DNA of 39,455 bases, from positions 1-39,455 of the IMG/VR virus record IMGVR_UViG_3300007541_009708. The stretch is one strand, 5' to 3'. This stretch comes from a virus. Position numbers and translations under genes: made by a program. Under the pieces are notes generated by a model that searched no databases, was not told the DNA's origin, and saw only the letters and a program-made list of their open reading frames with translations. Of this stretch, positions 1-39,455 are shown piece by piece (within the stretch, counting starts at the first letter, position 1; each line of letters starts with the position of its first letter).

Positions 1-192
1 AAAGTATCCGCCGAGGATACCTATGACGCCACCAAGTGCTGTTTGGACAAGAGTCATCACTTCTGCTGAAACGTCAACCGCTTCACCAGTTGATTGTGTT
101 TCAAGTGCAGCAACCAAATAGTCACCAACAATTGCAGTGAGGATTGCCGCCATCACCCCAATTGCGAGAATGAACATTGTCTTGTCTTTCAT
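1..192 (-). CDS. Small two-helix membrane protein, holin-like (partial)
   Basis: The reading frame starts at the ATG at 192 (minus strand) and runs off the left edge after 64 residues, so the C-terminus is missing. It begins MKDKTMFILA. It shows one hydrophobic helix at about residues 5-30, a short acidic linker, and a second hydrophobic, glycine-rich stretch at about 49-64. The start overlaps the stop of the endolysin by ATGA, implying translational coupling. A small two-helix membrane protein directly downstream of an endolysin fits a holin or other lysis accessory protein, but there is no family-specific motif. A separate r1t-type holin lies at 8828-9043, so this one could be an antiholin, a second holin or an unrelated membrane protein. 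Confidence 0.6.
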   Translation of the reverse strand, partial: MKDKTMFILAIGVMAAILTAIVGDYLVAALETQSTGEAVDVSAEVMTLVQTALGGVIGILGGYF

Positions 193-1025
193 AGGCCAAT
201 TCCCAAATCGTCAAGAACGCGTTTGCCAGCTTTGCCACCAGAGCCATAACCCTTTGACTCCTTGTAGGCAATCACGGCAGCTTTTGTTTTTGGGCCAAAA
301 TCGCCGTCAAACTTGCCCTTATAGAATCCTCTTTCGGCGAGCTCTTCTTGGAGCTTTGTTACGCGGGGACCGCTGTCGCCTGGGTCCAGGTCTCCGCCAT
401 CGTCTTTTCCCGCCGCTGGGGCAGAAGGAGCAGATGGTGCAGCAGGTACGGAAGCAGTATTCGCACCTGCTGCAGGCTTTTGAATATTGTTCTTCGCCAT
501 GTATTCAGCTACTGCCGCAGGAGGGTTGTCGCCTTCCGTATACCGCAAGTGCCATGGCTCCTCGGGAACGACTTCCCATGAAAAACCAAATTTACGAACG
601 TTGGCAATTAGCCACTTGAGGCGCTTTGGTTCTCCGGCCGTGTGAACGTCAACAGCCAACCCGGTATTGTGCTGACTCGTACCTGGCGCCGCAAGGCTGG
701 CAAACTTTGGGTCCTTTTTGTACCACTTTTTGCCTTCAAATGTTCGGGTGGAGTTCCCATTTGGATTTGGTGTGTAACGCTGCTTGAAAACCGCGAGCTG
801 CGACTCGTACGAGCGATATGTGTCTCCGGCGGAGACGGGCTTCAATTCAACGCCATCTGCCTTTGCTGCTTCGACCATGGCTTCCCATGCGGCAGCGGCC
901 AACCAGTGCAACTTCCCGCCCTTGACTGCTCTGAGGAGTGATTCTGGAAGCTTTCCAGGCTTCACACCCTTAAGGTCGGCTGGTTGCTTTACCGGTACGA
1001 CGATGTCCCATTCGACTTTGCTCAT
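189..1025 (-). CDS. Endolysin: M15 (VanY/D-Ala-D-Ala carboxypeptidase-type) peptidase with C-terminal peptidoglycan-binding domain
   Basis: This 278-residue protein should cleave peptide cross-links in host peptidoglycan at lysis. The N-terminal half is an M15B/VanY-type zinc peptidase: SQHNTGLAVD at 117-126 supplies zinc ligands H119 and D126, and EPWH at 156-159 supplies the catalytic Glu (E156) and third ligand H159. An Ala/Pro/Ser linker at about 184-206 joins a C-terminal PG_binding_1-type domain at about 212-275, with the typical VTKLQEEL, GFYKGKFDGDFGPKT and AVIAYK segments. There is no signal peptide, as expected for a holin-dependent lysin. The start at 1025 follows AGGAG seven bases upstream. 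It is separated from the large upstream gene by a hairpin and overlaps the small membrane protein downstream. Confidence 0.93.
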   Translation of the reverse strand: MSKVEWDIVVPVKQPADLKGVKPGKLPESLLRAVKGGKLHWLAAAAWEAMVEAAKADGVELKPVSAGDTYRSYESQLAVFKQRYTPNPNGNSTRTFEGKKWYKKDPKFASLAAPGTSQHNTGLAVDVHTAGEPKRLKWLIANVRKFGFSWEVVPEEPWHLRYTEGDNPPAAVAEYMAKNNIQKPAAGANTASVPAAPSAPSAPAAGKDDGGDLDPGDSGPRVTKLQEELAERGFYKGKFDGDFGPKTKAAVIAYKESKGYGSGGKAGKRVLDDLGIGL

Positions 1026-1068
1026 CAGATACTCCTGTAACTAATAGGAAGTACTGATAGTTTACATC

Positions 1069-1099
1069 AAAAGTGCCTAACTTTATATTAGGTACTTTT
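1069..1099 (-). terminator. Hairpin between the large surface-protein gene and the endolysin gene, possible intrinsic terminator
   Basis: Two 12-base arms, AAAAGTGCCTAA at 1069-1080 and TTAGGTACTTTT at 1088-1099, pair perfectly except for one G-U wobble, with a 7-base loop. On the minus strand it follows the stop codon of the 1061-residue gene after five bases and ends in TTTT. It is AT-rich for a terminator, so attenuation or RNA processing are alternatives. It leaves the endolysin ribosome-binding site free. Confidence 0.5.
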
Positions 1100-1104
1100 A
1101 GTTA

Positions 1105-4100
1105 CTAGTCGTTATCTGGCTCCAACATATGCACATACATCGCCATTGCTGCTGCGATAGCAAATGCCCCCACTGTTATCCATCTGAGGAACCCAGACAC
1201 TGTGAAGAAGAGGACCACCGCTCCGGCGATTGTAAAGCCCATATTGAAAATGCCGAGACCGAATTTTTTAATAAATGCTTTCCAATCCATAATTTTTTCT
1301 CCATTTACATATTTGTAAATACTTAATTGCTTGACCCAGTCGACGCCGTCTCCAGCAATCTCACCCTGTGCCTCGGTTTCTTCGTCTTCCCGTCGAGCAG
1401 CAAAATCGCCTCGACCGGAAGACGGAGAGTTTGTTGGTGATGGCTGACTCTGTGGAATTGCAGCAGCTGCAGCCACAGCAGAGGCAACAACAGTTACCGC
1501 CACTACGGTTCTTCGTTCACCAACGGAAATTGTTTGATTTAGCATTTCATAATTATCAAATGCTCCGCTAAAGAGTTCGACAACTTCTTCGAAAACTTCG
1601 CGTATTTCATTCGGCGCATCCTGCACTGCTGCAACTATTGCGGCAGCTTCAGATTCGTCTAAATCACCAGAATCAATTGTATCGAAAATCTCTTCAGCTT
1701 GTTCTGCGGTGACCGACTCAAGAACCGCAGGGTTTGACGCCAACTCTTCTGCAATGTCTTCAGTTAGCCCGTTCTCAATAACAGCCTCGACAACTGCGGC
1801 CACCTTGGCTTTGTCCTCATCTGTGAGTTCGTCAATGTTGTCAATAAGTTGGTCAAGAATTTCATCAATAACTGCAATCACTTCTTCTGGTGATATATCT
1901 TCCAGTACATCACTAACGTCATTAAAAATTTCAAATGCATCAGAAGAGTCATCAATGTCCACCAGTGGTATTGTTGTTTCTTGTGAAGCTGACGTATCTT
2001 CTTCTTCCTCTTGTGGTTGTTCCTCTTCTGGTGATTGCCCTGATTCTTCTTGTTCTGGCTGCTCTATTTCGGGTTCATCAGCAGGAAGGGTCGGATTTGT
2101 TTCAGGCTCCTCCAGTTCCTCCTCAGGTTCGACCTGCTCGTCCTCAGGCTGGTCTGGAACGGTTGAGGAAGAATCTGGAACAGTAGTTTCCGGAACTGTA
2201 GTTTCCGGAACTGTGGTAGTCGGAACTGTTGTAGCTGGAGACGTCTCGACTTGTGGGGCAGTCGTAGTTTGAGTTGGAACAAAAACAGTTGTTGTTGTCG
2301 TGCTGGGAGCAGTTGTAGTAGTGGTAGGGGCCACGGTAGTCGTGGTTACCGCTGGGTAGTTAATAACAATCAAAACTTCTTCTGTGAATTCAGAATAAAA
2401 CGAAGAAGTGTCATTGTCTGACCTAACTCTGAATCTCCAAGTTGAGCCAGACTCAACGTCAAAAAAGTCATTTGCAAAATATGACTTTTGGAATGTGTAG
2501 TAGGTATTTAAAGCATTTGGCCCGCCAACATTTCCGGTTGCAACTCCCCACCCGGCAACATCGCCAGTCGTAAACATAATCGCATAGCGTTCTGGTTGGT
2601 TGGTTCCGCAACTCGGTGCATCCCAGTCCAGCAAAATCGAATTTTCAGTTTCGGAAATAGTCAAGTTCTCTGGAGGGCATATATCAACTGCGGGAACAGT
2701 TGTCGTAGTCGTAGTCGTGGTAGTGGTCGTGGTGGTAGTGGTGGTGGTTTCGACAGCTGGTGCAGTTTCGTTATTTGGAGCTACACCACCGAAACTTTCG
2801 CAGTTTGAGCCAGCAGGAACACACCTATCCGTATCTCCGGCGACATTGTCAACCATCAGGACTGGGGAGAGCGCTGTATCACCTAAGTTGAATACAGCAA
2901 AACCGAGCCTGTATGTTCCGCTAACGGAAACTTCGTATGTGGATGTTTGCCATCCAGTTGCACCAAACGAATTGACCGAGTAATCACCAGTGCCGGGGTT
3001 CGTAAATCCAAGGAGTGCGTATTTCTCGACATAGTTGTTCACGGTTATTGTCGGCTCCGACTCAACAGTTAAGGGAACCAACGAGGTAAGAGAACCGTCA
3101 TTGAACGGAACATAGTCAGTTCCGAGATAGTTCCATGACATTGTGTATGTAACGCCAGCGGTAAGTTCAACTTCCTTGGTAATCCACGCAGCATCAGTTG
3201 GGTTTGGACTGCCATACCCAGAAGCCTGTGAATCTGCGGTAAGAAGGTTCTGAATTGCGGTTTGTGGTGCACCAGAAAGACCAAGAGCAGTCATTGCCTG
3301 ACTAAAGGTTTGTTCATTTTTGGGTTGAAGCAGTGCAGCATACGAATCATTGTTCGGCGAGAATGTCCAACTACCAGCGGAAACAGCAGGTGCGTAGTAC
3401 GGGTTTGGACTTCCGTCGGAGAGTGTTGGGCTTCCGACGGCACCACGAGAGTTGTGCGTAAATGTTCTTGAGCCACTAAATATCGAGACGCCAGTTCCAC
3501 TTCCCGTAATCGCGCCACCGAGGTTTCCGGCTTGAGAGCCCTTGTCCCAGCCGGCAAAAGAATTGCTTTCAAATCCAGCATCCGATACTGGAGTCGGTCC
3601 AGGCGCGACGGTAGTTGTAGTTGTTGCCGGCTCGGTCGTGGTTGTCGTAGTGGTGGTCGTGGCGGCGGCAATTATTTCAACAGCTGTAGAACCAACGCAC
3701 GGTAGGGCGCCAGAATCCCCAGAACACGTTTGCCATCCAAGCGATGAAGTCCACCCCGAAGTTGTTTCAAATTCAGTATTGCTGAGCAGCTCTTCATCGT
3801 CGAGAGTCAAGGAAGCAGATTCGACTTGGGTTCCATAGTTTCCGGCCCAGAATTCTCCATCTTTTCCGCTAATCAAAATTCTTGCTGTAGTCACTTCGTT
3901 CCAGCCAGCACCAACACCCTCCGCCGTGACACTTATTGAATAATCGTTGAAAACTCCGCCGTCCGTGAGAGTCATGACGCCAGTGTCATGTGAATAAATG
4001 GAGCCCCCTCCCGAACCCAGGAGTTGTATGCCGACGGTAAGCGTGTCGGAGGAGTCTTTCCAGTCTTGTGTCTCTGCCGCAGATACGGTTGCCGTCAGGG

Positions 4101-4290
4101 TCGAACCCGTGGCAATGGTTGATGAAACATCAACGTCTTGGGAGATTGTTGCTTGTTGATAGGCAAAAACAAGTTTGTTGCCGTCGGCCGCATTAGCGGA
4201 CTTACCAGAGCCAACAACACCAAAAAACGCAAAAGCCAGTGAGAGCGAGGCTATTACGGATGCGCATTTCCGCAGATTTGGAACTTTCAT
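1105..4290 (-). CDS. Large secreted, threonine-rich, membrane-anchored surface protein
   Basis: This 1061-residue protein has a Sec signal peptide (residues 1-34, AxA motif ANA before cleavage). Two beta-rich regions follow: one at about 36-205, and a second at about 232-505 resembling a carbohydrate-binding jelly roll (GFESNSFAGW at its start, VLMVDNVAGD near its end). Threonine tracts lie at about 208-228, 514-532 and 648-668. A fibronectin-III-like domain spans about 535-640. A TTVPETTVP linker and a Glu/Pro-rich stretch (about 690-770) lead into an acidic helical domain (about 775-915), one hydrophobic helix at about 924-945, and one or two more at about 1011-1058. This architecture is that of a bacterial surface protein: secreted head, glycosylatable stalk, C-terminal membrane anchor. 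The linker style is typical of Acidimicrobiia secreted proteins. Possible roles are altering the infected cell surface or binding carbohydrate. Virion attachment is less likely because of the signal peptide. Confidence 0.75.
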   Translation of the reverse strand: MKVPNLRKCASVIASLSLAFAFFGVVGSGKSANAADGNKLVFAYQQATISQDVDVSSTIATGSTLTATVSAAETQDWKDSSDTLTVGIQLLGSGGGSIYSHDTGVMTLTDGGVFNDYSISVTAEGVGAGWNEVTTARILISGKDGEFWAGNYGTQVESASLTLDDEELLSNTEFETTSGWTSSLGWQTCSGDSGALPCVGSTAVEIIAAATTTTTTTTTEPATTTTTVAPGPTPVSDAGFESNSFAGWDKGSQAGNLGGAITGSGTGVSIFSGSRTFTHNSRGAVGSPTLSDGSPNPYYAPAVSAGSWTFSPNNDSYAALLQPKNEQTFSQAMTALGLSGAPQTAIQNLLTADSQASGYGSPNPTDAAWITKEVELTAGVTYTMSWNYLGTDYVPFNDGSLTSLVPLTVESEPTITVNNYVEKYALLGFTNPGTGDYSVNSFGATGWQTSTYEVSVSGTYRLGFAVFNLGDTALSPVLMVDNVAGDTDRCVPAGSNCESFGGVAPNNETAPAVETTTTTTTTTTTTTTTTTVPAVDICPPENLTISETENSILLDWDAPSCGTNQPERYAIMFTTGDVAGWGVATGNVGGPNALNTYYTFQKSYFANDFFDVESGSTWRFRVRSDNDTSSFYSEFTEEVLIVINYPAVTTTTVAPTTTTTAPSTTTTTVFVPTQTTTAPQVETSPATTVPTTTVPETTVPETTVPDSSSTVPDQPEDEQVEPEEELEEPETNPTLPADEPEIEQPEQEESGQSPEEEQPQEEEEDTSASQETTIPLVDIDDSSDAFEIFNDVSDVLEDISPEEVIAVIDEILDQLIDNIDELTDEDKAKVAAVVEAVIENGLTEDIAEELASNPAVLESVTAEQAEEIFDTIDSGDLDESEAAAIVAAVQDAPNEIREVFEEVVELFSGAFDNYEMLNQTISVGERRTVVAVTVVASAVAAAAAIPQSQPSPTNSPSSGRGDFAARREDEETEAQGEIAGDGVDWVKQLSIYKYVNGEKIMDWKAFIKKFGLGIFNMGFTIAGAVVLFFTVSGFLRWITVGAFAIAAAMAMYVHMLEPDND

Positions 4291-4336
4291 GACCGTTCCG
4301 AAAAAGCGATTTTTCCAGACTGCGGTATGTGCCTAT

Positions 4337-4364
4337 GCAGTAAATAGGTTATTACTGCTGTCAA
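4337..4364 (-). promoter_or_regulatory. Inverted repeat overlapping a TTGACA box upstream of the large surface-protein gene
   Basis: GCAGTAA at 4337-4343 and TTACTGC at 4352-4358 form a perfect 7-base inverted repeat with an 8-base spacer. CCTAT and ATAGG flank it, extending the dyad imperfectly. A perfect minus-strand TTGACA (4359-4364) abuts it, pointing towards the gene starting at 4290. No good -10 box lies 16-18 bases further on, so the promoter itself is uncertain. The dyad is a plausible operator. Confidence 0.35.
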
Positions 4365-4471
4365 TAGGAAAACTACTTGGCTAAATTGGCCATGCCGGAC
4401 CATTGAACCTCCAAAAAATTCCTCCAATTCTAGCACTTTCTAGTAACAAAAATTTCTAATTAAAGTTGATG

Positions 4472-4477
4472 TAATAT
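4472..4477 (+). promoter_or_regulatory. Candidate -10 box (TAATAT) for a leaderless transcript
   Basis: TAATAT lies seven bases before the ATG at 4485, where no Shine-Dalgarno sequence is visible. A start site 6-8 bases downstream of a -10 box would put the transcript's first base at or next to the ATG, giving a leaderless mRNA. No convincing -35 box is seen. Confidence 0.35.
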
Positions 4478-4484
4478 GTGTTGA

Positions 4485-5363
4485 ATGGAGTACAACAAGT
4501 TTGAGACACTTCTGCCAATTTCTATTTATGACATTGAGCTGTGTTCTGCCGATGGGGCCAGGACTGACATTCTTTCGAGTAGGCGCGGAACAGTAACTCT
4601 TATATTCAATGTCGCTGCTGGGTGCGGGAATATTCCGCAACACTCAATCATCGAAGAACTAAATCAAAAATACAAAGAAGAAAAGGATTTCAGCATTCTT
4701 GCAGTTGTGGTTGATGACTTCACCTGTCACGGTTATCCAGAATTTCAAAATGGAATAAAAAGCTACATCGAAGAGAACAAAATAGAAAAATCGCCTGGTG
4801 AGGTTGCCGAACAGTACGCAAGAGAGCATTTCGGAGTGACGTACGAGTTTTCGGAACTAACTAATGGTCGCTATGACAAGCACCGTTACGACCCCACATT
4901 TGTTCCGGGCTTGGTCAAGGAGCAGGAACAGCACAAACTCTGGCATTATCTAACTGGGGCCCATGCGGCCGATTTAAATGAAAACGGCCTTCCTTTTCAC
5001 GATGAAGAAGTCCCCTGGTCAAATCACAGGTTGTTGAACCCTGAAGGGAAAAAGTCTTTTCCGCCCCTACGCGGCAACTTTGAGAAATTCCTAGTCGATA
5101 GAACTGGGACGCGAGTGAAAAGGTACGCAAATGGATTCCTGCTCGGAGAAAGGGATTATCTCGGAAAAACCTTTCCCTGGGTGAACGAAAAATTTCAAGA
5201 AAACGGAAAACGAGACTGGAATCCAGTTCTGACACCAGAACAAGACCAGAAACCAACTCCCAGGAACCAGAAAGCTAGCTGGCCAACAGAGCTACAGCGA
5301 AGAGGAATGGATGTCTCTGTCGAGTCCATCTCCATCGATATTGACAACTATCTCTTCGGCTGA
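4485..5363 (+). CDS. Glutathione-peroxidase/thioredoxin-fold protein, divergent and extended
   Basis: This 292-residue protein has an N-terminal glutathione-peroxidase-like core. IFNVAAGCGNIPQ at 41-52 matches the family's NVASxCG active-site motif and keeps the peroxidatic Cys (C47). ILAVVVDDFTCHG follows at the position of the canonical FPCNQFG strand, with a Cys (C81) but without the catalytic Gln. RGNFEKFLVDRTG at about 196-208 matches WNFxKFLVDxxG: the catalytic Asn is kept (N198) and the Trp is replaced by Gly. The protein is much longer than typical members (160-200 residues), with an insert at about 110-195 and an extra C-terminus. A thiol peroxidase or disulfide exchange role is plausible but the altered tetrad makes activity uncertain. 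It stands alone on the plus strand, and its end overlaps the convergent sulfotransferase-like gene by 72 bases. Confidence 0.7.
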   Translation: MEYNKFETLLPISIYDIELCSADGARTDILSSRRGTVTLIFNVAAGCGNIPQHSIIEELNQKYKEEKDFSILAVVVDDFTCHGYPEFQNGIKSYIEENKIEKSPGEVAEQYAREHFGVTYEFSELTNGRYDKHRYDPTFVPGLVKEQEQHKLWHYLTGAHAADLNENGLPFHDEEVPWSNHRLLNPEGKKSFPPLRGNFEKFLVDRTGTRVKRYANGFLLGERDYLGKTFPWVNEKFQENGKRDWNPVLTPEQDQKPTPRNQKASWPTELQRRGMDVSVESISIDIDNYLFG

Positions 5364-5855
5364 TTCATCTACCTTCCATTGCTTCGGCAAGAAGTTCTTT
5401 CGCTTATCCTCCGGCACCCAAAGCGGGTGATTTTTGAAATCCGAATACTGATATTCAACGTACGACGGGATAATCTTTTTCCATTTGTCCCAGCAGTCGT
5501 ACTTCATCTGTGCCACGGGTCTCGTGTCGGTGGACTCTTTATTCATTGCGATTTCCTCAATACGCGGGTCCCAGTGTATTCGCTCTTGACTGCGAAGAAT
5601 TTCTTCAACATCTCTCCTGACAATAACAAAAGTTACGTCTGGAAAATCGGAAAGCACATCAAAAACTTTATGAAATAGTGCTGGGCCGTGAACAACCCAT
5701 GATTCATGTTTCGATGCAACAAATTTGAACATTCCGTAAAAATGGGCATCAAATTCCATTTCGTCAATTAGCGGAATTCCAAAATGAATAGATAGACAAT
5801 TTGCCACAAAGGTACTGCCACTTCTTTGTGGACCGGTAACAAATATCTTTGTCAC
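5292..5855 (-). CDS. Sulfotransferase-like P-loop protein
   Basis: This 187-residue protein opens with IFVTGPQRSGSTFVA. GPQRSGST (8-15) corresponds to the 5'-phosphosulfate-binding loop of PAPS-dependent sulfotransferases. FVIVRRDVEEILRSQ at 77-90 matches the 3'-phosphate-binding segment, with Arg and Ser in the expected places. It is shorter than usual (about 250 or more), so it is a minimal or divergent member. It could transfer sulfate to a glycan or small molecule, or be another P-loop kinase-like enzyme. It is the last gene of a five-gene minus-strand operon, joined by ATGA to the methyltransferase gene upstream, and overlaps the plus-strand peroxidase-like gene tail to tail. Confidence 0.72.
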   Translation of the reverse strand: MTKIFVTGPQRSGSTFVANCLSIHFGIPLIDEMEFDAHFYGMFKFVASKHESWVVHGPALFHKVFDVLSDFPDVTFVIVRRDVEEILRSQERIHWDPRIEEIAMNKESTDTRPVAQMKYDCWDKWKKIIPSYVEYQYSDFKNHPLWVPEDKRKNFLPKQWKVDESAEEIVVNIDGDGLDRDIHSSSL

Positions 5856-6433
5856 TTGTTAATATTCCGACAGTGAATCGCGAAGTGCCAATGCCAATGG
5901 CCGACTACCGGCCAGTTAATCGTGTTGGAACGCCAGTTGGTCCCTGAAGGGTTTTTGGGAATTTCATCAAAAACGTCTCTCATGGACGTAAAACCAAGGG
6001 ATAGAAGAAGAGACCAAACTCGGTCATGATGACAATTCCAGTGATGATGCGCGCCATCCCAGGATGAGCCTATTTCATTTGACTTTGCAGAAACATTCTG
6101 ATGTTCCATTGTTGAAAGCACCATATGCCATGGTTCTTGTCCCTTTGCCCATCTCTGTATCGTCTTATATACATCCGGACCACAGACAAGAATTTCGGCG
6201 CCCGGCTTTGCAATGCGCTGCATTTCGGTCAGAAAAGATGGCACTTCTGGCCACGCGATGTGCTCAAGTACATGCCCCAGAAACACCGCGTCAAAGTGAC
6301 TATCAGGAAACGGGTATGGTTTTCCTGGCTCAACCTTTACGTCCGGCTTTGTTTTTTCTCCGTCATCCCATACGTCGGTATTGACCCAACCCTTTGCGTA
6401 GTGCGTACCGCAACCGGCATTTAGTAGATTCAT
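5852..6433 (-). CDS. Class I SAM-dependent methyltransferase
   Basis: This 193-residue protein has a compact Rossmann methyltransferase fold. Motif I is LNAGCGT at 4-10, the acidic SAM-ribose residue is probably D20 (WVNTD), and motif II/III is FPDSHFDAVFLGHVLEHI at 42-59. A post-motif region, MQRIAKPGAEILVCGPD, corresponds to the strand after a core helix. This pattern is typical of Methyltransf_11-type enzymes that act on small molecules or sugars. The C-terminal half is unusually rich in His and Trp (HHHWNCHH at 129-136 and GHWHWHF at 178-184). It lies between sulfotransferase-like and PhyH-like genes with ATGA overlaps on both sides, so it is probably part of one modification pathway. Confidence 0.87.
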   Translation of the reverse strand: MNLLNAGCGTHYAKGWVNTDVWDDGEKTKPDVKVEPGKPYPFPDSHFDAVFLGHVLEHIAWPEVPSFLTEMQRIAKPGAEILVCGPDVYKTIQRWAKGQEPWHMVLSTMEHQNVSAKSNEIGSSWDGAHHHWNCHHDRVWSLLLSLGFTSMRDVFDEIPKNPSGTNWRSNTINWPVVGHWHWHFAIHCRNINK

Positions 6434-7245
6434 TTCATTCCAGTATTTCCGCCATCAATGGGAAAATACCAACCGTCTCCGTGTCTTTGTGCTTTTGGCA
6501 TATCCGAGCGATGGTTAATACCTGAATAGTGGGCTATGAGCGATTTTCGAATAGAGCCTGGAACGTTTGGGTTTGAGCCCCTATGGAGAAGTCGGCCATG
6601 CCAAAAAAGAACATCGCCTCTTTCTGGCAAGTAGGTAATCACATTTGCCTTGTTGCTTTCAATTATGTATTCAAACAGCGGCGTCAGCAGTCGCTCGCTG
6701 TGCCTTGGCCAGCTGTAGTCGCGTTCATTCGGCGAAAGCGCAGCAAGAATTTTTTGTTGCGTCACAGTTCTCCACATGTGTGAACCTGGGATTATCTGAA
6801 ACGGTCCAGAATCCGGATTGATTGTTTCTAAGGCAACCCAGATTGCTACATAATGGTCCCCGACATGTGCAGGATTTAAATATGTATCTTGATGCCAGTT
6901 TCTGGTTGTTGAAACCCATCCGGTGAGATTCAAGTGAACCGCGGCTGGCTCACCAATAAGTTCCTCCATTGTGTCGTTAATCTCTTTATGCATCAACAAG
7001 TCCATTAGTTCCGGATGTCGCCTGTACGGCGTGCAGTCGGGCCATCCACCTGGTCTAATCATTGATAATCTTCCATCAATTATTTCAGCGTTGTTTTCAA
7101 TCCAGCACTTTTCGTAATTCTGCATTAGGTCTTCTGGAACCAAACCCTTTTTAATCACGAAACCATCTGCATTCCAGTCAGCCTTGCTTGGCTGTGGCTC
7201 CGGGTCGGTGAGCTGGATATAGAGCTCATCAAGTTGCTGATTCAT
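6430..7245 (-). CDS. PhyH-family Fe(II)/2-oxoglutarate dioxygenase
   Basis: I take the start at the ATG at 7245 (271 residues): GGAG lies six bases upstream and the ATG overlaps the stop of the glycosyltransferase gene as ATGA. An in-frame ATG 12 codons earlier would overlap that gene by 40 bases. The protein has the phytanoyl-CoA-dioxygenase pattern. NWHQD gives iron ligands H118 and D120, DSGPFQIIPGSH follows, GDVLFWHGRLLHRGS gives distal ligand H221, and R233 (SIRKSL) probably binds 2-oxoglutarate. Family members hydroxylate or epoxidise small molecules, sugars or lipids. In this operon a sugar or glycan precursor is a reasonable substrate guess, not demonstrated. Confidence 0.88.
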   Translation of the reverse strand: MNQQLDELYIQLTDPEPQPSKADWNADGFVIKKGLVPEDLMQNYEKCWIENNAEIIDGRLSMIRPGGWPDCTPYRRHPELMDLLMHKEINDTMEELIGEPAAVHLNLTGWVSTTRNWHQDTYLNPAHVGDHYVAIWVALETINPDSGPFQIIPGSHMWRTVTQQKILAALSPNERDYSWPRHSERLLTPLFEYIIESNKANVITYLPERGDVLFWHGRLLHRGSNPNVPGSIRKSLIAHYSGINHRSDMPKAQRHGDGWYFPIDGGNTGMK

Positions 7246-8333
7246 AAATTCTCCAATATAAAACGATAAGTTGCATCCCAATCGAGACCACGCTCGGTCA
7301 TCGTGAATTGCTTTATGTTGGCGAGATTTTTCTTTATTTCAGCAACTCGAGCCTTGTGATACATCAGCTCCTCCATGTGTGCCAACCATTCGTCGGCGCT
7401 ATGTGCGACTCTGCCAACCCCAGCATCTGCCAAGAATTGATACTCGGGAGAGTATGAGGAAATGAAAGGAACACTTGCCGCCGCATACTCAAGGCCTTTG
7501 ATGAAAGACTTGGCATGATTAAATTTTACATTGTTTAGCGGAACGATGCCTATGTCTATGGGCTCAAATAATTTCGGGTATTGCATTATCGGAACGAGCG
7601 GGAGAATTTTTGTTGATACTTGAGGAACCCCCAGAAGTTCGTTTGCAAGCGGAGCATTTGGAGTGTGACCAGAGTGATGAAAAAACAGATTGTTTTGTTG
7701 AATAAAGTCGCTAAACCAAGGCGCCAGCTGCTCGAGGTCGTTTGAACGCCATGGCGTCGCCCCCACCCAGCCAACACGTAGCTTTTTTTGTGGGCCCCAG
7801 CGCTTCGGCTTCCACCTACCCTCATCTATGCCGTTTCGAACAAGGAATACGTTTTTTCTTTTGGCTGCGTAATAGTCGAACAAGAAAGGAGTAGAAGTAA
7901 TTACAGCATCTGCTTTTTGTATTATCTGAGAATAAATTTCTCTATTGTTGTCTGGATTATTTTCTGCTGAAGTGACCTCATATGCGCGATTAGATTTTTC
8001 CAAACCCTCAAACCAGTCATCCACGTCAACAACAATTTTTTGCCCAAGCTCTTTCGCCCTGTCCATACCCTCAAGAACTGTTCGTTGCATTAGTAATTTA
8101 AAAACGATAATGTCCCATCCGTGAACTATTTTCCCATCAGCAAGGATTAACCCAAAACCCTTTTCGTGGCTATATCCAGGAAATCCAATACCGGTTATCC
8201 AGTTGTGCTTCTGTAGCTGGTGCATCGGCAGCGTGCACCTATACCAAGCACAACCGTTTGGTTGCAATGGTTCCGTCCCCCACGCCCAATCTCCAGTAAG
8301 GTACGCAATTGTTGGCCGTCTCGCTTTTTTCAA
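7242..8333 (-). CDS. Glycosyltransferase, GT-B fold (GT4-like)
   Basis: This 363-residue protein has two Rossmann-like halves. The N-terminal half includes WDIIVFKLL at 73-81, KIVVDVDDWFEGL at 99-111 and ADAVITSTPFL at 141-151, the usual acceptor-side pattern of family-1/4 glycosyltransferases. The C-terminal half begins LRVGWVGATPWRSNDL (185-200) and ends with DIGIVPL and KSFIKGLEYAAASVPF (260-290), the nucleotide-sugar-binding segment. DVDDW is shared with many GT4-type proteins that bind a long glycan chain. It probably adds sugar to a virion protein, host surface glycan or modified base. ATGA overlaps link it to both neighbours in the operon. Confidence 0.86.
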   Translation of the reverse strand: MKKARRPTIAYLTGDWAWGTEPLQPNGCAWYRCTLPMHQLQKHNWITGIGFPGYSHEKGFGLILADGKIVHGWDIIVFKLLMQRTVLEGMDRAKELGQKIVVDVDDWFEGLEKSNRAYEVTSAENNPDNNREIYSQIIQKADAVITSTPFLFDYYAAKRKNVFLVRNGIDEGRWKPKRWGPQKKLRVGWVGATPWRSNDLEQLAPWFSDFIQQNNLFFHHSGHTPNAPLANELLGVPQVSTKILPLVPIMQYPKLFEPIDIGIVPLNNVKFNHAKSFIKGLEYAAASVPFISSYSPEYQFLADAGVGRVAHSADEWLAHMEELMYHKARVAEIKKNLANIKQFTMTERGLDWDATYRFILENL

Positions 8334-8725
8334 ATGTCATCCCCAGCAGCAAATCCGGAAGCTCTCTTAAAGTAACCGGTACGTTCTATGTCCTCTACAG
8401 CGTAGTTGCTGGGCCTTGAGTCGGGGACTCTATTCTTTAGTATCTGAAATGCCTGGGGGAATTTATCATCGATAATCGTCACGCCGTTTTTAATGAGCAT
8501 TGCGACAAGAGCTTCATTTGGCGAATCGCCAACGCCAATATGTGAAGAGGCATCAGAATGCCAAAAATCAACACACACGCAATCTTCGTCTACTGCTTCT
8601 TCCGGAATTGACTCACAGCGAGGAATGCAGAACCACTCTCCGCCCTCATATACGCCACCATATCTTGATTGGCAAATCACAACTGGATATAAGTCAATAG
8701 GAATTTTGATATTTTCAATTTCCAT
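8330..8725 (-). CDS. Unknown protein, first gene of the decoration operon
   Basis: This 131-residue protein is not recognised. It has several Cys and Trp residues in the first half (VICQSRYGGVYEGG, EWFCIPRC, EDCVCVDFWHSD) followed by IGVGDSPNEALVAMLIKNG, a short amphipathic helix. No signal peptide or membrane segment is present. The first half could be a small cystine- or metal-containing domain, but Cys spacing does not match a known zinc motif. Its stop overlaps the glycosyltransferase start by ATGA, so it is co-translated with a surface-decoration pathway. The start at 8725 lacks a Shine-Dalgarno and has a weak -10-like TAGCAT six bases upstream. Confidence 0.7.
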   Translation of the reverse strand: MEIENIKIPIDLYPVVICQSRYGGVYEGGEWFCIPRCESIPEEAVDEDCVCVDFWHSDASSHIGVGDSPNEALVAMLIKNGVTIIDDKFPQAFQILKNRVPDSRPSNYAVEDIERTGYFKRASGFAAGDDI

Positions 8726-8731
8726 GGCTAA

Positions 8732-8737
8732 ATGCTA
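8732..8737 (-). promoter_or_regulatory. Weak -10-like box upstream of the decoration operon
   Basis: On the minus strand TAGCAT lies six bases before the ATG at 8725. This spacing would give a leaderless transcript, as for other genes in the window. The match to TATAAT is only four of six. A TTGACG further upstream is too close to pair with it normally. Confidence 0.22.
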
Positions 8738-8795
8738 GTTGGAATGAGCGTCAATGGGATGCAAGTGAATCAATCTTTAAAATGGGGGCTGCGGT

Positions 8796-8801
8796 GATAA
8801 T
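8796..8801 (+). promoter_or_regulatory. Candidate -10 box (GATAAT) for the holin and structural operon
   Basis: GATAAT lies 26 bases before the holin ATG, and a clear AAGGAGA ribosome-binding site sits between them (8816-8822). A short leader with a strong ribosome-binding site contrasts with the leaderless-looking starts elsewhere. No -35 box is evident. Confidence 0.3.
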
Positions 8802-8827
8802 CTGGTTATGTTCGAAAGGAGAACACA

Positions 8828-9043
8828 ATGAGCACAAAGTTCATCAAAGACACAGTTGAAAGAGCAGCAAGAACATTTCTCCAGGGTTACCTAGGTTCCT
8901 GGCTCGCAACTGGTGCGGATGCAGATGGGCTGTGGGCCTCCTCCAATCTAAAAGTTGGCTTGGTGGCAGTTGGACTCTCGGTGGCTATGTCGCTGGGTCT
9001 CAAGAAGGTTGGGCCAGACAAGGATTCCGCCTCAGCCGTCTAA
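8828..9043 (+). CDS. Holin, r1t type
   Basis: This 71-residue protein begins MSTKFIKDTVERAARTFLQGYLGSW, the layout of r1t-type phage holins: a charged N-terminus, a Thr/Arg-containing first helix (ERAARTFLQG), a short linker, then a second hydrophobic helix (LKVGLVAVGLSVAMSLGL at about 41-58) and a charged tail. Such proteins form membrane pores that release the endolysin. The ribosome-binding site AAGGAGA lies five bases before the ATG. It heads the plus-strand structural block rather than sitting beside the endolysin, which is more than 7 kb away in the opposite orientation. Confidence 0.8.
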   Translation: MSTKFIKDTVERAARTFLQGYLGSWLATGADADGLWASSNLKVGLVAVGLSVAMSLGLKKVGPDKDSASAV

Positions 9044-9053
9044 GGCATACCTC

Positions 9054-9078
9054 CGGCGCGCGCCGCATAATCTACAAT
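9054..9078. promoter_or_regulatory. 12-base GC palindrome followed by a TACAAT box
   Basis: CGGCGCGCGCCG (9054-9065) is a perfect palindrome in an otherwise AT-richer region, just after the holin stop. Eight bases further, TACAAT (9073-9078) matches the -10 consensus in five of six positions and lies about 30 bases before the next gene's start. It may be a promoter with an operator, or a hairpin without a U-tract. Confidence 0.3.
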
Positions 9079-9109
9079 CTTAGTTAGACGATTGAGAGGA
9101 CGCTCCGAC

Positions 9110-9511
9110 GTGCTTGCTGGAAAATACAACATAGTTTGCCAACAGGGCTCTACATTTGACCTTGAGATGACCCTGCAATACCCAAACCCAGATTTTCCCA
9201 ACAATTGTGCCGACCCCGACAACTGCCCAGAATATTTGAACTGGGACCTAACTGGCTATTCGGCGAGAATGCAAGTTAGAAAGTACGTTGAGTCAGCGAC
9301 GACAATCGTTGAGCTACTAAGCACAAATCTGGATAGTAATCGGATAACGCTGGGTGGCGCAGACGGAACAATCACGCTCTTTATGAGAGCCGAAGACACA
9401 AGGGCAATAACTCAGTCCGGTTATTATGACCTAGAAATAGTTTCACCCTCAAACGAGGTGGACAGAATAGTGGAGGGCACATTCACCCTTTCACCTGAGG
9501 TTACGAGATGA
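9110..9511 (+). CDS. Small virion or tail-associated protein
   Basis: I take the GTG at 9110 as start (133 residues) because GAGAGGA lies nine bases upstream; a TTG at 9092 would place that site inside the gene. The protein reads as an all-beta protein: LAGKYNIVCQQGSTFDLEMTL at the N-terminus, DLTGYSARMQVRK near the middle, and a final SGYYDLEIVSPS, IVEGTFTLSPEVTR. This arrangement recurs in small proteins within tail and baseplate gene clusters of marine myophages (family knowledge, exact role unknown). Its stop overlaps the next gene's start by ATGA. Likely a small baseplate or fibre-attachment component. Confidence 0.72.
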   Translation: MLAGKYNIVCQQGSTFDLEMTLQYPNPDFPNNCADPDNCPEYLNWDLTGYSARMQVRKYVESATTIVELLSTNLDSNRITLGGADGTITLFMRAEDTRAITQSGYYDLEIVSPSNEVDRIVEGTFTLSPEVTR

Positions 9512-9942
9512 GCAATGTTGTCAATGTCGTAACCGACCCTCAGTTACCTAATCAAATCATCATCACCACCGCGAGGGCTCCAGGAATCCAGCAGTTCCTG
9601 CATCAGGTCCAGGTATTTACTGTTCCTGGGACGCTGACCGTTGGGTCTGGCCGAGCAAAGTACTACATACCTGGCGCAATCACCCTGGGAAATGTACGCG
9701 CCTCTGTTGCAACTGCACCGACTGGTTCTGACATAATCATCGATGTGAACAAAAACGGTGAAACCGTATTCACAACGCAGAGCAGCAGGCCGAAAATTTT
9801 TGCCGGTCAGGTTTTGGTGGCTCACTCAACGCCAAACATTACCGAATTTGTTGAAGGTGACTATATAACTGTTGACGTCGATGCAGTCGGTTCATTGAAC
9901 CCCGGAAGCGACCTTACTGTGCAAATAGAGTTCACTCCATAA
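9508..9942 (+). CDS. Small virion structural protein (beta-sandwich)
   Basis: This 144-residue all-beta protein is coupled to the preceding gene by ATGA. The central FTVPGTLTVGSGRAKYYIPG, GNVRASVATAPTGSDIIIDV and GETVFTT segments form a pattern often found in small phage structural proteins, where a jelly-roll-like domain displays GSD loops. There is no signal peptide or catalytic motif. Its place at the head of the fibre cluster suggests a fibre-attachment or decoration role. I cannot name a specific homologue. Confidence 0.7.
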   Translation: MSNVVNVVTDPQLPNQIIITTARAPGIQQFLHQVQVFTVPGTLTVGSGRAKYYIPGAITLGNVRASVATAPTGSDIIIDVNKNGETVFTTQSSRPKIFAGQVLVAHSTPNITEFVEGDYITVDVDAVGSLNPGSDLTVQIEFTP

Positions 9943-10000
9943 GTGTTATTCTTGTAGCAAGCGGCACAAGCCGGTCCCTAGCAGATAAGGTATCAATAAC

Positions 10001-10369
10001 ATGACAATTTCCAATTTTCTAGAAAACGAGCTACTCGATACCTTGGACGGTGCGGGTTCTGCGTACTCGGCTTCTGCGACATATCTCAAGCTTCATCTTG
10101 GCGACCCAGGCGAAGACGGAACAGGCAACCCAGCAGCGGAGACAACTCGTAAAGCTGTGTCTTTCAATGCTGCAAGCGGCGGCTCAAAGCAGTCAACTGC
10201 AACGGTCGAATGGACTCTTGTCGCAGCAACGGAAGTGTATTCACACTGGTCACTGTGGGATGACGAAACTGCTGGCAACTGCCTCTGGTACGGTGCTCTT
10301 TCTGCGAACGCCTCAGTAACCGCTGGCGACACGTTCGAAATCACTTCCCTTACACTGACGCTCGAGTAA
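10001..10369 (+). CDS. Small virion or tail protein
   Basis: This 122-residue protein starts MTISNFLENELLDTLDG, followed by TYLKLHLGDPGEDGTGNPA, SHWSLWDDETAGNCLWYGAL and a final FEITSLTLTLE. The LHLGDPGxxGTxNPA segment and a central Trp-rich turn are typical of a widespread short phage structural protein found near tail-fibre genes. AAGG lies about ten bases before the ATG. It immediately precedes the long repeat fibre, so the two may assemble together. Confidence 0.72.
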   Translation: MTISNFLENELLDTLDGAGSAYSASATYLKLHLGDPGEDGTGNPAAETTRKAVSFNAASGGSKQSTATVEWTLVAATEVYSHWSLWDDETAGNCLWYGALSANASVTAGDTFEITSLTLTLE

Positions 10370-10373
10370 GCCA

Positions 10374-10390
10374 GAGGGGAGTAACCCCTC
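10374..10390 (+). promoter_or_regulatory. Hairpin abutting the start codon of the repeat-fibre gene
   Basis: GAGGGG (10374-10379) and CCCCTC (10385-10390) form a perfect 6-base, GC-rich stem with a 5-base AGTAA loop. The 3' arm ends exactly at the base before ATG 10391, and the 5' arm contains the only Shine-Dalgarno-like sequence. In mRNA the stem would mask the ribosome-binding site unless opened by ribosomes finishing the upstream gene five bases earlier. Coupled or regulated translation is inferred. Confidence 0.5.
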
Positions 10391-12439
10391 ATGGATGAAC
10401 AGGTGATAATTGGTTTTTCGGAACCATTCCGAAATACCTCTGCGTTCTATGTAGGCTTCAAAACAGTACTGGAGACGGCCTCCGGCTCGGGGACTGGTTC
10501 TTCATCCGTAATTCAGTTACGGACCATCCCCAGGACTGCCTCTGCTTCCGGAACATCTGGCCACGCCATTGTCTCGGTTCACGTATCTCCACGGTCGGCG
10601 ACCGCAACAGGTGGAGCAACAGCCGGAGACGAAGCACTCGGACTTCACACATCACCACGTACGGCTAGCGCCTCTGGCTCTGGTTCCGAAATTTCATTTG
10701 GTCTTCATACTGCTCCGAGAACAGCAACTGGTTCAGGAGTTGGTGGTTCAACTGCGCTCGACGAAGTCATCACGTTCCTTAGGTCTGCATCGGCATCCGG
10801 AGGAGCGACAGCTAATGACGAAGCAGTTGGTCTTCACACCGCTCCAAGAACAGCAACTGGTTCAGGACTTGGGGGTTCGACAGCAGTTGGGCTTCTCAGT
10901 AACTTGCGCTCTGCTACGGCGACGGGCGGAGCAACTGCCAACGACGAAGCCATTGGTCTTCACATTGCTCCAAGAACAGCAACTGGAACTGGAATCAGTG
11001 GCTCTTCAAACGTAACCCTATACAGCAACCTCCGTTCAGGAACTGCATCTGGTGGAGCGACAGCAGGGGACCAGGCACTTGGCCTGCATACAGCACCAAG
11101 AAATGCGTCTGCTCAAGGAACTTCGGACCAGTCTTCGACAGAACTCAGAACAACATTTGTTTCTGCGTCTGCCGCCGGAATTGGAACTGCTGCTGGTGTC
11201 GGTCTCCATACATCTCCACGGACAGCACAAGCAAGTGGTCTTGGGGATTCTGCGGCTACGAGACTTATCACGTCTCCAAGAACCGCTGATGCTTCTGGTT
11301 CTGGAAGCTCTTCAACTTCGTCACTACATTCACACATCAGAACCGCTTCCGCTTCAGGGACGTCGTCCTCCAACAACTCGATACTGCACTCGAATCTCAG
11401 AACAGCTCAGGGTTCTGGCTCCGCTACAGCTGGAGACACTGCTCTCACGCTGCACACTCATCTCAGGTCATCTCAGGGTTCGGGCGTCGGAACCGCCACA
11501 ACTACAGAACTCCTTTCGCATCAGAGGTCTGCCACCGGAGATGGAAGCAGTTCGGAGACGACAGACGAACTCAGCACAATGTTCAGAACTGCATCCGGTT
11601 CTGGTTTCTCCTCATCAAGCGCATCATTCCGATATGGCAAACTGCGAACAGCAACTGGCACTGGCGGCGCGACTGCTGGCGACGAAGCACTTGGTCTCCA
11701 CACCGCGCCAAGGACAGCAAGCGGCTCAGGAATCAGTGGCTCAACTGGGCTCGATGAAATCATTACATTCCTACGCACCGGTTCTGCATCTGGAACATCT
11801 TCAGACACTTCAACTGGCGTTCATATTGCCCCAAGAACCGCAAGCGCATCAGGTTCTGGCACTGAAGAAACACAAGAATTCAAAATTTTGTACCGCTCTG
11901 CATCTGCAGCAGGAACATCATCGGAGTCAACCACAGAACTTCGAACGACGTTCAATACAGCATCTGCTTCTGGTGGTGCTACCGCAGGAGACAACGCAGA
12001 CGGCCTACATACAGCGCCTCGCTCAGCAAGCGGAGACGGAGCATCAACAGAAAGCTCGACGCAGGAAAGAACAATTCATAGATTTGCTGACGGCTCAGGT
12101 TTCAGCAGCCAGATAGCACAGGTACTTCTTAGCAATATTCGTTCTGCGAGCGCTCAGGGCGGCGCGACAGCTAATGACCTCGCCGTTGGATTGCATACAG
12201 CTCCAAGAACAGCCGATGCAACTGGAACGTCCTCCGAATCATCCACTGAGCTACGCATAACATTCAGTCAAATCTTTGCAGTTGGCGGTGCTACGGCGAA
12301 CGACGAGGCGCTCGGTCTCCACACCGCTCCAAGAACCGCCACCGGAACGGGAACATCAGGACAAACTGCTATATACGACATCGACCCAGTTGAGGGCATC
12401 ACTGCCGGATACTGGGGCATTCAGGCCCTTGTTAATTGA
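10391..12439 (+). CDS. Repeat-built tail fibre: about 31 tandem 20-22-residue units
   Basis: This 682-residue protein is almost entirely a tandem repeat of the form hHTAPRTASASG followed by 8-10 small or acidic residues and a hydrophobic triplet. After a 23-residue N-terminal part, units run to about residue 664. A non-repetitive C-terminus, ITAGYWGIQALVN, ends the protein. Two unit lengths alternate: 20 residues (for example HTSPRTASASG...) and 22 residues with a GGATAGDEALGL ending. Composition is dominated by Ser, Thr, Ala and Gly, with an almost invariant Arg per unit. A regular 20-residue period suggests a beta-solenoid or an extended trimeric fibre shaft. No known fibre domain is recognised. 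It sits between small structural genes and large modular fibres, so a long fibre shaft or a whisker is likely. Confidence 0.8.
   Translation: MDEQVIIGFSEPFRNTSAFYVGFKTVLETASGSGTGSSSVIQLRTIPRTASASGTSGHAIVSVHVSPRSATATGGATAGDEALGLHTSPRTASASGSGSEISFGLHTAPRTATGSGVGGSTALDEVITFLRSASASGGATANDEAVGLHTAPRTATGSGLGGSTAVGLLSNLRSATATGGATANDEAIGLHIAPRTATGTGISGSSNVTLYSNLRSGTASGGATAGDQALGLHTAPRNASAQGTSDQSSTELRTTFVSASAAGIGTAAGVGLHTSPRTAQASGLGDSAATRLITSPRTADASGSGSSSTSSLHSHIRTASASGTSSSNNSILHSNLRTAQGSGSATAGDTALTLHTHLRSSQGSGVGTATTTELLSHQRSATGDGSSSETTDELSTMFRTASGSGFSSSSASFRYGKLRTATGTGGATAGDEALGLHTAPRTASGSGISGSTGLDEIITFLRTGSASGTSSDTSTGVHIAPRTASASGSGTEETQEFKILYRSASAAGTSSESTTELRTTFNTASASGGATAGDNADGLHTAPRSASGDGASTESSTQERTIHRFADGSGFSSQIAQVLLSNIRSASAQGGATANDLAVGLHTAPRTADATGTSSESSTELRITFSQIFAVGGATANDEALGLHTAPRTATGTGTSGQTAIYDIDPVEGITAGYWGIQALVN
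10460..12382 (+). repeat. Coding tandem repeat of about 60-66 bases, about 31 units
   Basis: Each unit encodes an (A/S)PR(T/S)A(S/T)A(S/T)G core. The first complete unit begins near 10520. Unit length is 60 bases, or 66 when the GGAGCAACAGC-type (GGATA) segment is present. Units differ at synonymous and nonsynonymous sites, so the array is old or is being shuffled by recombination. It is in frame throughout. Confidence 0.85.
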
Positions 12440-12462
12440 CATGAAGTAAACTAGGAGTATCT

Positions 12463-15084
12463 ATGGCGGCATTTACTAGAAGACAATATTCGGGTGCAGC
12501 GCGCAACACGACGACAACAACCCTGCTAACAGCTATTGGGTTAACTGTTGACATTGCCGATAACACCGGTTGGCCCAGCATTGCTGGAGTTCCATTCTTC
12601 GTAGTACTTAGCCCTGGTTCAATTTACGAAGAAAAGTGTTTAGCAACAATATCTGGCACAACACTTACGCTGACTAGAGCCCAAGACGACACCACGGCAT
12701 CAGAGCATCCGATTGGGTCGGTTGTTTATCCGGTTTTCACGGCGACAGATGCCGACGAAGCAAATGAGCTTGCTTCCAAGCTGACAACAGCCGGAGACTT
12801 GCTAACAACAGACGGAACAAATATAAATCGAATTGGAGTCGGCGCAGATGGGACTGTGCTTATCGCTGATTCTTCCGCCGAAAATGGTCTTACGTGGGGC
12901 AGCGCAAACGAAATAGATGCCGCGTACGTTGTTGTAAACGCAAACAATGCCGCCACTGGAAACTTTACTGCTGGGCTCGAGGTAGAGCGCGGCGCATCTC
13001 CAAATGTCCGTCTCAGATGGAATGAGCAAACCGATAAATGGCAGTTCACCAACGATGGAACGACTTACACGGATATTGGTTCAATCACTGTATCTGACAC
13101 AGCTCCAGCTGGGGCAAACCTTGGAGACTTGTGGTATAGCTCAATAGAGCTCGAAGTATTTATTTATTACTCTTCAAACTGGTTACAGGTCACAGATTCA
13201 AGTGCTGGGGTTCAGGAGTTGTATGAACTCATTGATGTGCTTATTGACGACCCCGTTTCCGACGAGACAATTGTCTATAACGGAACAGAGTGGGAAAATG
13301 CTATTCCTCCGCGTGCGCTCAGACTAAATACGCCAAGAACAATTTCATTAATAGGGTTTGTGTCCGGTTCGGTTTCTTTTGATGGTTCGCAAAATGCGGA
13401 AATAACAACAAGTATTCCGCCGAGTTCAATAGGACTTGGCGTAGACACGTACGGAAATTATGTATCAGACGTGATTGGGGGAACAGGAGTAACTGTTACT
13501 CACACTGCTGGCGAATCATCTTCCGCATCTATAGCAATAGGACAAGATGTATCAACCTCTGCTTCTGTTACATTCCAAAACCTACAAGTAACTGAACAAA
13601 TTTTTGTATCAGAGGGAATAGATGATGCTGGCATTGCATTTGGTGAAGTTGGCCTACTCAGATACTACGAGGGGATGGGCGGAGAAAGAAGAATCCATCT
13701 TCAGGGGCTTACGGCTGGAGTTAATGACGAGATTGTTCTAGATGCCCCAAACGTAAACGTAAGTAACGATTTTTCAGTAGTCGGAGATTCGAATTTTACT
13801 GGCGACGTAACGGTTAAGGGCGATTTGACCGTTGATGGATTAACAACAACCATAAATACACAAACACTCGAGGTTGCCGACAACATAGTTGTTCTTAACT
13901 CAAACGTTTCTGCGTCTCCAACGATTGACGCAGGAATAGAGATAAATAGAGGAACTGAGAATAACGTATCCCTCAGGTGGAACGAAACCACAGATTCGTG
14001 GGAAATAACAGAAGATGGGTCTACCTATAAGAATATTGCTGTTGGGCAAGATGTTGAAACATCTTCATCCGTAACCTTTGTTCACGTCTCATCTGAGCTT
14101 TCCGGAAACGTTACAGGGAATGTAACTGGTGACCTTTTTGGAAACGCTGATACAGCAACTTCGCTCGAGACCGCAAGGATAATTGAACTCAGCGGTGACG
14201 TTTCCGGCTCAGCGTCGTTTGACGGAACGTCTAATATTGATATTTTTACAACCGTAAATACGTCTAGCGTCGCAATAACTGAACTATTTGGCGTTGATAT
14301 TATTTCACCAGAAGAGTTCCAAACGTTGGAGTATGACGGACAGAACTGGGTCAATAGGTACGCTTCGGTCGTAACATATGTGCGAAATGTTGAGGCGACG
14401 CCAATCACCACTGGAACTTGCGTGTATCTGTTTGGCGCCACTGGTGACCACGCGACAGTAAAACGCGCAGACAATGGCTCCGATGCAACGTCGTCCAAAA
14501 CAGTTGGCATGGCTGGGGCAGACATACTCGCCAACGAAAACGGGCCAGTAATAACGCGCGGTTATGTAGACGGCATTAACCTGAGCGTCGGATACACCGC
14601 AGGAGATGTTCTTTGGCTTGGAGAAGACGGTGCGTTTACGAATATAAAGCCGACAACGCCAGACCACTTAGTTTTTATCGGCGTCGTAGTACGAGCAACA
14701 AATAACGGAATTATTTATGTAGCTGCTCAAAACGGATACGAAATTGACGAATTACATGATGTCGCAATTGTGGATAAGACATCAGGAGATTTCCTTAAGT
14801 ACAACGGAACTCTCTGGGTTAACGACCAAATCAATCTTGGCACAGACACTGTAGGAAACTACATGCTGGACATAACTTCAGGGGTTGGCGTAACAATTAT
14901 CCATACACAAGGTGAGGGCTCTTCTGCATCCATAGAAATAGGGCAGGATGTAAGTCCAACGGCGTCGGTTACGTTTACTGAAGTTCATGTTTTAAGCGAC
15001 ATGGAAGTGGACGGAACGCTAACCGCCGGTGGAAACACCTGGCAGAGCGACCAAGTAATATTGGCTCAACAGATATTCGGATAG
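12463..15084 (+). CDS. Large modular tail fibre protein
   Basis: This 873-residue, all-beta, Thr/Val/Gly-rich protein starts MAAFTRRQYSGAARNT after an AGGAG ribosome-binding site. Recognisable modules include an RLRWNEQTDKWQFTNDG block at about 182-205, a GDLWYSSIELEVFIYYSSNW block at about 219-238, a GDLTVDGLTTTINTQTLEVADN block at about 452-475, and a second SLRWNETTDSWEITEDG block at about 501-520. Segments of the type ELSGDVSGSASFDGT recur. These modules are common in fibre and baseplate proteins of marine myophages. No C-terminal chaperone, lyase or lectin domain is obvious. It probably forms a trimeric fibre segment with the downstream fibre proteins. Confidence 0.82.
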   Translation: MAAFTRRQYSGAARNTTTTTLLTAIGLTVDIADNTGWPSIAGVPFFVVLSPGSIYEEKCLATISGTTLTLTRAQDDTTASEHPIGSVVYPVFTATDADEANELASKLTTAGDLLTTDGTNINRIGVGADGTVLIADSSAENGLTWGSANEIDAAYVVVNANNAATGNFTAGLEVERGASPNVRLRWNEQTDKWQFTNDGTTYTDIGSITVSDTAPAGANLGDLWYSSIELEVFIYYSSNWLQVTDSSAGVQELYELIDVLIDDPVSDETIVYNGTEWENAIPPRALRLNTPRTISLIGFVSGSVSFDGSQNAEITTSIPPSSIGLGVDTYGNYVSDVIGGTGVTVTHTAGESSSASIAIGQDVSTSASVTFQNLQVTEQIFVSEGIDDAGIAFGEVGLLRYYEGMGGERRIHLQGLTAGVNDEIVLDAPNVNVSNDFSVVGDSNFTGDVTVKGDLTVDGLTTTINTQTLEVADNIVVLNSNVSASPTIDAGIEINRGTENNVSLRWNETTDSWEITEDGSTYKNIAVGQDVETSSSVTFVHVSSELSGNVTGNVTGDLFGNADTATSLETARIIELSGDVSGSASFDGTSNIDIFTTVNTSSVAITELFGVDIISPEEFQTLEYDGQNWVNRYASVVTYVRNVEATPITTGTCVYLFGATGDHATVKRADNGSDATSSKTVGMAGADILANENGPVITRGYVDGINLSVGYTAGDVLWLGEDGAFTNIKPTTPDHLVFIGVVVRATNNGIIYVAAQNGYEIDELHDVAIVDKTSGDFLKYNGTLWVNDQINLGTDTVGNYMLDITSGVGVTIIHTQGEGSSASIEIGQDVSPTASVTFTEVHVLSDMEVDGTLTAGGNTWQSDQVILAQQIFG

Positions 15085-15091
15085 GAGTAAT

Positions 15092-15436
15092 ATGGCAACG
15101 TTTTCCAAACAAGTGTTTTCTGGTTCGACGAATGGACGCATGATTAAGGTTGGTGCAACAGCAACACCCGGAACACTCATCCATACATCTCATGTGACTG
15201 GCCTAGACGAGATTTGGCTGTACGCAGTCAACTCGGATTCAACGGACAGAAAATTGACAATTGAATTTGGTGGAACTTCGGCTCCAGACGACCTAATTGA
15301 ATTTACCGTTAAGGCAGAAAATGGGCTTTATCTCATTGTTCCGGGAATGATATTGACGGGCAGCACAGAGGTGCGCGCGTTTGCTGCAACGACGAACGTA
15401 ATCAGTATCGGCGGATACGTAAATAGAATTCTCTAG
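15092..15436 (+). CDS. Small beta-sandwich virion protein
   Basis: This 114-residue protein starts MATFSKQVFSGSTNG, eight bases after the preceding stop, with TAGGAG just upstream. It contains LDEIWLYAVNSDSTDRKLTIEFGG, PDDLIEFTV, GLYLIVPGMIL and a final ISIGGYVNRIL. This is a small beta-sandwich recurrent in fibre clusters of aquatic phages, often beside larger fibre genes. It resembles the 103-residue protein at 20007 in layout (edge strand, central LNLDG or IEFGG turn, closing hydrophobic strand), though without close identity. Probably a fibre or decoration component. Confidence 0.72.
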   Translation: MATFSKQVFSGSTNGRMIKVGATATPGTLIHTSHVTGLDEIWLYAVNSDSTDRKLTIEFGGTSAPDDLIEFTVKAENGLYLIVPGMILTGSTEVRAFAATTNVISIGGYVNRIL

Positions 15437-15438
15437 TT

Positions 15439-16332
15439 ATGTCTAGAACCCACAGGACATTGAGCGGCAGCACATCGGTTTCTTCAACGATGAGTCCGCG
15501 ATTTGCGCGCACTGGAACTGGACAAATACATACGAGATGGGTTGGTGGCAAAAGTCTAACTATTGAATTTTTGGTTATTGGTGGCGGCGGCTCAAGGGCT
15601 GGCGGCGGAGGCGGATTTGTTCAGGGGAGCATGACTGTTGCGAATTCTGCTCTCATAACAGTTGGAGCTGGCGGCACAAGTGGTGGAGTTGGAAATAATT
15701 CATCTCTCGATTTTGTGGTCGGATACGGCGGTGGTGGTGGGGTCAGCACCAGTGGTGGGTCAGGAGCCGGTTCAAGTGGAATCGCCACACAAATAAGTTT
15801 TCCTGGTGCTACTGGATATGGCTTTAATGGTGGAGCATTCTCGAGTGGCGAAAACTACAACGTTGGCCACAGCGGATACGGAGGGGGAGGTGGTGCTGGC
15901 GGGGTTGGCCCAAATGGCGTCACGCATCAAGGCGCAAATGGCGGGAGTGGAAGAAATTCCACAATCACCGGCTCGACCGTCACATACGCCGGAGGCGGAG
16001 CTGGTAACTCCCACTGCAACGGTTGCGGAACGGGAACATGTATAGGCGGGTCGGGCGGGGGAGGGAATGGCTCAAGGTATAGCTTCGGAAACCAGCAGTG
16101 CTCTAGCGACGGGGGCATAAATCTTGGCGGTGGCTCGGGCGCCCGATGCGGCGGCGGCTATTCGTGCGGAACCGAAAACGGTGGTTCTGGAATCGTAATT
16201 GTTGCATACCCGTCTTCCAATGGTCCGCTATCGAGCATCGCTCCAGGTCTTCTTTATACCCTTAGTACTACCAGCCGAAGTGGATACCACGTGTACAGAT
16301 TTACTTCCGGAACAGGGGAGATTACCCTCTAA
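15439..16332 (+). CDS. Glycine-rich adhesin-like tail-tip protein
   Basis: This 297-residue protein is dominated by glycine, with many GGGG and SGG runs from about residue 48 to 255 (for example VIGGGGSRAGGGGGF and YGGGGGAGGVGPNG). Strands of alternating hydrophobic residues (LTIEFLVIGGG, GSGIVIVAYP) flank the Gly runs. Such composition is known from phage receptor-binding tips where polyglycine-II helices form a sandwich. Pairs of cysteines occur at about 194-205 (HCNGCGTGTC) and in the final Gly run. A final all-beta piece, GYHVYRFTSGTGEITL, ends the protein. It lies after the fibre protein and may be its host-binding tip. Confidence 0.74.
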   Translation: MSRTHRTLSGSTSVSSTMSPRFARTGTGQIHTRWVGGKSLTIEFLVIGGGGSRAGGGGGFVQGSMTVANSALITVGAGGTSGGVGNNSSLDFVVGYGGGGGVSTSGGSGAGSSGIATQISFPGATGYGFNGGAFSSGENYNVGHSGYGGGGGAGGVGPNGVTHQGANGGSGRNSTITGSTVTYAGGGAGNSHCNGCGTGTCIGGSGGGGNGSRYSFGNQQCSSDGGINLGGGSGARCGGGYSCGTENGGSGIVIVAYPSSNGPLSSIAPGLLYTLSTTSRSGYHVYRFTSGTGEITL

Positions 16333-16709
16333 TGGCCCACTATGCATTTCTAGATAACAATAATCGCGTCATTGAGGTAATACCTGGGCGCGACGAAGAT
16401 GAAATTGTCGACGGAATTTCTAACTGGGAGGAGTATTACGGAAATTTGCGGGGTTTGCGCTGCAAGAGAACTTCATACAACTCATATGGCGGTCTTAATT
16501 CAAGAACCCTCGAAGATGGATTCAGAAAAAATTTTGCCGGCATTGGCTTTACATTTAGCGAAGCCGACAATGCATTCATCCCGCCTCAGCCGTATCCCTC
16601 ATGGACCCTTGACCGGGAAGCATTTTTATGGGTGGCTCCAGTAGAGATGCCGAACGACGGAAATCATTATGAATGGGATGAACAAACACTTTCCTGGATT
16701 GCCGACTAA
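16332..16709 (+). CDS. Small fibre-cluster protein with aromatic-rich C-terminus
   Basis: This 125-residue protein starts at an ATG overlapping the previous stop by one base (TAATG). MAHYAFLDNNNRVIEVIPGRDED opens a beta-hairpin-rich protein; YPSWTLDREAFLWVAPVEMP and HYEWDEQTLSWIAD end it. The motif order is that of a small protein family widespread in marine myophages, known from cyanophage virion-region genes, whose function is undefined. The W-x-W-type C-terminus suggests a protein-protein or carbohydrate contact module. Its place directly after the adhesin-like gene suggests a tip or chaperone role. Confidence 0.72.
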   Translation: MAHYAFLDNNNRVIEVIPGRDEDEIVDGISNWEEYYGNLRGLRCKRTSYNSYGGLNSRTLEDGFRKNFAGIGFTFSEADNAFIPPQPYPSWTLDREAFLWVAPVEMPNDGNHYEWDEQTLSWIAD

Positions 16710-16728
16710 ATGTCAGTAAGATAAAAAA

Positions 16729-16971
16729 ATGGATAAAAAAACTTGGAATTATGACGACGAGCTCATACAGCTAATTTCAGAAAAATACCACCGCAGCGGA
16801 ATATCTGGAGCGCAAGCAATGGTTGACGCCTGGACTGACATCAGGGATGGGAAGCTACTTGATATCTGTGTTGAACTAAACATACCAGAACCGCTTGGGT
16901 ACATTCATGGCTTGAACACATTCTCTAAAAGGCTGATGGAAAACGAAAGACTTGAAACTATCGCTGATTAG
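16729..16971 (+). CDS. Unknown small protein in the fibre cluster
   Basis: This 80-residue, mostly helical protein (MDKKTWNYDDELIQLISEKY..., then ISGAQAMVDAWTDIRDGKLL and FSKRLMENERLETIAD) is not recognised. It lacks signal peptide and membrane segments. It is the only helix-rich protein among the beta-rich fibre genes, so an assembly chaperone or regulatory role is possible. No clear ribosome-binding site precedes it, only an A-rich stretch. Confidence 0.62.
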   Translation: MDKKTWNYDDELIQLISEKYHRSGISGAQAMVDAWTDIRDGKLLDICVELNIPEPLGYIHGLNTFSKRLMENERLETIAD

Positions 16972-16991
16972 AATGTGGGATAATTGCCAAT

Positions 16992-17168
16992 ATGGCAATA
17001 GTCTTCCCCCAATCTCCGTCAATAGATGACGAATTTGTTGTTGCCGGCAAATCGTGGTCCTGGAATGGTTCGTTTTGGAAGAGGACCAAATATGCGATAC
17101 TTGACGCTGGTTTCTCTTTTACGGAAATTGAAGATGACCTGTCTACCGCTGACGGAGGAAATGCTTAA
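16992..17168 (+). CDS. 58-residue WxWNG module protein
   Basis: A short gene from ATG 16992 to TAA 17168 encodes 58 residues, MAIVFPQSPSIDDEFVVAG, then KSWSWNGSFWKRTK and a polar tail. Its stop overlaps the next fibre gene's start by one base (TAATG). The same FP-x-GDxH-x-AGKxWxxNGxxW layout opens the 258-residue fibre protein at 23086, so it is a stand-alone copy of a fibre N-terminal module. It may be an attachment domain. Confidence 0.68.
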   Translation: MAIVFPQSPSIDDEFVVAGKSWSWNGSFWKRTKYAILDAGFSFTEIEDDLSTADGGNA

Positions 17169-19990
17169 TGGCTTATAAGAAGATACTTTTTCGTCGCGAT
17201 ACGGCAGCCAACTGGACATCGCAAGACCCAGTCCTTTCTGCTGGTGAAATTGGCCTAGAGACAGACACAAATAAAATCAAGCTTGGCGACGGGTCAACCA
17301 ACTGGGTTTCTCTAAATTATTTCTACGGCTCGCTCGAATCGGCGAGCTACGTCCAGTCTCTTATTGCTGGAACTGGTTTGACTATTACTGGAAACTCCGG
17401 CTCTGGAACAACTCCGACAATATCAATTGGACAGAGTGTTGCAACATCAGCATCACCAACTTTCGCGCAAGTTACCATTGACAATCTTCCACAAGATGAC
17501 AAACATGTAGCGACAAAGGCATACGTTGATGGAATTGCCTCATCAATCAATTGGCATGAATTTGTAAACTACGCAACGGCAGCAGAGCTTCCGGGTTCGC
17601 CGACATATGACAATAGTGGCGATGGTGTTGGGGCAACACTAACCGCATCTACTGATGGACGACTAGTTGTTGACGGAACAAACGCCTCTACTGGAAATAG
17701 AATTCTTGTAAAAAACCAGGCAAATGCCGTTCATAATGGAATTTATGACGTAACCGACCAGGGTGGAGTCTCTTCCCCATACATCCTCACAAGAGCTGAA
17801 GATTTTGACGGAAGCACATTCTATGGCACGCCAAACGCGGGCGATGCGGTATATGTCGGTGGCGGCTCAACCAATGCCAACCAAGGTTTTTTGGTGTACA
17901 CAACGGGGACTGGCACCGATGGTGCCCACCTAATCGGTGTTGATTCAATATCGTTTACACAGTTTTCTGGAACAGCAGCGATAGGCGCTGGTACTGGAGT
18001 AACAAAAATAGGAAACATACTTTCAATTGGCCAAAATGTATCTCCAAGCTCAAGTGTTACTTTTGCTGGAATAACCGGTTATTTGGATGGAATTGCGGCA
18101 GAGGCTGAAGTTCTCAGAACACCAAGATTTATTGGTGGTCAGTTATTTGATGGTTCCGCTGACATAAGTCTTGGCACTTCGGATATAACCGGGTTACAGG
18201 CAAGCTCTTCGGACTTAAACAAGTTGTTCGAACTTGGGACAACGGCAGTACAGCTCGGCTATCTTGATAGCGCAAGTGCAAATATCCAGTCACAGCTAAA
18301 CGAAAAGGCCGACCTTCTTAACCCAACGTTTTATCAGAACATAACAGCAAATAATAATATTTATGCTTCTGAGTTCCATGGAAACGTCATTGGATATGTG
18401 ACCAACATCGACAATCACGAGCTCAATGAGCTTCTGGATGTCAATGCAGTTGACCCATCCACTGGTGATGTTCTCACTTGGGACGCTTCTGCTTCTGTCT
18501 GGATGGCGCAGACCCCAGCGATAACCTCGTTCAATATTGAAGAACTGGCAAATGTTTCCGCATCTGCGACATCCGGTCAGTACCTCAAATACAACGGAAG
18601 CGAATGGGCAGGCGACTTTGTCGAACTGGGTTCTGAAACTTCTGGAAACTATGTATCTTCAATTATTGCCGGAACCGGCGTTTCGCTCACCAACGGTGTC
18701 GCTCAGGAAAACGGAACACCAACAATCAATATTGGTCAAGCTGTCGGAACTGGAGATACCCCGACATTTGCCGGATTGTCAATTGGAAACACAAACCTGA
18801 CGGTCAATGGAAACCTCACATACAATGCGGGCACAAACCTTGTTACTGTAAATACGCTGACAAATCACAACCTGTATGTTGGCGCGAGAATCACTGTTTC
18901 AGGAGCCAACCAGGAAGGCTATAACGGAGATTTTGTTGTAGCTCAAGTAACTGGGGCACAGCAGTTTAAGTACGAGCCAGTTCTCACCCCATCATCATCT
19001 ATTTCTTCTGGAAGCCCTGAAGTCAAGTTTGGCGGAGGAATTGTTTTTGAAGGCTCAAACCCAGATGAATACGAAACATACGTAACGTTTGCAAATCCAA
19101 CAGCCGACAGATTAATCACATTCCCCGACGCCTCAACACAGCTTGTTGGTCGAGACACGACCGACACTTTGACCAATAAGACACTGACCAGTCCAGTAAT
19201 TACTGGGGTATCTCCTATCTTGACACTCTCTGGGGATGTTTCTGGTTCGGTGACATTTACAAATCTTGGTAATGCGACAATGACGACTGCAATTCAGCCG
19301 AACTCTGTCGTCATGGGAACCGACACAACTGGAAATTATGTAGCAAACCTTGTTGCCGGAACCGGCATAAGCATTACCGATAACGCTGGAGAATCAGCAA
19401 CCCCGACAATCGCGATAGGACAGGATGTTGGGACAAGCGCATGTGTTCAGTTTGAAACACTTGTTGTAACTAACTTGTTCGCCACCAACCAGCAGTCTAC
19501 AAATCAAGCAGAGTTGAGCGTATCTGACAGCAAGATTGTCCTTAATGCCGGAACGGAAGGCGCGCCAACTGTTGACGGCTCGATAATCATAGATAGAGGC
19601 TCAAGCGCAAGCGTTGAGCTCCGATGGAACGAAGTTCTGGATAGGTGGGAAGCGACCGCAGATGGCAGCAGCTACCACGTAATTGCCGCTGGAGCCTCGA
19701 TGACCCTTGGAACCACTCCGCCGCCCGACCCGGACGCCGGAGACTTCTGGTTTGAGACTGATTCAGCCATCACGTTTGTGTATTATGATGGATACTGGAT
19801 TGAAATTGGTGCATCGGGAATCGGTGCGGTTATCAGCTCGACAGAGCCAGAAAACCCAGCAAACGGTCAATTCTGGTTCAAGAACACGACCAATGAAGTA
19901 TTCGTCTACTACGAAGGTGCATGGGTTCTCGTGTCGCGTTCCACTAGCACCGATGACGTCGCCGTAGCGTCTATTATGGGAGCGTTCTAA
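17168..19990 (+). CDS. Large modular tail fibre with Mtd-N-like head
   Basis: This 940-residue protein starts MAYKKILFRRDTAANWTSQD, followed by PVLSAGEIGLETDTNKIKLGDG, the pattern of the N-terminal domain of Bordetella phage Mtd and many fibres. The middle carries phage fibre modules, including KHVATKAYVDGIASSINWHEFVNY, VDGTNASTGNRILVKNQ and YDVTDQGG (about 115-200). Near 552-600 is a HNLYVGARITVSGAN module, shared with the protein at 20318. The C-terminus has an RWNEVLDRWEATADG block (about 818) and two FxFxYYxGxW blocks (about 858 and 900). No lyase, lectin or chaperone domain is recognised. No reverse transcriptase or diversity-generating repeat was found nearby. Confidence 0.84.
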   Translation: MAYKKILFRRDTAANWTSQDPVLSAGEIGLETDTNKIKLGDGSTNWVSLNYFYGSLESASYVQSLIAGTGLTITGNSGSGTTPTISIGQSVATSASPTFAQVTIDNLPQDDKHVATKAYVDGIASSINWHEFVNYATAAELPGSPTYDNSGDGVGATLTASTDGRLVVDGTNASTGNRILVKNQANAVHNGIYDVTDQGGVSSPYILTRAEDFDGSTFYGTPNAGDAVYVGGGSTNANQGFLVYTTGTGTDGAHLIGVDSISFTQFSGTAAIGAGTGVTKIGNILSIGQNVSPSSSVTFAGITGYLDGIAAEAEVLRTPRFIGGQLFDGSADISLGTSDITGLQASSSDLNKLFELGTTAVQLGYLDSASANIQSQLNEKADLLNPTFYQNITANNNIYASEFHGNVIGYVTNIDNHELNELLDVNAVDPSTGDVLTWDASASVWMAQTPAITSFNIEELANVSASATSGQYLKYNGSEWAGDFVELGSETSGNYVSSIIAGTGVSLTNGVAQENGTPTINIGQAVGTGDTPTFAGLSIGNTNLTVNGNLTYNAGTNLVTVNTLTNHNLYVGARITVSGANQEGYNGDFVVAQVTGAQQFKYEPVLTPSSSISSGSPEVKFGGGIVFEGSNPDEYETYVTFANPTADRLITFPDASTQLVGRDTTDTLTNKTLTSPVITGVSPILTLSGDVSGSVTFTNLGNATMTTAIQPNSVVMGTDTTGNYVANLVAGTGISITDNAGESATPTIAIGQDVGTSACVQFETLVVTNLFATNQQSTNQAELSVSDSKIVLNAGTEGAPTVDGSIIIDRGSSASVELRWNEVLDRWEATADGSSYHVIAAGASMTLGTTPPPDPDAGDFWFETDSAITFVYYDGYWIEIGASGIGAVISSTEPENPANGQFWFKNTTNEVFVYYEGAWVLVSRSTSTDDVAVASIMGAF

Positions 19991-20006
19991 ATGACTGGAG
20001 TGTCAA

Positions 20007-20318
20007 ATGGCTAATACAGCTAAAGTTTTGTTTAGGGGTGCGGCGACTGTATACACAACGCCTGCAACAACTCTTTACACCGTTCCATCGCTCACCAAGA
20101 CGATAGTCACGAGCGTCGTCGTTGCCAATAACGCTGTTGCCGGAGGCACATACACACTAAATCTGGATGGCGTACCATTGGTCCCAAGCCTTGAGATTCC
20201 TGGAAACTCTGTCATCTCCCTTGACCTAAAACAGGTTCTTGATGCTGGCGACACGATTACTGGAAATGCAAACTCAACTGATATTAAATTTCACATCAGC
20301 GGGATGGAGATAGCGTAA
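20007..20318 (+). CDS. Small beta-sandwich virion protein
   Basis: This 103-residue protein starts MANTAKVLFRGAATVYTTPATTLYTVP. It continues TIVTSVVVANNAVAGGTYTLNLDGVPL, LEIPGNSVISLDLKQVLDAGDTI and FHISGMEIA, a small beta-sandwich of a kind found repeatedly in fibre and baseplate clusters. It overlaps the next start by one base (TAATG). It probably caps or links a fibre. There is no enzymatic motif. Confidence 0.72.
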   Translation: MANTAKVLFRGAATVYTTPATTLYTVPSLTKTIVTSVVVANNAVAGGTYTLNLDGVPLVPSLEIPGNSVISLDLKQVLDAGDTITGNANSTDIKFHISGMEIA

Positions 20319-23083
20319 TGGCACTCAATCAAATACCTCCTGGCCTAACGCCGATTACGCCTGAAGAAGTACTTTTTGACCCAGTTCAAAAGCTTCGCGT
20401 ATCTCAGCCACAGTCGCTGATTGACACCGACTTCGAATACGGAACGCAGATTTCCAAGTGGGAAAATCTAACAACGGTTGGTGCTCGTCCATTCATTTAT
20501 GACTCTGCGACGCCAATTGAAACAATTACCGCAATAACGATGAACACATCGTCGCGCACTGTTACCGTTTCGCTGACAAACACCACTGGACTTGCTGTCG
20601 GCACCCCAATTACAGTTCGCGATACTCAATTGTCGATTGCAAATGGCGCCTACCTAATCGAATCGATTACCACAAATACGTCATTCACGTATACCGGAAA
20701 AGCTGTAAATACTGGGTCCCTGACATCTATTTTTGATGAAAACAAGACGGCGGTATTTACTGGAGTAATTTTTACAAATGCAAAAATTGGCGAAGCACCA
20801 ACCGTTTCATATTCAGGGAACGCAGTAACCGTAACAACAACCGTTCCACACGGTCTCTCAATCGGCAACGAAGTCGCGATAACTGGTATTACAACGTCTG
20901 GTGCAAACCCACCAAACGGAGCAAACTTTGTTTCAAGAATAATTAGCTCAACTCAATTTGTAATCCATGCTCCAACGGCCCCAACTGGGACCCTTAATGC
21001 ATCAGCGGCATCGGTTTATGTTGAGCCATCTGGCAACTTCCTCCACAGACCGTTCGACGGAGGTGTTATCTTTTCGAACAACGGAACATCGAACTATGAA
21101 ATGGCAGTTCGCCAAACTAGAAGATATTTCCGCTACCAGTCTGGTAAGGGAATCCAGATGTCGTCCGGAACCTTGCTTAAGCCAGACCTCCAATTGGACC
21201 AACTTACATACAGCGCTTCAACCAATCTTGTTACGGTCCAGACGAAAGAAAAGCATAACCTCTATCCCGGCTCAACGATTACCATTTTTGGAGCCAATGA
21301 GTCGCTATTCAATCTGACAACAACCGTATACACAATTACTGGATACAACACATTCACGTACCAGCCAACAGAGTCTTCTGGCGTGAATATTCTGGCATCC
21401 GGTCCGTATTACATCACAGTTTCTGGATGGTATGGAAACGTAAACAGAATCGGATTGTTCGATGACCAGAATGGCCTATTTTTTGAGTTCGATGGCCAAA
21501 CGCTTTGGGCAGTAAAGCGTTCTTCGACTTTCCAAATTTCTGGCAAATCAACTTTTACAAATGGCTCCTGCACCGTGACCCAAACGAGTGCCGCGTTTCC
21601 AACGAGATACGCAGGCCAGCTTCAAATAGGCGATTACATCGTTGCTCGCGGCATGTCGTATCGAATCACCGACATTGCTAGCGACACTGAGCTTACAATC
21701 AGCCCTGCTTATCGCGGAGCGACGTCAACAATGGTATCTGTATCCCAAACAGTTGATACCAAATACCCTCAGTCGGAGTGGAATTTGGACAAGATGGACG
21801 GAACCGGCTCATCCGGGTACAACGTCGACCTTGCCAGAATGCAAATGTTCTATATCGACTACTCGTGGTACGGTGCTGGTTTTATCCGGTGGGGAATGCG
21901 TGCAAAAGACGGAAAAGTAACTTATGCACACAAGGTAATTAACAACAACACAAATGCTGAAGCATATATGCGTTCTGGAAACCTTCCTGCTCGCTATGAA
22001 TGCTTCAGTCTTCCGCCGAGAACCGAACTCTCGGGAACGCTTTCTGCTATTGAAACAGGAACAATGAATGTGAAGTCAACATCAGGCTTCCCAAGTACTG
22101 GAACATTGTGTGTATATAGAACTTCGACTGGATATGAGTACATCAATTACACCGGGAAGACGGCAACAACATTCACTGGCCTCACTAGGCAGCAAACAGG
22201 AAATCCATCATTGGCGCTAACTATTGCCGCTGGGGCAAACGACGGTACTGTTGCCTCGAATGCTGGCCTGCAGGTTGGCCAGAGAATTACCGGCACGGAT
22301 GTTCCGGATGGAACGTTTATTCAGCAGATTGAGGGGAACAACATTAAGCTGAGCGCGGCAGTAACGGGAGCGAATCCAACAGTAAGCGCAATCCCAATGG
22401 GAACCGATGCTGCCCTTGCATTTACGTACTCTGCGACAAATCACACCGGTGTAGAGCTGGCCTTCCCAACATATGCTCCATCAATTTCCCACTGGGGAAC
22501 GTCAGCAATTATGGACGGCGAGTTTGATGACGACAAGTCGCTGGTGTTTACTTATGGCCAGACGACCGGCGTTACAATTCCGTCTGGAGCAACTAGAACA
22601 CTAATCGGTATTCGGGTTTCCCCTTCGGCAGACAACGGAACTTCTGCCTTCTTCGGAGAGAGAGAGCTAATTAATAGAATGCAGCTAGTTCTTCGAAACC
22701 TGGACGTTACGACGACGTCAAATACCAACAACGTTCTGATTACCGCCATCCTTAACGGAGTTCCATCAGCCTCTCGGACATGGGCAAAACCAACAACGGT
22801 TACGTCGAGTCTCGCCCAAATCGCTGATTACGCTGGAACAAGCACCACGGTAGATGGTGGTGAAGTAACTGGAGGATTCTTCGTCGGTGGCACTGGCGGT
22901 GTGCAGATTCCGCTAAACACCGTTCGAGACCTGGGCAACTCAGTCCTTGGCGGCGGAACAACGTTGACTACTACCGGAATCTATCCAGACGGACCGGACA
23001 CGCTGCATATTGTTGCGAGAAATATCGGCTCCAACACGGCAACCGTGTTCGCCCGTCTATCTTGGACCGAAGCACAGGCGTAA
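20318..23083 (+). CDS. Large baseplate or fibre structural protein
   Basis: This 921-residue protein starts MALNQIPPGLTPITPEEVLFDPVQKLRVSQPQ. Its N-terminal pattern, VxxPQSLIDTDFEYGTQ, occurs in a large structural protein widespread in aquatic myophages. At least three copies of a beta module (about 55-130, 160-235 and 288-365) have the form VTVxTxxxHNLxxGxxxxxxG..., matched by the module at about 552-625 of the protein at 17168. Aromatic-rich segments such as YSWYGAGFIRWGMRAKDG (about 510-527) suggest a folded globular core. The C-terminus is FARLSWTEAQA. Probably a baseplate or fibre-hub protein. The role is inferred from position. Confidence 0.78.
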   Translation: MALNQIPPGLTPITPEEVLFDPVQKLRVSQPQSLIDTDFEYGTQISKWENLTTVGARPFIYDSATPIETITAITMNTSSRTVTVSLTNTTGLAVGTPITVRDTQLSIANGAYLIESITTNTSFTYTGKAVNTGSLTSIFDENKTAVFTGVIFTNAKIGEAPTVSYSGNAVTVTTTVPHGLSIGNEVAITGITTSGANPPNGANFVSRIISSTQFVIHAPTAPTGTLNASAASVYVEPSGNFLHRPFDGGVIFSNNGTSNYEMAVRQTRRYFRYQSGKGIQMSSGTLLKPDLQLDQLTYSASTNLVTVQTKEKHNLYPGSTITIFGANESLFNLTTTVYTITGYNTFTYQPTESSGVNILASGPYYITVSGWYGNVNRIGLFDDQNGLFFEFDGQTLWAVKRSSTFQISGKSTFTNGSCTVTQTSAAFPTRYAGQLQIGDYIVARGMSYRITDIASDTELTISPAYRGATSTMVSVSQTVDTKYPQSEWNLDKMDGTGSSGYNVDLARMQMFYIDYSWYGAGFIRWGMRAKDGKVTYAHKVINNNTNAEAYMRSGNLPARYECFSLPPRTELSGTLSAIETGTMNVKSTSGFPSTGTLCVYRTSTGYEYINYTGKTATTFTGLTRQQTGNPSLALTIAAGANDGTVASNAGLQVGQRITGTDVPDGTFIQQIEGNNIKLSAAVTGANPTVSAIPMGTDAALAFTYSATNHTGVELAFPTYAPSISHWGTSAIMDGEFDDDKSLVFTYGQTTGVTIPSGATRTLIGIRVSPSADNGTSAFFGERELINRMQLVLRNLDVTTTSNTNNVLITAILNGVPSASRTWAKPTTVTSSLAQIADYAGTSTTVDGGEVTGGFFVGGTGGVQIPLNTVRDLGNSVLGGGTTLTTTGIYPDGPDTLHIVARNIGSNTATVFARLSWTEAQA

Positions 23084-23085
23084 TC

Positions 23086-23862
23086 GTGCCGGCTATAGAT
23101 TTTCCAGCAAACGCCCAATCTGGCGACCTGCATGTAAGTGCAGGGAAAACGTGGACCTACAACGGTTCTGGTTGGGTTCTTGTAACCATACCTTCGGCAA
23201 TGTTCACTGCCGGAGCAGTTGCCGGCTCATCGCTTACTGAAGACACTGTCCCACTGAACAGACTGCTCAATAGCGACGCAGGCAAAATTGTTATGTACAA
23301 CGCTTCTGGTGTTGCAACAGCAACAGCAACATCCGGAGACATTGTAATGACGTCATCCGGTGTTATGTCTATCGATGACGATGTTATTAGCGATACACAC
23401 ATTGCCAACGGAGCAGAAATAAATCCAGAAAAAATCGCTGGCACGGCCGTAGTTTTGACAGACCAGGCAGTAATTACCTCATACATGATTGAGGACGGCA
23501 CCATCACTGACGGAGATATTAACGCCGATGCAGCAATTGGCAGAAACAAGCTTGCGAATCCACTAACAAATGCTCAGGCAGCAAATTACATTTTGGTTCT
23601 TGCCGATAGAAACAAGATTGTTGAAATGAACGTGGAAACAGCCAACACTCTGACCGTGCCGCCAAATTCAACAGTCTCATTCGCGGTCGGAACACATATA
23701 ACCATCATTCAAACTGGTGCAGGACAAACAACCCTTACAGAGGGTGCTGGAGTAACGATAAACGCAACACCGGGAAAGAAGATGCGTGCCCAATGGTCCG
23801 GCGCCACTCTTATCAAAAGAGCAACCGACACATGGGTTCTCATCGGAGACCTTTCGGCATAA
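23086..23862 (+). CDS. Modular tail fibre protein
   Basis: I take GTG 23086 as start (258 residues), two bases after the previous stop, because a TTG eight codons earlier would overlap the upstream gene. The N-terminus FPANAQSGDLHVSAGKTWTYNGSGW is the same module as the 58-residue protein at 16992. The middle has ASGVATATATSGDIVMTSSG and INPEKIAGTAVV, and the C-terminus has ITIIQTGAGQTTLTEGAGVTIN and ATDTWVLIGDLSA, both familiar in marine phage fibre proteins. It is probably a short distal fibre or collar protein. Confidence 0.78.
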   Translation: MPAIDFPANAQSGDLHVSAGKTWTYNGSGWVLVTIPSAMFTAGAVAGSSLTEDTVPLNRLLNSDAGKIVMYNASGVATATATSGDIVMTSSGVMSIDDDVISDTHIANGAEINPEKIAGTAVVLTDQAVITSYMIEDGTITDGDINADAAIGRNKLANPLTNAQAANYILVLADRNKIVEMNVETANTLTVPPNSTVSFAVGTHITIIQTGAGQTTLTEGAGVTINATPGKKMRAQWSGATLIKRATDTWVLIGDLSA

Positions 23863-23865
23863 ATC

Positions 23866-24576
23866 ATGGAATCACTAAAAGACAGTGGTGGGAAAAAGCC
23901 AACACCGGTAACCAACGCAACTGCAGCGAACGACGGTACCGGAACAGCGGCAATTATTACCTTTACGCCATCCGAATACATCGGCAAAGATACGATTACT
24001 TATAACGTAACGTCAAGTCCGGGGAACATAACCGTGTCTGGCGCTTCTTCGCCAATAACTGTTACAGGACTAACGGCTACGCAGTCATACACGTTCACAG
24101 TTGTTGCTACAACGAATTACGGCGTATCTTCGGACTCCGTAACCACAAACTCGGTTGCGATTGGTATTGCACCAGGAAAGCCGACCATTGGTACGGCAAC
24201 CGCAGGGAATGCCCAGGCAACAGTGGCGTATACAGCGGGAACACCAGGAACCGGAACAACAACATTTACAGCAACGTCAACGCCAGGCAACTTTACTGGA
24301 ACAGGTTCTTCTCCAATAACAGTAACTGGACTAGCAAACGGAACCGCCTATACATTCACTGTTACCGCATCGAATAGCTACGGTTCTTCGACATCAAACC
24401 CATCGAACTCCGTAACACCAGTAGCCCCACCGTATTTCCCGCCATATTTTCCCCCATTTTTTCCTCCATTCTTCCCACCGTTCTTCCCCCCCTTCTTCCC
24501 TCCCTTCTTTCCTCCCTTCTTTCCTCCCTTCTTCCCTCCGTTCTTCCCTCCATCATTCGGTCCTGGATTTAAGTGA
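23866..24576 (+). CDS. Two FN3-like domains with a PPFF-repeat tail
   Basis: This 236-residue protein has two Ig/FN3-like domains, at about 20-100 (SSPITVTGLTATQSYTFTVVAT) and 105-185 (SSPITVTGLANGTAYTFTVTAS). FN3-type domains in phages usually bind carbohydrate weakly or stack along tails. From residue 188 to 231 comes an uninterrupted array of two PPYF, eight PPFF and one PPSF tetrapeptides, followed by GPGFK. A Pro/aromatic tail of this regularity could be a polyproline-type rod, an aromatic adhesion patch or a target for modification. It is the last gene before the dioxygenase array. The start follows the previous stop by three bases. Confidence 0.78.
   Translation: MESLKDSGGKKPTPVTNATAANDGTGTAAIITFTPSEYIGKDTITYNVTSSPGNITVSGASSPITVTGLTATQSYTFTVVATTNYGVSSDSVTTNSVAIGIAPGKPTIGTATAGNAQATVAYTAGTPGTGTTTFTATSTPGNFTGTGSSPITVTGLANGTAYTFTVTASNSYGSSTSNPSNSVTPVAPPYFPPYFPPFFPPFFPPFFPPFFPPFFPPFFPPFFPPFFPPSFGPGFK
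24427..24558 (+). repeat. 12-base tandem repeat encoding PPYF/PPFF
   Basis: Eleven consecutive 12-base units, CCNCCNTWYTTY in form, encode PPYF twice, PPFF eight times and PPSF once. The plus strand is nearly pure pyrimidine over the last two thirds of the array, which could allow triplex (H-DNA) structures. The synonymous spread among units argues against very recent slippage for most of them; three adjacent units are almost identical. Confidence 0.9.
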
Positions 24577-24665
24577 GGGCAACATTGAGTAACATTTGTG
24601 TTAACCAATTTGCACATTGTGGTGGTCTTTCAATTCCAAAAATAAACACGATTAAGGAAGATAAT

Positions 24666-24902
24666 ATGCAACACTTATACGCACAAGATAAAGAAACAAT
24701 CGATATGTTTGAAAGTTACGCTATTAATTTGTTGGTTTCTTCCCACCAGTTAACCCAAGAAGACTTATCACAAGATATAAAAAAAAGCCCTAGATACATG
24801 ATGGTGCAGCAAATCGCAAACAACTCATTTATCTTATCAAAACAGTCCACATATCAACAAATAAAATCAGCATTACCTGACATTGGGGAAGTTCTTTTTT
24901 AA
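24666..24902 (+). CDS. Unknown small helical protein
   Basis: I take the ATG at 24666 (78 residues) because AAGGAAG lies six bases upstream; a GTG at 24573 overlapping the previous stop would add 31 residues with no recognisable content. The protein, MQHLYAQDKETIDMFESYA..., looks helical and contains no signal peptide or catalytic motif. I do not recognise it. It marks the switch from fibre genes to the AT-richer dioxygenase region, with 89 bases between it and the preceding gene. Confidence 0.6.
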   Translation: MQHLYAQDKETIDMFESYAINLLVSSHQLTQEDLSQDIKKSPRYMMVQQIANNSFILSKQSTYQQIKSALPDIGEVLF

Positions 24903-24957
24903 TTAGTGCACATGTTTTTTATTCGTAAATACATCACCACGATTAGCAGGGTATCGA

Positions 24958-25581
24958 ATGGCTTTTCATCAAGAATTTATTGGACTTGAATCACTCCCAT
25001 TTGCGGACCCATCAAATATAGTAATAATAGAGAATTTCGTATCTAGAGAGCATTTGGCAGAGGTGCTCGATTATTGTCTATCAATAACAGAATGGCAATC
25101 GCAAAGTGAACTTGGTTCTGACAGTATCCACACGCCAGAGATGATTGAGCAAAACTCTAAAAAAATTTTTTCGATTATGCAAGAATACGTAGATGAGGTT
25201 CAGAGAAGGGTTGAATTTAAATTTGGAAGATTTCTCGAAAGAACAAAACCAGGTATAAGAAAGTGGAATCCAGGAGAAAGTCAAGACGTACACGCCGACG
25301 GGGAAACTGCCGCCGGTTGGCCCGCGTATAACTACATAGTTGACTATGGTTCAATTATTTATCTAAACGATGAATACGAGGGTGGAGAATTGTTTTTCCC
25401 AAAATACAATATTCACATAAAACCCAATCCAGGGACATTGGTGTTCTTTCCATCAACAAATATGTATGCGCATGGGGTTACGGAAGTAAAGGAAGGATTT
25501 AGGTATACGTCTCCTCATTTTTGGATTCCAGTAAAAAGTAAAATTCTCATGGAAATGGCAGTCATGGACGGCCGAGAGTAA
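24958..25581 (+). CDS. 2OG-Fe(II) dioxygenase, prolyl-4-hydroxylase-like (1)
   Basis: This 207-residue protein has a double-stranded beta-helix dioxygenase core. DVHADGE supplies iron ligands H112 and D114, YAHGV supplies H172, and R182 (EGFRYTSP) probably binds 2-oxoglutarate. IIYLNDEYEGGELFFP and IKPNPGTLVFFPS are the signature segments of prolyl-4-hydroxylase-type and cyanophage 2OG enzymes. All catalytic residues are present, so it should be active on a peptide or small molecule. It is the first of four related consecutive oxygenases (24958-28248), interrupted only by the sulfotransferase-like gene. The promoter and start have no strong ribosome-binding site. Confidence 0.87.
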   Translation: MAFHQEFIGLESLPFADPSNIVIIENFVSREHLAEVLDYCLSITEWQSQSELGSDSIHTPEMIEQNSKKIFSIMQEYVDEVQRRVEFKFGRFLERTKPGIRKWNPGESQDVHADGETAAGWPAYNYIVDYGSIIYLNDEYEGGELFFPKYNIHIKPNPGTLVFFPSTNMYAHGVTEVKEGFRYTSPHFWIPVKSKILMEMAVMDGRE

Positions 25582-25590
25582 ACCGCAAAT

Positions 25591-26334
25591 TTGAAACGTC
25601 TTTACCATCTACACATACCTCGAACATCAGGACTTGGAATTTGTCATTCGCTGTGGAAGACATTTGCCAACAATGGACTTCCGTCAGATGTATTTTCGCC
25701 AGATGTTTCAACGTTGATGTACGACCATAACGCGATGCTTGACTACCCTTTTATATCAGGTCATTTTGCAAGAAATCCAATAATTGAAAGCAATGGCGAC
25801 TTGAATGTGTTCTCTTTGGTCAGGGAGCCAGTCGAACATTATCTGAGTATTGCTGCATATGTTTCTATAAGCGCTGGTAAAAAAATGTCCAATGACTACA
25901 TGGACGAATTTCTTTATGGGAATATAACCCCATTTGGAGTAAATGAACTATTTTCCAACTCAGGAAACATACAGTCGAAGATGCTTTTCTGCAGAATCAC
26001 CTTCGTGGATAAGTCTCTTGTGGCGCTGAGTAATGAAGATGTACAGAACGAAAAAAATATTGTCTTCATAGAAGCAGACATGCCGAGTGAAGAAAAAATA
26101 AAAGAATCAATTGACTCGATGAATCTATTCGCTATGAAAGATAGGCGTATAGCGATTGAGTGGCTACGAGGTGTGGTGTTGAAATCACACGGTTTTACGC
26201 TGGACAGCACTGTCTACAGTAGGGTTAATGGCTCGGAAAAAAATGGTTTCACACCAGATATCTCCCACGTAAGAGAAATAAAAAAACGCTCAGAAGTAGA
26301 CGATTACCTGTATAGGCTTGTTTTGGAAGAATAA
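25591..26334 (+). CDS. Sulfotransferase-like protein
   Basis: I take the TTG at 25591 as start (247 residues), as the next in-frame ATG would remove the key N-terminal motif. LYHLHIPRTSGLG at 4-16 matches the HIPKTGGTS phosphosulfate loop of membrane-type glycan sulfotransferases. LNVFSLVREPVEHYLSIA at 71-88 matches their LRDPVERxxS motif, with R78 and S86 at the 3'-phosphate positions. There is no membrane anchor. It probably sulfates a glycan or a protein tyrosine or serine, and could act with the neighbouring dioxygenases or the second sulfotransferase-like gene at 5292. Confidence 0.7.
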   Translation: MKRLYHLHIPRTSGLGICHSLWKTFANNGLPSDVFSPDVSTLMYDHNAMLDYPFISGHFARNPIIESNGDLNVFSLVREPVEHYLSIAAYVSISAGKKMSNDYMDEFLYGNITPFGVNELFSNSGNIQSKMLFCRITFVDKSLVALSNEDVQNEKNIVFIEADMPSEEKIKESIDSMNLFAMKDRRIAIEWLRGVVLKSHGFTLDSTVYSRVNGSEKNGFTPDISHVREIKKRSEVDDYLYRLVLEE

Positions 26335-26339
26335 TTTGA

Positions 26340-26345
26340 TATTGT
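26340..26345 (+). promoter_or_regulatory. Weak -10-like box upstream of the second array dioxygenase
   Basis: TATTGT, matching TATAAT in four of six positions, lies six bases before the ATG at 26352. The preceding gene ends at 26334 and no Shine-Dalgarno is seen, so a leaderless start is possible but weak. Confidence 0.22.
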
Positions 26346-26351
26346 TGCCGC

Positions 26352-26978
26352 ATGCAAGAAGATGCAAATTCCCCGTGGAGAATAAAACCCGGTCATTTTG
26401 GGGATGGGTTAGAAAATATCCACATATTTGAAAACTTCATTGATAATGACGACCTAAAAGTCATTCAAGATTTTTGCCCGACAATAAACGAGTGGAATAA
26501 CTCAAAAGAGAGCGTTTACGCCGAAGATGGAACATGCCTTTATAACGCTGATTACTGGAATGATAGGCAATGCAGCAGTGATATTCTACAAAGACTCTCC
26601 ATGCCGGTTTTTAAAATAATTGATAAATACATCACAAAGATGCAGTTAGAACTTGAGAGAATTTACGACCTACGGCTATCTCCTCGCCCACCAGTAATCA
26701 TGAAGTGGAGGCCGGGAATCGAACAGCGACCCCATGCCGACAAGCAACTAAACAATGGTGAACCCAATGCGTTTGTTGATTATGATTTGAATTCCCTGTT
26801 TTACTACAATGAAGATTTTGAAGGTGGAGAACTTTATTACCCGCAACACGACTTGACCATAAAACCGAAACCCGGATTGGCTATTGCTCACCCAGGAGAC
26901 GTTAATTATTTACATGGAGTCACCTTGGTTACCAAGGGGTATAGGTACACAACACCATCGTTTTACACTGTGCTGTAA
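26352..26978 (+). CDS. 2OG-Fe(II) dioxygenase (2)
   Basis: This 208-residue relative of the gene at 24958 has RPHADKQ with iron ligands H128 and D130, NYLHGV with H188, and R198 (KGYRYTTP) for 2-oxoglutarate. SLFYYNEDFEGGELYYP and IKPKPGLAIAHPG are the signature core segments. The N-terminal half (residues 1-110) is helical and diverges strongly from the first copy, as expected if substrate recognition differs. It is separated from the next oxygenase by three bases and is probably co-transcribed. Confidence 0.87.
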   Translation: MQEDANSPWRIKPGHFGDGLENIHIFENFIDNDDLKVIQDFCPTINEWNNSKESVYAEDGTCLYNADYWNDRQCSSDILQRLSMPVFKIIDKYITKMQLELERIYDLRLSPRPPVIMKWRPGIEQRPHADKQLNNGEPNAFVDYDLNSLFYYNEDFEGGELYYPQHDLTIKPKPGLAIAHPGDVNYLHGVTLVTKGYRYTTPSFYTVL

Positions 26979-26981
26979 GCA

Positions 26982-27512
26982 ATGATTTTAATTCAAAAGA
27001 ATTTTATAAAACCGAAAGAATCTGACCTACTCCTTGATTCGATTAAGGAGATAGGTTCGCCGCCCAACCTTGCAGAAGATGACCACTCAACCGGCTATTA
27101 CAGCAAATCCGCCTTACTAGAGTCCGACGTCTTCGCATACGGAATATTTAATGAGATATGCGAGCGAGTTTTGGGTTTAGCAGAAAAAGTATTTGATTTA
27201 AGCCTAGAACTAGACCAAGCCACCCTCATTAAGGTTATTCCTGGAAACACAACCGAAGAACACGCAGATAGTCAGAATCTTGACGGAACCCCAAAAACGG
27301 GCTGTAGTAATTTTCTTATCTCGGCAGTTGCGTACCTAAATGATGATTTCACTGGTGGGGACCTAGTTTTCCCGACAATGAAACATAGATACAAACCAGT
27401 CCCAGGGGATTGTGTAATATTTCCAAGTCATTTACAATATAGCCACTATGTGGATAGCGTCTTTAGCGGGGAACGAATAAGTTTGGCAATGTGGTTCTCC
27501 GGAGTATACTGA
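26982..27512 (+). CDS. 2OG-Fe(II) dioxygenase (3), short form
   Basis: At 176 residues this is the shortest oxygenase of the array. It keeps the core: TEEHADSQ with H94 and D96, QYSHYVDS with H155, and R165 (GERISLAMWF). VAYLNDDFTGGDLVFP and YKPVPGDCVIFPS form the iron-binding barrel. The N-terminal region, MILIQKNFIKPKESDLLL, has the FLS-type helix of prolyl-4-hydroxylases. The catalytic set is intact. It lies four bases before the next oxygenase gene. Confidence 0.86.
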   Translation: MILIQKNFIKPKESDLLLDSIKEIGSPPNLAEDDHSTGYYSKSALLESDVFAYGIFNEICERVLGLAEKVFDLSLELDQATLIKVIPGNTTEEHADSQNLDGTPKTGCSNFLISAVAYLNDDFTGGDLVFPTMKHRYKPVPGDCVIFPSHLQYSHYVDSVFSGERISLAMWFSGVY

Positions 27513-27516
27513 GGCA

Positions 27517-28248
27517 ATGAGAAACATTGATGTCGAGTACATAGGTGACCCCAAAGCTGGGTTTTTGGTTTATAGAAACATACTTACCGAAGACCTTAGA
27601 ATTCCAGAACGCCTAGAAGCAACAATAGGAGACAGCACCACTCCTCCCTATTCGTGGATGCAGGCCCTTGTCGGTGATGGTCAAGTAATGAAGGATTACA
27701 GGGATTGCGTTGACTGCAAGATGAGCCCGGCACATCTTCAAAACTGTCCAGAGCAATACTCAGAACTCATCAACATATACAACGACACTGTCGTTGGATT
27801 GACAGCATGCCTTCAGGACTATGAATCCAGATACAACATTCGTATGGATTTTATGGAAGCAATAAATTATGTTCGCTACACCCAGGGCCAGCATTTTAAT
27901 GTTCACGCCGACCATGGATTCTCGTATGTCTGCACTGTCTCGTCTATTATGTATCTGAATGACGACTACGAAGGCGGAGAGTTGTGGTTCCCCTATTTGG
28001 ATATAACTTTCAAGCCTCGATATGGCGACATCGTGCTATTTCCATCTACTTTCATTTACGCTCACGCAGCGAAGCCCGTCACCAAGGGGACAAAGTATTC
28101 GGCTGTAACCATGTTTGATTACAACGATAGGTTTCATGGTCGGTGGCAGGGCTATGGGAAAGACGTGAACGGCAATTCCCTCGAGTATGGTCCAGGGATT
28201 GTCGGCATCAGCACAAATCAAGCAAATCGTTTTACCTTCACGCAATGA
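27517..28248 (+). CDS. 2OG-Fe(II) dioxygenase (4) with Lys for the usual Arg
   Basis: This 243-residue protein has FNVHADHG with iron ligands H130 and D132, IYAHAAKP with H183, and SIMYLNDDYEGGELWFP plus FKPRYGDIVLFPS as core segments. At the 2-oxoglutarate-binding position it has K193 (GTKYSAV) instead of the Arg used by the other copies. Some prolyl-4-hydroxylases naturally use Lys there, so activity is likely. The C-terminus carries an extra 45 residues (RFHGRWQGYGKDVNG...) not found in the first three. A CxxC pair (C64, C67) lies in the N-terminal half. It overlaps the next gene by ATGA. Confidence 0.86.
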   Translation: MRNIDVEYIGDPKAGFLVYRNILTEDLRIPERLEATIGDSTTPPYSWMQALVGDGQVMKDYRDCVDCKMSPAHLQNCPEQYSELINIYNDTVVGLTACLQDYESRYNIRMDFMEAINYVRYTQGQHFNVHADHGFSYVCTVSSIMYLNDDYEGGELWFPYLDITFKPRYGDIVLFPSTFIYAHAAKPVTKGTKYSAVTMFDYNDRFHGRWQGYGKDVNGNSLEYGPGIVGISTNQANRFTFTQ

Positions 28249-28946
28249 CGAAAATAACTCTTAAAAAAACTCACCAGAACCCACCGCTGATTCAACAGTC
28301 TCGCATAAAGAGGGATTGGATGGACGCGACGTACAACAAACACGCTTACCAGTGCCTACCGATGACGGTGGCAAACGTTTACGGATGGGAGCTTCAAATG
28401 GAAGAAGAACTCGTCGTTCAGTGGGATGGGGGAAATACCCCTCCGGCGATTCTCTCCGGGGAGATAACCGCGTCCGGCAGGGTGCAGGCGGTGTCTTCAA
28501 TCATCGGCATGATTTCCATCAATATGGGATGGGTGATAAATACAGAGGAAGGATTTAACACCTGGATTTCTGGTCCGCCCAACTATTTCATGGATGGCGC
28601 CGTTCCCCTAACAGCTACACTACCAAGTTATTGGTGGCCAGACGAATCCCAGATGAACTGGAAAATTACAAAAATTGGAGAGCCAGTTGTTTTTGAGGCA
28701 GGCTCACCTTTTTGTTTCTTTAATATCTATGACAACACGGTTTTGGAGGGCTCTGAAATCTCGGTTCAGAATCTCTGGGACGACAAGGACCTTGTCCGGT
28801 CCCGAATGAAATACGGTGACGCAAAAGCAAGAAATAACGCGGAAAATCCATGGACTTGGACCAAGGGAATTAAAACAGGTGTTGACGCAGACGGCAAACA
28901 GATAGGGCCCACCTTTGCCGGACTGCCCAAACTGGCCAATCCCTAG
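28245..28946 (+). CDS. DUF6065-like protein of unknown function
   Basis: This 233-residue protein starts at the ATG at 28245, which overlaps the previous stop by ATGA. RDWMDATYNKHAYQCLPMTVANVYGW near the N-terminus, followed by an SGVI/NT(E)EGF region and a WPDESQMNWKITK segment, matches what I know of DUF6065 proteins, which also occur beside 2OG dioxygenase genes. There is no catalytic motif I can name. The fold looks beta-rich, with Trp/Pro-rich loops that suggest ligand binding. In this setting it may handle the substrate or product of the neighbouring oxygenases. Confidence 0.68.
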   Translation: MTKITLKKTHQNPPLIQQSRIKRDWMDATYNKHAYQCLPMTVANVYGWELQMEEELVVQWDGGNTPPAILSGEITASGRVQAVSSIIGMISINMGWVINTEEGFNTWISGPPNYFMDGAVPLTATLPSYWWPDESQMNWKITKIGEPVVFEAGSPFCFFNIYDNTVLEGSEISVQNLWDDKDLVRSRMKYGDAKARNNAENPWTWTKGIKTGVDADGKQIGPTFAGLPKLANP

Positions 28947-28959
28947 TATAGAATTAGGG

Positions 28960-28965
28960 TACAAT
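28960..28965 (+). promoter_or_regulatory. Candidate -10 box (TACAAT) in the gap before the small-protein genes
   Basis: TACAAT (five of six matches) lies 38 bases before the ATG at 29004, followed by a GTCCGGAC palindrome (28972-28979) and a GGAG ribosome-binding site. No convincing -35 box is present. Confidence 0.33.
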
Positions 28966-29003
28966 TGGGGTGTCCGGACGACTACAGGCACAATGGAGAC
29001 AGT

Positions 29004-29240
29004 ATGAAATTTGAATCCTCATTTACAACCCAGGAGAAGAAGCTCGTCTACCAGCGCACCCTCAAGGACCTGGAGAGACAGCTCATGGAGAGACTCATTC
29101 AGGAGGGTTTTGACCCTGACACGTTTGATGACAAGAACTTCGTACCGGGCTCGGACCACCACGGGATGATTCATGGCCACAAGTTGATTGTTGACTTCCT
29201 TGCAAAAATCAGCAACATCAAGTCAAAGATTGCAGAGTAA
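29004..29240 (+). CDS. Unknown small charged helical protein
   Basis: I take the ATG at 29004 (78 residues), preceded by GGAG, over an in-frame start 13 codons earlier. The protein, MKFESSFTTQEKKLVYQRTLKDLERQL..., is strongly charged and helical, with a GSDHHGMIHGHKL segment containing four His in ten residues. I do not recognise it. It opens a run of four small genes with short spacers, possibly one operon with the methyltransferase-like gene. Confidence 0.66.
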   Translation: MKFESSFTTQEKKLVYQRTLKDLERQLMERLIQEGFDPDTFDDKNFVPGSDHHGMIHGHKLIVDFLAKISNIKSKIAE

Positions 29241-29249
29241 TCTCAAAAC

Positions 29250-29483
29250 ATGGCACTGACATCCGAACAATTAGCGAAGGCAAAAGCTGAAGCGATTCAG
29301 ATACTTGAGTACTCAATCTATACGCTTGCATTCACTTTGGGCGTGGAGGACGATGACCTTGATGCGGACATGGAGAACCCAGTCAACCTATCCGTTAATG
29401 AAAATAGCGCATTGCTTGCACAGTACGATGCTTTCGAATGTCTAAAAATGCAATTGGCGGCGCTAGCAAGACTACAGGGATAA
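29250..29483 (+). CDS. Unknown small helical protein
   Basis: This 77-residue protein, MALTSEQLAKAKAEAIQILEYSIYTLAF..., is helical and acidic in its centre (EDDDLDADME). It resembles the size and helical content of its neighbour at 29004 but not its sequence. It has no recognisable motif. Its position between two other small unknowns suggests a shared transcript. Confidence 0.64.
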   Translation: MALTSEQLAKAKAEAIQILEYSIYTLAFTLGVEDDDLDADMENPVNLSVNENSALLAQYDAFECLKMQLAALARLQG

Positions 29484-29490
29484 ATTCGCC

Positions 29491-29811
29491 ATGAAGATAA
29501 ATCCCAGAATTCCAAGAAAAATTTCAATAGTCGAAGAAGCTATTAACTCAGGGAGATACGAAATCTGTCCTGATATTGACCCAGATTTCCCCAACATACA
29601 AGAGCCGCAACATAATCCCAATAGGGATTCTCAAGTTGCTAGATGGAACCCTGAATTGTTCTCATACGAGCTCCCTGATGGTGCGACATTTTTTTGTGAC
29701 CTTCTGCAATCAAACGACCCACAAAAAAAATGGGAAGAAACGGAGCCGGGCGATTTTATGCGTGACGAGTTGGTGGAAGAGATTGCAAGGGAGCTTTCGA
29801 ATGAGGCATAG
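29491..29811 (+). CDS. Unknown small protein
   Basis: This 106-residue protein, MKINPRIPRKISIVEEAINSGRYEI..., has a mixed alpha/beta look with DPDFPNIQEP and WNPELFSYELPDGATFFCDLL segments. No catalytic motif or membrane segment is seen. Its 3' end overlaps the next gene by 11 bases, so translation is probably coupled. Confidence 0.65.
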   Translation: MKINPRIPRKISIVEEAINSGRYEICPDIDPDFPNIQEPQHNPNRDSQVARWNPELFSYELPDGATFFCDLLQSNDPQKKWEETEPGDFMRDELVEEIARELSNEA

Positions 29812-30118
29812 GCTTGCTGGCGAAGGAGATTTGTACGATGCGGAAGAAGAAATCAATTACAACGAAAAACAGCTCGCAATATTCGCCAATATTCTTGATT
29901 TGGACCCACTAGACATAGATTCTATGGATATAGAGGTCGTCGTAGTTAGGCTACGCGCAATGTGGAAATATAGTAGCGACCTCAGGGGCTCAATTGAGCC
30001 AACATACACGAATAATGCCATACCTAGATTTCTTTCAAAAATGAACGCTTCGCTGACCGACCGTGCAAGAAAAGCAAATTGGAATTACGCTCTCGCCAAG
30101 GCTGCCAAAAATGGATAA
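29801..30118 (+). CDS. Unknown small helical protein
   Basis: I take the ATG at 29801 (105 residues), preceded by GGGAG; it overlaps the preceding stop by 11 bases. The open frame extends far upstream but that part lies in another gene's frame. The protein, MRHRLAGEGDLYDAEEEINYNEKQL..., is acidic and helical, ending KANWNYALAKAAKNG. There is no family I recognise. It overlaps the methyltransferase-like gene start by eight bases. Confidence 0.64.
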   Translation: MRHRLAGEGDLYDAEEEINYNEKQLAIFANILDLDPLDIDSMDIEVVVVRLRAMWKYSSDLRGSIEPTYTNNAIPRFLSKMNASLTDRARKANWNYALAKAAKNG

Positions 30119-30866
30119 CAGACAACTAAGAACAGCGATGGTGACAACGGCCATCTCCAAGTACATGTCAAGCGTTTTTGGAGAAGACGGTGTTGAAAAG
30201 GTCGCGCGCGATAGATTTGAGGGAATGCAAAGAGTCTTCAATTGGAGAAAATCACTCAATTTGAATCTTTCGATTTCCGCACGTGGAGCAACCGAGGGTT
30301 TGTGGTATGTCGACTTTCTTCAAACGCCAAAATCTGGGTGGGAAGACATGATGATAGTTGCTCAGAGCCCAATCGAATTAATGATGGCAACAAAAACCCC
30401 AAAGAAAATTTTGTCGTTTAATGCCGACATTGCGCCAGCTCCATTTTTGCAAAAAAGAAAATTTCCAGACACCCAAATATGCTTTATCAATAATCAGTCT
30501 TTGTGGAATTTTGAGAAATTCATGCGCGACTACGTAGTGGACAATGACGGAGGGAAATATTACGATGTTGACTATTCTGTTGTTGATAGACCAGAAATAG
30601 GGACCGGTGATGCCCGTGATTTTGACATGATTTTTATGCAGTCTTTTGAATTTGGAACAGACAGCGATACTCTACAAAAATGCGTTGAGGCCCTCTCTCC
30701 TGGGGGTATTTTGCTAATTAACTCGAATAATAATTCGGGTAAACTGTACCGAGACGACTATTGGTTTCACCCAAATGACGAGATGCATAAAATATTACGG
30801 ACTTTGGATGGACTGATGTTCCACGATTCCTCACTTTACGGGTTTACGGCTTTCATAAAGAATTAA
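30111..30866 (+). CDS. Methyltransferase-like Rossmann protein, partial motifs
   Basis: I take the ATG at 30111 (251 residues), which overlaps the preceding stop (ATGGATAA). The C-terminal half has the post-core pattern of class I methyltransferases: DFDMIFMQSFEFG (strand 4 with an acidic edge), DTLQKCVEALSPGGILLINSNN (helix and the LSPGG turn before strand 5) and FTAFIKN (final strand). The glycine-rich SAM motif I is not obvious. KKILSFNADIAPAPF is the best candidate region and lacks its Gly residues. Either the SAM site is divergent or the protein is a non-catalytic relative. A methyl transfer role next to oxygenases would be consistent. Confidence 0.62.
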   Translation: MDNRQLRTAMVTTAISKYMSSVFGEDGVEKVARDRFEGMQRVFNWRKSLNLNLSISARGATEGLWYVDFLQTPKSGWEDMMIVAQSPIELMMATKTPKKILSFNADIAPAPFLQKRKFPDTQICFINNQSLWNFEKFMRDYVVDNDGGKYYDVDYSVVDRPEIGTGDARDFDMIFMQSFEFGTDSDTLQKCVEALSPGGILLINSNNNSGKLYRDDYWFHPNDEMHKILRTLDGLMFHDSSLYGFTAFIKN

Positions 30867-30914
30867 GCCAATACCCCCATATTTGTGAATGCATGAGTAT
30901 AAGCCAATTTGGTC

Positions 30915-30920
30915 TATACT
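30915..30920 (+). promoter_or_regulatory. Candidate -10 box (TATACT) for a leaderless start
   Basis: TATACT matches TATAAT in five of six positions and lies eight bases before the ATG at 30929. It favours that ATG over the earlier in-frame ATG at 30893, inside whose coding sequence it would fall. Confidence 0.35.
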
Positions 30921-30928
30921 TTGGTTTT

Positions 30929-31144
30929 ATGGCAATCAATACTTTAGGTGAACAACCCCAAAAGGTAATTGAACACTACAAAAATCTGGCGCGTCTAATG
31001 CTCACAAACACCGGAGCCATTCCATTCTGGATTTATAGTCTTGAAGAGTTCGATGAAGAAGAGATTAATCACAGCGAAATCGTAGTTAATCTTGCTGAAA
31101 TGCTTTGGGAAATAGAAGTACAAGTCTCCCAAGAAAATCCATAA
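30929..31144 (+). CDS. Unknown small acidic protein
   Basis: I favour the ATG at 30929 (71 residues), MAINTLGEQPQKVIEHYKNL, because a TATACT box sits just upstream. The alternative ATG at 30893 adds 12 residues. The protein is helical and acidic, with LEEFDEEEINHSE in the middle and AEMLWEIEVQ near the end. No family recognised. It is located just before a dioxygenase gene, separated by 14 bases. Confidence 0.58.
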   Translation: MAINTLGEQPQKVIEHYKNLARLMLTNTGAIPFWIYSLEEFDEEEINHSEIVVNLAEMLWEIEVQVSQENP

Positions 31145-31158
31145 AAAGATAAACAATT

Positions 31159-31830
31159 ATGAAAATAATTGACTACTACCTAAACGATTTCATTTTAAAT
31201 GAAATAGCAGAGTCTGTGGACTTCTTCCCGGGAGTAATGCAATCCGAGTCAAGGATTGCCAGTGAGGTCAACTCATATCACAACGAACAATCTAGCTGCT
31301 ACGCCCCATATATGTTTTGGAACGGGTGGTGGTCATCGCCGGTGGATACGTTAAGAAAACGAGTAATCAAAAATATATGGGAGAGCAACCTTCCAGTGCC
31401 AATAGGGGAAGTTCTTGGGTTTGAGTACTGGACAAGGACTTTTGGGCCAGGTCAGTTTCTCGGTCCGCATGTAGACGAGGATACGTTCTTGTATCAAGAT
31501 TCAAAAGTGCTTAATGGGCCAGAAATTGGATGCGTCTATTATGGGCCGTCGCAGGAAAAAGTTGTTGGGGGGTTCCTTGAATTGTTTGAATCAAAGCTTG
31601 TATTCGGGGAAAAAAACGCTCTTGAATGGGAAAATCTACAAACAAAACTAGACCCGATAGAACTTCGTGAAAGAATTGCCTTCAAAGAAAATAGATTAAT
31701 AATATTTGACGCAGGTCGAGTAATCCATCAAACGACCCCATGCGTGTCTGGAATTAGAAACGTCATGGTTGTTAATGTATGGCTTAAATCAAACCCACCA
31801 GTGGATGTGACTAACTTTGTATATGAATGA
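31159..31830 (+). CDS. 2OG-Fe(II) dioxygenase (5), divergent
   Basis: This 223-residue protein has a GPHVDEDT segment with iron ligands H104 and D106, DAGRVIHQTTPCVSG with distal ligand H190, and R200 (GIRNVMVVNVW). FEYWTRTFGPGQF just before the first ligands and GGFLELFES correspond to the core strands. The catalytic set is complete, but the sequence differs strongly from the four copies upstream and the five that follow, so it forms a separate group. The N-terminus is Trp-rich (FWNGWWSSPV). The next gene starts within its last eight bases. Confidence 0.8.
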   Translation: MKIIDYYLNDFILNEIAESVDFFPGVMQSESRIASEVNSYHNEQSSCYAPYMFWNGWWSSPVDTLRKRVIKNIWESNLPVPIGEVLGFEYWTRTFGPGQFLGPHVDEDTFLYQDSKVLNGPEIGCVYYGPSQEKVVGGFLELFESKLVFGEKNALEWENLQTKLDPIELRERIAFKENRLIIFDAGRVIHQTTPCVSGIRNVMVVNVWLKSNPPVDVTNFVYE

Positions 31831-32440
31831 GAAGTTTGAAAGAGTAAATCTAATCAACCTGGATGTATTCATAACCAGAATTGATTCAATAGATAACAAA
31901 AAACTTTTAGAAGAAATAGAGTCTTCTAGCCTAGAAATACAAAATAGAGAATCAAATTCAATCTTGGATAGTGGGTCTATCACCTACCATGCTAGCTACG
32001 AGGACAGAAAGCTCGATAAAACTCTTCCTGAATGTTCCATGCTTTCAATAAAGATAGAGGATGTCGTATCGAGCATAGTCGGTAAAAAAATGCTAATAAC
32101 AGAGATATGGTCCTTGACCCTAAGTGCAGGGGAATCAGTATTTCCTCATAGCCACAAATCCAATACGCACATGCACCCGATGGATTACTACTCTGTTGCT
32201 TATTATCCAAACGCTCCTGCCGGTGGCTCAAAATTGTTTTTTGAAGCCTCATGGTGCGGAACAATGGAAAATTTAATCTCAATTTCTCCAGAGTCAGGAA
32301 TGCTGGTAATTTTTAATTCATACATACGCCACATGACCGACAGACACCGTGTAAGCGAGAACCGCGTAGTTGTTAGTGCAAATCTGAGCCCAGAATACCC
32401 AAATACAGCGCCAGTTCCGGACTGGTCAGCCTATAACTAG
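31823..32440 (+). CDS. 2OG-Fe(II) dioxygenase-like (6), HxH type
   Basis: I take the ATG at 31823 (205 residues), overlapping the previous gene by eight bases. The core resembles the 2OG-FeII_Oxy_5 family: VFPHSHKSNTHMHPMDYYSV with H109, H111, H116 and H118, then YYPNAPAGGSKLFF, ISPESGMLVIFNS, YIRHMTD with H170, and R181 (SENRVVVSANL). The usual HxD iron motif is replaced by HxH candidates, so iron binding may use an altered triad or the protein may be inactive. It otherwise keeps the expected order of core segments. It is the least certain member of the oxygenase set. Confidence 0.68.
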   Translation: MNEKFERVNLINLDVFITRIDSIDNKKLLEEIESSSLEIQNRESNSILDSGSITYHASYEDRKLDKTLPECSMLSIKIEDVVSSIVGKKMLITEIWSLTLSAGESVFPHSHKSNTHMHPMDYYSVAYYPNAPAGGSKLFFEASWCGTMENLISISPESGMLVIFNSYIRHMTDRHRVSENRVVVSANLSPEYPNTAPVPDWSAYN

Positions 32441-32455
32441 GCTCCAAAAATTTAC

Positions 32456-32461
32456 TATTAT
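32456..32461 (+). promoter_or_regulatory. Candidate -10 box (TATTAT) for a leaderless start
   Basis: TATTAT matches TATAAT in five of six positions and lies six bases before the ATG at 32468, with no ribosome-binding site. It may start a transcript covering the three tandem paralogues 32468-34951. Confidence 0.38.
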
Positions 32462-32467
32462 TTGACT

Positions 32468-33328
32468 ATGCCTAGAGTGATGGAAAACTTGGGTGGTGGG
32501 GTAGTCGCGTTTCATGACGCCATTGTTGTTCCATCTGCTCAAGTAATAAAAGAAATAGATGACCTTTCTGAACAGTCAATAAAACTTCAGTATGAAATAG
32601 TTTTTGACGAACATGGAGTTCCGGTCCACGCAATAAATAAAAGCGGATTTATCTACGAGCTGGACGCGATAGCAAAAACGCCAATTAGGATTCAACAGCT
32701 ATCGAATTCATTTTTTAGGGAATGCGAAGATGCTGCATACTCATGCCTGATGGAATATGTCGAAATGTTTCCAGCAATACTCCAGTGCCTGTGGTGGAGG
32801 AGCGAAGGGCATGCACTAAAATACCCAACCGGCTCAAAGCTTGGATTTCACTGTGATAATGATGTGAACTACAGGTATGGGCAGATTCCCCAATTTGAAC
32901 ATGCCACTAGAAACGTAATAAGCGTAATTGTCTACATAAACAGCCATGTTGATAACGGGGTTAATGAACATAGTTTTTCCGGTGGGGAAATGGTTATACC
33001 GTATTTTGACCTCACCATAAAGCCAAAGAGCGGCACAATCCTATTTATGCCAGCCAACTACATGGGCGCTCACGAAATAATGGAAATAACATCAGGGTCT
33101 AGGTATTCGTATTTGATGTGGTTTGCACAAGGCTCACCGGACGAGCCAAAGGGAATATCCCCACAGGAGCCATCAGATTCACATAGGGAGCATGTAGGCG
33201 GTCAGTGGTGGATGCCAACTATAGTGGAAGACTATGAGAGATATCTTGTGGAAAAATATGGTAGCGACGGCAATATGCCAATCGGCGTCGCTCCATTTAA
33301 GTCAAGAAAAAATGACCATAAGCACTAA
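32468..33328 (+). CDS. 2OG-Fe(II) dioxygenase (7), LGGGVV group
   Basis: I take the ATG at 32468 (286 residues), supported by a -10 box just upstream. It founds a five-member group that opens with LGGGVVxFxxAI (here 8-19) and carries LWWRSEGHALKY before the iron motif. Iron ligands are H128 and D130 (GFHCDNDVNY), distal H202 (GAHEI), and R212 (SRYSYLMWFAQG) binds 2-oxoglutarate. FSGGEMVIPYFDLTIKPKSGTILFMP holds the core strands. An extended C-terminus (HREHVGGQWWMPTIVEDYERYLVEKYG) is shared with other members. A large aromatic iron-site motif, HxDNDxNY, marks this group. All catalytic residues are present. Confidence 0.85.
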   Translation: MPRVMENLGGGVVAFHDAIVVPSAQVIKEIDDLSEQSIKLQYEIVFDEHGVPVHAINKSGFIYELDAIAKTPIRIQQLSNSFFRECEDAAYSCLMEYVEMFPAILQCLWWRSEGHALKYPTGSKLGFHCDNDVNYRYGQIPQFEHATRNVISVIVYINSHVDNGVNEHSFSGGEMVIPYFDLTIKPKSGTILFMPANYMGAHEIMEITSGSRYSYLMWFAQGSPDEPKGISPQEPSDSHREHVGGQWWMPTIVEDYERYLVEKYGSDGNMPIGVAPFKSRKNDHKH

Positions 33329-33335
33329 TTGAAAC

Positions 33336-34226
33336 ATGCTATTCAACGACGTATCAGCGGAGCATCTTGGAGGCGGTGTCGTCGTGTTTCGCCACGCCAT
33401 CGAACTTGACTGGGATAAAGCAAACCGAATCGCAAAAGAAATTGTCGACAGGGAAGTCGAGGAGATGTACCAGCCCGCAGTAAACCCAGATACCGGGCAG
33501 GAGGAATACGTAAATAAAAGCGGATACTTTTTCTCTAAAAATGGCATTGACAAAATGCCCAAAAGAGGCTCTAGGGTTCATCAGGACAGGCGGCCAGAGG
33601 TGGTCGAATTGTTCGAGTTTATTGAAGAGGCAAAAGATAAGTACCTTTACAAATATATGCACATGTTCCCATTGGCATTTAAGAACATTTGGTGGAAAGT
33701 AAAAGGCCACCTGGTGAACTACTCGTCCAGTTGTGGTGGATACATCGGGGAGCATAGTGATACGAGTGTTGATTATTTCTATGGGGTTCCACACCCACAG
33801 CACCAACTTGCCTCCAGAAACACTCTTTCATGTCTGGTTTATTTTGGGAACTGTGTTGACGGTTCTGAACTTAATGAATTCGGCGAATTCACCGGAGGGC
33901 ACCACAAATTCACGTACCTTGATATCGATTATGTCCCAAAACGTGGCGATATCCTGATGTTTCCATCAAATTACATGGCGGCACATGAAGTAACTCCAGT
34001 CGAATCTGGAGACAGATATACCTACCTGGGTTGGTATGCCCACGGAACACCAAACCCCGAGGTTAACGAAGAGGTGGAGGACCCGTTGCTTAACCCGGAA
34101 AAAGCAGCTATTTCGTCAAACGTATATATCCCGTATATACGAGAAAGGTTTCTTGCCTATCTCGATTCGGTCAACGAAGATAAATCCTCCAAAACTTACA
34201 GACTGGCACTCGGTGAACACGCATGA
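33336..34226 (+). CDS. 2OG-Fe(II) dioxygenase (8), LGGGVV group
   Basis: This 296-residue paralogue of the gene at 32468 starts seven bases after its stop. EHLGGGVVVFRHAI (9-22) and NIWWKVKGHLVNY precede the iron motif GEHSDTSVDYFYG (H140, D142). Distal ligand is H217 (AAHEV), and R227 (DRYTYLGWYAHG) probably binds 2-oxoglutarate. FTGGHHKFTYLDIDYVPKRGDILMFPS is the core. The C-terminal VYIPYIRERFLAYLDSV region matches the group's extension less well. Its stop overlaps the next start by ATGA. Intact catalytic residues predict activity. Confidence 0.85.
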   Translation: MLFNDVSAEHLGGGVVVFRHAIELDWDKANRIAKEIVDREVEEMYQPAVNPDTGQEEYVNKSGYFFSKNGIDKMPKRGSRVHQDRRPEVVELFEFIEEAKDKYLYKYMHMFPLAFKNIWWKVKGHLVNYSSSCGGYIGEHSDTSVDYFYGVPHPQHQLASRNTLSCLVYFGNCVDGSELNEFGEFTGGHHKFTYLDIDYVPKRGDILMFPSNYMAAHEVTPVESGDRYTYLGWYAHGTPNPEVNEEVEDPLLNPEKAAISSNVYIPYIRERFLAYLDSVNEDKSSKTYRLALGEHA

Positions 34227-34951
34227 AAATAATGCATCTAGGCTCTGGGATAGTTTTCATCAAAAACATCATCGACCTTACGGAAGATGACGAGAAGGAA
34301 ATTAGGTCGCTTTTTTATTCAACGGCACCTCAGGGGTATTCGGTTGTAGATGGAAAAACGATTAGCGATGGCGGCTATGAATTTGATGAAATAGGCAAGG
34401 CAAAGGCCCCACTTCGATATACAGATATGTCCAAATTCGGGCTCGCAGAGAAGTTGCGTGGCGCAATATATCGTGGCGCGGTCGAGTATTGCAAGGTGTT
34501 TCCGGTTGCCGCAGAGTGCATAACCGGACACACGGATGGATACATGATTAGGTATGTTCCAGGAAACGACATGGGGCCGCACTCGGATTGCAATATTCCA
34601 TACAAGCCTGGGACGCTCGAGCCACTAGTAATTAGCCCGGCATTCAATACCCTAACCACATCGATATTTTTAAATAATGACTATGAGGGCGGCGACGTAA
34701 TGTTCCGAATCTGGGGGATAACTGTCAAACCAGAGATTGGCTCTGCGTTGATATATCCTTCAAATTTTATTGGATGTCACGAAGTTGGCGAAGTCACCGC
34801 AGGCGAAAGATGGGCATTTCTTAGCTGGTTCTACCACGGCAACGGCCAGGAGAATAAACCAAATGCCATGGAATGGGTCCAGCAGTTCAGGTCGGATGTC
34901 AGCTTTGGAAACGCAATGCAAAAAACGGTGCTCGTTGGAGAAGTCGACTAA
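34223..34951 (+). CDS. 2OG-Fe(II) dioxygenase (9), LGGGVV-related, shorter
   Basis: This 242-residue protein is a shorter relative of the two preceding genes and overlaps the former by ATGA. LGSGIVFIKNII (6-17) corresponds to the group's opening motif. YMIRYVPGNDMGPHSDCN gives H120 and D122, GCHEVGE gives H186, and R196 (GERWAFLSWFYHG) completes the set. LNNDYEGGDVMFRIWGITVKPEIGSALIYPS forms the core. It lacks the 40-residue C-terminal extension of the longer copies. It ends in a four-base convergent overlap with the NAD-binding gene. Confidence 0.85.
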   Translation: MKIMHLGSGIVFIKNIIDLTEDDEKEIRSLFYSTAPQGYSVVDGKTISDGGYEFDEIGKAKAPLRYTDMSKFGLAEKLRGAIYRGAVEYCKVFPVAAECITGHTDGYMIRYVPGNDMGPHSDCNIPYKPGTLEPLVISPAFNTLTTSIFLNNDYEGGDVMFRIWGITVKPEIGSALIYPSNFIGCHEVGEVTAGERWAFLSWFYHGNGQENKPNAMEWVQQFRSDVSFGNAMQKTVLVGEVD

Positions 34952-35490
34952 AAAAGCCTGCCAAATTTGGTTCGGTTCAAAGACTTAGCCGATTCTGGGC
35001 AAATATGGGTTTTCCATAATCCATCAGAAAATAGAAGCTCTACAATTTTTGCCGATTTCCAATTTCCAGAAAGATACAGATTTCTTACATCCTCGCCACC
35101 ACCCTGGTCATACCCAAGTGGATACCCCCTGAACAGGGCTTCGACATACTCGACATTTGCCGAGTCTGCAATGCGGGAAATATGTAATTCAGATGCCTCG
35201 CCATGAAGATTATTGCCATCCACATATATGCCTTTATACCCGAGCTCAGCGGCAATCTCTATTGTGTCTTCAGCTATCCCTCCCCTGCCAATACAAAACA
35301 CGATTTGAGAAGAAGAAAATACGTCTTGAATTGATGGATGCTCTACTGTCCCAACCATTTCTCTTGCTGGGACAACGGTTGATTCGGAACGCCCAAAACC
35401 ACTCCAGTGGACGACATGCCCTGCCGCAATCATGCTTGAGGCAATGGTTCTTCCCATTGCGCCCATAGATACTATGCCGACTTGTCGCAT
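34948..35490 (-). CDS. Short NAD(P)-binding protein, 6PGDH/3-hydroxyisobutyrate-dehydrogenase-like, lacking the C-terminal domain
   Basis: This 180-residue protein starts MRQVGIVSMGAMGRTIASSMIAAGHVVHW, the N-terminal pattern of the 3-hydroxyisobutyrate/6-phosphogluconate dehydrogenase NAD-binding domain, with a GxxGxMG-type turn (SMGAMG at 8-13). SSSQIVFCIGRGG, YKGIYVDGNN and ALFRGYPLGYDQGGG follow in the order expected. Family members are about 290 residues and carry a C-terminal all-helical domain with a catalytic Lys. This protein stops at the end of the Rossmann domain, so oxidoreductase activity is doubtful unless it dimerises with another protein. No frameshift is apparent. It is the last gene of the minus-strand block. 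Confidence 0.73.
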   Translation of the reverse strand: MRQVGIVSMGAMGRTIASSMIAAGHVVHWSGFGRSESTVVPAREMVGTVEHPSIQDVFSSSQIVFCIGRGGIAEDTIEIAAELGYKGIYVDGNNLHGEASELHISRIADSANVEYVEALFRGYPLGYDQGGGEDVRNLYLSGNWKSAKIVELLFSDGLWKTHICPESAKSLNRTKFGRLF

Positions 35491-35493
35491 TGG

Positions 35494-36480
35494 TTAGCTC
35501 TTTATATTCAGCGGGTTGACGTAACCCTTTTCACCCTCAAGATTCCTGACCAATACATCGATACGATTTATATTTTCAGCAGAATCGGGATGCTGTAGGG
35601 ATGAGTAATTTCTATATTTTTCATAGTCATCAAAAACTGTATCTATCCAGTGTGGCATGCACCAGGTCTGAACATCGCCGGGCTCTAAAACCTCAATTCG
35701 CGAATTAACATCTGGACTTCCCTGGGAAAAGAATTCGAGGTAGGCATATCTCGTGCCGCCGGTGACAGTGTTTACCCCATGCGAAGCAACGTAATTTGTA
35801 GGGAAAATTACGATGTCTCCCCGCTTTGCCTTGTGTGATATTCCCAAATATGGGAAATACAGTTCTCCACCGCTGTAATTGGTGCCATCCAGCTCCTCTG
35901 TGGTTTCAACACAGTCATTGATGTAGAGGAGTACGGCAACTGTTTGGCGAGCACCAACCTGACCGTATGGGATATACCGCTCCCCTCCAGTGGCTCTGTA
36001 GTTCGTGTCGTTGTCGTTGTGAAGACCAAGATACTTGCCCTTGTCGTACCTCAGTACGTGTCCCCGGTTTCTCCACCATATGGTTCCAACCACAAGAGGG
36101 AACAGGTCGATGTATTTCATTAACGACTTGTAGATTGAGTCTTCCCATGAGCGAAAAATATCGACAACATTCTGCTCGGTAGAGTCTTGTACCGGCTCAA
36201 GAACTCTGACTGGAACTGCCTCTACTTGGTCTATTGAGAATTTGTTGCCGTCTTCGTTTTTTGCATAGACAACACCGTTTACATCAATGTCGTATTTCCA
36301 TCTTTGCTGGTGGGCGGCTAATGCATTCTTGTCAATCCAGGACGACATGAGAGGTAGGTCGACATTTACGGCGTCGTGGAAAACAACAACCCCTCCGCCG
36401 AGGTCGGTAAACTTGAGGTTGAATATTTCCTCAAGGACCTCATCGGTCATTTCTGGAGTATCTACTTCATATCGTTTCAA
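35494..36480 (-). CDS. 2OG-Fe(II) dioxygenase (10), LGGGVV group
   Basis: The start is a TTG at 36480 (328 residues), backed by AGAGGTGA a few bases upstream; the ATG ten codons later has no such site. LGGGVVVFHDAV (27-38) and WWRNRGHVLRY precede the iron motif LGLHNDNDTNY (H154, D156). ASHGV gives H234, and R244 (TRYAYLEFFSQG) binds 2-oxoglutarate. YSGGELYFPYLGI and RGDIVIFPTNY form the core. The C-terminus, CMPHWIDTVFDDYEKY, matches the long copies. It is most similar to the next gene, with which it overlaps by 14 bases. Its orientation is opposite to the copies at 32468-34951. Confidence 0.86.
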   Translation of the reverse strand: MKRYEVDTPEMTDEVLEEIFNLKFTDLGGGVVVFHDAVNVDLPLMSSWIDKNALAAHQQRWKYDIDVNGVVYAKNEDGNKFSIDQVEAVPVRVLEPVQDSTEQNVVDIFRSWEDSIYKSLMKYIDLFPLVVGTIWWRNRGHVLRYDKGKYLGLHNDNDTNYRATGGERYIPYGQVGARQTVAVLLYINDCVETTEELDGTNYSGGELYFPYLGISHKAKRGDIVIFPTNYVASHGVNTVTGGTRYAYLEFFSQGSPDVNSRIEVLEPGDVQTWCMPHWIDTVFDDYEKYRNYSSLQHPDSAENINRIDVLVRNLEGEKGYVNPLNIKS

Positions 36481-37465
36481 TTTGATTCACCTCTTGCGCA
36501 ATGTGTGTTTCGCCGTACTGCGTTACACATCTATTCTGGAACACGGGATTGGCTCCCAGTTCCAAGTCTGGCGTTGGGTGTGACCAAATTGAGTACTCTG
36601 ATTTGCAATAGCGCTCGTAGTCATCATAGATGTCATCGAACCAAACTGGCTCACACCATTGATAGCTTGAATCTTTTTCTTTAATTCTGATATTTGCCTG
36701 AGCGTCGGTTCCACCTTGGCCAAAGAATGATAGGTAGGCATACCTAACACCACCCTCCATTTTGGTCACTCCATGGGCACAAATGTAGTTTGTTGGGAAC
36801 ATGATTATGTCCCCCTTTTGTGGCTTGTAGTCGATTCCAAGATAAGCAAACTTTAGGTGCCCGCCGGCAAAATTCGTTCCGTCCAATTCTTCTTTGGTGT
36901 CAACACAATCATTGAAATATGCAAGAGCACCTGCGGTTTGCCTGAGAGCAACCTGCCCTCTGGGCATGTATCTGACGCCCTGGGTGACCTTATAGTTTGT
37001 GTCGTTGTCCTGGTGCCAGCCCAGGATGCCGCCTCCCTCGTATCTGAGCACATGCCCCCTGGTTCTCCACCATAGGCTCCCGACTATGAGCGGGAACATG
37101 TCTGTATATCTGATTAGGCACTTATAAATGGCGTTTTCAAGCTCCGTAAAGTACGCCCTGGTATATTCATCGGTTTCGTCATTAACGGGCTCCAGAAGCC
37201 TCACAGGCGCGTCTGGGACGTCTTCTAGGCGATACCTGAAGCCGTCTTCGTTTATGCCGTATTCGACCCCATCTTCGCCAGTCACATACTCCCATCTCGA
37301 CTCATGTGCCTTGGCCGCGCATTCGTCAATATGTTGCAAGATTCTTTCGTCAACAATAAATGCGTTCTTGAATACAACAATCCCGTTTCCAAGGTCCTCC
37401 ACTACGAGTTGCGATATTTCCAAGAGTTCCTTGTCGCCAATTATCGGTGTTGACGGCATTCCCAT
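36467..37465 (-). CDS. 2OG-Fe(II) dioxygenase (11), LGGGVV group
   Basis: I take the ATG at 37465 (332 residues), two bases after the upstream stop; an ATG 14 codons earlier overlaps that gene. The protein has DLGNGIVVFKNAF near the N-terminus, LWWRTRGHVLRY, LGWHQDNDTNY (H151, D153), CAHGV (H231) and R241 (VRYAYLSFFGQG). FAGGHLKFAYLGIDYKPQKGDIIMFPTNY is the core and EPVWFDDIYDDYERY ends the conserved part. It is clearly the closest relative of the gene at 35494, implying a tandem duplication. It is probably co-transcribed with the peroxidase-like gene upstream. Confidence 0.86.
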   Translation of the reverse strand: MGMPSTPIIGDKELLEISQLVVEDLGNGIVVFKNAFIVDERILQHIDECAAKAHESRWEYVTGEDGVEYGINEDGFRYRLEDVPDAPVRLLEPVNDETDEYTRAYFTELENAIYKCLIRYTDMFPLIVGSLWWRTRGHVLRYEGGGILGWHQDNDTNYKVTQGVRYMPRGQVALRQTAGALAYFNDCVDTKEELDGTNFAGGHLKFAYLGIDYKPQKGDIIMFPTNYICAHGVTKMEGGVRYAYLSFFGQGGTDAQANIRIKEKDSSYQWCEPVWFDDIYDDYERYCKSEYSIWSHPTPDLELGANPVFQNRCVTQYGETHIAQEVNQIETI

Positions 37466-37467
37466 AA

Positions 37468-38091
37468 TCAACCGACCAAAAAGGAAACTGCTTCCATGAC
37501 CGTCCATGAAGAACCAGCAGCAAGTGGTTTTGTTGCAAGTGGCAGGTCAGCCCAGTTAAATCTTCCGACTTGTTGCCCGTCTCGACTTACTAGAAACTTT
37601 TCATAGTTATGGGGGATTCGCATTATTGCTTGTCCTGCAAGATTTTGCCCAACAGCGGCATTGTGTGAACCATCAGCTTTGTTGTCGTCAAAGGAACGAA
37701 CTAGGTCGCCTTTAACAAAGCTCCAAATTTTGTGTTCGTTTGGTCCGTTAACCTCTATCTTCTCGGTGATTGGAAAAGAAACAAACGGGTAGGCCTCGGA
37801 AACAAACTGCGAAATTTGCTCATTTGGAGATGGCTCCATTTCCCCAAATTGGTTACACGGAAACGCAACCACACTAAATCCCTTATCGGCAAACTTTTCA
37901 TGAAGTTGCTGCAACTCCCATAGCTGCCGAGATGCCCGAGCGTACGACCAAACTGGACTACATTTTGGCGAGTATCCAGCCTTGGATACAATGTTCACAA
38001 ACAGGCAGACTTTCCCGCGGACTAAGTCCATCACATTGTGTGAACCGTCGACAGATGTGATTGGGATATCAAAAACAGAACGATGACTCAT
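37468..38091 (-). CDS. Glutathione-peroxidase-like protein with altered active site
   Basis: This 207-residue protein shares the glutathione-peroxidase fold and several motifs. FSVVAFPCNQFGEMEPSPNEQI at 72-93 is a near-perfect match to the family, with catalytic Gln (Q81), and HNYEKFLVSRDG at 161-172 keeps the Asn (N162). The canonical peroxidatic position, NVASxCG, reads NIVSKAG, with Ala (A38) instead of Cys; a Cys lies six residues on (C44) in an insertion of about 13 residues absent from typical members. The catalytic Trp is replaced by His. It may use C44 or C79, or have lost peroxidase activity. It overlaps the gene upstream (ATGA) and precedes the two dioxygenases. Confidence 0.78.
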   Translation of the reverse strand: MSHRSVFDIPITSVDGSHNVMDLVRGKVCLFVNIVSKAGYSPKCSPVWSYARASRQLWELQQLHEKFADKGFSVVAFPCNQFGEMEPSPNEQISQFVSEAYPFVSFPITEKIEVNGPNEHKIWSFVKGDLVRSFDDNKADGSHNAAVGQNLAGQAIMRIPHNYEKFLVSRDGQQVGRFNWADLPLATKPLAAGSSWTVMEAVSFLVG

Positions 38092-38387
38092 ATTTTCACC
38101 CCCTGAAGAGCTATAACCGCATATTCGCCAATTTTTGCAGTTCCGCTAAGTGATTTACCCGAGGACTGAAAATCCATTACAAAATCCACGCTCATCGGTA
38201 TTTCCGTCCGTCCGGAAATGCTCACAACAATCAAATCGTCTTGTTTGGTTATTTGCGCACCGCTGAAAGCAACAGACCCCCGGTCATGCGAAATGGCACC
38301 AGAGCCAGCGCCATATAGGCGCAGGTTGTAGGTTTCTTTGCCAAGGGGCGATGTGGCTGTTATGAACCAAATTCCAATTAAATCCAT
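38088..38387 (-). CDS. Small beta-barrel-like protein
   Basis: This 99-residue protein has the alternating strand pattern of small bacterial beta-barrel proteins: GIWFITATSPLGKETYNLRL, GAISHDRGSVAFSGAQI, DDLIVVSISG and a final KIGEYAVIALQGVKI. The order (G-W start, polar strands, GxxSGTAKxG near the end) resembles short lipocalin-like domains in bacterial proteins, as far as I can judge without alignment. No signal peptide or enzyme motif is present. It may bind a small ligand. A -10-like box, TAGTAT, lies six bases upstream. Confidence 0.6.
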   Translation of the reverse strand: MDLIGIWFITATSPLGKETYNLRLYGAGSGAISHDRGSVAFSGAQITKQDDLIVVSISGRTEIPMSVDFVMDFQSSGKSLSGTAKIGEYAVIALQGVKI

Positions 38388-38393
38388 AAACGG

Positions 38394-38399
38394 ATACTA
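38394..38399 (-). promoter_or_regulatory. Candidate -10 box for a leaderless start
   Basis: On the minus strand TAGTAT (four of six matches) lies six bases before the ATG at 38387, in a 68-base gap within an otherwise tightly packed minus-strand block. It could start a transcript covering the peroxidase-like and dioxygenase genes. Confidence 0.3.
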
Positions 38400-38455
38400 G
38401 CACTCCGTCCGCTTGTCATAAATCCCATATTGGGGCTTAGCGGAAGGACGTATTG

Positions 38456-38779
38456 CTATTCTGGCGCTTGTTCAGATGCCGCTTTTTGAGCAAGATAATT
38501 TCTGTATTGTCCGTCAAAAACACGGTAATACATTCCGGCGTTTTGATATGCGGTCAGTCGCACGCTGTAGGGCTGCGAATTCATATCCTCAATCAACGCC
38601 TCTGACCAGCCCTGGGCAGCGGCAATCATCCCATTCGCTATGTGAACTTTTAGCTCCGGAATAAATGTGTCATGTGCTTCCGCTATTTCAATCAGTTCTG
38701 GAACTTCCTGAAGAGTGAGTATTGCATCTTCAGTCTTAATTAGCGGACCGTTTGCTGTTGCAATGATTTCAAATGACAT
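38456..38779 (-). CDS. Unknown small protein
   Basis: This 107-residue protein, MSFEIIATANGPLIKTEDAIL..., is predominantly helical after a short beta hairpin, with EVPELIEIAEAHDTFIPEL and AAAQGWSEALIEDMN in the centre and QYRNYLAQKAASEQ at the end. No catalytic motif, signal peptide or membrane segment is visible. I do not recognise it. Its start lies four bases after the stop of the next gene upstream, the 54-residue cysteine-rich protein. Confidence 0.62.
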   Translation of the reverse strand: MSFEIIATANGPLIKTEDAILTLQEVPELIEIAEAHDTFIPELKVHIANGMIAAAQGWSEALIEDMNSQPYSVRLTAYQNAGMYYRVFDGQYRNYLAQKAASEQAPE

Positions 38780-38782
38780 GGT

Positions 38783-38947
38783 TTACCACTTTCCCAAAGG
38801 GCATGAAGCCGATTTGATTGTTGTTTTTATTTTCATAAAACACTTGCATTCTTTGCACTGCATTGTGGGCTTAAACAGCCGAGGGCAAGCGCGACAAATT
38901 TCAAGGCGTTTTGCCGCATAGGAGAGAACATTGTTGCCGTCTGTCAT
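38783..38947 (-). CDS. 54-residue zinc-ribbon-like protein
   Basis: This short gene (ATG 38947, TAA ending at 38783) encodes MTDGNNVLSYAAKRLEICRACP, then MQCKECKCFMKIK and finally SCPLGKW. Its cysteines, C-x2-C, C-x2-C-x-C and a final C, give a small zinc-binding or redox module. The order RLxICxxCP ... CxxCxCFMxxK ... CPxGKW recurs in short phage proteins, as far as I recall, with no known function. The start overlaps the preceding stop by ATGA, so it is translated with the cysteine-rich protein upstream. Confidence 0.72.
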   Translation of the reverse strand: MTDGNNVLSYAAKRLEICRACPRLFKPTMQCKECKCFMKIKTTIKSASCPLGKW

Positions 38948-39455
38948 GGGACTTGAGTATACACAAAATTGTCCACAGACGATGACTGCGCAACCGATGC
39001 CTGAGCTATCGCGACACCGTGCTTTTTCCCTCTATTTGCGCCTGTTGCGGTGACATTCGCTGATATCGTCCCACCTGCAGAACCGGGGGCACTAAGCGAT
39101 ATGGATTCTCCATTCGTAGTTATCGTGATTGATGTTGGTCTTGTTGGGTAGCTAGCAGCGTCATTAGCTCCGACCGTCTGGGAATAGGAAACCGAGGGTG
39201 TAGAGACTGTTGTCACAACCCCATTTTCCGACTTGCGAATTGGGGCGCTCATTACATATGTCCATGTTCGTGTTTCTGGATAATTTACGGTTTGCGTTTC
39301 ATATTGAGGAACCGGACCGGCATTTGCGCACTGACCCGGGCATCCGCCGTCGTTTACTCCATTTGCCAAGCAGCAGTTACAAATTACTTCAGCTGTGCAC
39401 GATGGCGGGGTTGCTGGTTGTGTAACCACATATGAACAGCAGCAGGTGCTTCCGC
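38944..39455 (-). CDS. Cysteine-rich beta protein, probably virion-associated (partial)
   Basis: The frame is open from the right edge of the window to the stop at 38944, so the N-terminus is missing. The visible 169 residues begin in a Cys-rich segment (STCCCSYVVTQ, ICNCCLANG, GGCPGQCA), followed by TRTWTYVMSAPI and repetitive Thr/Ser/Ala beta strands (VTTVSTPSVSYSQTVGAND) to the end. The C-terminal half resembles fibre or decoration proteins. A GTG at 39429 is a possible start but the open frame continues upstream through the Cys-rich stretch, so I regard the gene as truncated by the window. Confidence 0.68.
   Translation of the reverse strand, partial: GSTCCCSYVVTQPATPPSCTAEVICNCCLANGVNDGGCPGQCANAGPVPQYETQTVNYPETRTWTYVMSAPIRKSENGVVTTVSTPSVSYSQTVGANDAASYPTRPTSITITTNGESISLSAPGSAGGTISANVTATGANRGKKHGVAIAQASVAQSSSVDNFVYTQVP

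Follow-up and report, generated by a model that had tools for sequence, protein, structure and literature searches.

Animal collagen is modified by two types of enzyme, prolyl 3-hydroxylases (P3H) and prolyl 4-hydroxylases (P4H), which meet Pro-Pro pairs in a repetitive structural protein. In plants, small P4H enzymes hydroxylate the proline- and aromatic-rich repeats of extensin-type hydroxyproline-rich proteins. A small virus-encoded P4H, vCPH, comes from Paramecium bursaria chlorella virus 1; one source credits it with the earliest evidence that viral proteins contain hydroxyproline (PMC9301287) and calls viral use of prolyl 4-hydroxylase cryptic (PMC9301287). In aquatic phages, 2OG oxygenases are common “auxiliary” genes, and those of cyanophages in PHROG 61 are reported to resemble the human prolyl hydroxylase EGLN3 in structure (PMC12774648).

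Here we analyze the viral record IMGVR_UViG_3300007541_009708 (positions 1–39,455; this stretch of 39,455 nucleotides is the window), which carries an array of enzymes of the same superfamily as PHROG 61. Where the giant algal virus has vCPH as a lone enzyme, the window holds a multienzyme phage set linked with DUF6065 and a repeat protein. The likeness to collagen lies in the two enzyme types, which match P3H1 and P4H by profile, and in the Pro-Pro pairs; collagen, however, is built of Gly-X-Y, whereas the phage repeat is PPFF or PPxFFx, with a different partner protein and a phage host. With the plant extensin and algal P4H systems only the logic is alike, the substrates having no sequence in common.

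An Array of 2OG Oxygenase Genes Downstream of a Pro/Phe Repeat Protein

All eleven 2OG-Fe(II) oxygenase genes that a first-pass annotation had placed in the array (24958–37507) are matched by Pfam PF13640 or PF13759 (Table 1; genes are named by the first coordinate listed). Nine score at or above the curated Pfam cutoff (27 bits for PF13640), our measure of superfamily membership, and the two that fall just short of it, 26352 and 31159, retain the triad. The motifs read from the sequence are ten HxD...H and one HxH, as that annotation had counted them, all with a distal Arg or Lys, and the metal residues are intact throughout the array. Across 143 representatives, the first His is present in 142, the Asp in 130 (with His in 9 others), the distal His in 140, and Arg or Lys in 141. 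Median dN/dS values of 0.02–0.22 indicate purifying selection on the array enzymes. The high gene number was borne out as well: related long records have 7–12 PF13640 genes, cousins without the array have 1–2, and any such gene was found in only 3 of 30 control viral records. The PhyH-type gene expected at 6430 is also present.

Table 1. Features of the window, with iron-site motifs and profile matches
Feature	Coordinates	Strand	Motif	Evidence
PhyH-type 2OG oxygenase, outside array	6430..7281	-		PF05721, 64.6 bits
Virion structural (fiber) protein	20318..23083	+		phrog_5838, 902 bits
Minor tail/fiber protein	23062..23862	+		phrog_21510, phrog_18179, phrog_8780
fn3 protein with repeat tail, proposed substrate	23866..24576	+		fn3, 43.6 bits
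2OG oxygenase, prolyl 3-hydroxylase-like	24958..25581	+	HAD..H..R	PF13640, 38.8 bits; profile A5
Accessory protein, weak sulfotransferase resemblance	25591..26334	+		PHROG 3347, E 0.0098; no Pfam match
2OG oxygenase, prolyl 3-hydroxylase-like	26352..26978	+	HAD..H..R	PF13640, 23.2 bits; profile A5
2OG oxygenase, loosely P3H-like	26982..27512	+	HAD..H..R	PF13640, 44.9 bits; nearest is profile A5, 89.7 bits
2OG oxygenase, prolyl 4-hydroxylase-like core family	27517..28248	+	HAD..H..K	PF13640, 50.2 bits
DUF6065 protein	28245..28946	+		PF19541, 152 bits (curated cutoff 26.6)
Conserved neighbor, first annotated as methyltransferase-like	30063..30866	+		Homologs in the same place in relatives
2OG oxygenase, separate family	31159..31830	+	HVD..H..R	PF13640, 24.5 bits
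2OG oxygenase-like, Oxy_5 type with HxH	31817..32440	+	HSH..H..R	PF13759, 35 bits; phrog_81, 82 bits
2OG oxygenase, group A paralog	32462..33328	+	HCD..H..R	PF13640, 38.1 bits; profile A4
2OG oxygenase, group A paralog	33336..34226	+	HSD..H..R	PF13640, 41.1 bits; profile A4
2OG oxygenase, group A paralog	34223..34951	+	HSD..H..R	PF13640, 35.5 bits; profile A4
NAD-binding dehydrogenase-like, within array	34948..35490	-		PF03446, 25.1 bits (cutoff 21)
2OG oxygenase, group A paralog, inverted	35494..36480	-	HND..H..R	PF13640, 39.2 bits
2OG oxygenase, group A paralog, inverted	36467..37507	-	HQD..H..R	PF13640, 35 bits; profile A4
Glutathione peroxidase-like, array end	37468..38091	-		PF00255, 91.7 bits

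The array does adjoin fiber genes, as first described, but that description missed the likely substrate. The gene directly upstream of the array, 23866, encodes fn3 domains followed by a C-terminal tail that reads PPYFPPYF(PPFF)nPPSFGPGFK, which is the candidate substrate of the array enzymes. The repeat has almost no charged residues and contains neither Lys nor Arg, so trypsin would not cut it. In the two repeat types alike, Phe-Phe is no less constant than Pro-Pro (38% Phe, 40% Pro). Proline and phenylalanine codons are mixed along the repeat, so it is kept as protein. The PPYF/PPFF units in place of Gly-X-Y exclude a collagen identity. Between the fiber gene and the repeat gene lies 23062, and this order is conserved in relatives. 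Among the literature matches listed for “PPFFPP”, most concerned the antimicrobial peptide PR-39 or its relatives, and the likeness is no more than a resemblance.

The Core Enzymes Resemble Prolyl 3- and 4-Hydroxylases

When the profile of the 24958/26352 family (A5) was compared with the PDB, the top match was human P3H1 (E 2e-14), ahead of the next by 16 bits. This suggests a prolyl 3-hydroxylase-like family, with putative specificity for the 3-position. For the 27517 family, the top PDB match by profile was P4H (E 1e-7). A fold search with its predicted structure returned almost only prolyl hydroxylases (Z 17–20; 17.6–20.3), including algal P4H with (Ser-Pro)5 and viral vCPH (5c5t, Z 17.6); 27517 is thus predicted to have a prolyl-hydroxylase fold, although a shared fold is no proof of substrate. 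In prolyl 4-hydroxylases, the lysine that binds the 2OG carboxylate is expected ten residues past the distal His; in the 27517 family, H183 and K193 are invariant in 62 sequences. With its nearest solved relatives by profile and fold agreeing, the 27517 family is a putative peptidyl prolyl 4-hydroxylase.

The remaining enzymes are more varied. In the 31159 family the metal residues are invariant in eight members, and its profile had no match in the PDB. In the 31817 family, HxH, the distal His, and the Arg are invariant in 13 members, so the HxH form is stably kept there; the profile of 31817 matched uncharacterized PDB structures only. For group A, the best PDB matches of the profile (A4) were PKHD hydroxylases and P3H1, and the inverted pair 35494 and 36467 are 50% identical. 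The 31159, 31817, and PhyH-type 6430 families show no specific tie to proline, a point against the module proposed below.

The mixed neighborhood noted at first held in part. DUF6065 and glutathione peroxidase (GPx) are clear, the sulfotransferase label of 25591 is marginal, and the methyltransferase label of 30063 found no Pfam match. Genes related to 25591 lie near DUF6065 in 42 loci. Arrays elsewhere also include GPx, NAD-binding, sulfotransferase-like, and glycosyltransferase genes, and some modules add TauD- and Asp/Asn-hydroxylase-type genes. The ATG of the DUF6065 gene, placed by alignment, overlaps the 27517 stop. The DUF6065 model has a dUTPase-like fold (Z 11), and a reading of the protein as a further 2OG fold was therefore rejected; no PDB sequence match was found. 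DUF6065 was not mentioned in the literature searched; the gene set would give it a context.

Repeat Protein, Enzymes, and DUF6065 Co-occur Across Viral Contigs

Viral contigs were searched blind for Pro/Phe repeats alone, with a Pro-Thr repeat scan as control. At loci with the two repeat types, PPFF and PPxFFx, the density of 2OG genes was 3.15 and 3.18 per 10 kb compared with 0.08 per 10 kb in the control, and DUF6065 was found at 59 of 120 and 80 of 119 loci compared with 2 of 120. After dereplication, 38 of 60 repeat clusters had a 2OG gene compared with 4 of 103 control clusters (P 4e-17). The nearest 2OG gene was downstream of the repeat in all 30 cases and no more than two genes away in 28. 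The reverse search, a DNA motif scan for DUF6065, found 2OG genes in all 66 new loci and the repeat in 10 of the 11 loci having 5 kb upstream; four of six inspected repeat-negative DUF6065 loci carried PPHF, PPPF, or PPYF variants.

The fiber gene 20318 served as the anchor for finding relatives. Among phages with this gene, DUF6065 scored above the cutoff in 20 of 20 array records and in 0 of 21 others, and PPxF repeats split the same way. The position of the array is conserved in related phages, where the genes are not scattered away from fiber genes, and one related genome has a second, inverted module with its own repeat protein. Exceptions in which the repeat is present are five fragments (13–38 kb) with no 2OG gene and one 88-kb record with one.

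The first suggestion of a dedicated modification system agrees with these results: in hundreds of phage contigs, the presence of the array follows that of DUF6065 and of a repeat protein of the Pro-Pro-aromatic kind. The eleven enzymes, however, are not the conserved unit. The core is smaller: the repeat protein, one P3H-like family, one P4H-like family, and DUF6065 are co-located and co-occur, and both enzyme families are present in 158–162 of 166 modules. The group A, 31159, and 31817 families are found in only part of the modules. Eleven enzymes exceed the needs of one repeat, which also weighs against the module proposed below.

A Proposed Proline Hydroxylation Module

We propose that the array probably supplies the enzymes of a module for proline hydroxylation whose target is the phage’s own fn3-(PPFF)n fiber protein. 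Acting around virion assembly, the 27517-type enzyme would 4-hydroxylate one proline of each Pro-Pro pair, and the 24958/26352-type enzymes would 3-hydroxylate the other, by analogy with Pro-Pro in collagen. DUF6065 would be a partner, for example presenting the repeat to the enzymes, and in this clade the extra group A enzymes may add further hydroxyls, possibly on phenylalanine. Modification may make the repeat stiff and soluble, or allow sugars to be attached to it, and the modified repeat could serve in host contact as a fiber tip or spacer.

An alternative close to this proposal is that the enzymes do hydroxylate the repeat peptide but act mainly on Phe/Tyr, or on aromatics and proline together, for example by β-hydroxylation or to give cross-link precursors. 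The constancy of Phe-Phe would fit such a target, as would many enzymes in several families and the TauD- and Asp/Asn-hydroxylase-type additions; we nevertheless consider it unlikely, since both universal families are closest to prolyl hydroxylases (in sequence, and in fold for 27517). Slightly less probable again is a shared fiber cassette whose enzymes have another target, which could be a glycan, a protein on the host surface, or a different protein of the virion. The link could reflect co-transfer of such a cassette, which would count against our proposal; the GPx, NAD-binding, sulfotransferase-like, and glycosyltransferase genes point this way, and repeat proteins are, rarely, found with one or no 2OG gene. 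However, the pairing was seen for two repeat types, in both search directions, and in a second module of one genome, with the order fixed within two genes.

Phage 2OG genes are usually classed under auxiliary metabolism (the PHROG category), and the enzymes might use free small molecules (amino acids, lipids) as substrates or alter the host’s oxygen/2OG balance. This would leave the tie to the repeat protein and DUF6065 unexplained, and the closest relatives are peptide-acting enzymes, making it very improbable. A TET/JBP-like role in modifying DNA bases is hardly credible: the PF12851 matches of 24958 and 36467 (19.5 and 15.8 bits) fall far under the cutoff of 34.9, and the fold and profile matches are to peptide hydroxylases.

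If hydroxylation of the fiber repeat is correct, phages make hydroxyproline-rich (perhaps also hydroxyphenylalanine-rich) fibers, with a chemistry otherwise familiar from plant cell walls and collagen. As far as we found, the literature holds no report of hydroxyproline-rich fibers for phages. The analysis points to a candidate class of substrates, a core of no more than four genes, and a short repeat peptide (PPYFPPFFPPFF) open to direct testing. More tentatively, and at somewhat less than an even chance, the module may represent an undescribed, widespread phage system that places a new type of hydroxylated Pro/Phe biopolymer on the virion through paired 3-/4-prolyl hydroxylases, further hydroxylases, and a dUTPase-fold DUF6065 helper, joined in some phages by sugar attachment or by a Hint-like domain for self-processing at the C terminus. 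Such a system would explain the purpose of many phage 2OG oxygenases.

Host and Relatives of the Array Phages

No earlier description of a repeat/hydroxylase module was found in the literature. Unlike the array phages, deposited phages yielded neither DUF6065 nor an fn3-PPxF protein (no match in 50,697 deposited phage records), and the group A enzymes likewise had no match in deposited phages. The fiber protein 20318 is 45% identical to cyanomyovirus virion proteins. The cyanophage setting assumed at first is probably wrong: psbA is absent from six of six related records and actinobacterial WhiB is present in five of six, which makes a cyanobacterial host improbable. Judged by these marker genes, the host is probably actinobacterial. 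A search for T4-type Gp23 matched no record, and no control gave a signal either. A PHROG scan of one related record, G004, identified a tail sheath, a portal, and a major head protein.

The enzyme array and its repeat protein

The first-pass annotation had proposed eleven dioxygenase genes, ten with an HxD...H triad and a distal Arg or Lys and one an HxH variant, and this description was borne out. All eleven, spanning 24958-37507, match 2OG-Fe(II) oxygenase families; 9 of 11 reach the curated Pfam threshold, the remaining two carry the full motif, and the HxH gene is 31817. The enzymes fall into five classes by profile (see table). Group A members share only 25-51% mutual identity and are therefore old duplications. 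Median dN/dS was 0.02-0.22 across the eleven genes (from orthologue pairs, just two for 31817 and three for 26982), and no array gene looks decayed.

Overlooked in that annotation was the neighboring gene at 23866-24576, which a single small gene (24573-24902) separates from the array downstream of it. Its product consists of fn3 domains followed by PPYFPPYF(PPFF)nPPSFGPGFK. Codons along the repeat are mixed (Pro: CCA 6, CCC 6, CCT 6, CCG 4; Phe: TTC 14, TTT 5), indicating that selection keeps the amino-acid sequence rather than the DNA. The repeat is made up of 40% Pro, 38% Phe, and <1% charged residues, so that a tail left unmodified would be very hydrophobic. Gene order suggests that the protein is located in the virion. 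The literature on PR-39, a proline-rich antimicrobial peptide, also contains the PPFFPP stretch, a match that may reflect chance or a membrane activity.

In many proteins with a PPxFFx repeat, the repeat is followed by a Hint/intein-like domain. In those listed in the table the domain starts with Cys-x-x-Asp-Thr and, in several cases, ends with His-Asn; Pfam Intein_splicing scores for these domains were below cut-off. The arrangement hints at self-processing, and these may possibly be self-cleaving fibre proteins.

Enzyme classes in the window and features of other loci (L numbers, loci on other contigs; G004, a near-complete related record)
Feature	Location	Basis or content
P3H-like class	24958, 26352; 26982 more loosely	profile
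P4H-like class	27517	profile
Group A class	32462, 33336, 34223, 35494, 36467	profile
Separate class	31159	profile
Oxy_5-type class	31817	profile
PPxFFx repeat proteins	L279:8640-9968, L329:3986-5305, L290:5920-7581, L343:1-1020	terminal Hint/intein-like domain
Second inverted module	L102:3386-9080 = G004:33100-38794	own Pro-Phe repeat, Cys-rich protein, PF04488

Resemblance to prolyl hydroxylases

The 27517 profile matched a Bacillus prolyl 4-hydroxylase best (E 1e-7), followed by PiuC, lysyl hydroxylase LH3, another P4H, and P3H1. Prolyl 3-hydroxylase 1 came first for the 24958/26352 profile (E 2e-14), and PKHD hydroxylases, then P3H1, for group A. A prolyl-hydroxylase fold is predicted for the core enzyme, 27517: its model (pLDDT 88, with a low-confidence C-terminus) matched prolyl hydroxylases almost exclusively, including Trichoplax PHD (Z 20.3), Pseudomonas putida P4H (20.2), an algal P4H with (Ser-Pro)5 (20.1), PHD2, and viral vCPH (17.6). 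Ten places past the distal His, the 27517 family has an invariant Lys and the 24958/26352 family an invariant Arg. Collagen 4- and 3-hydroxylases are split in the same way, with Lys versus Arg at this position, and the difference between the phage families parallels theirs.

Co-occurrence in both search directions

Viral contigs were searched at the DNA level using patterns that encode nothing but the repeats, (PP[FY]F)3 and PPxFFxPPxFFxPP, with (Pro-Thr)6 as control; the repeat loci are a sample (at least 239) and not a census. With the two patterns, 2OG density at these loci was 3.15 and 3.18 per 10 kb, compared with 0.08 at control loci among the matches listed, where no control locus had three or more 2OG genes. 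DUF6065 occurred in 59/120 and 80/119 repeat loci and 2/120 control loci, again among matches listed. After strong dereplication, 38/60 repeat clusters versus 4/103 control clusters had a 2OG gene (Fisher P 4e-17), and 26/60 versus 1/103 had DUF6065, among the matches listed. In the dereplicated set, 30/30 listed matches have their nearest 2OG gene downstream of the repeat; it shares the strand of the repeat gene in 28 and sits within two genes of it in 28. At the record level, DUF6065 was present in 21/24 repeat records versus 1/30 controls. PF13640 genes, up to 15, were found in 23 of 28 whole repeat records, a set deliberately weighted to loci without a nearby 2OG gene, and in 3/30 controls. 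The PPFF pattern was rare in cellular genomes (11 stretches in 257 billion bases); in three the repeat lay inside a called gene, and all three had DUF6065 within 5-8 kb.

The reverse search, with a DNA motif of DUF6065, gave 66 new loci, every one with 2OG genes (5.7 per 10 kb). The repeat was present in 10 of the 11 with 5 kb of upstream sequence and 21/28 with 3 kb, as against 1/120 controls; four of six repeat-negative loci inspected had the variants PPHF, PPPF, or PPYFPPSF.

Conservation of the module

We also inspected the region downstream of the 20318 fibre gene in 80 contigs sharing it; here and at the other loci, gene calls came from a longest-ORF script. In the main clade (fibre 75-100% identical), every member with enough sequence has a 23062-like gene, then the fn3-PPFF protein, then 2OG genes, and nearly all whose contig extends far enough have DUF6065. 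Cousins with 55-66% fibre identity had no DUF6065 call, no PPxF repeat, and 0-4 2OG genes. In one distant clade (L078, L080, L081, L083, L084), DUF6065 is accompanied by six 2OG genes, and the slot of the repeat protein holds a (PPNFFA)n-repeat protein with no similarity to the window's protein detectable by BLAST. By record, DUF6065 scored above cut-off in 20 array records versus 0/21 others.

The P4H-like and P3H-like families were both present in 158-162 of 166 modules (thresholds 150-100 bits), and the gene directly upstream of DUF6065 was the P4H-like enzyme in 152/172 cases. A second copy of the module, in inverted orientation, is present in G004; it includes a separate repeat protein of fn3-PFF type, DUF6065, three 2OG genes, another conserved companion, and a glycosyltransferase with a DXD motif (PF04488). 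Modelling of the window's DUF6065 protein (28245-28946; pLDDT 91.5) gave a fold resembling dUTPases (Z 11), and its sequence matched no dUTPase in the PDB; we read the protein as a putative partner of the enzymes. Also near DUF6065 is a conserved companion family of 255 aa (KACPAxLDxFxTGYVxKTPCD) with no Pfam match, represented by L258:3716-4483 and by relatives of this gene in 93 further loci. Some modules are joined by 2OG genes of TauD type (L566:1927-2718) and Asp/Asn beta-hydroxylase type (L341:2370-2957).

Proposed mechanism

The genes are linked, they co-occur whether the search starts from the repeat or from DUF6065, and the catalytic sites are intact. We propose that array enzymes hydroxylate the Pro-Pro pairs of the repeat, with 3- and 4-hydroxylation divided between the two universal families, DUF6065 in a helper role, and clade-specific enzymes adding further oxidation. 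Hydroxylation would raise the solubility of the hydrophobic tail. Viral prolyl 4-hydroxylases are already known, and how viruses use them has been termed cryptic (PMC9301287); phage PHROG 61 proteins are reported to resemble human EGLN3, with no substrate given (PMC12774648). We found no paper on the repeat, DUF6065, or such arrays among the open-access papers searched, and novelty was also weighed against deposited phages.

Phage and host

The window, a linear virus fragment of 39,455 bases, contains lysis genes and, at ~9-24 kb, fibre and virion structural genes, with the array downstream. The 20318 virion protein shares 45% identity with counterparts in cyanomyoviruses, S-H9-1 and S-PM2 among them. 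Related records extend to 170-174 kb, and one of them encodes a tail sheath, a portal, a terminase, and a ribonucleotide reductase, which marks the phage as contractile-tailed. Because WhiB genes occur in five of six related records and psbA was not found in the records checked for WhiB, the host is probably an actinobacterium.

The 1,061-aa protein at 1105-4290 has a signal-like N-terminus, Thr-rich stretches, and a C-terminus that looks membrane-like; it matches no PHROG and has the look of a host-type surface protein carried by a phage. A 682-aa protein at 10391-12439 consists of many divergent repeats (GLHTAPRTATGSG...), with a Gly-rich adhesin-like gene close by at 15439. Upstream of the fibre genes on the minus strand, sulfotransferase, methyltransferase-like, PhyH, and glycosyltransferase genes are grouped at 4485-8333, a possible second modification cluster. 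Glutathione-peroxidase-like genes flank the fibre region (4485-5363 and 37468-38091), and relatives, too, retain such genes close to the array.
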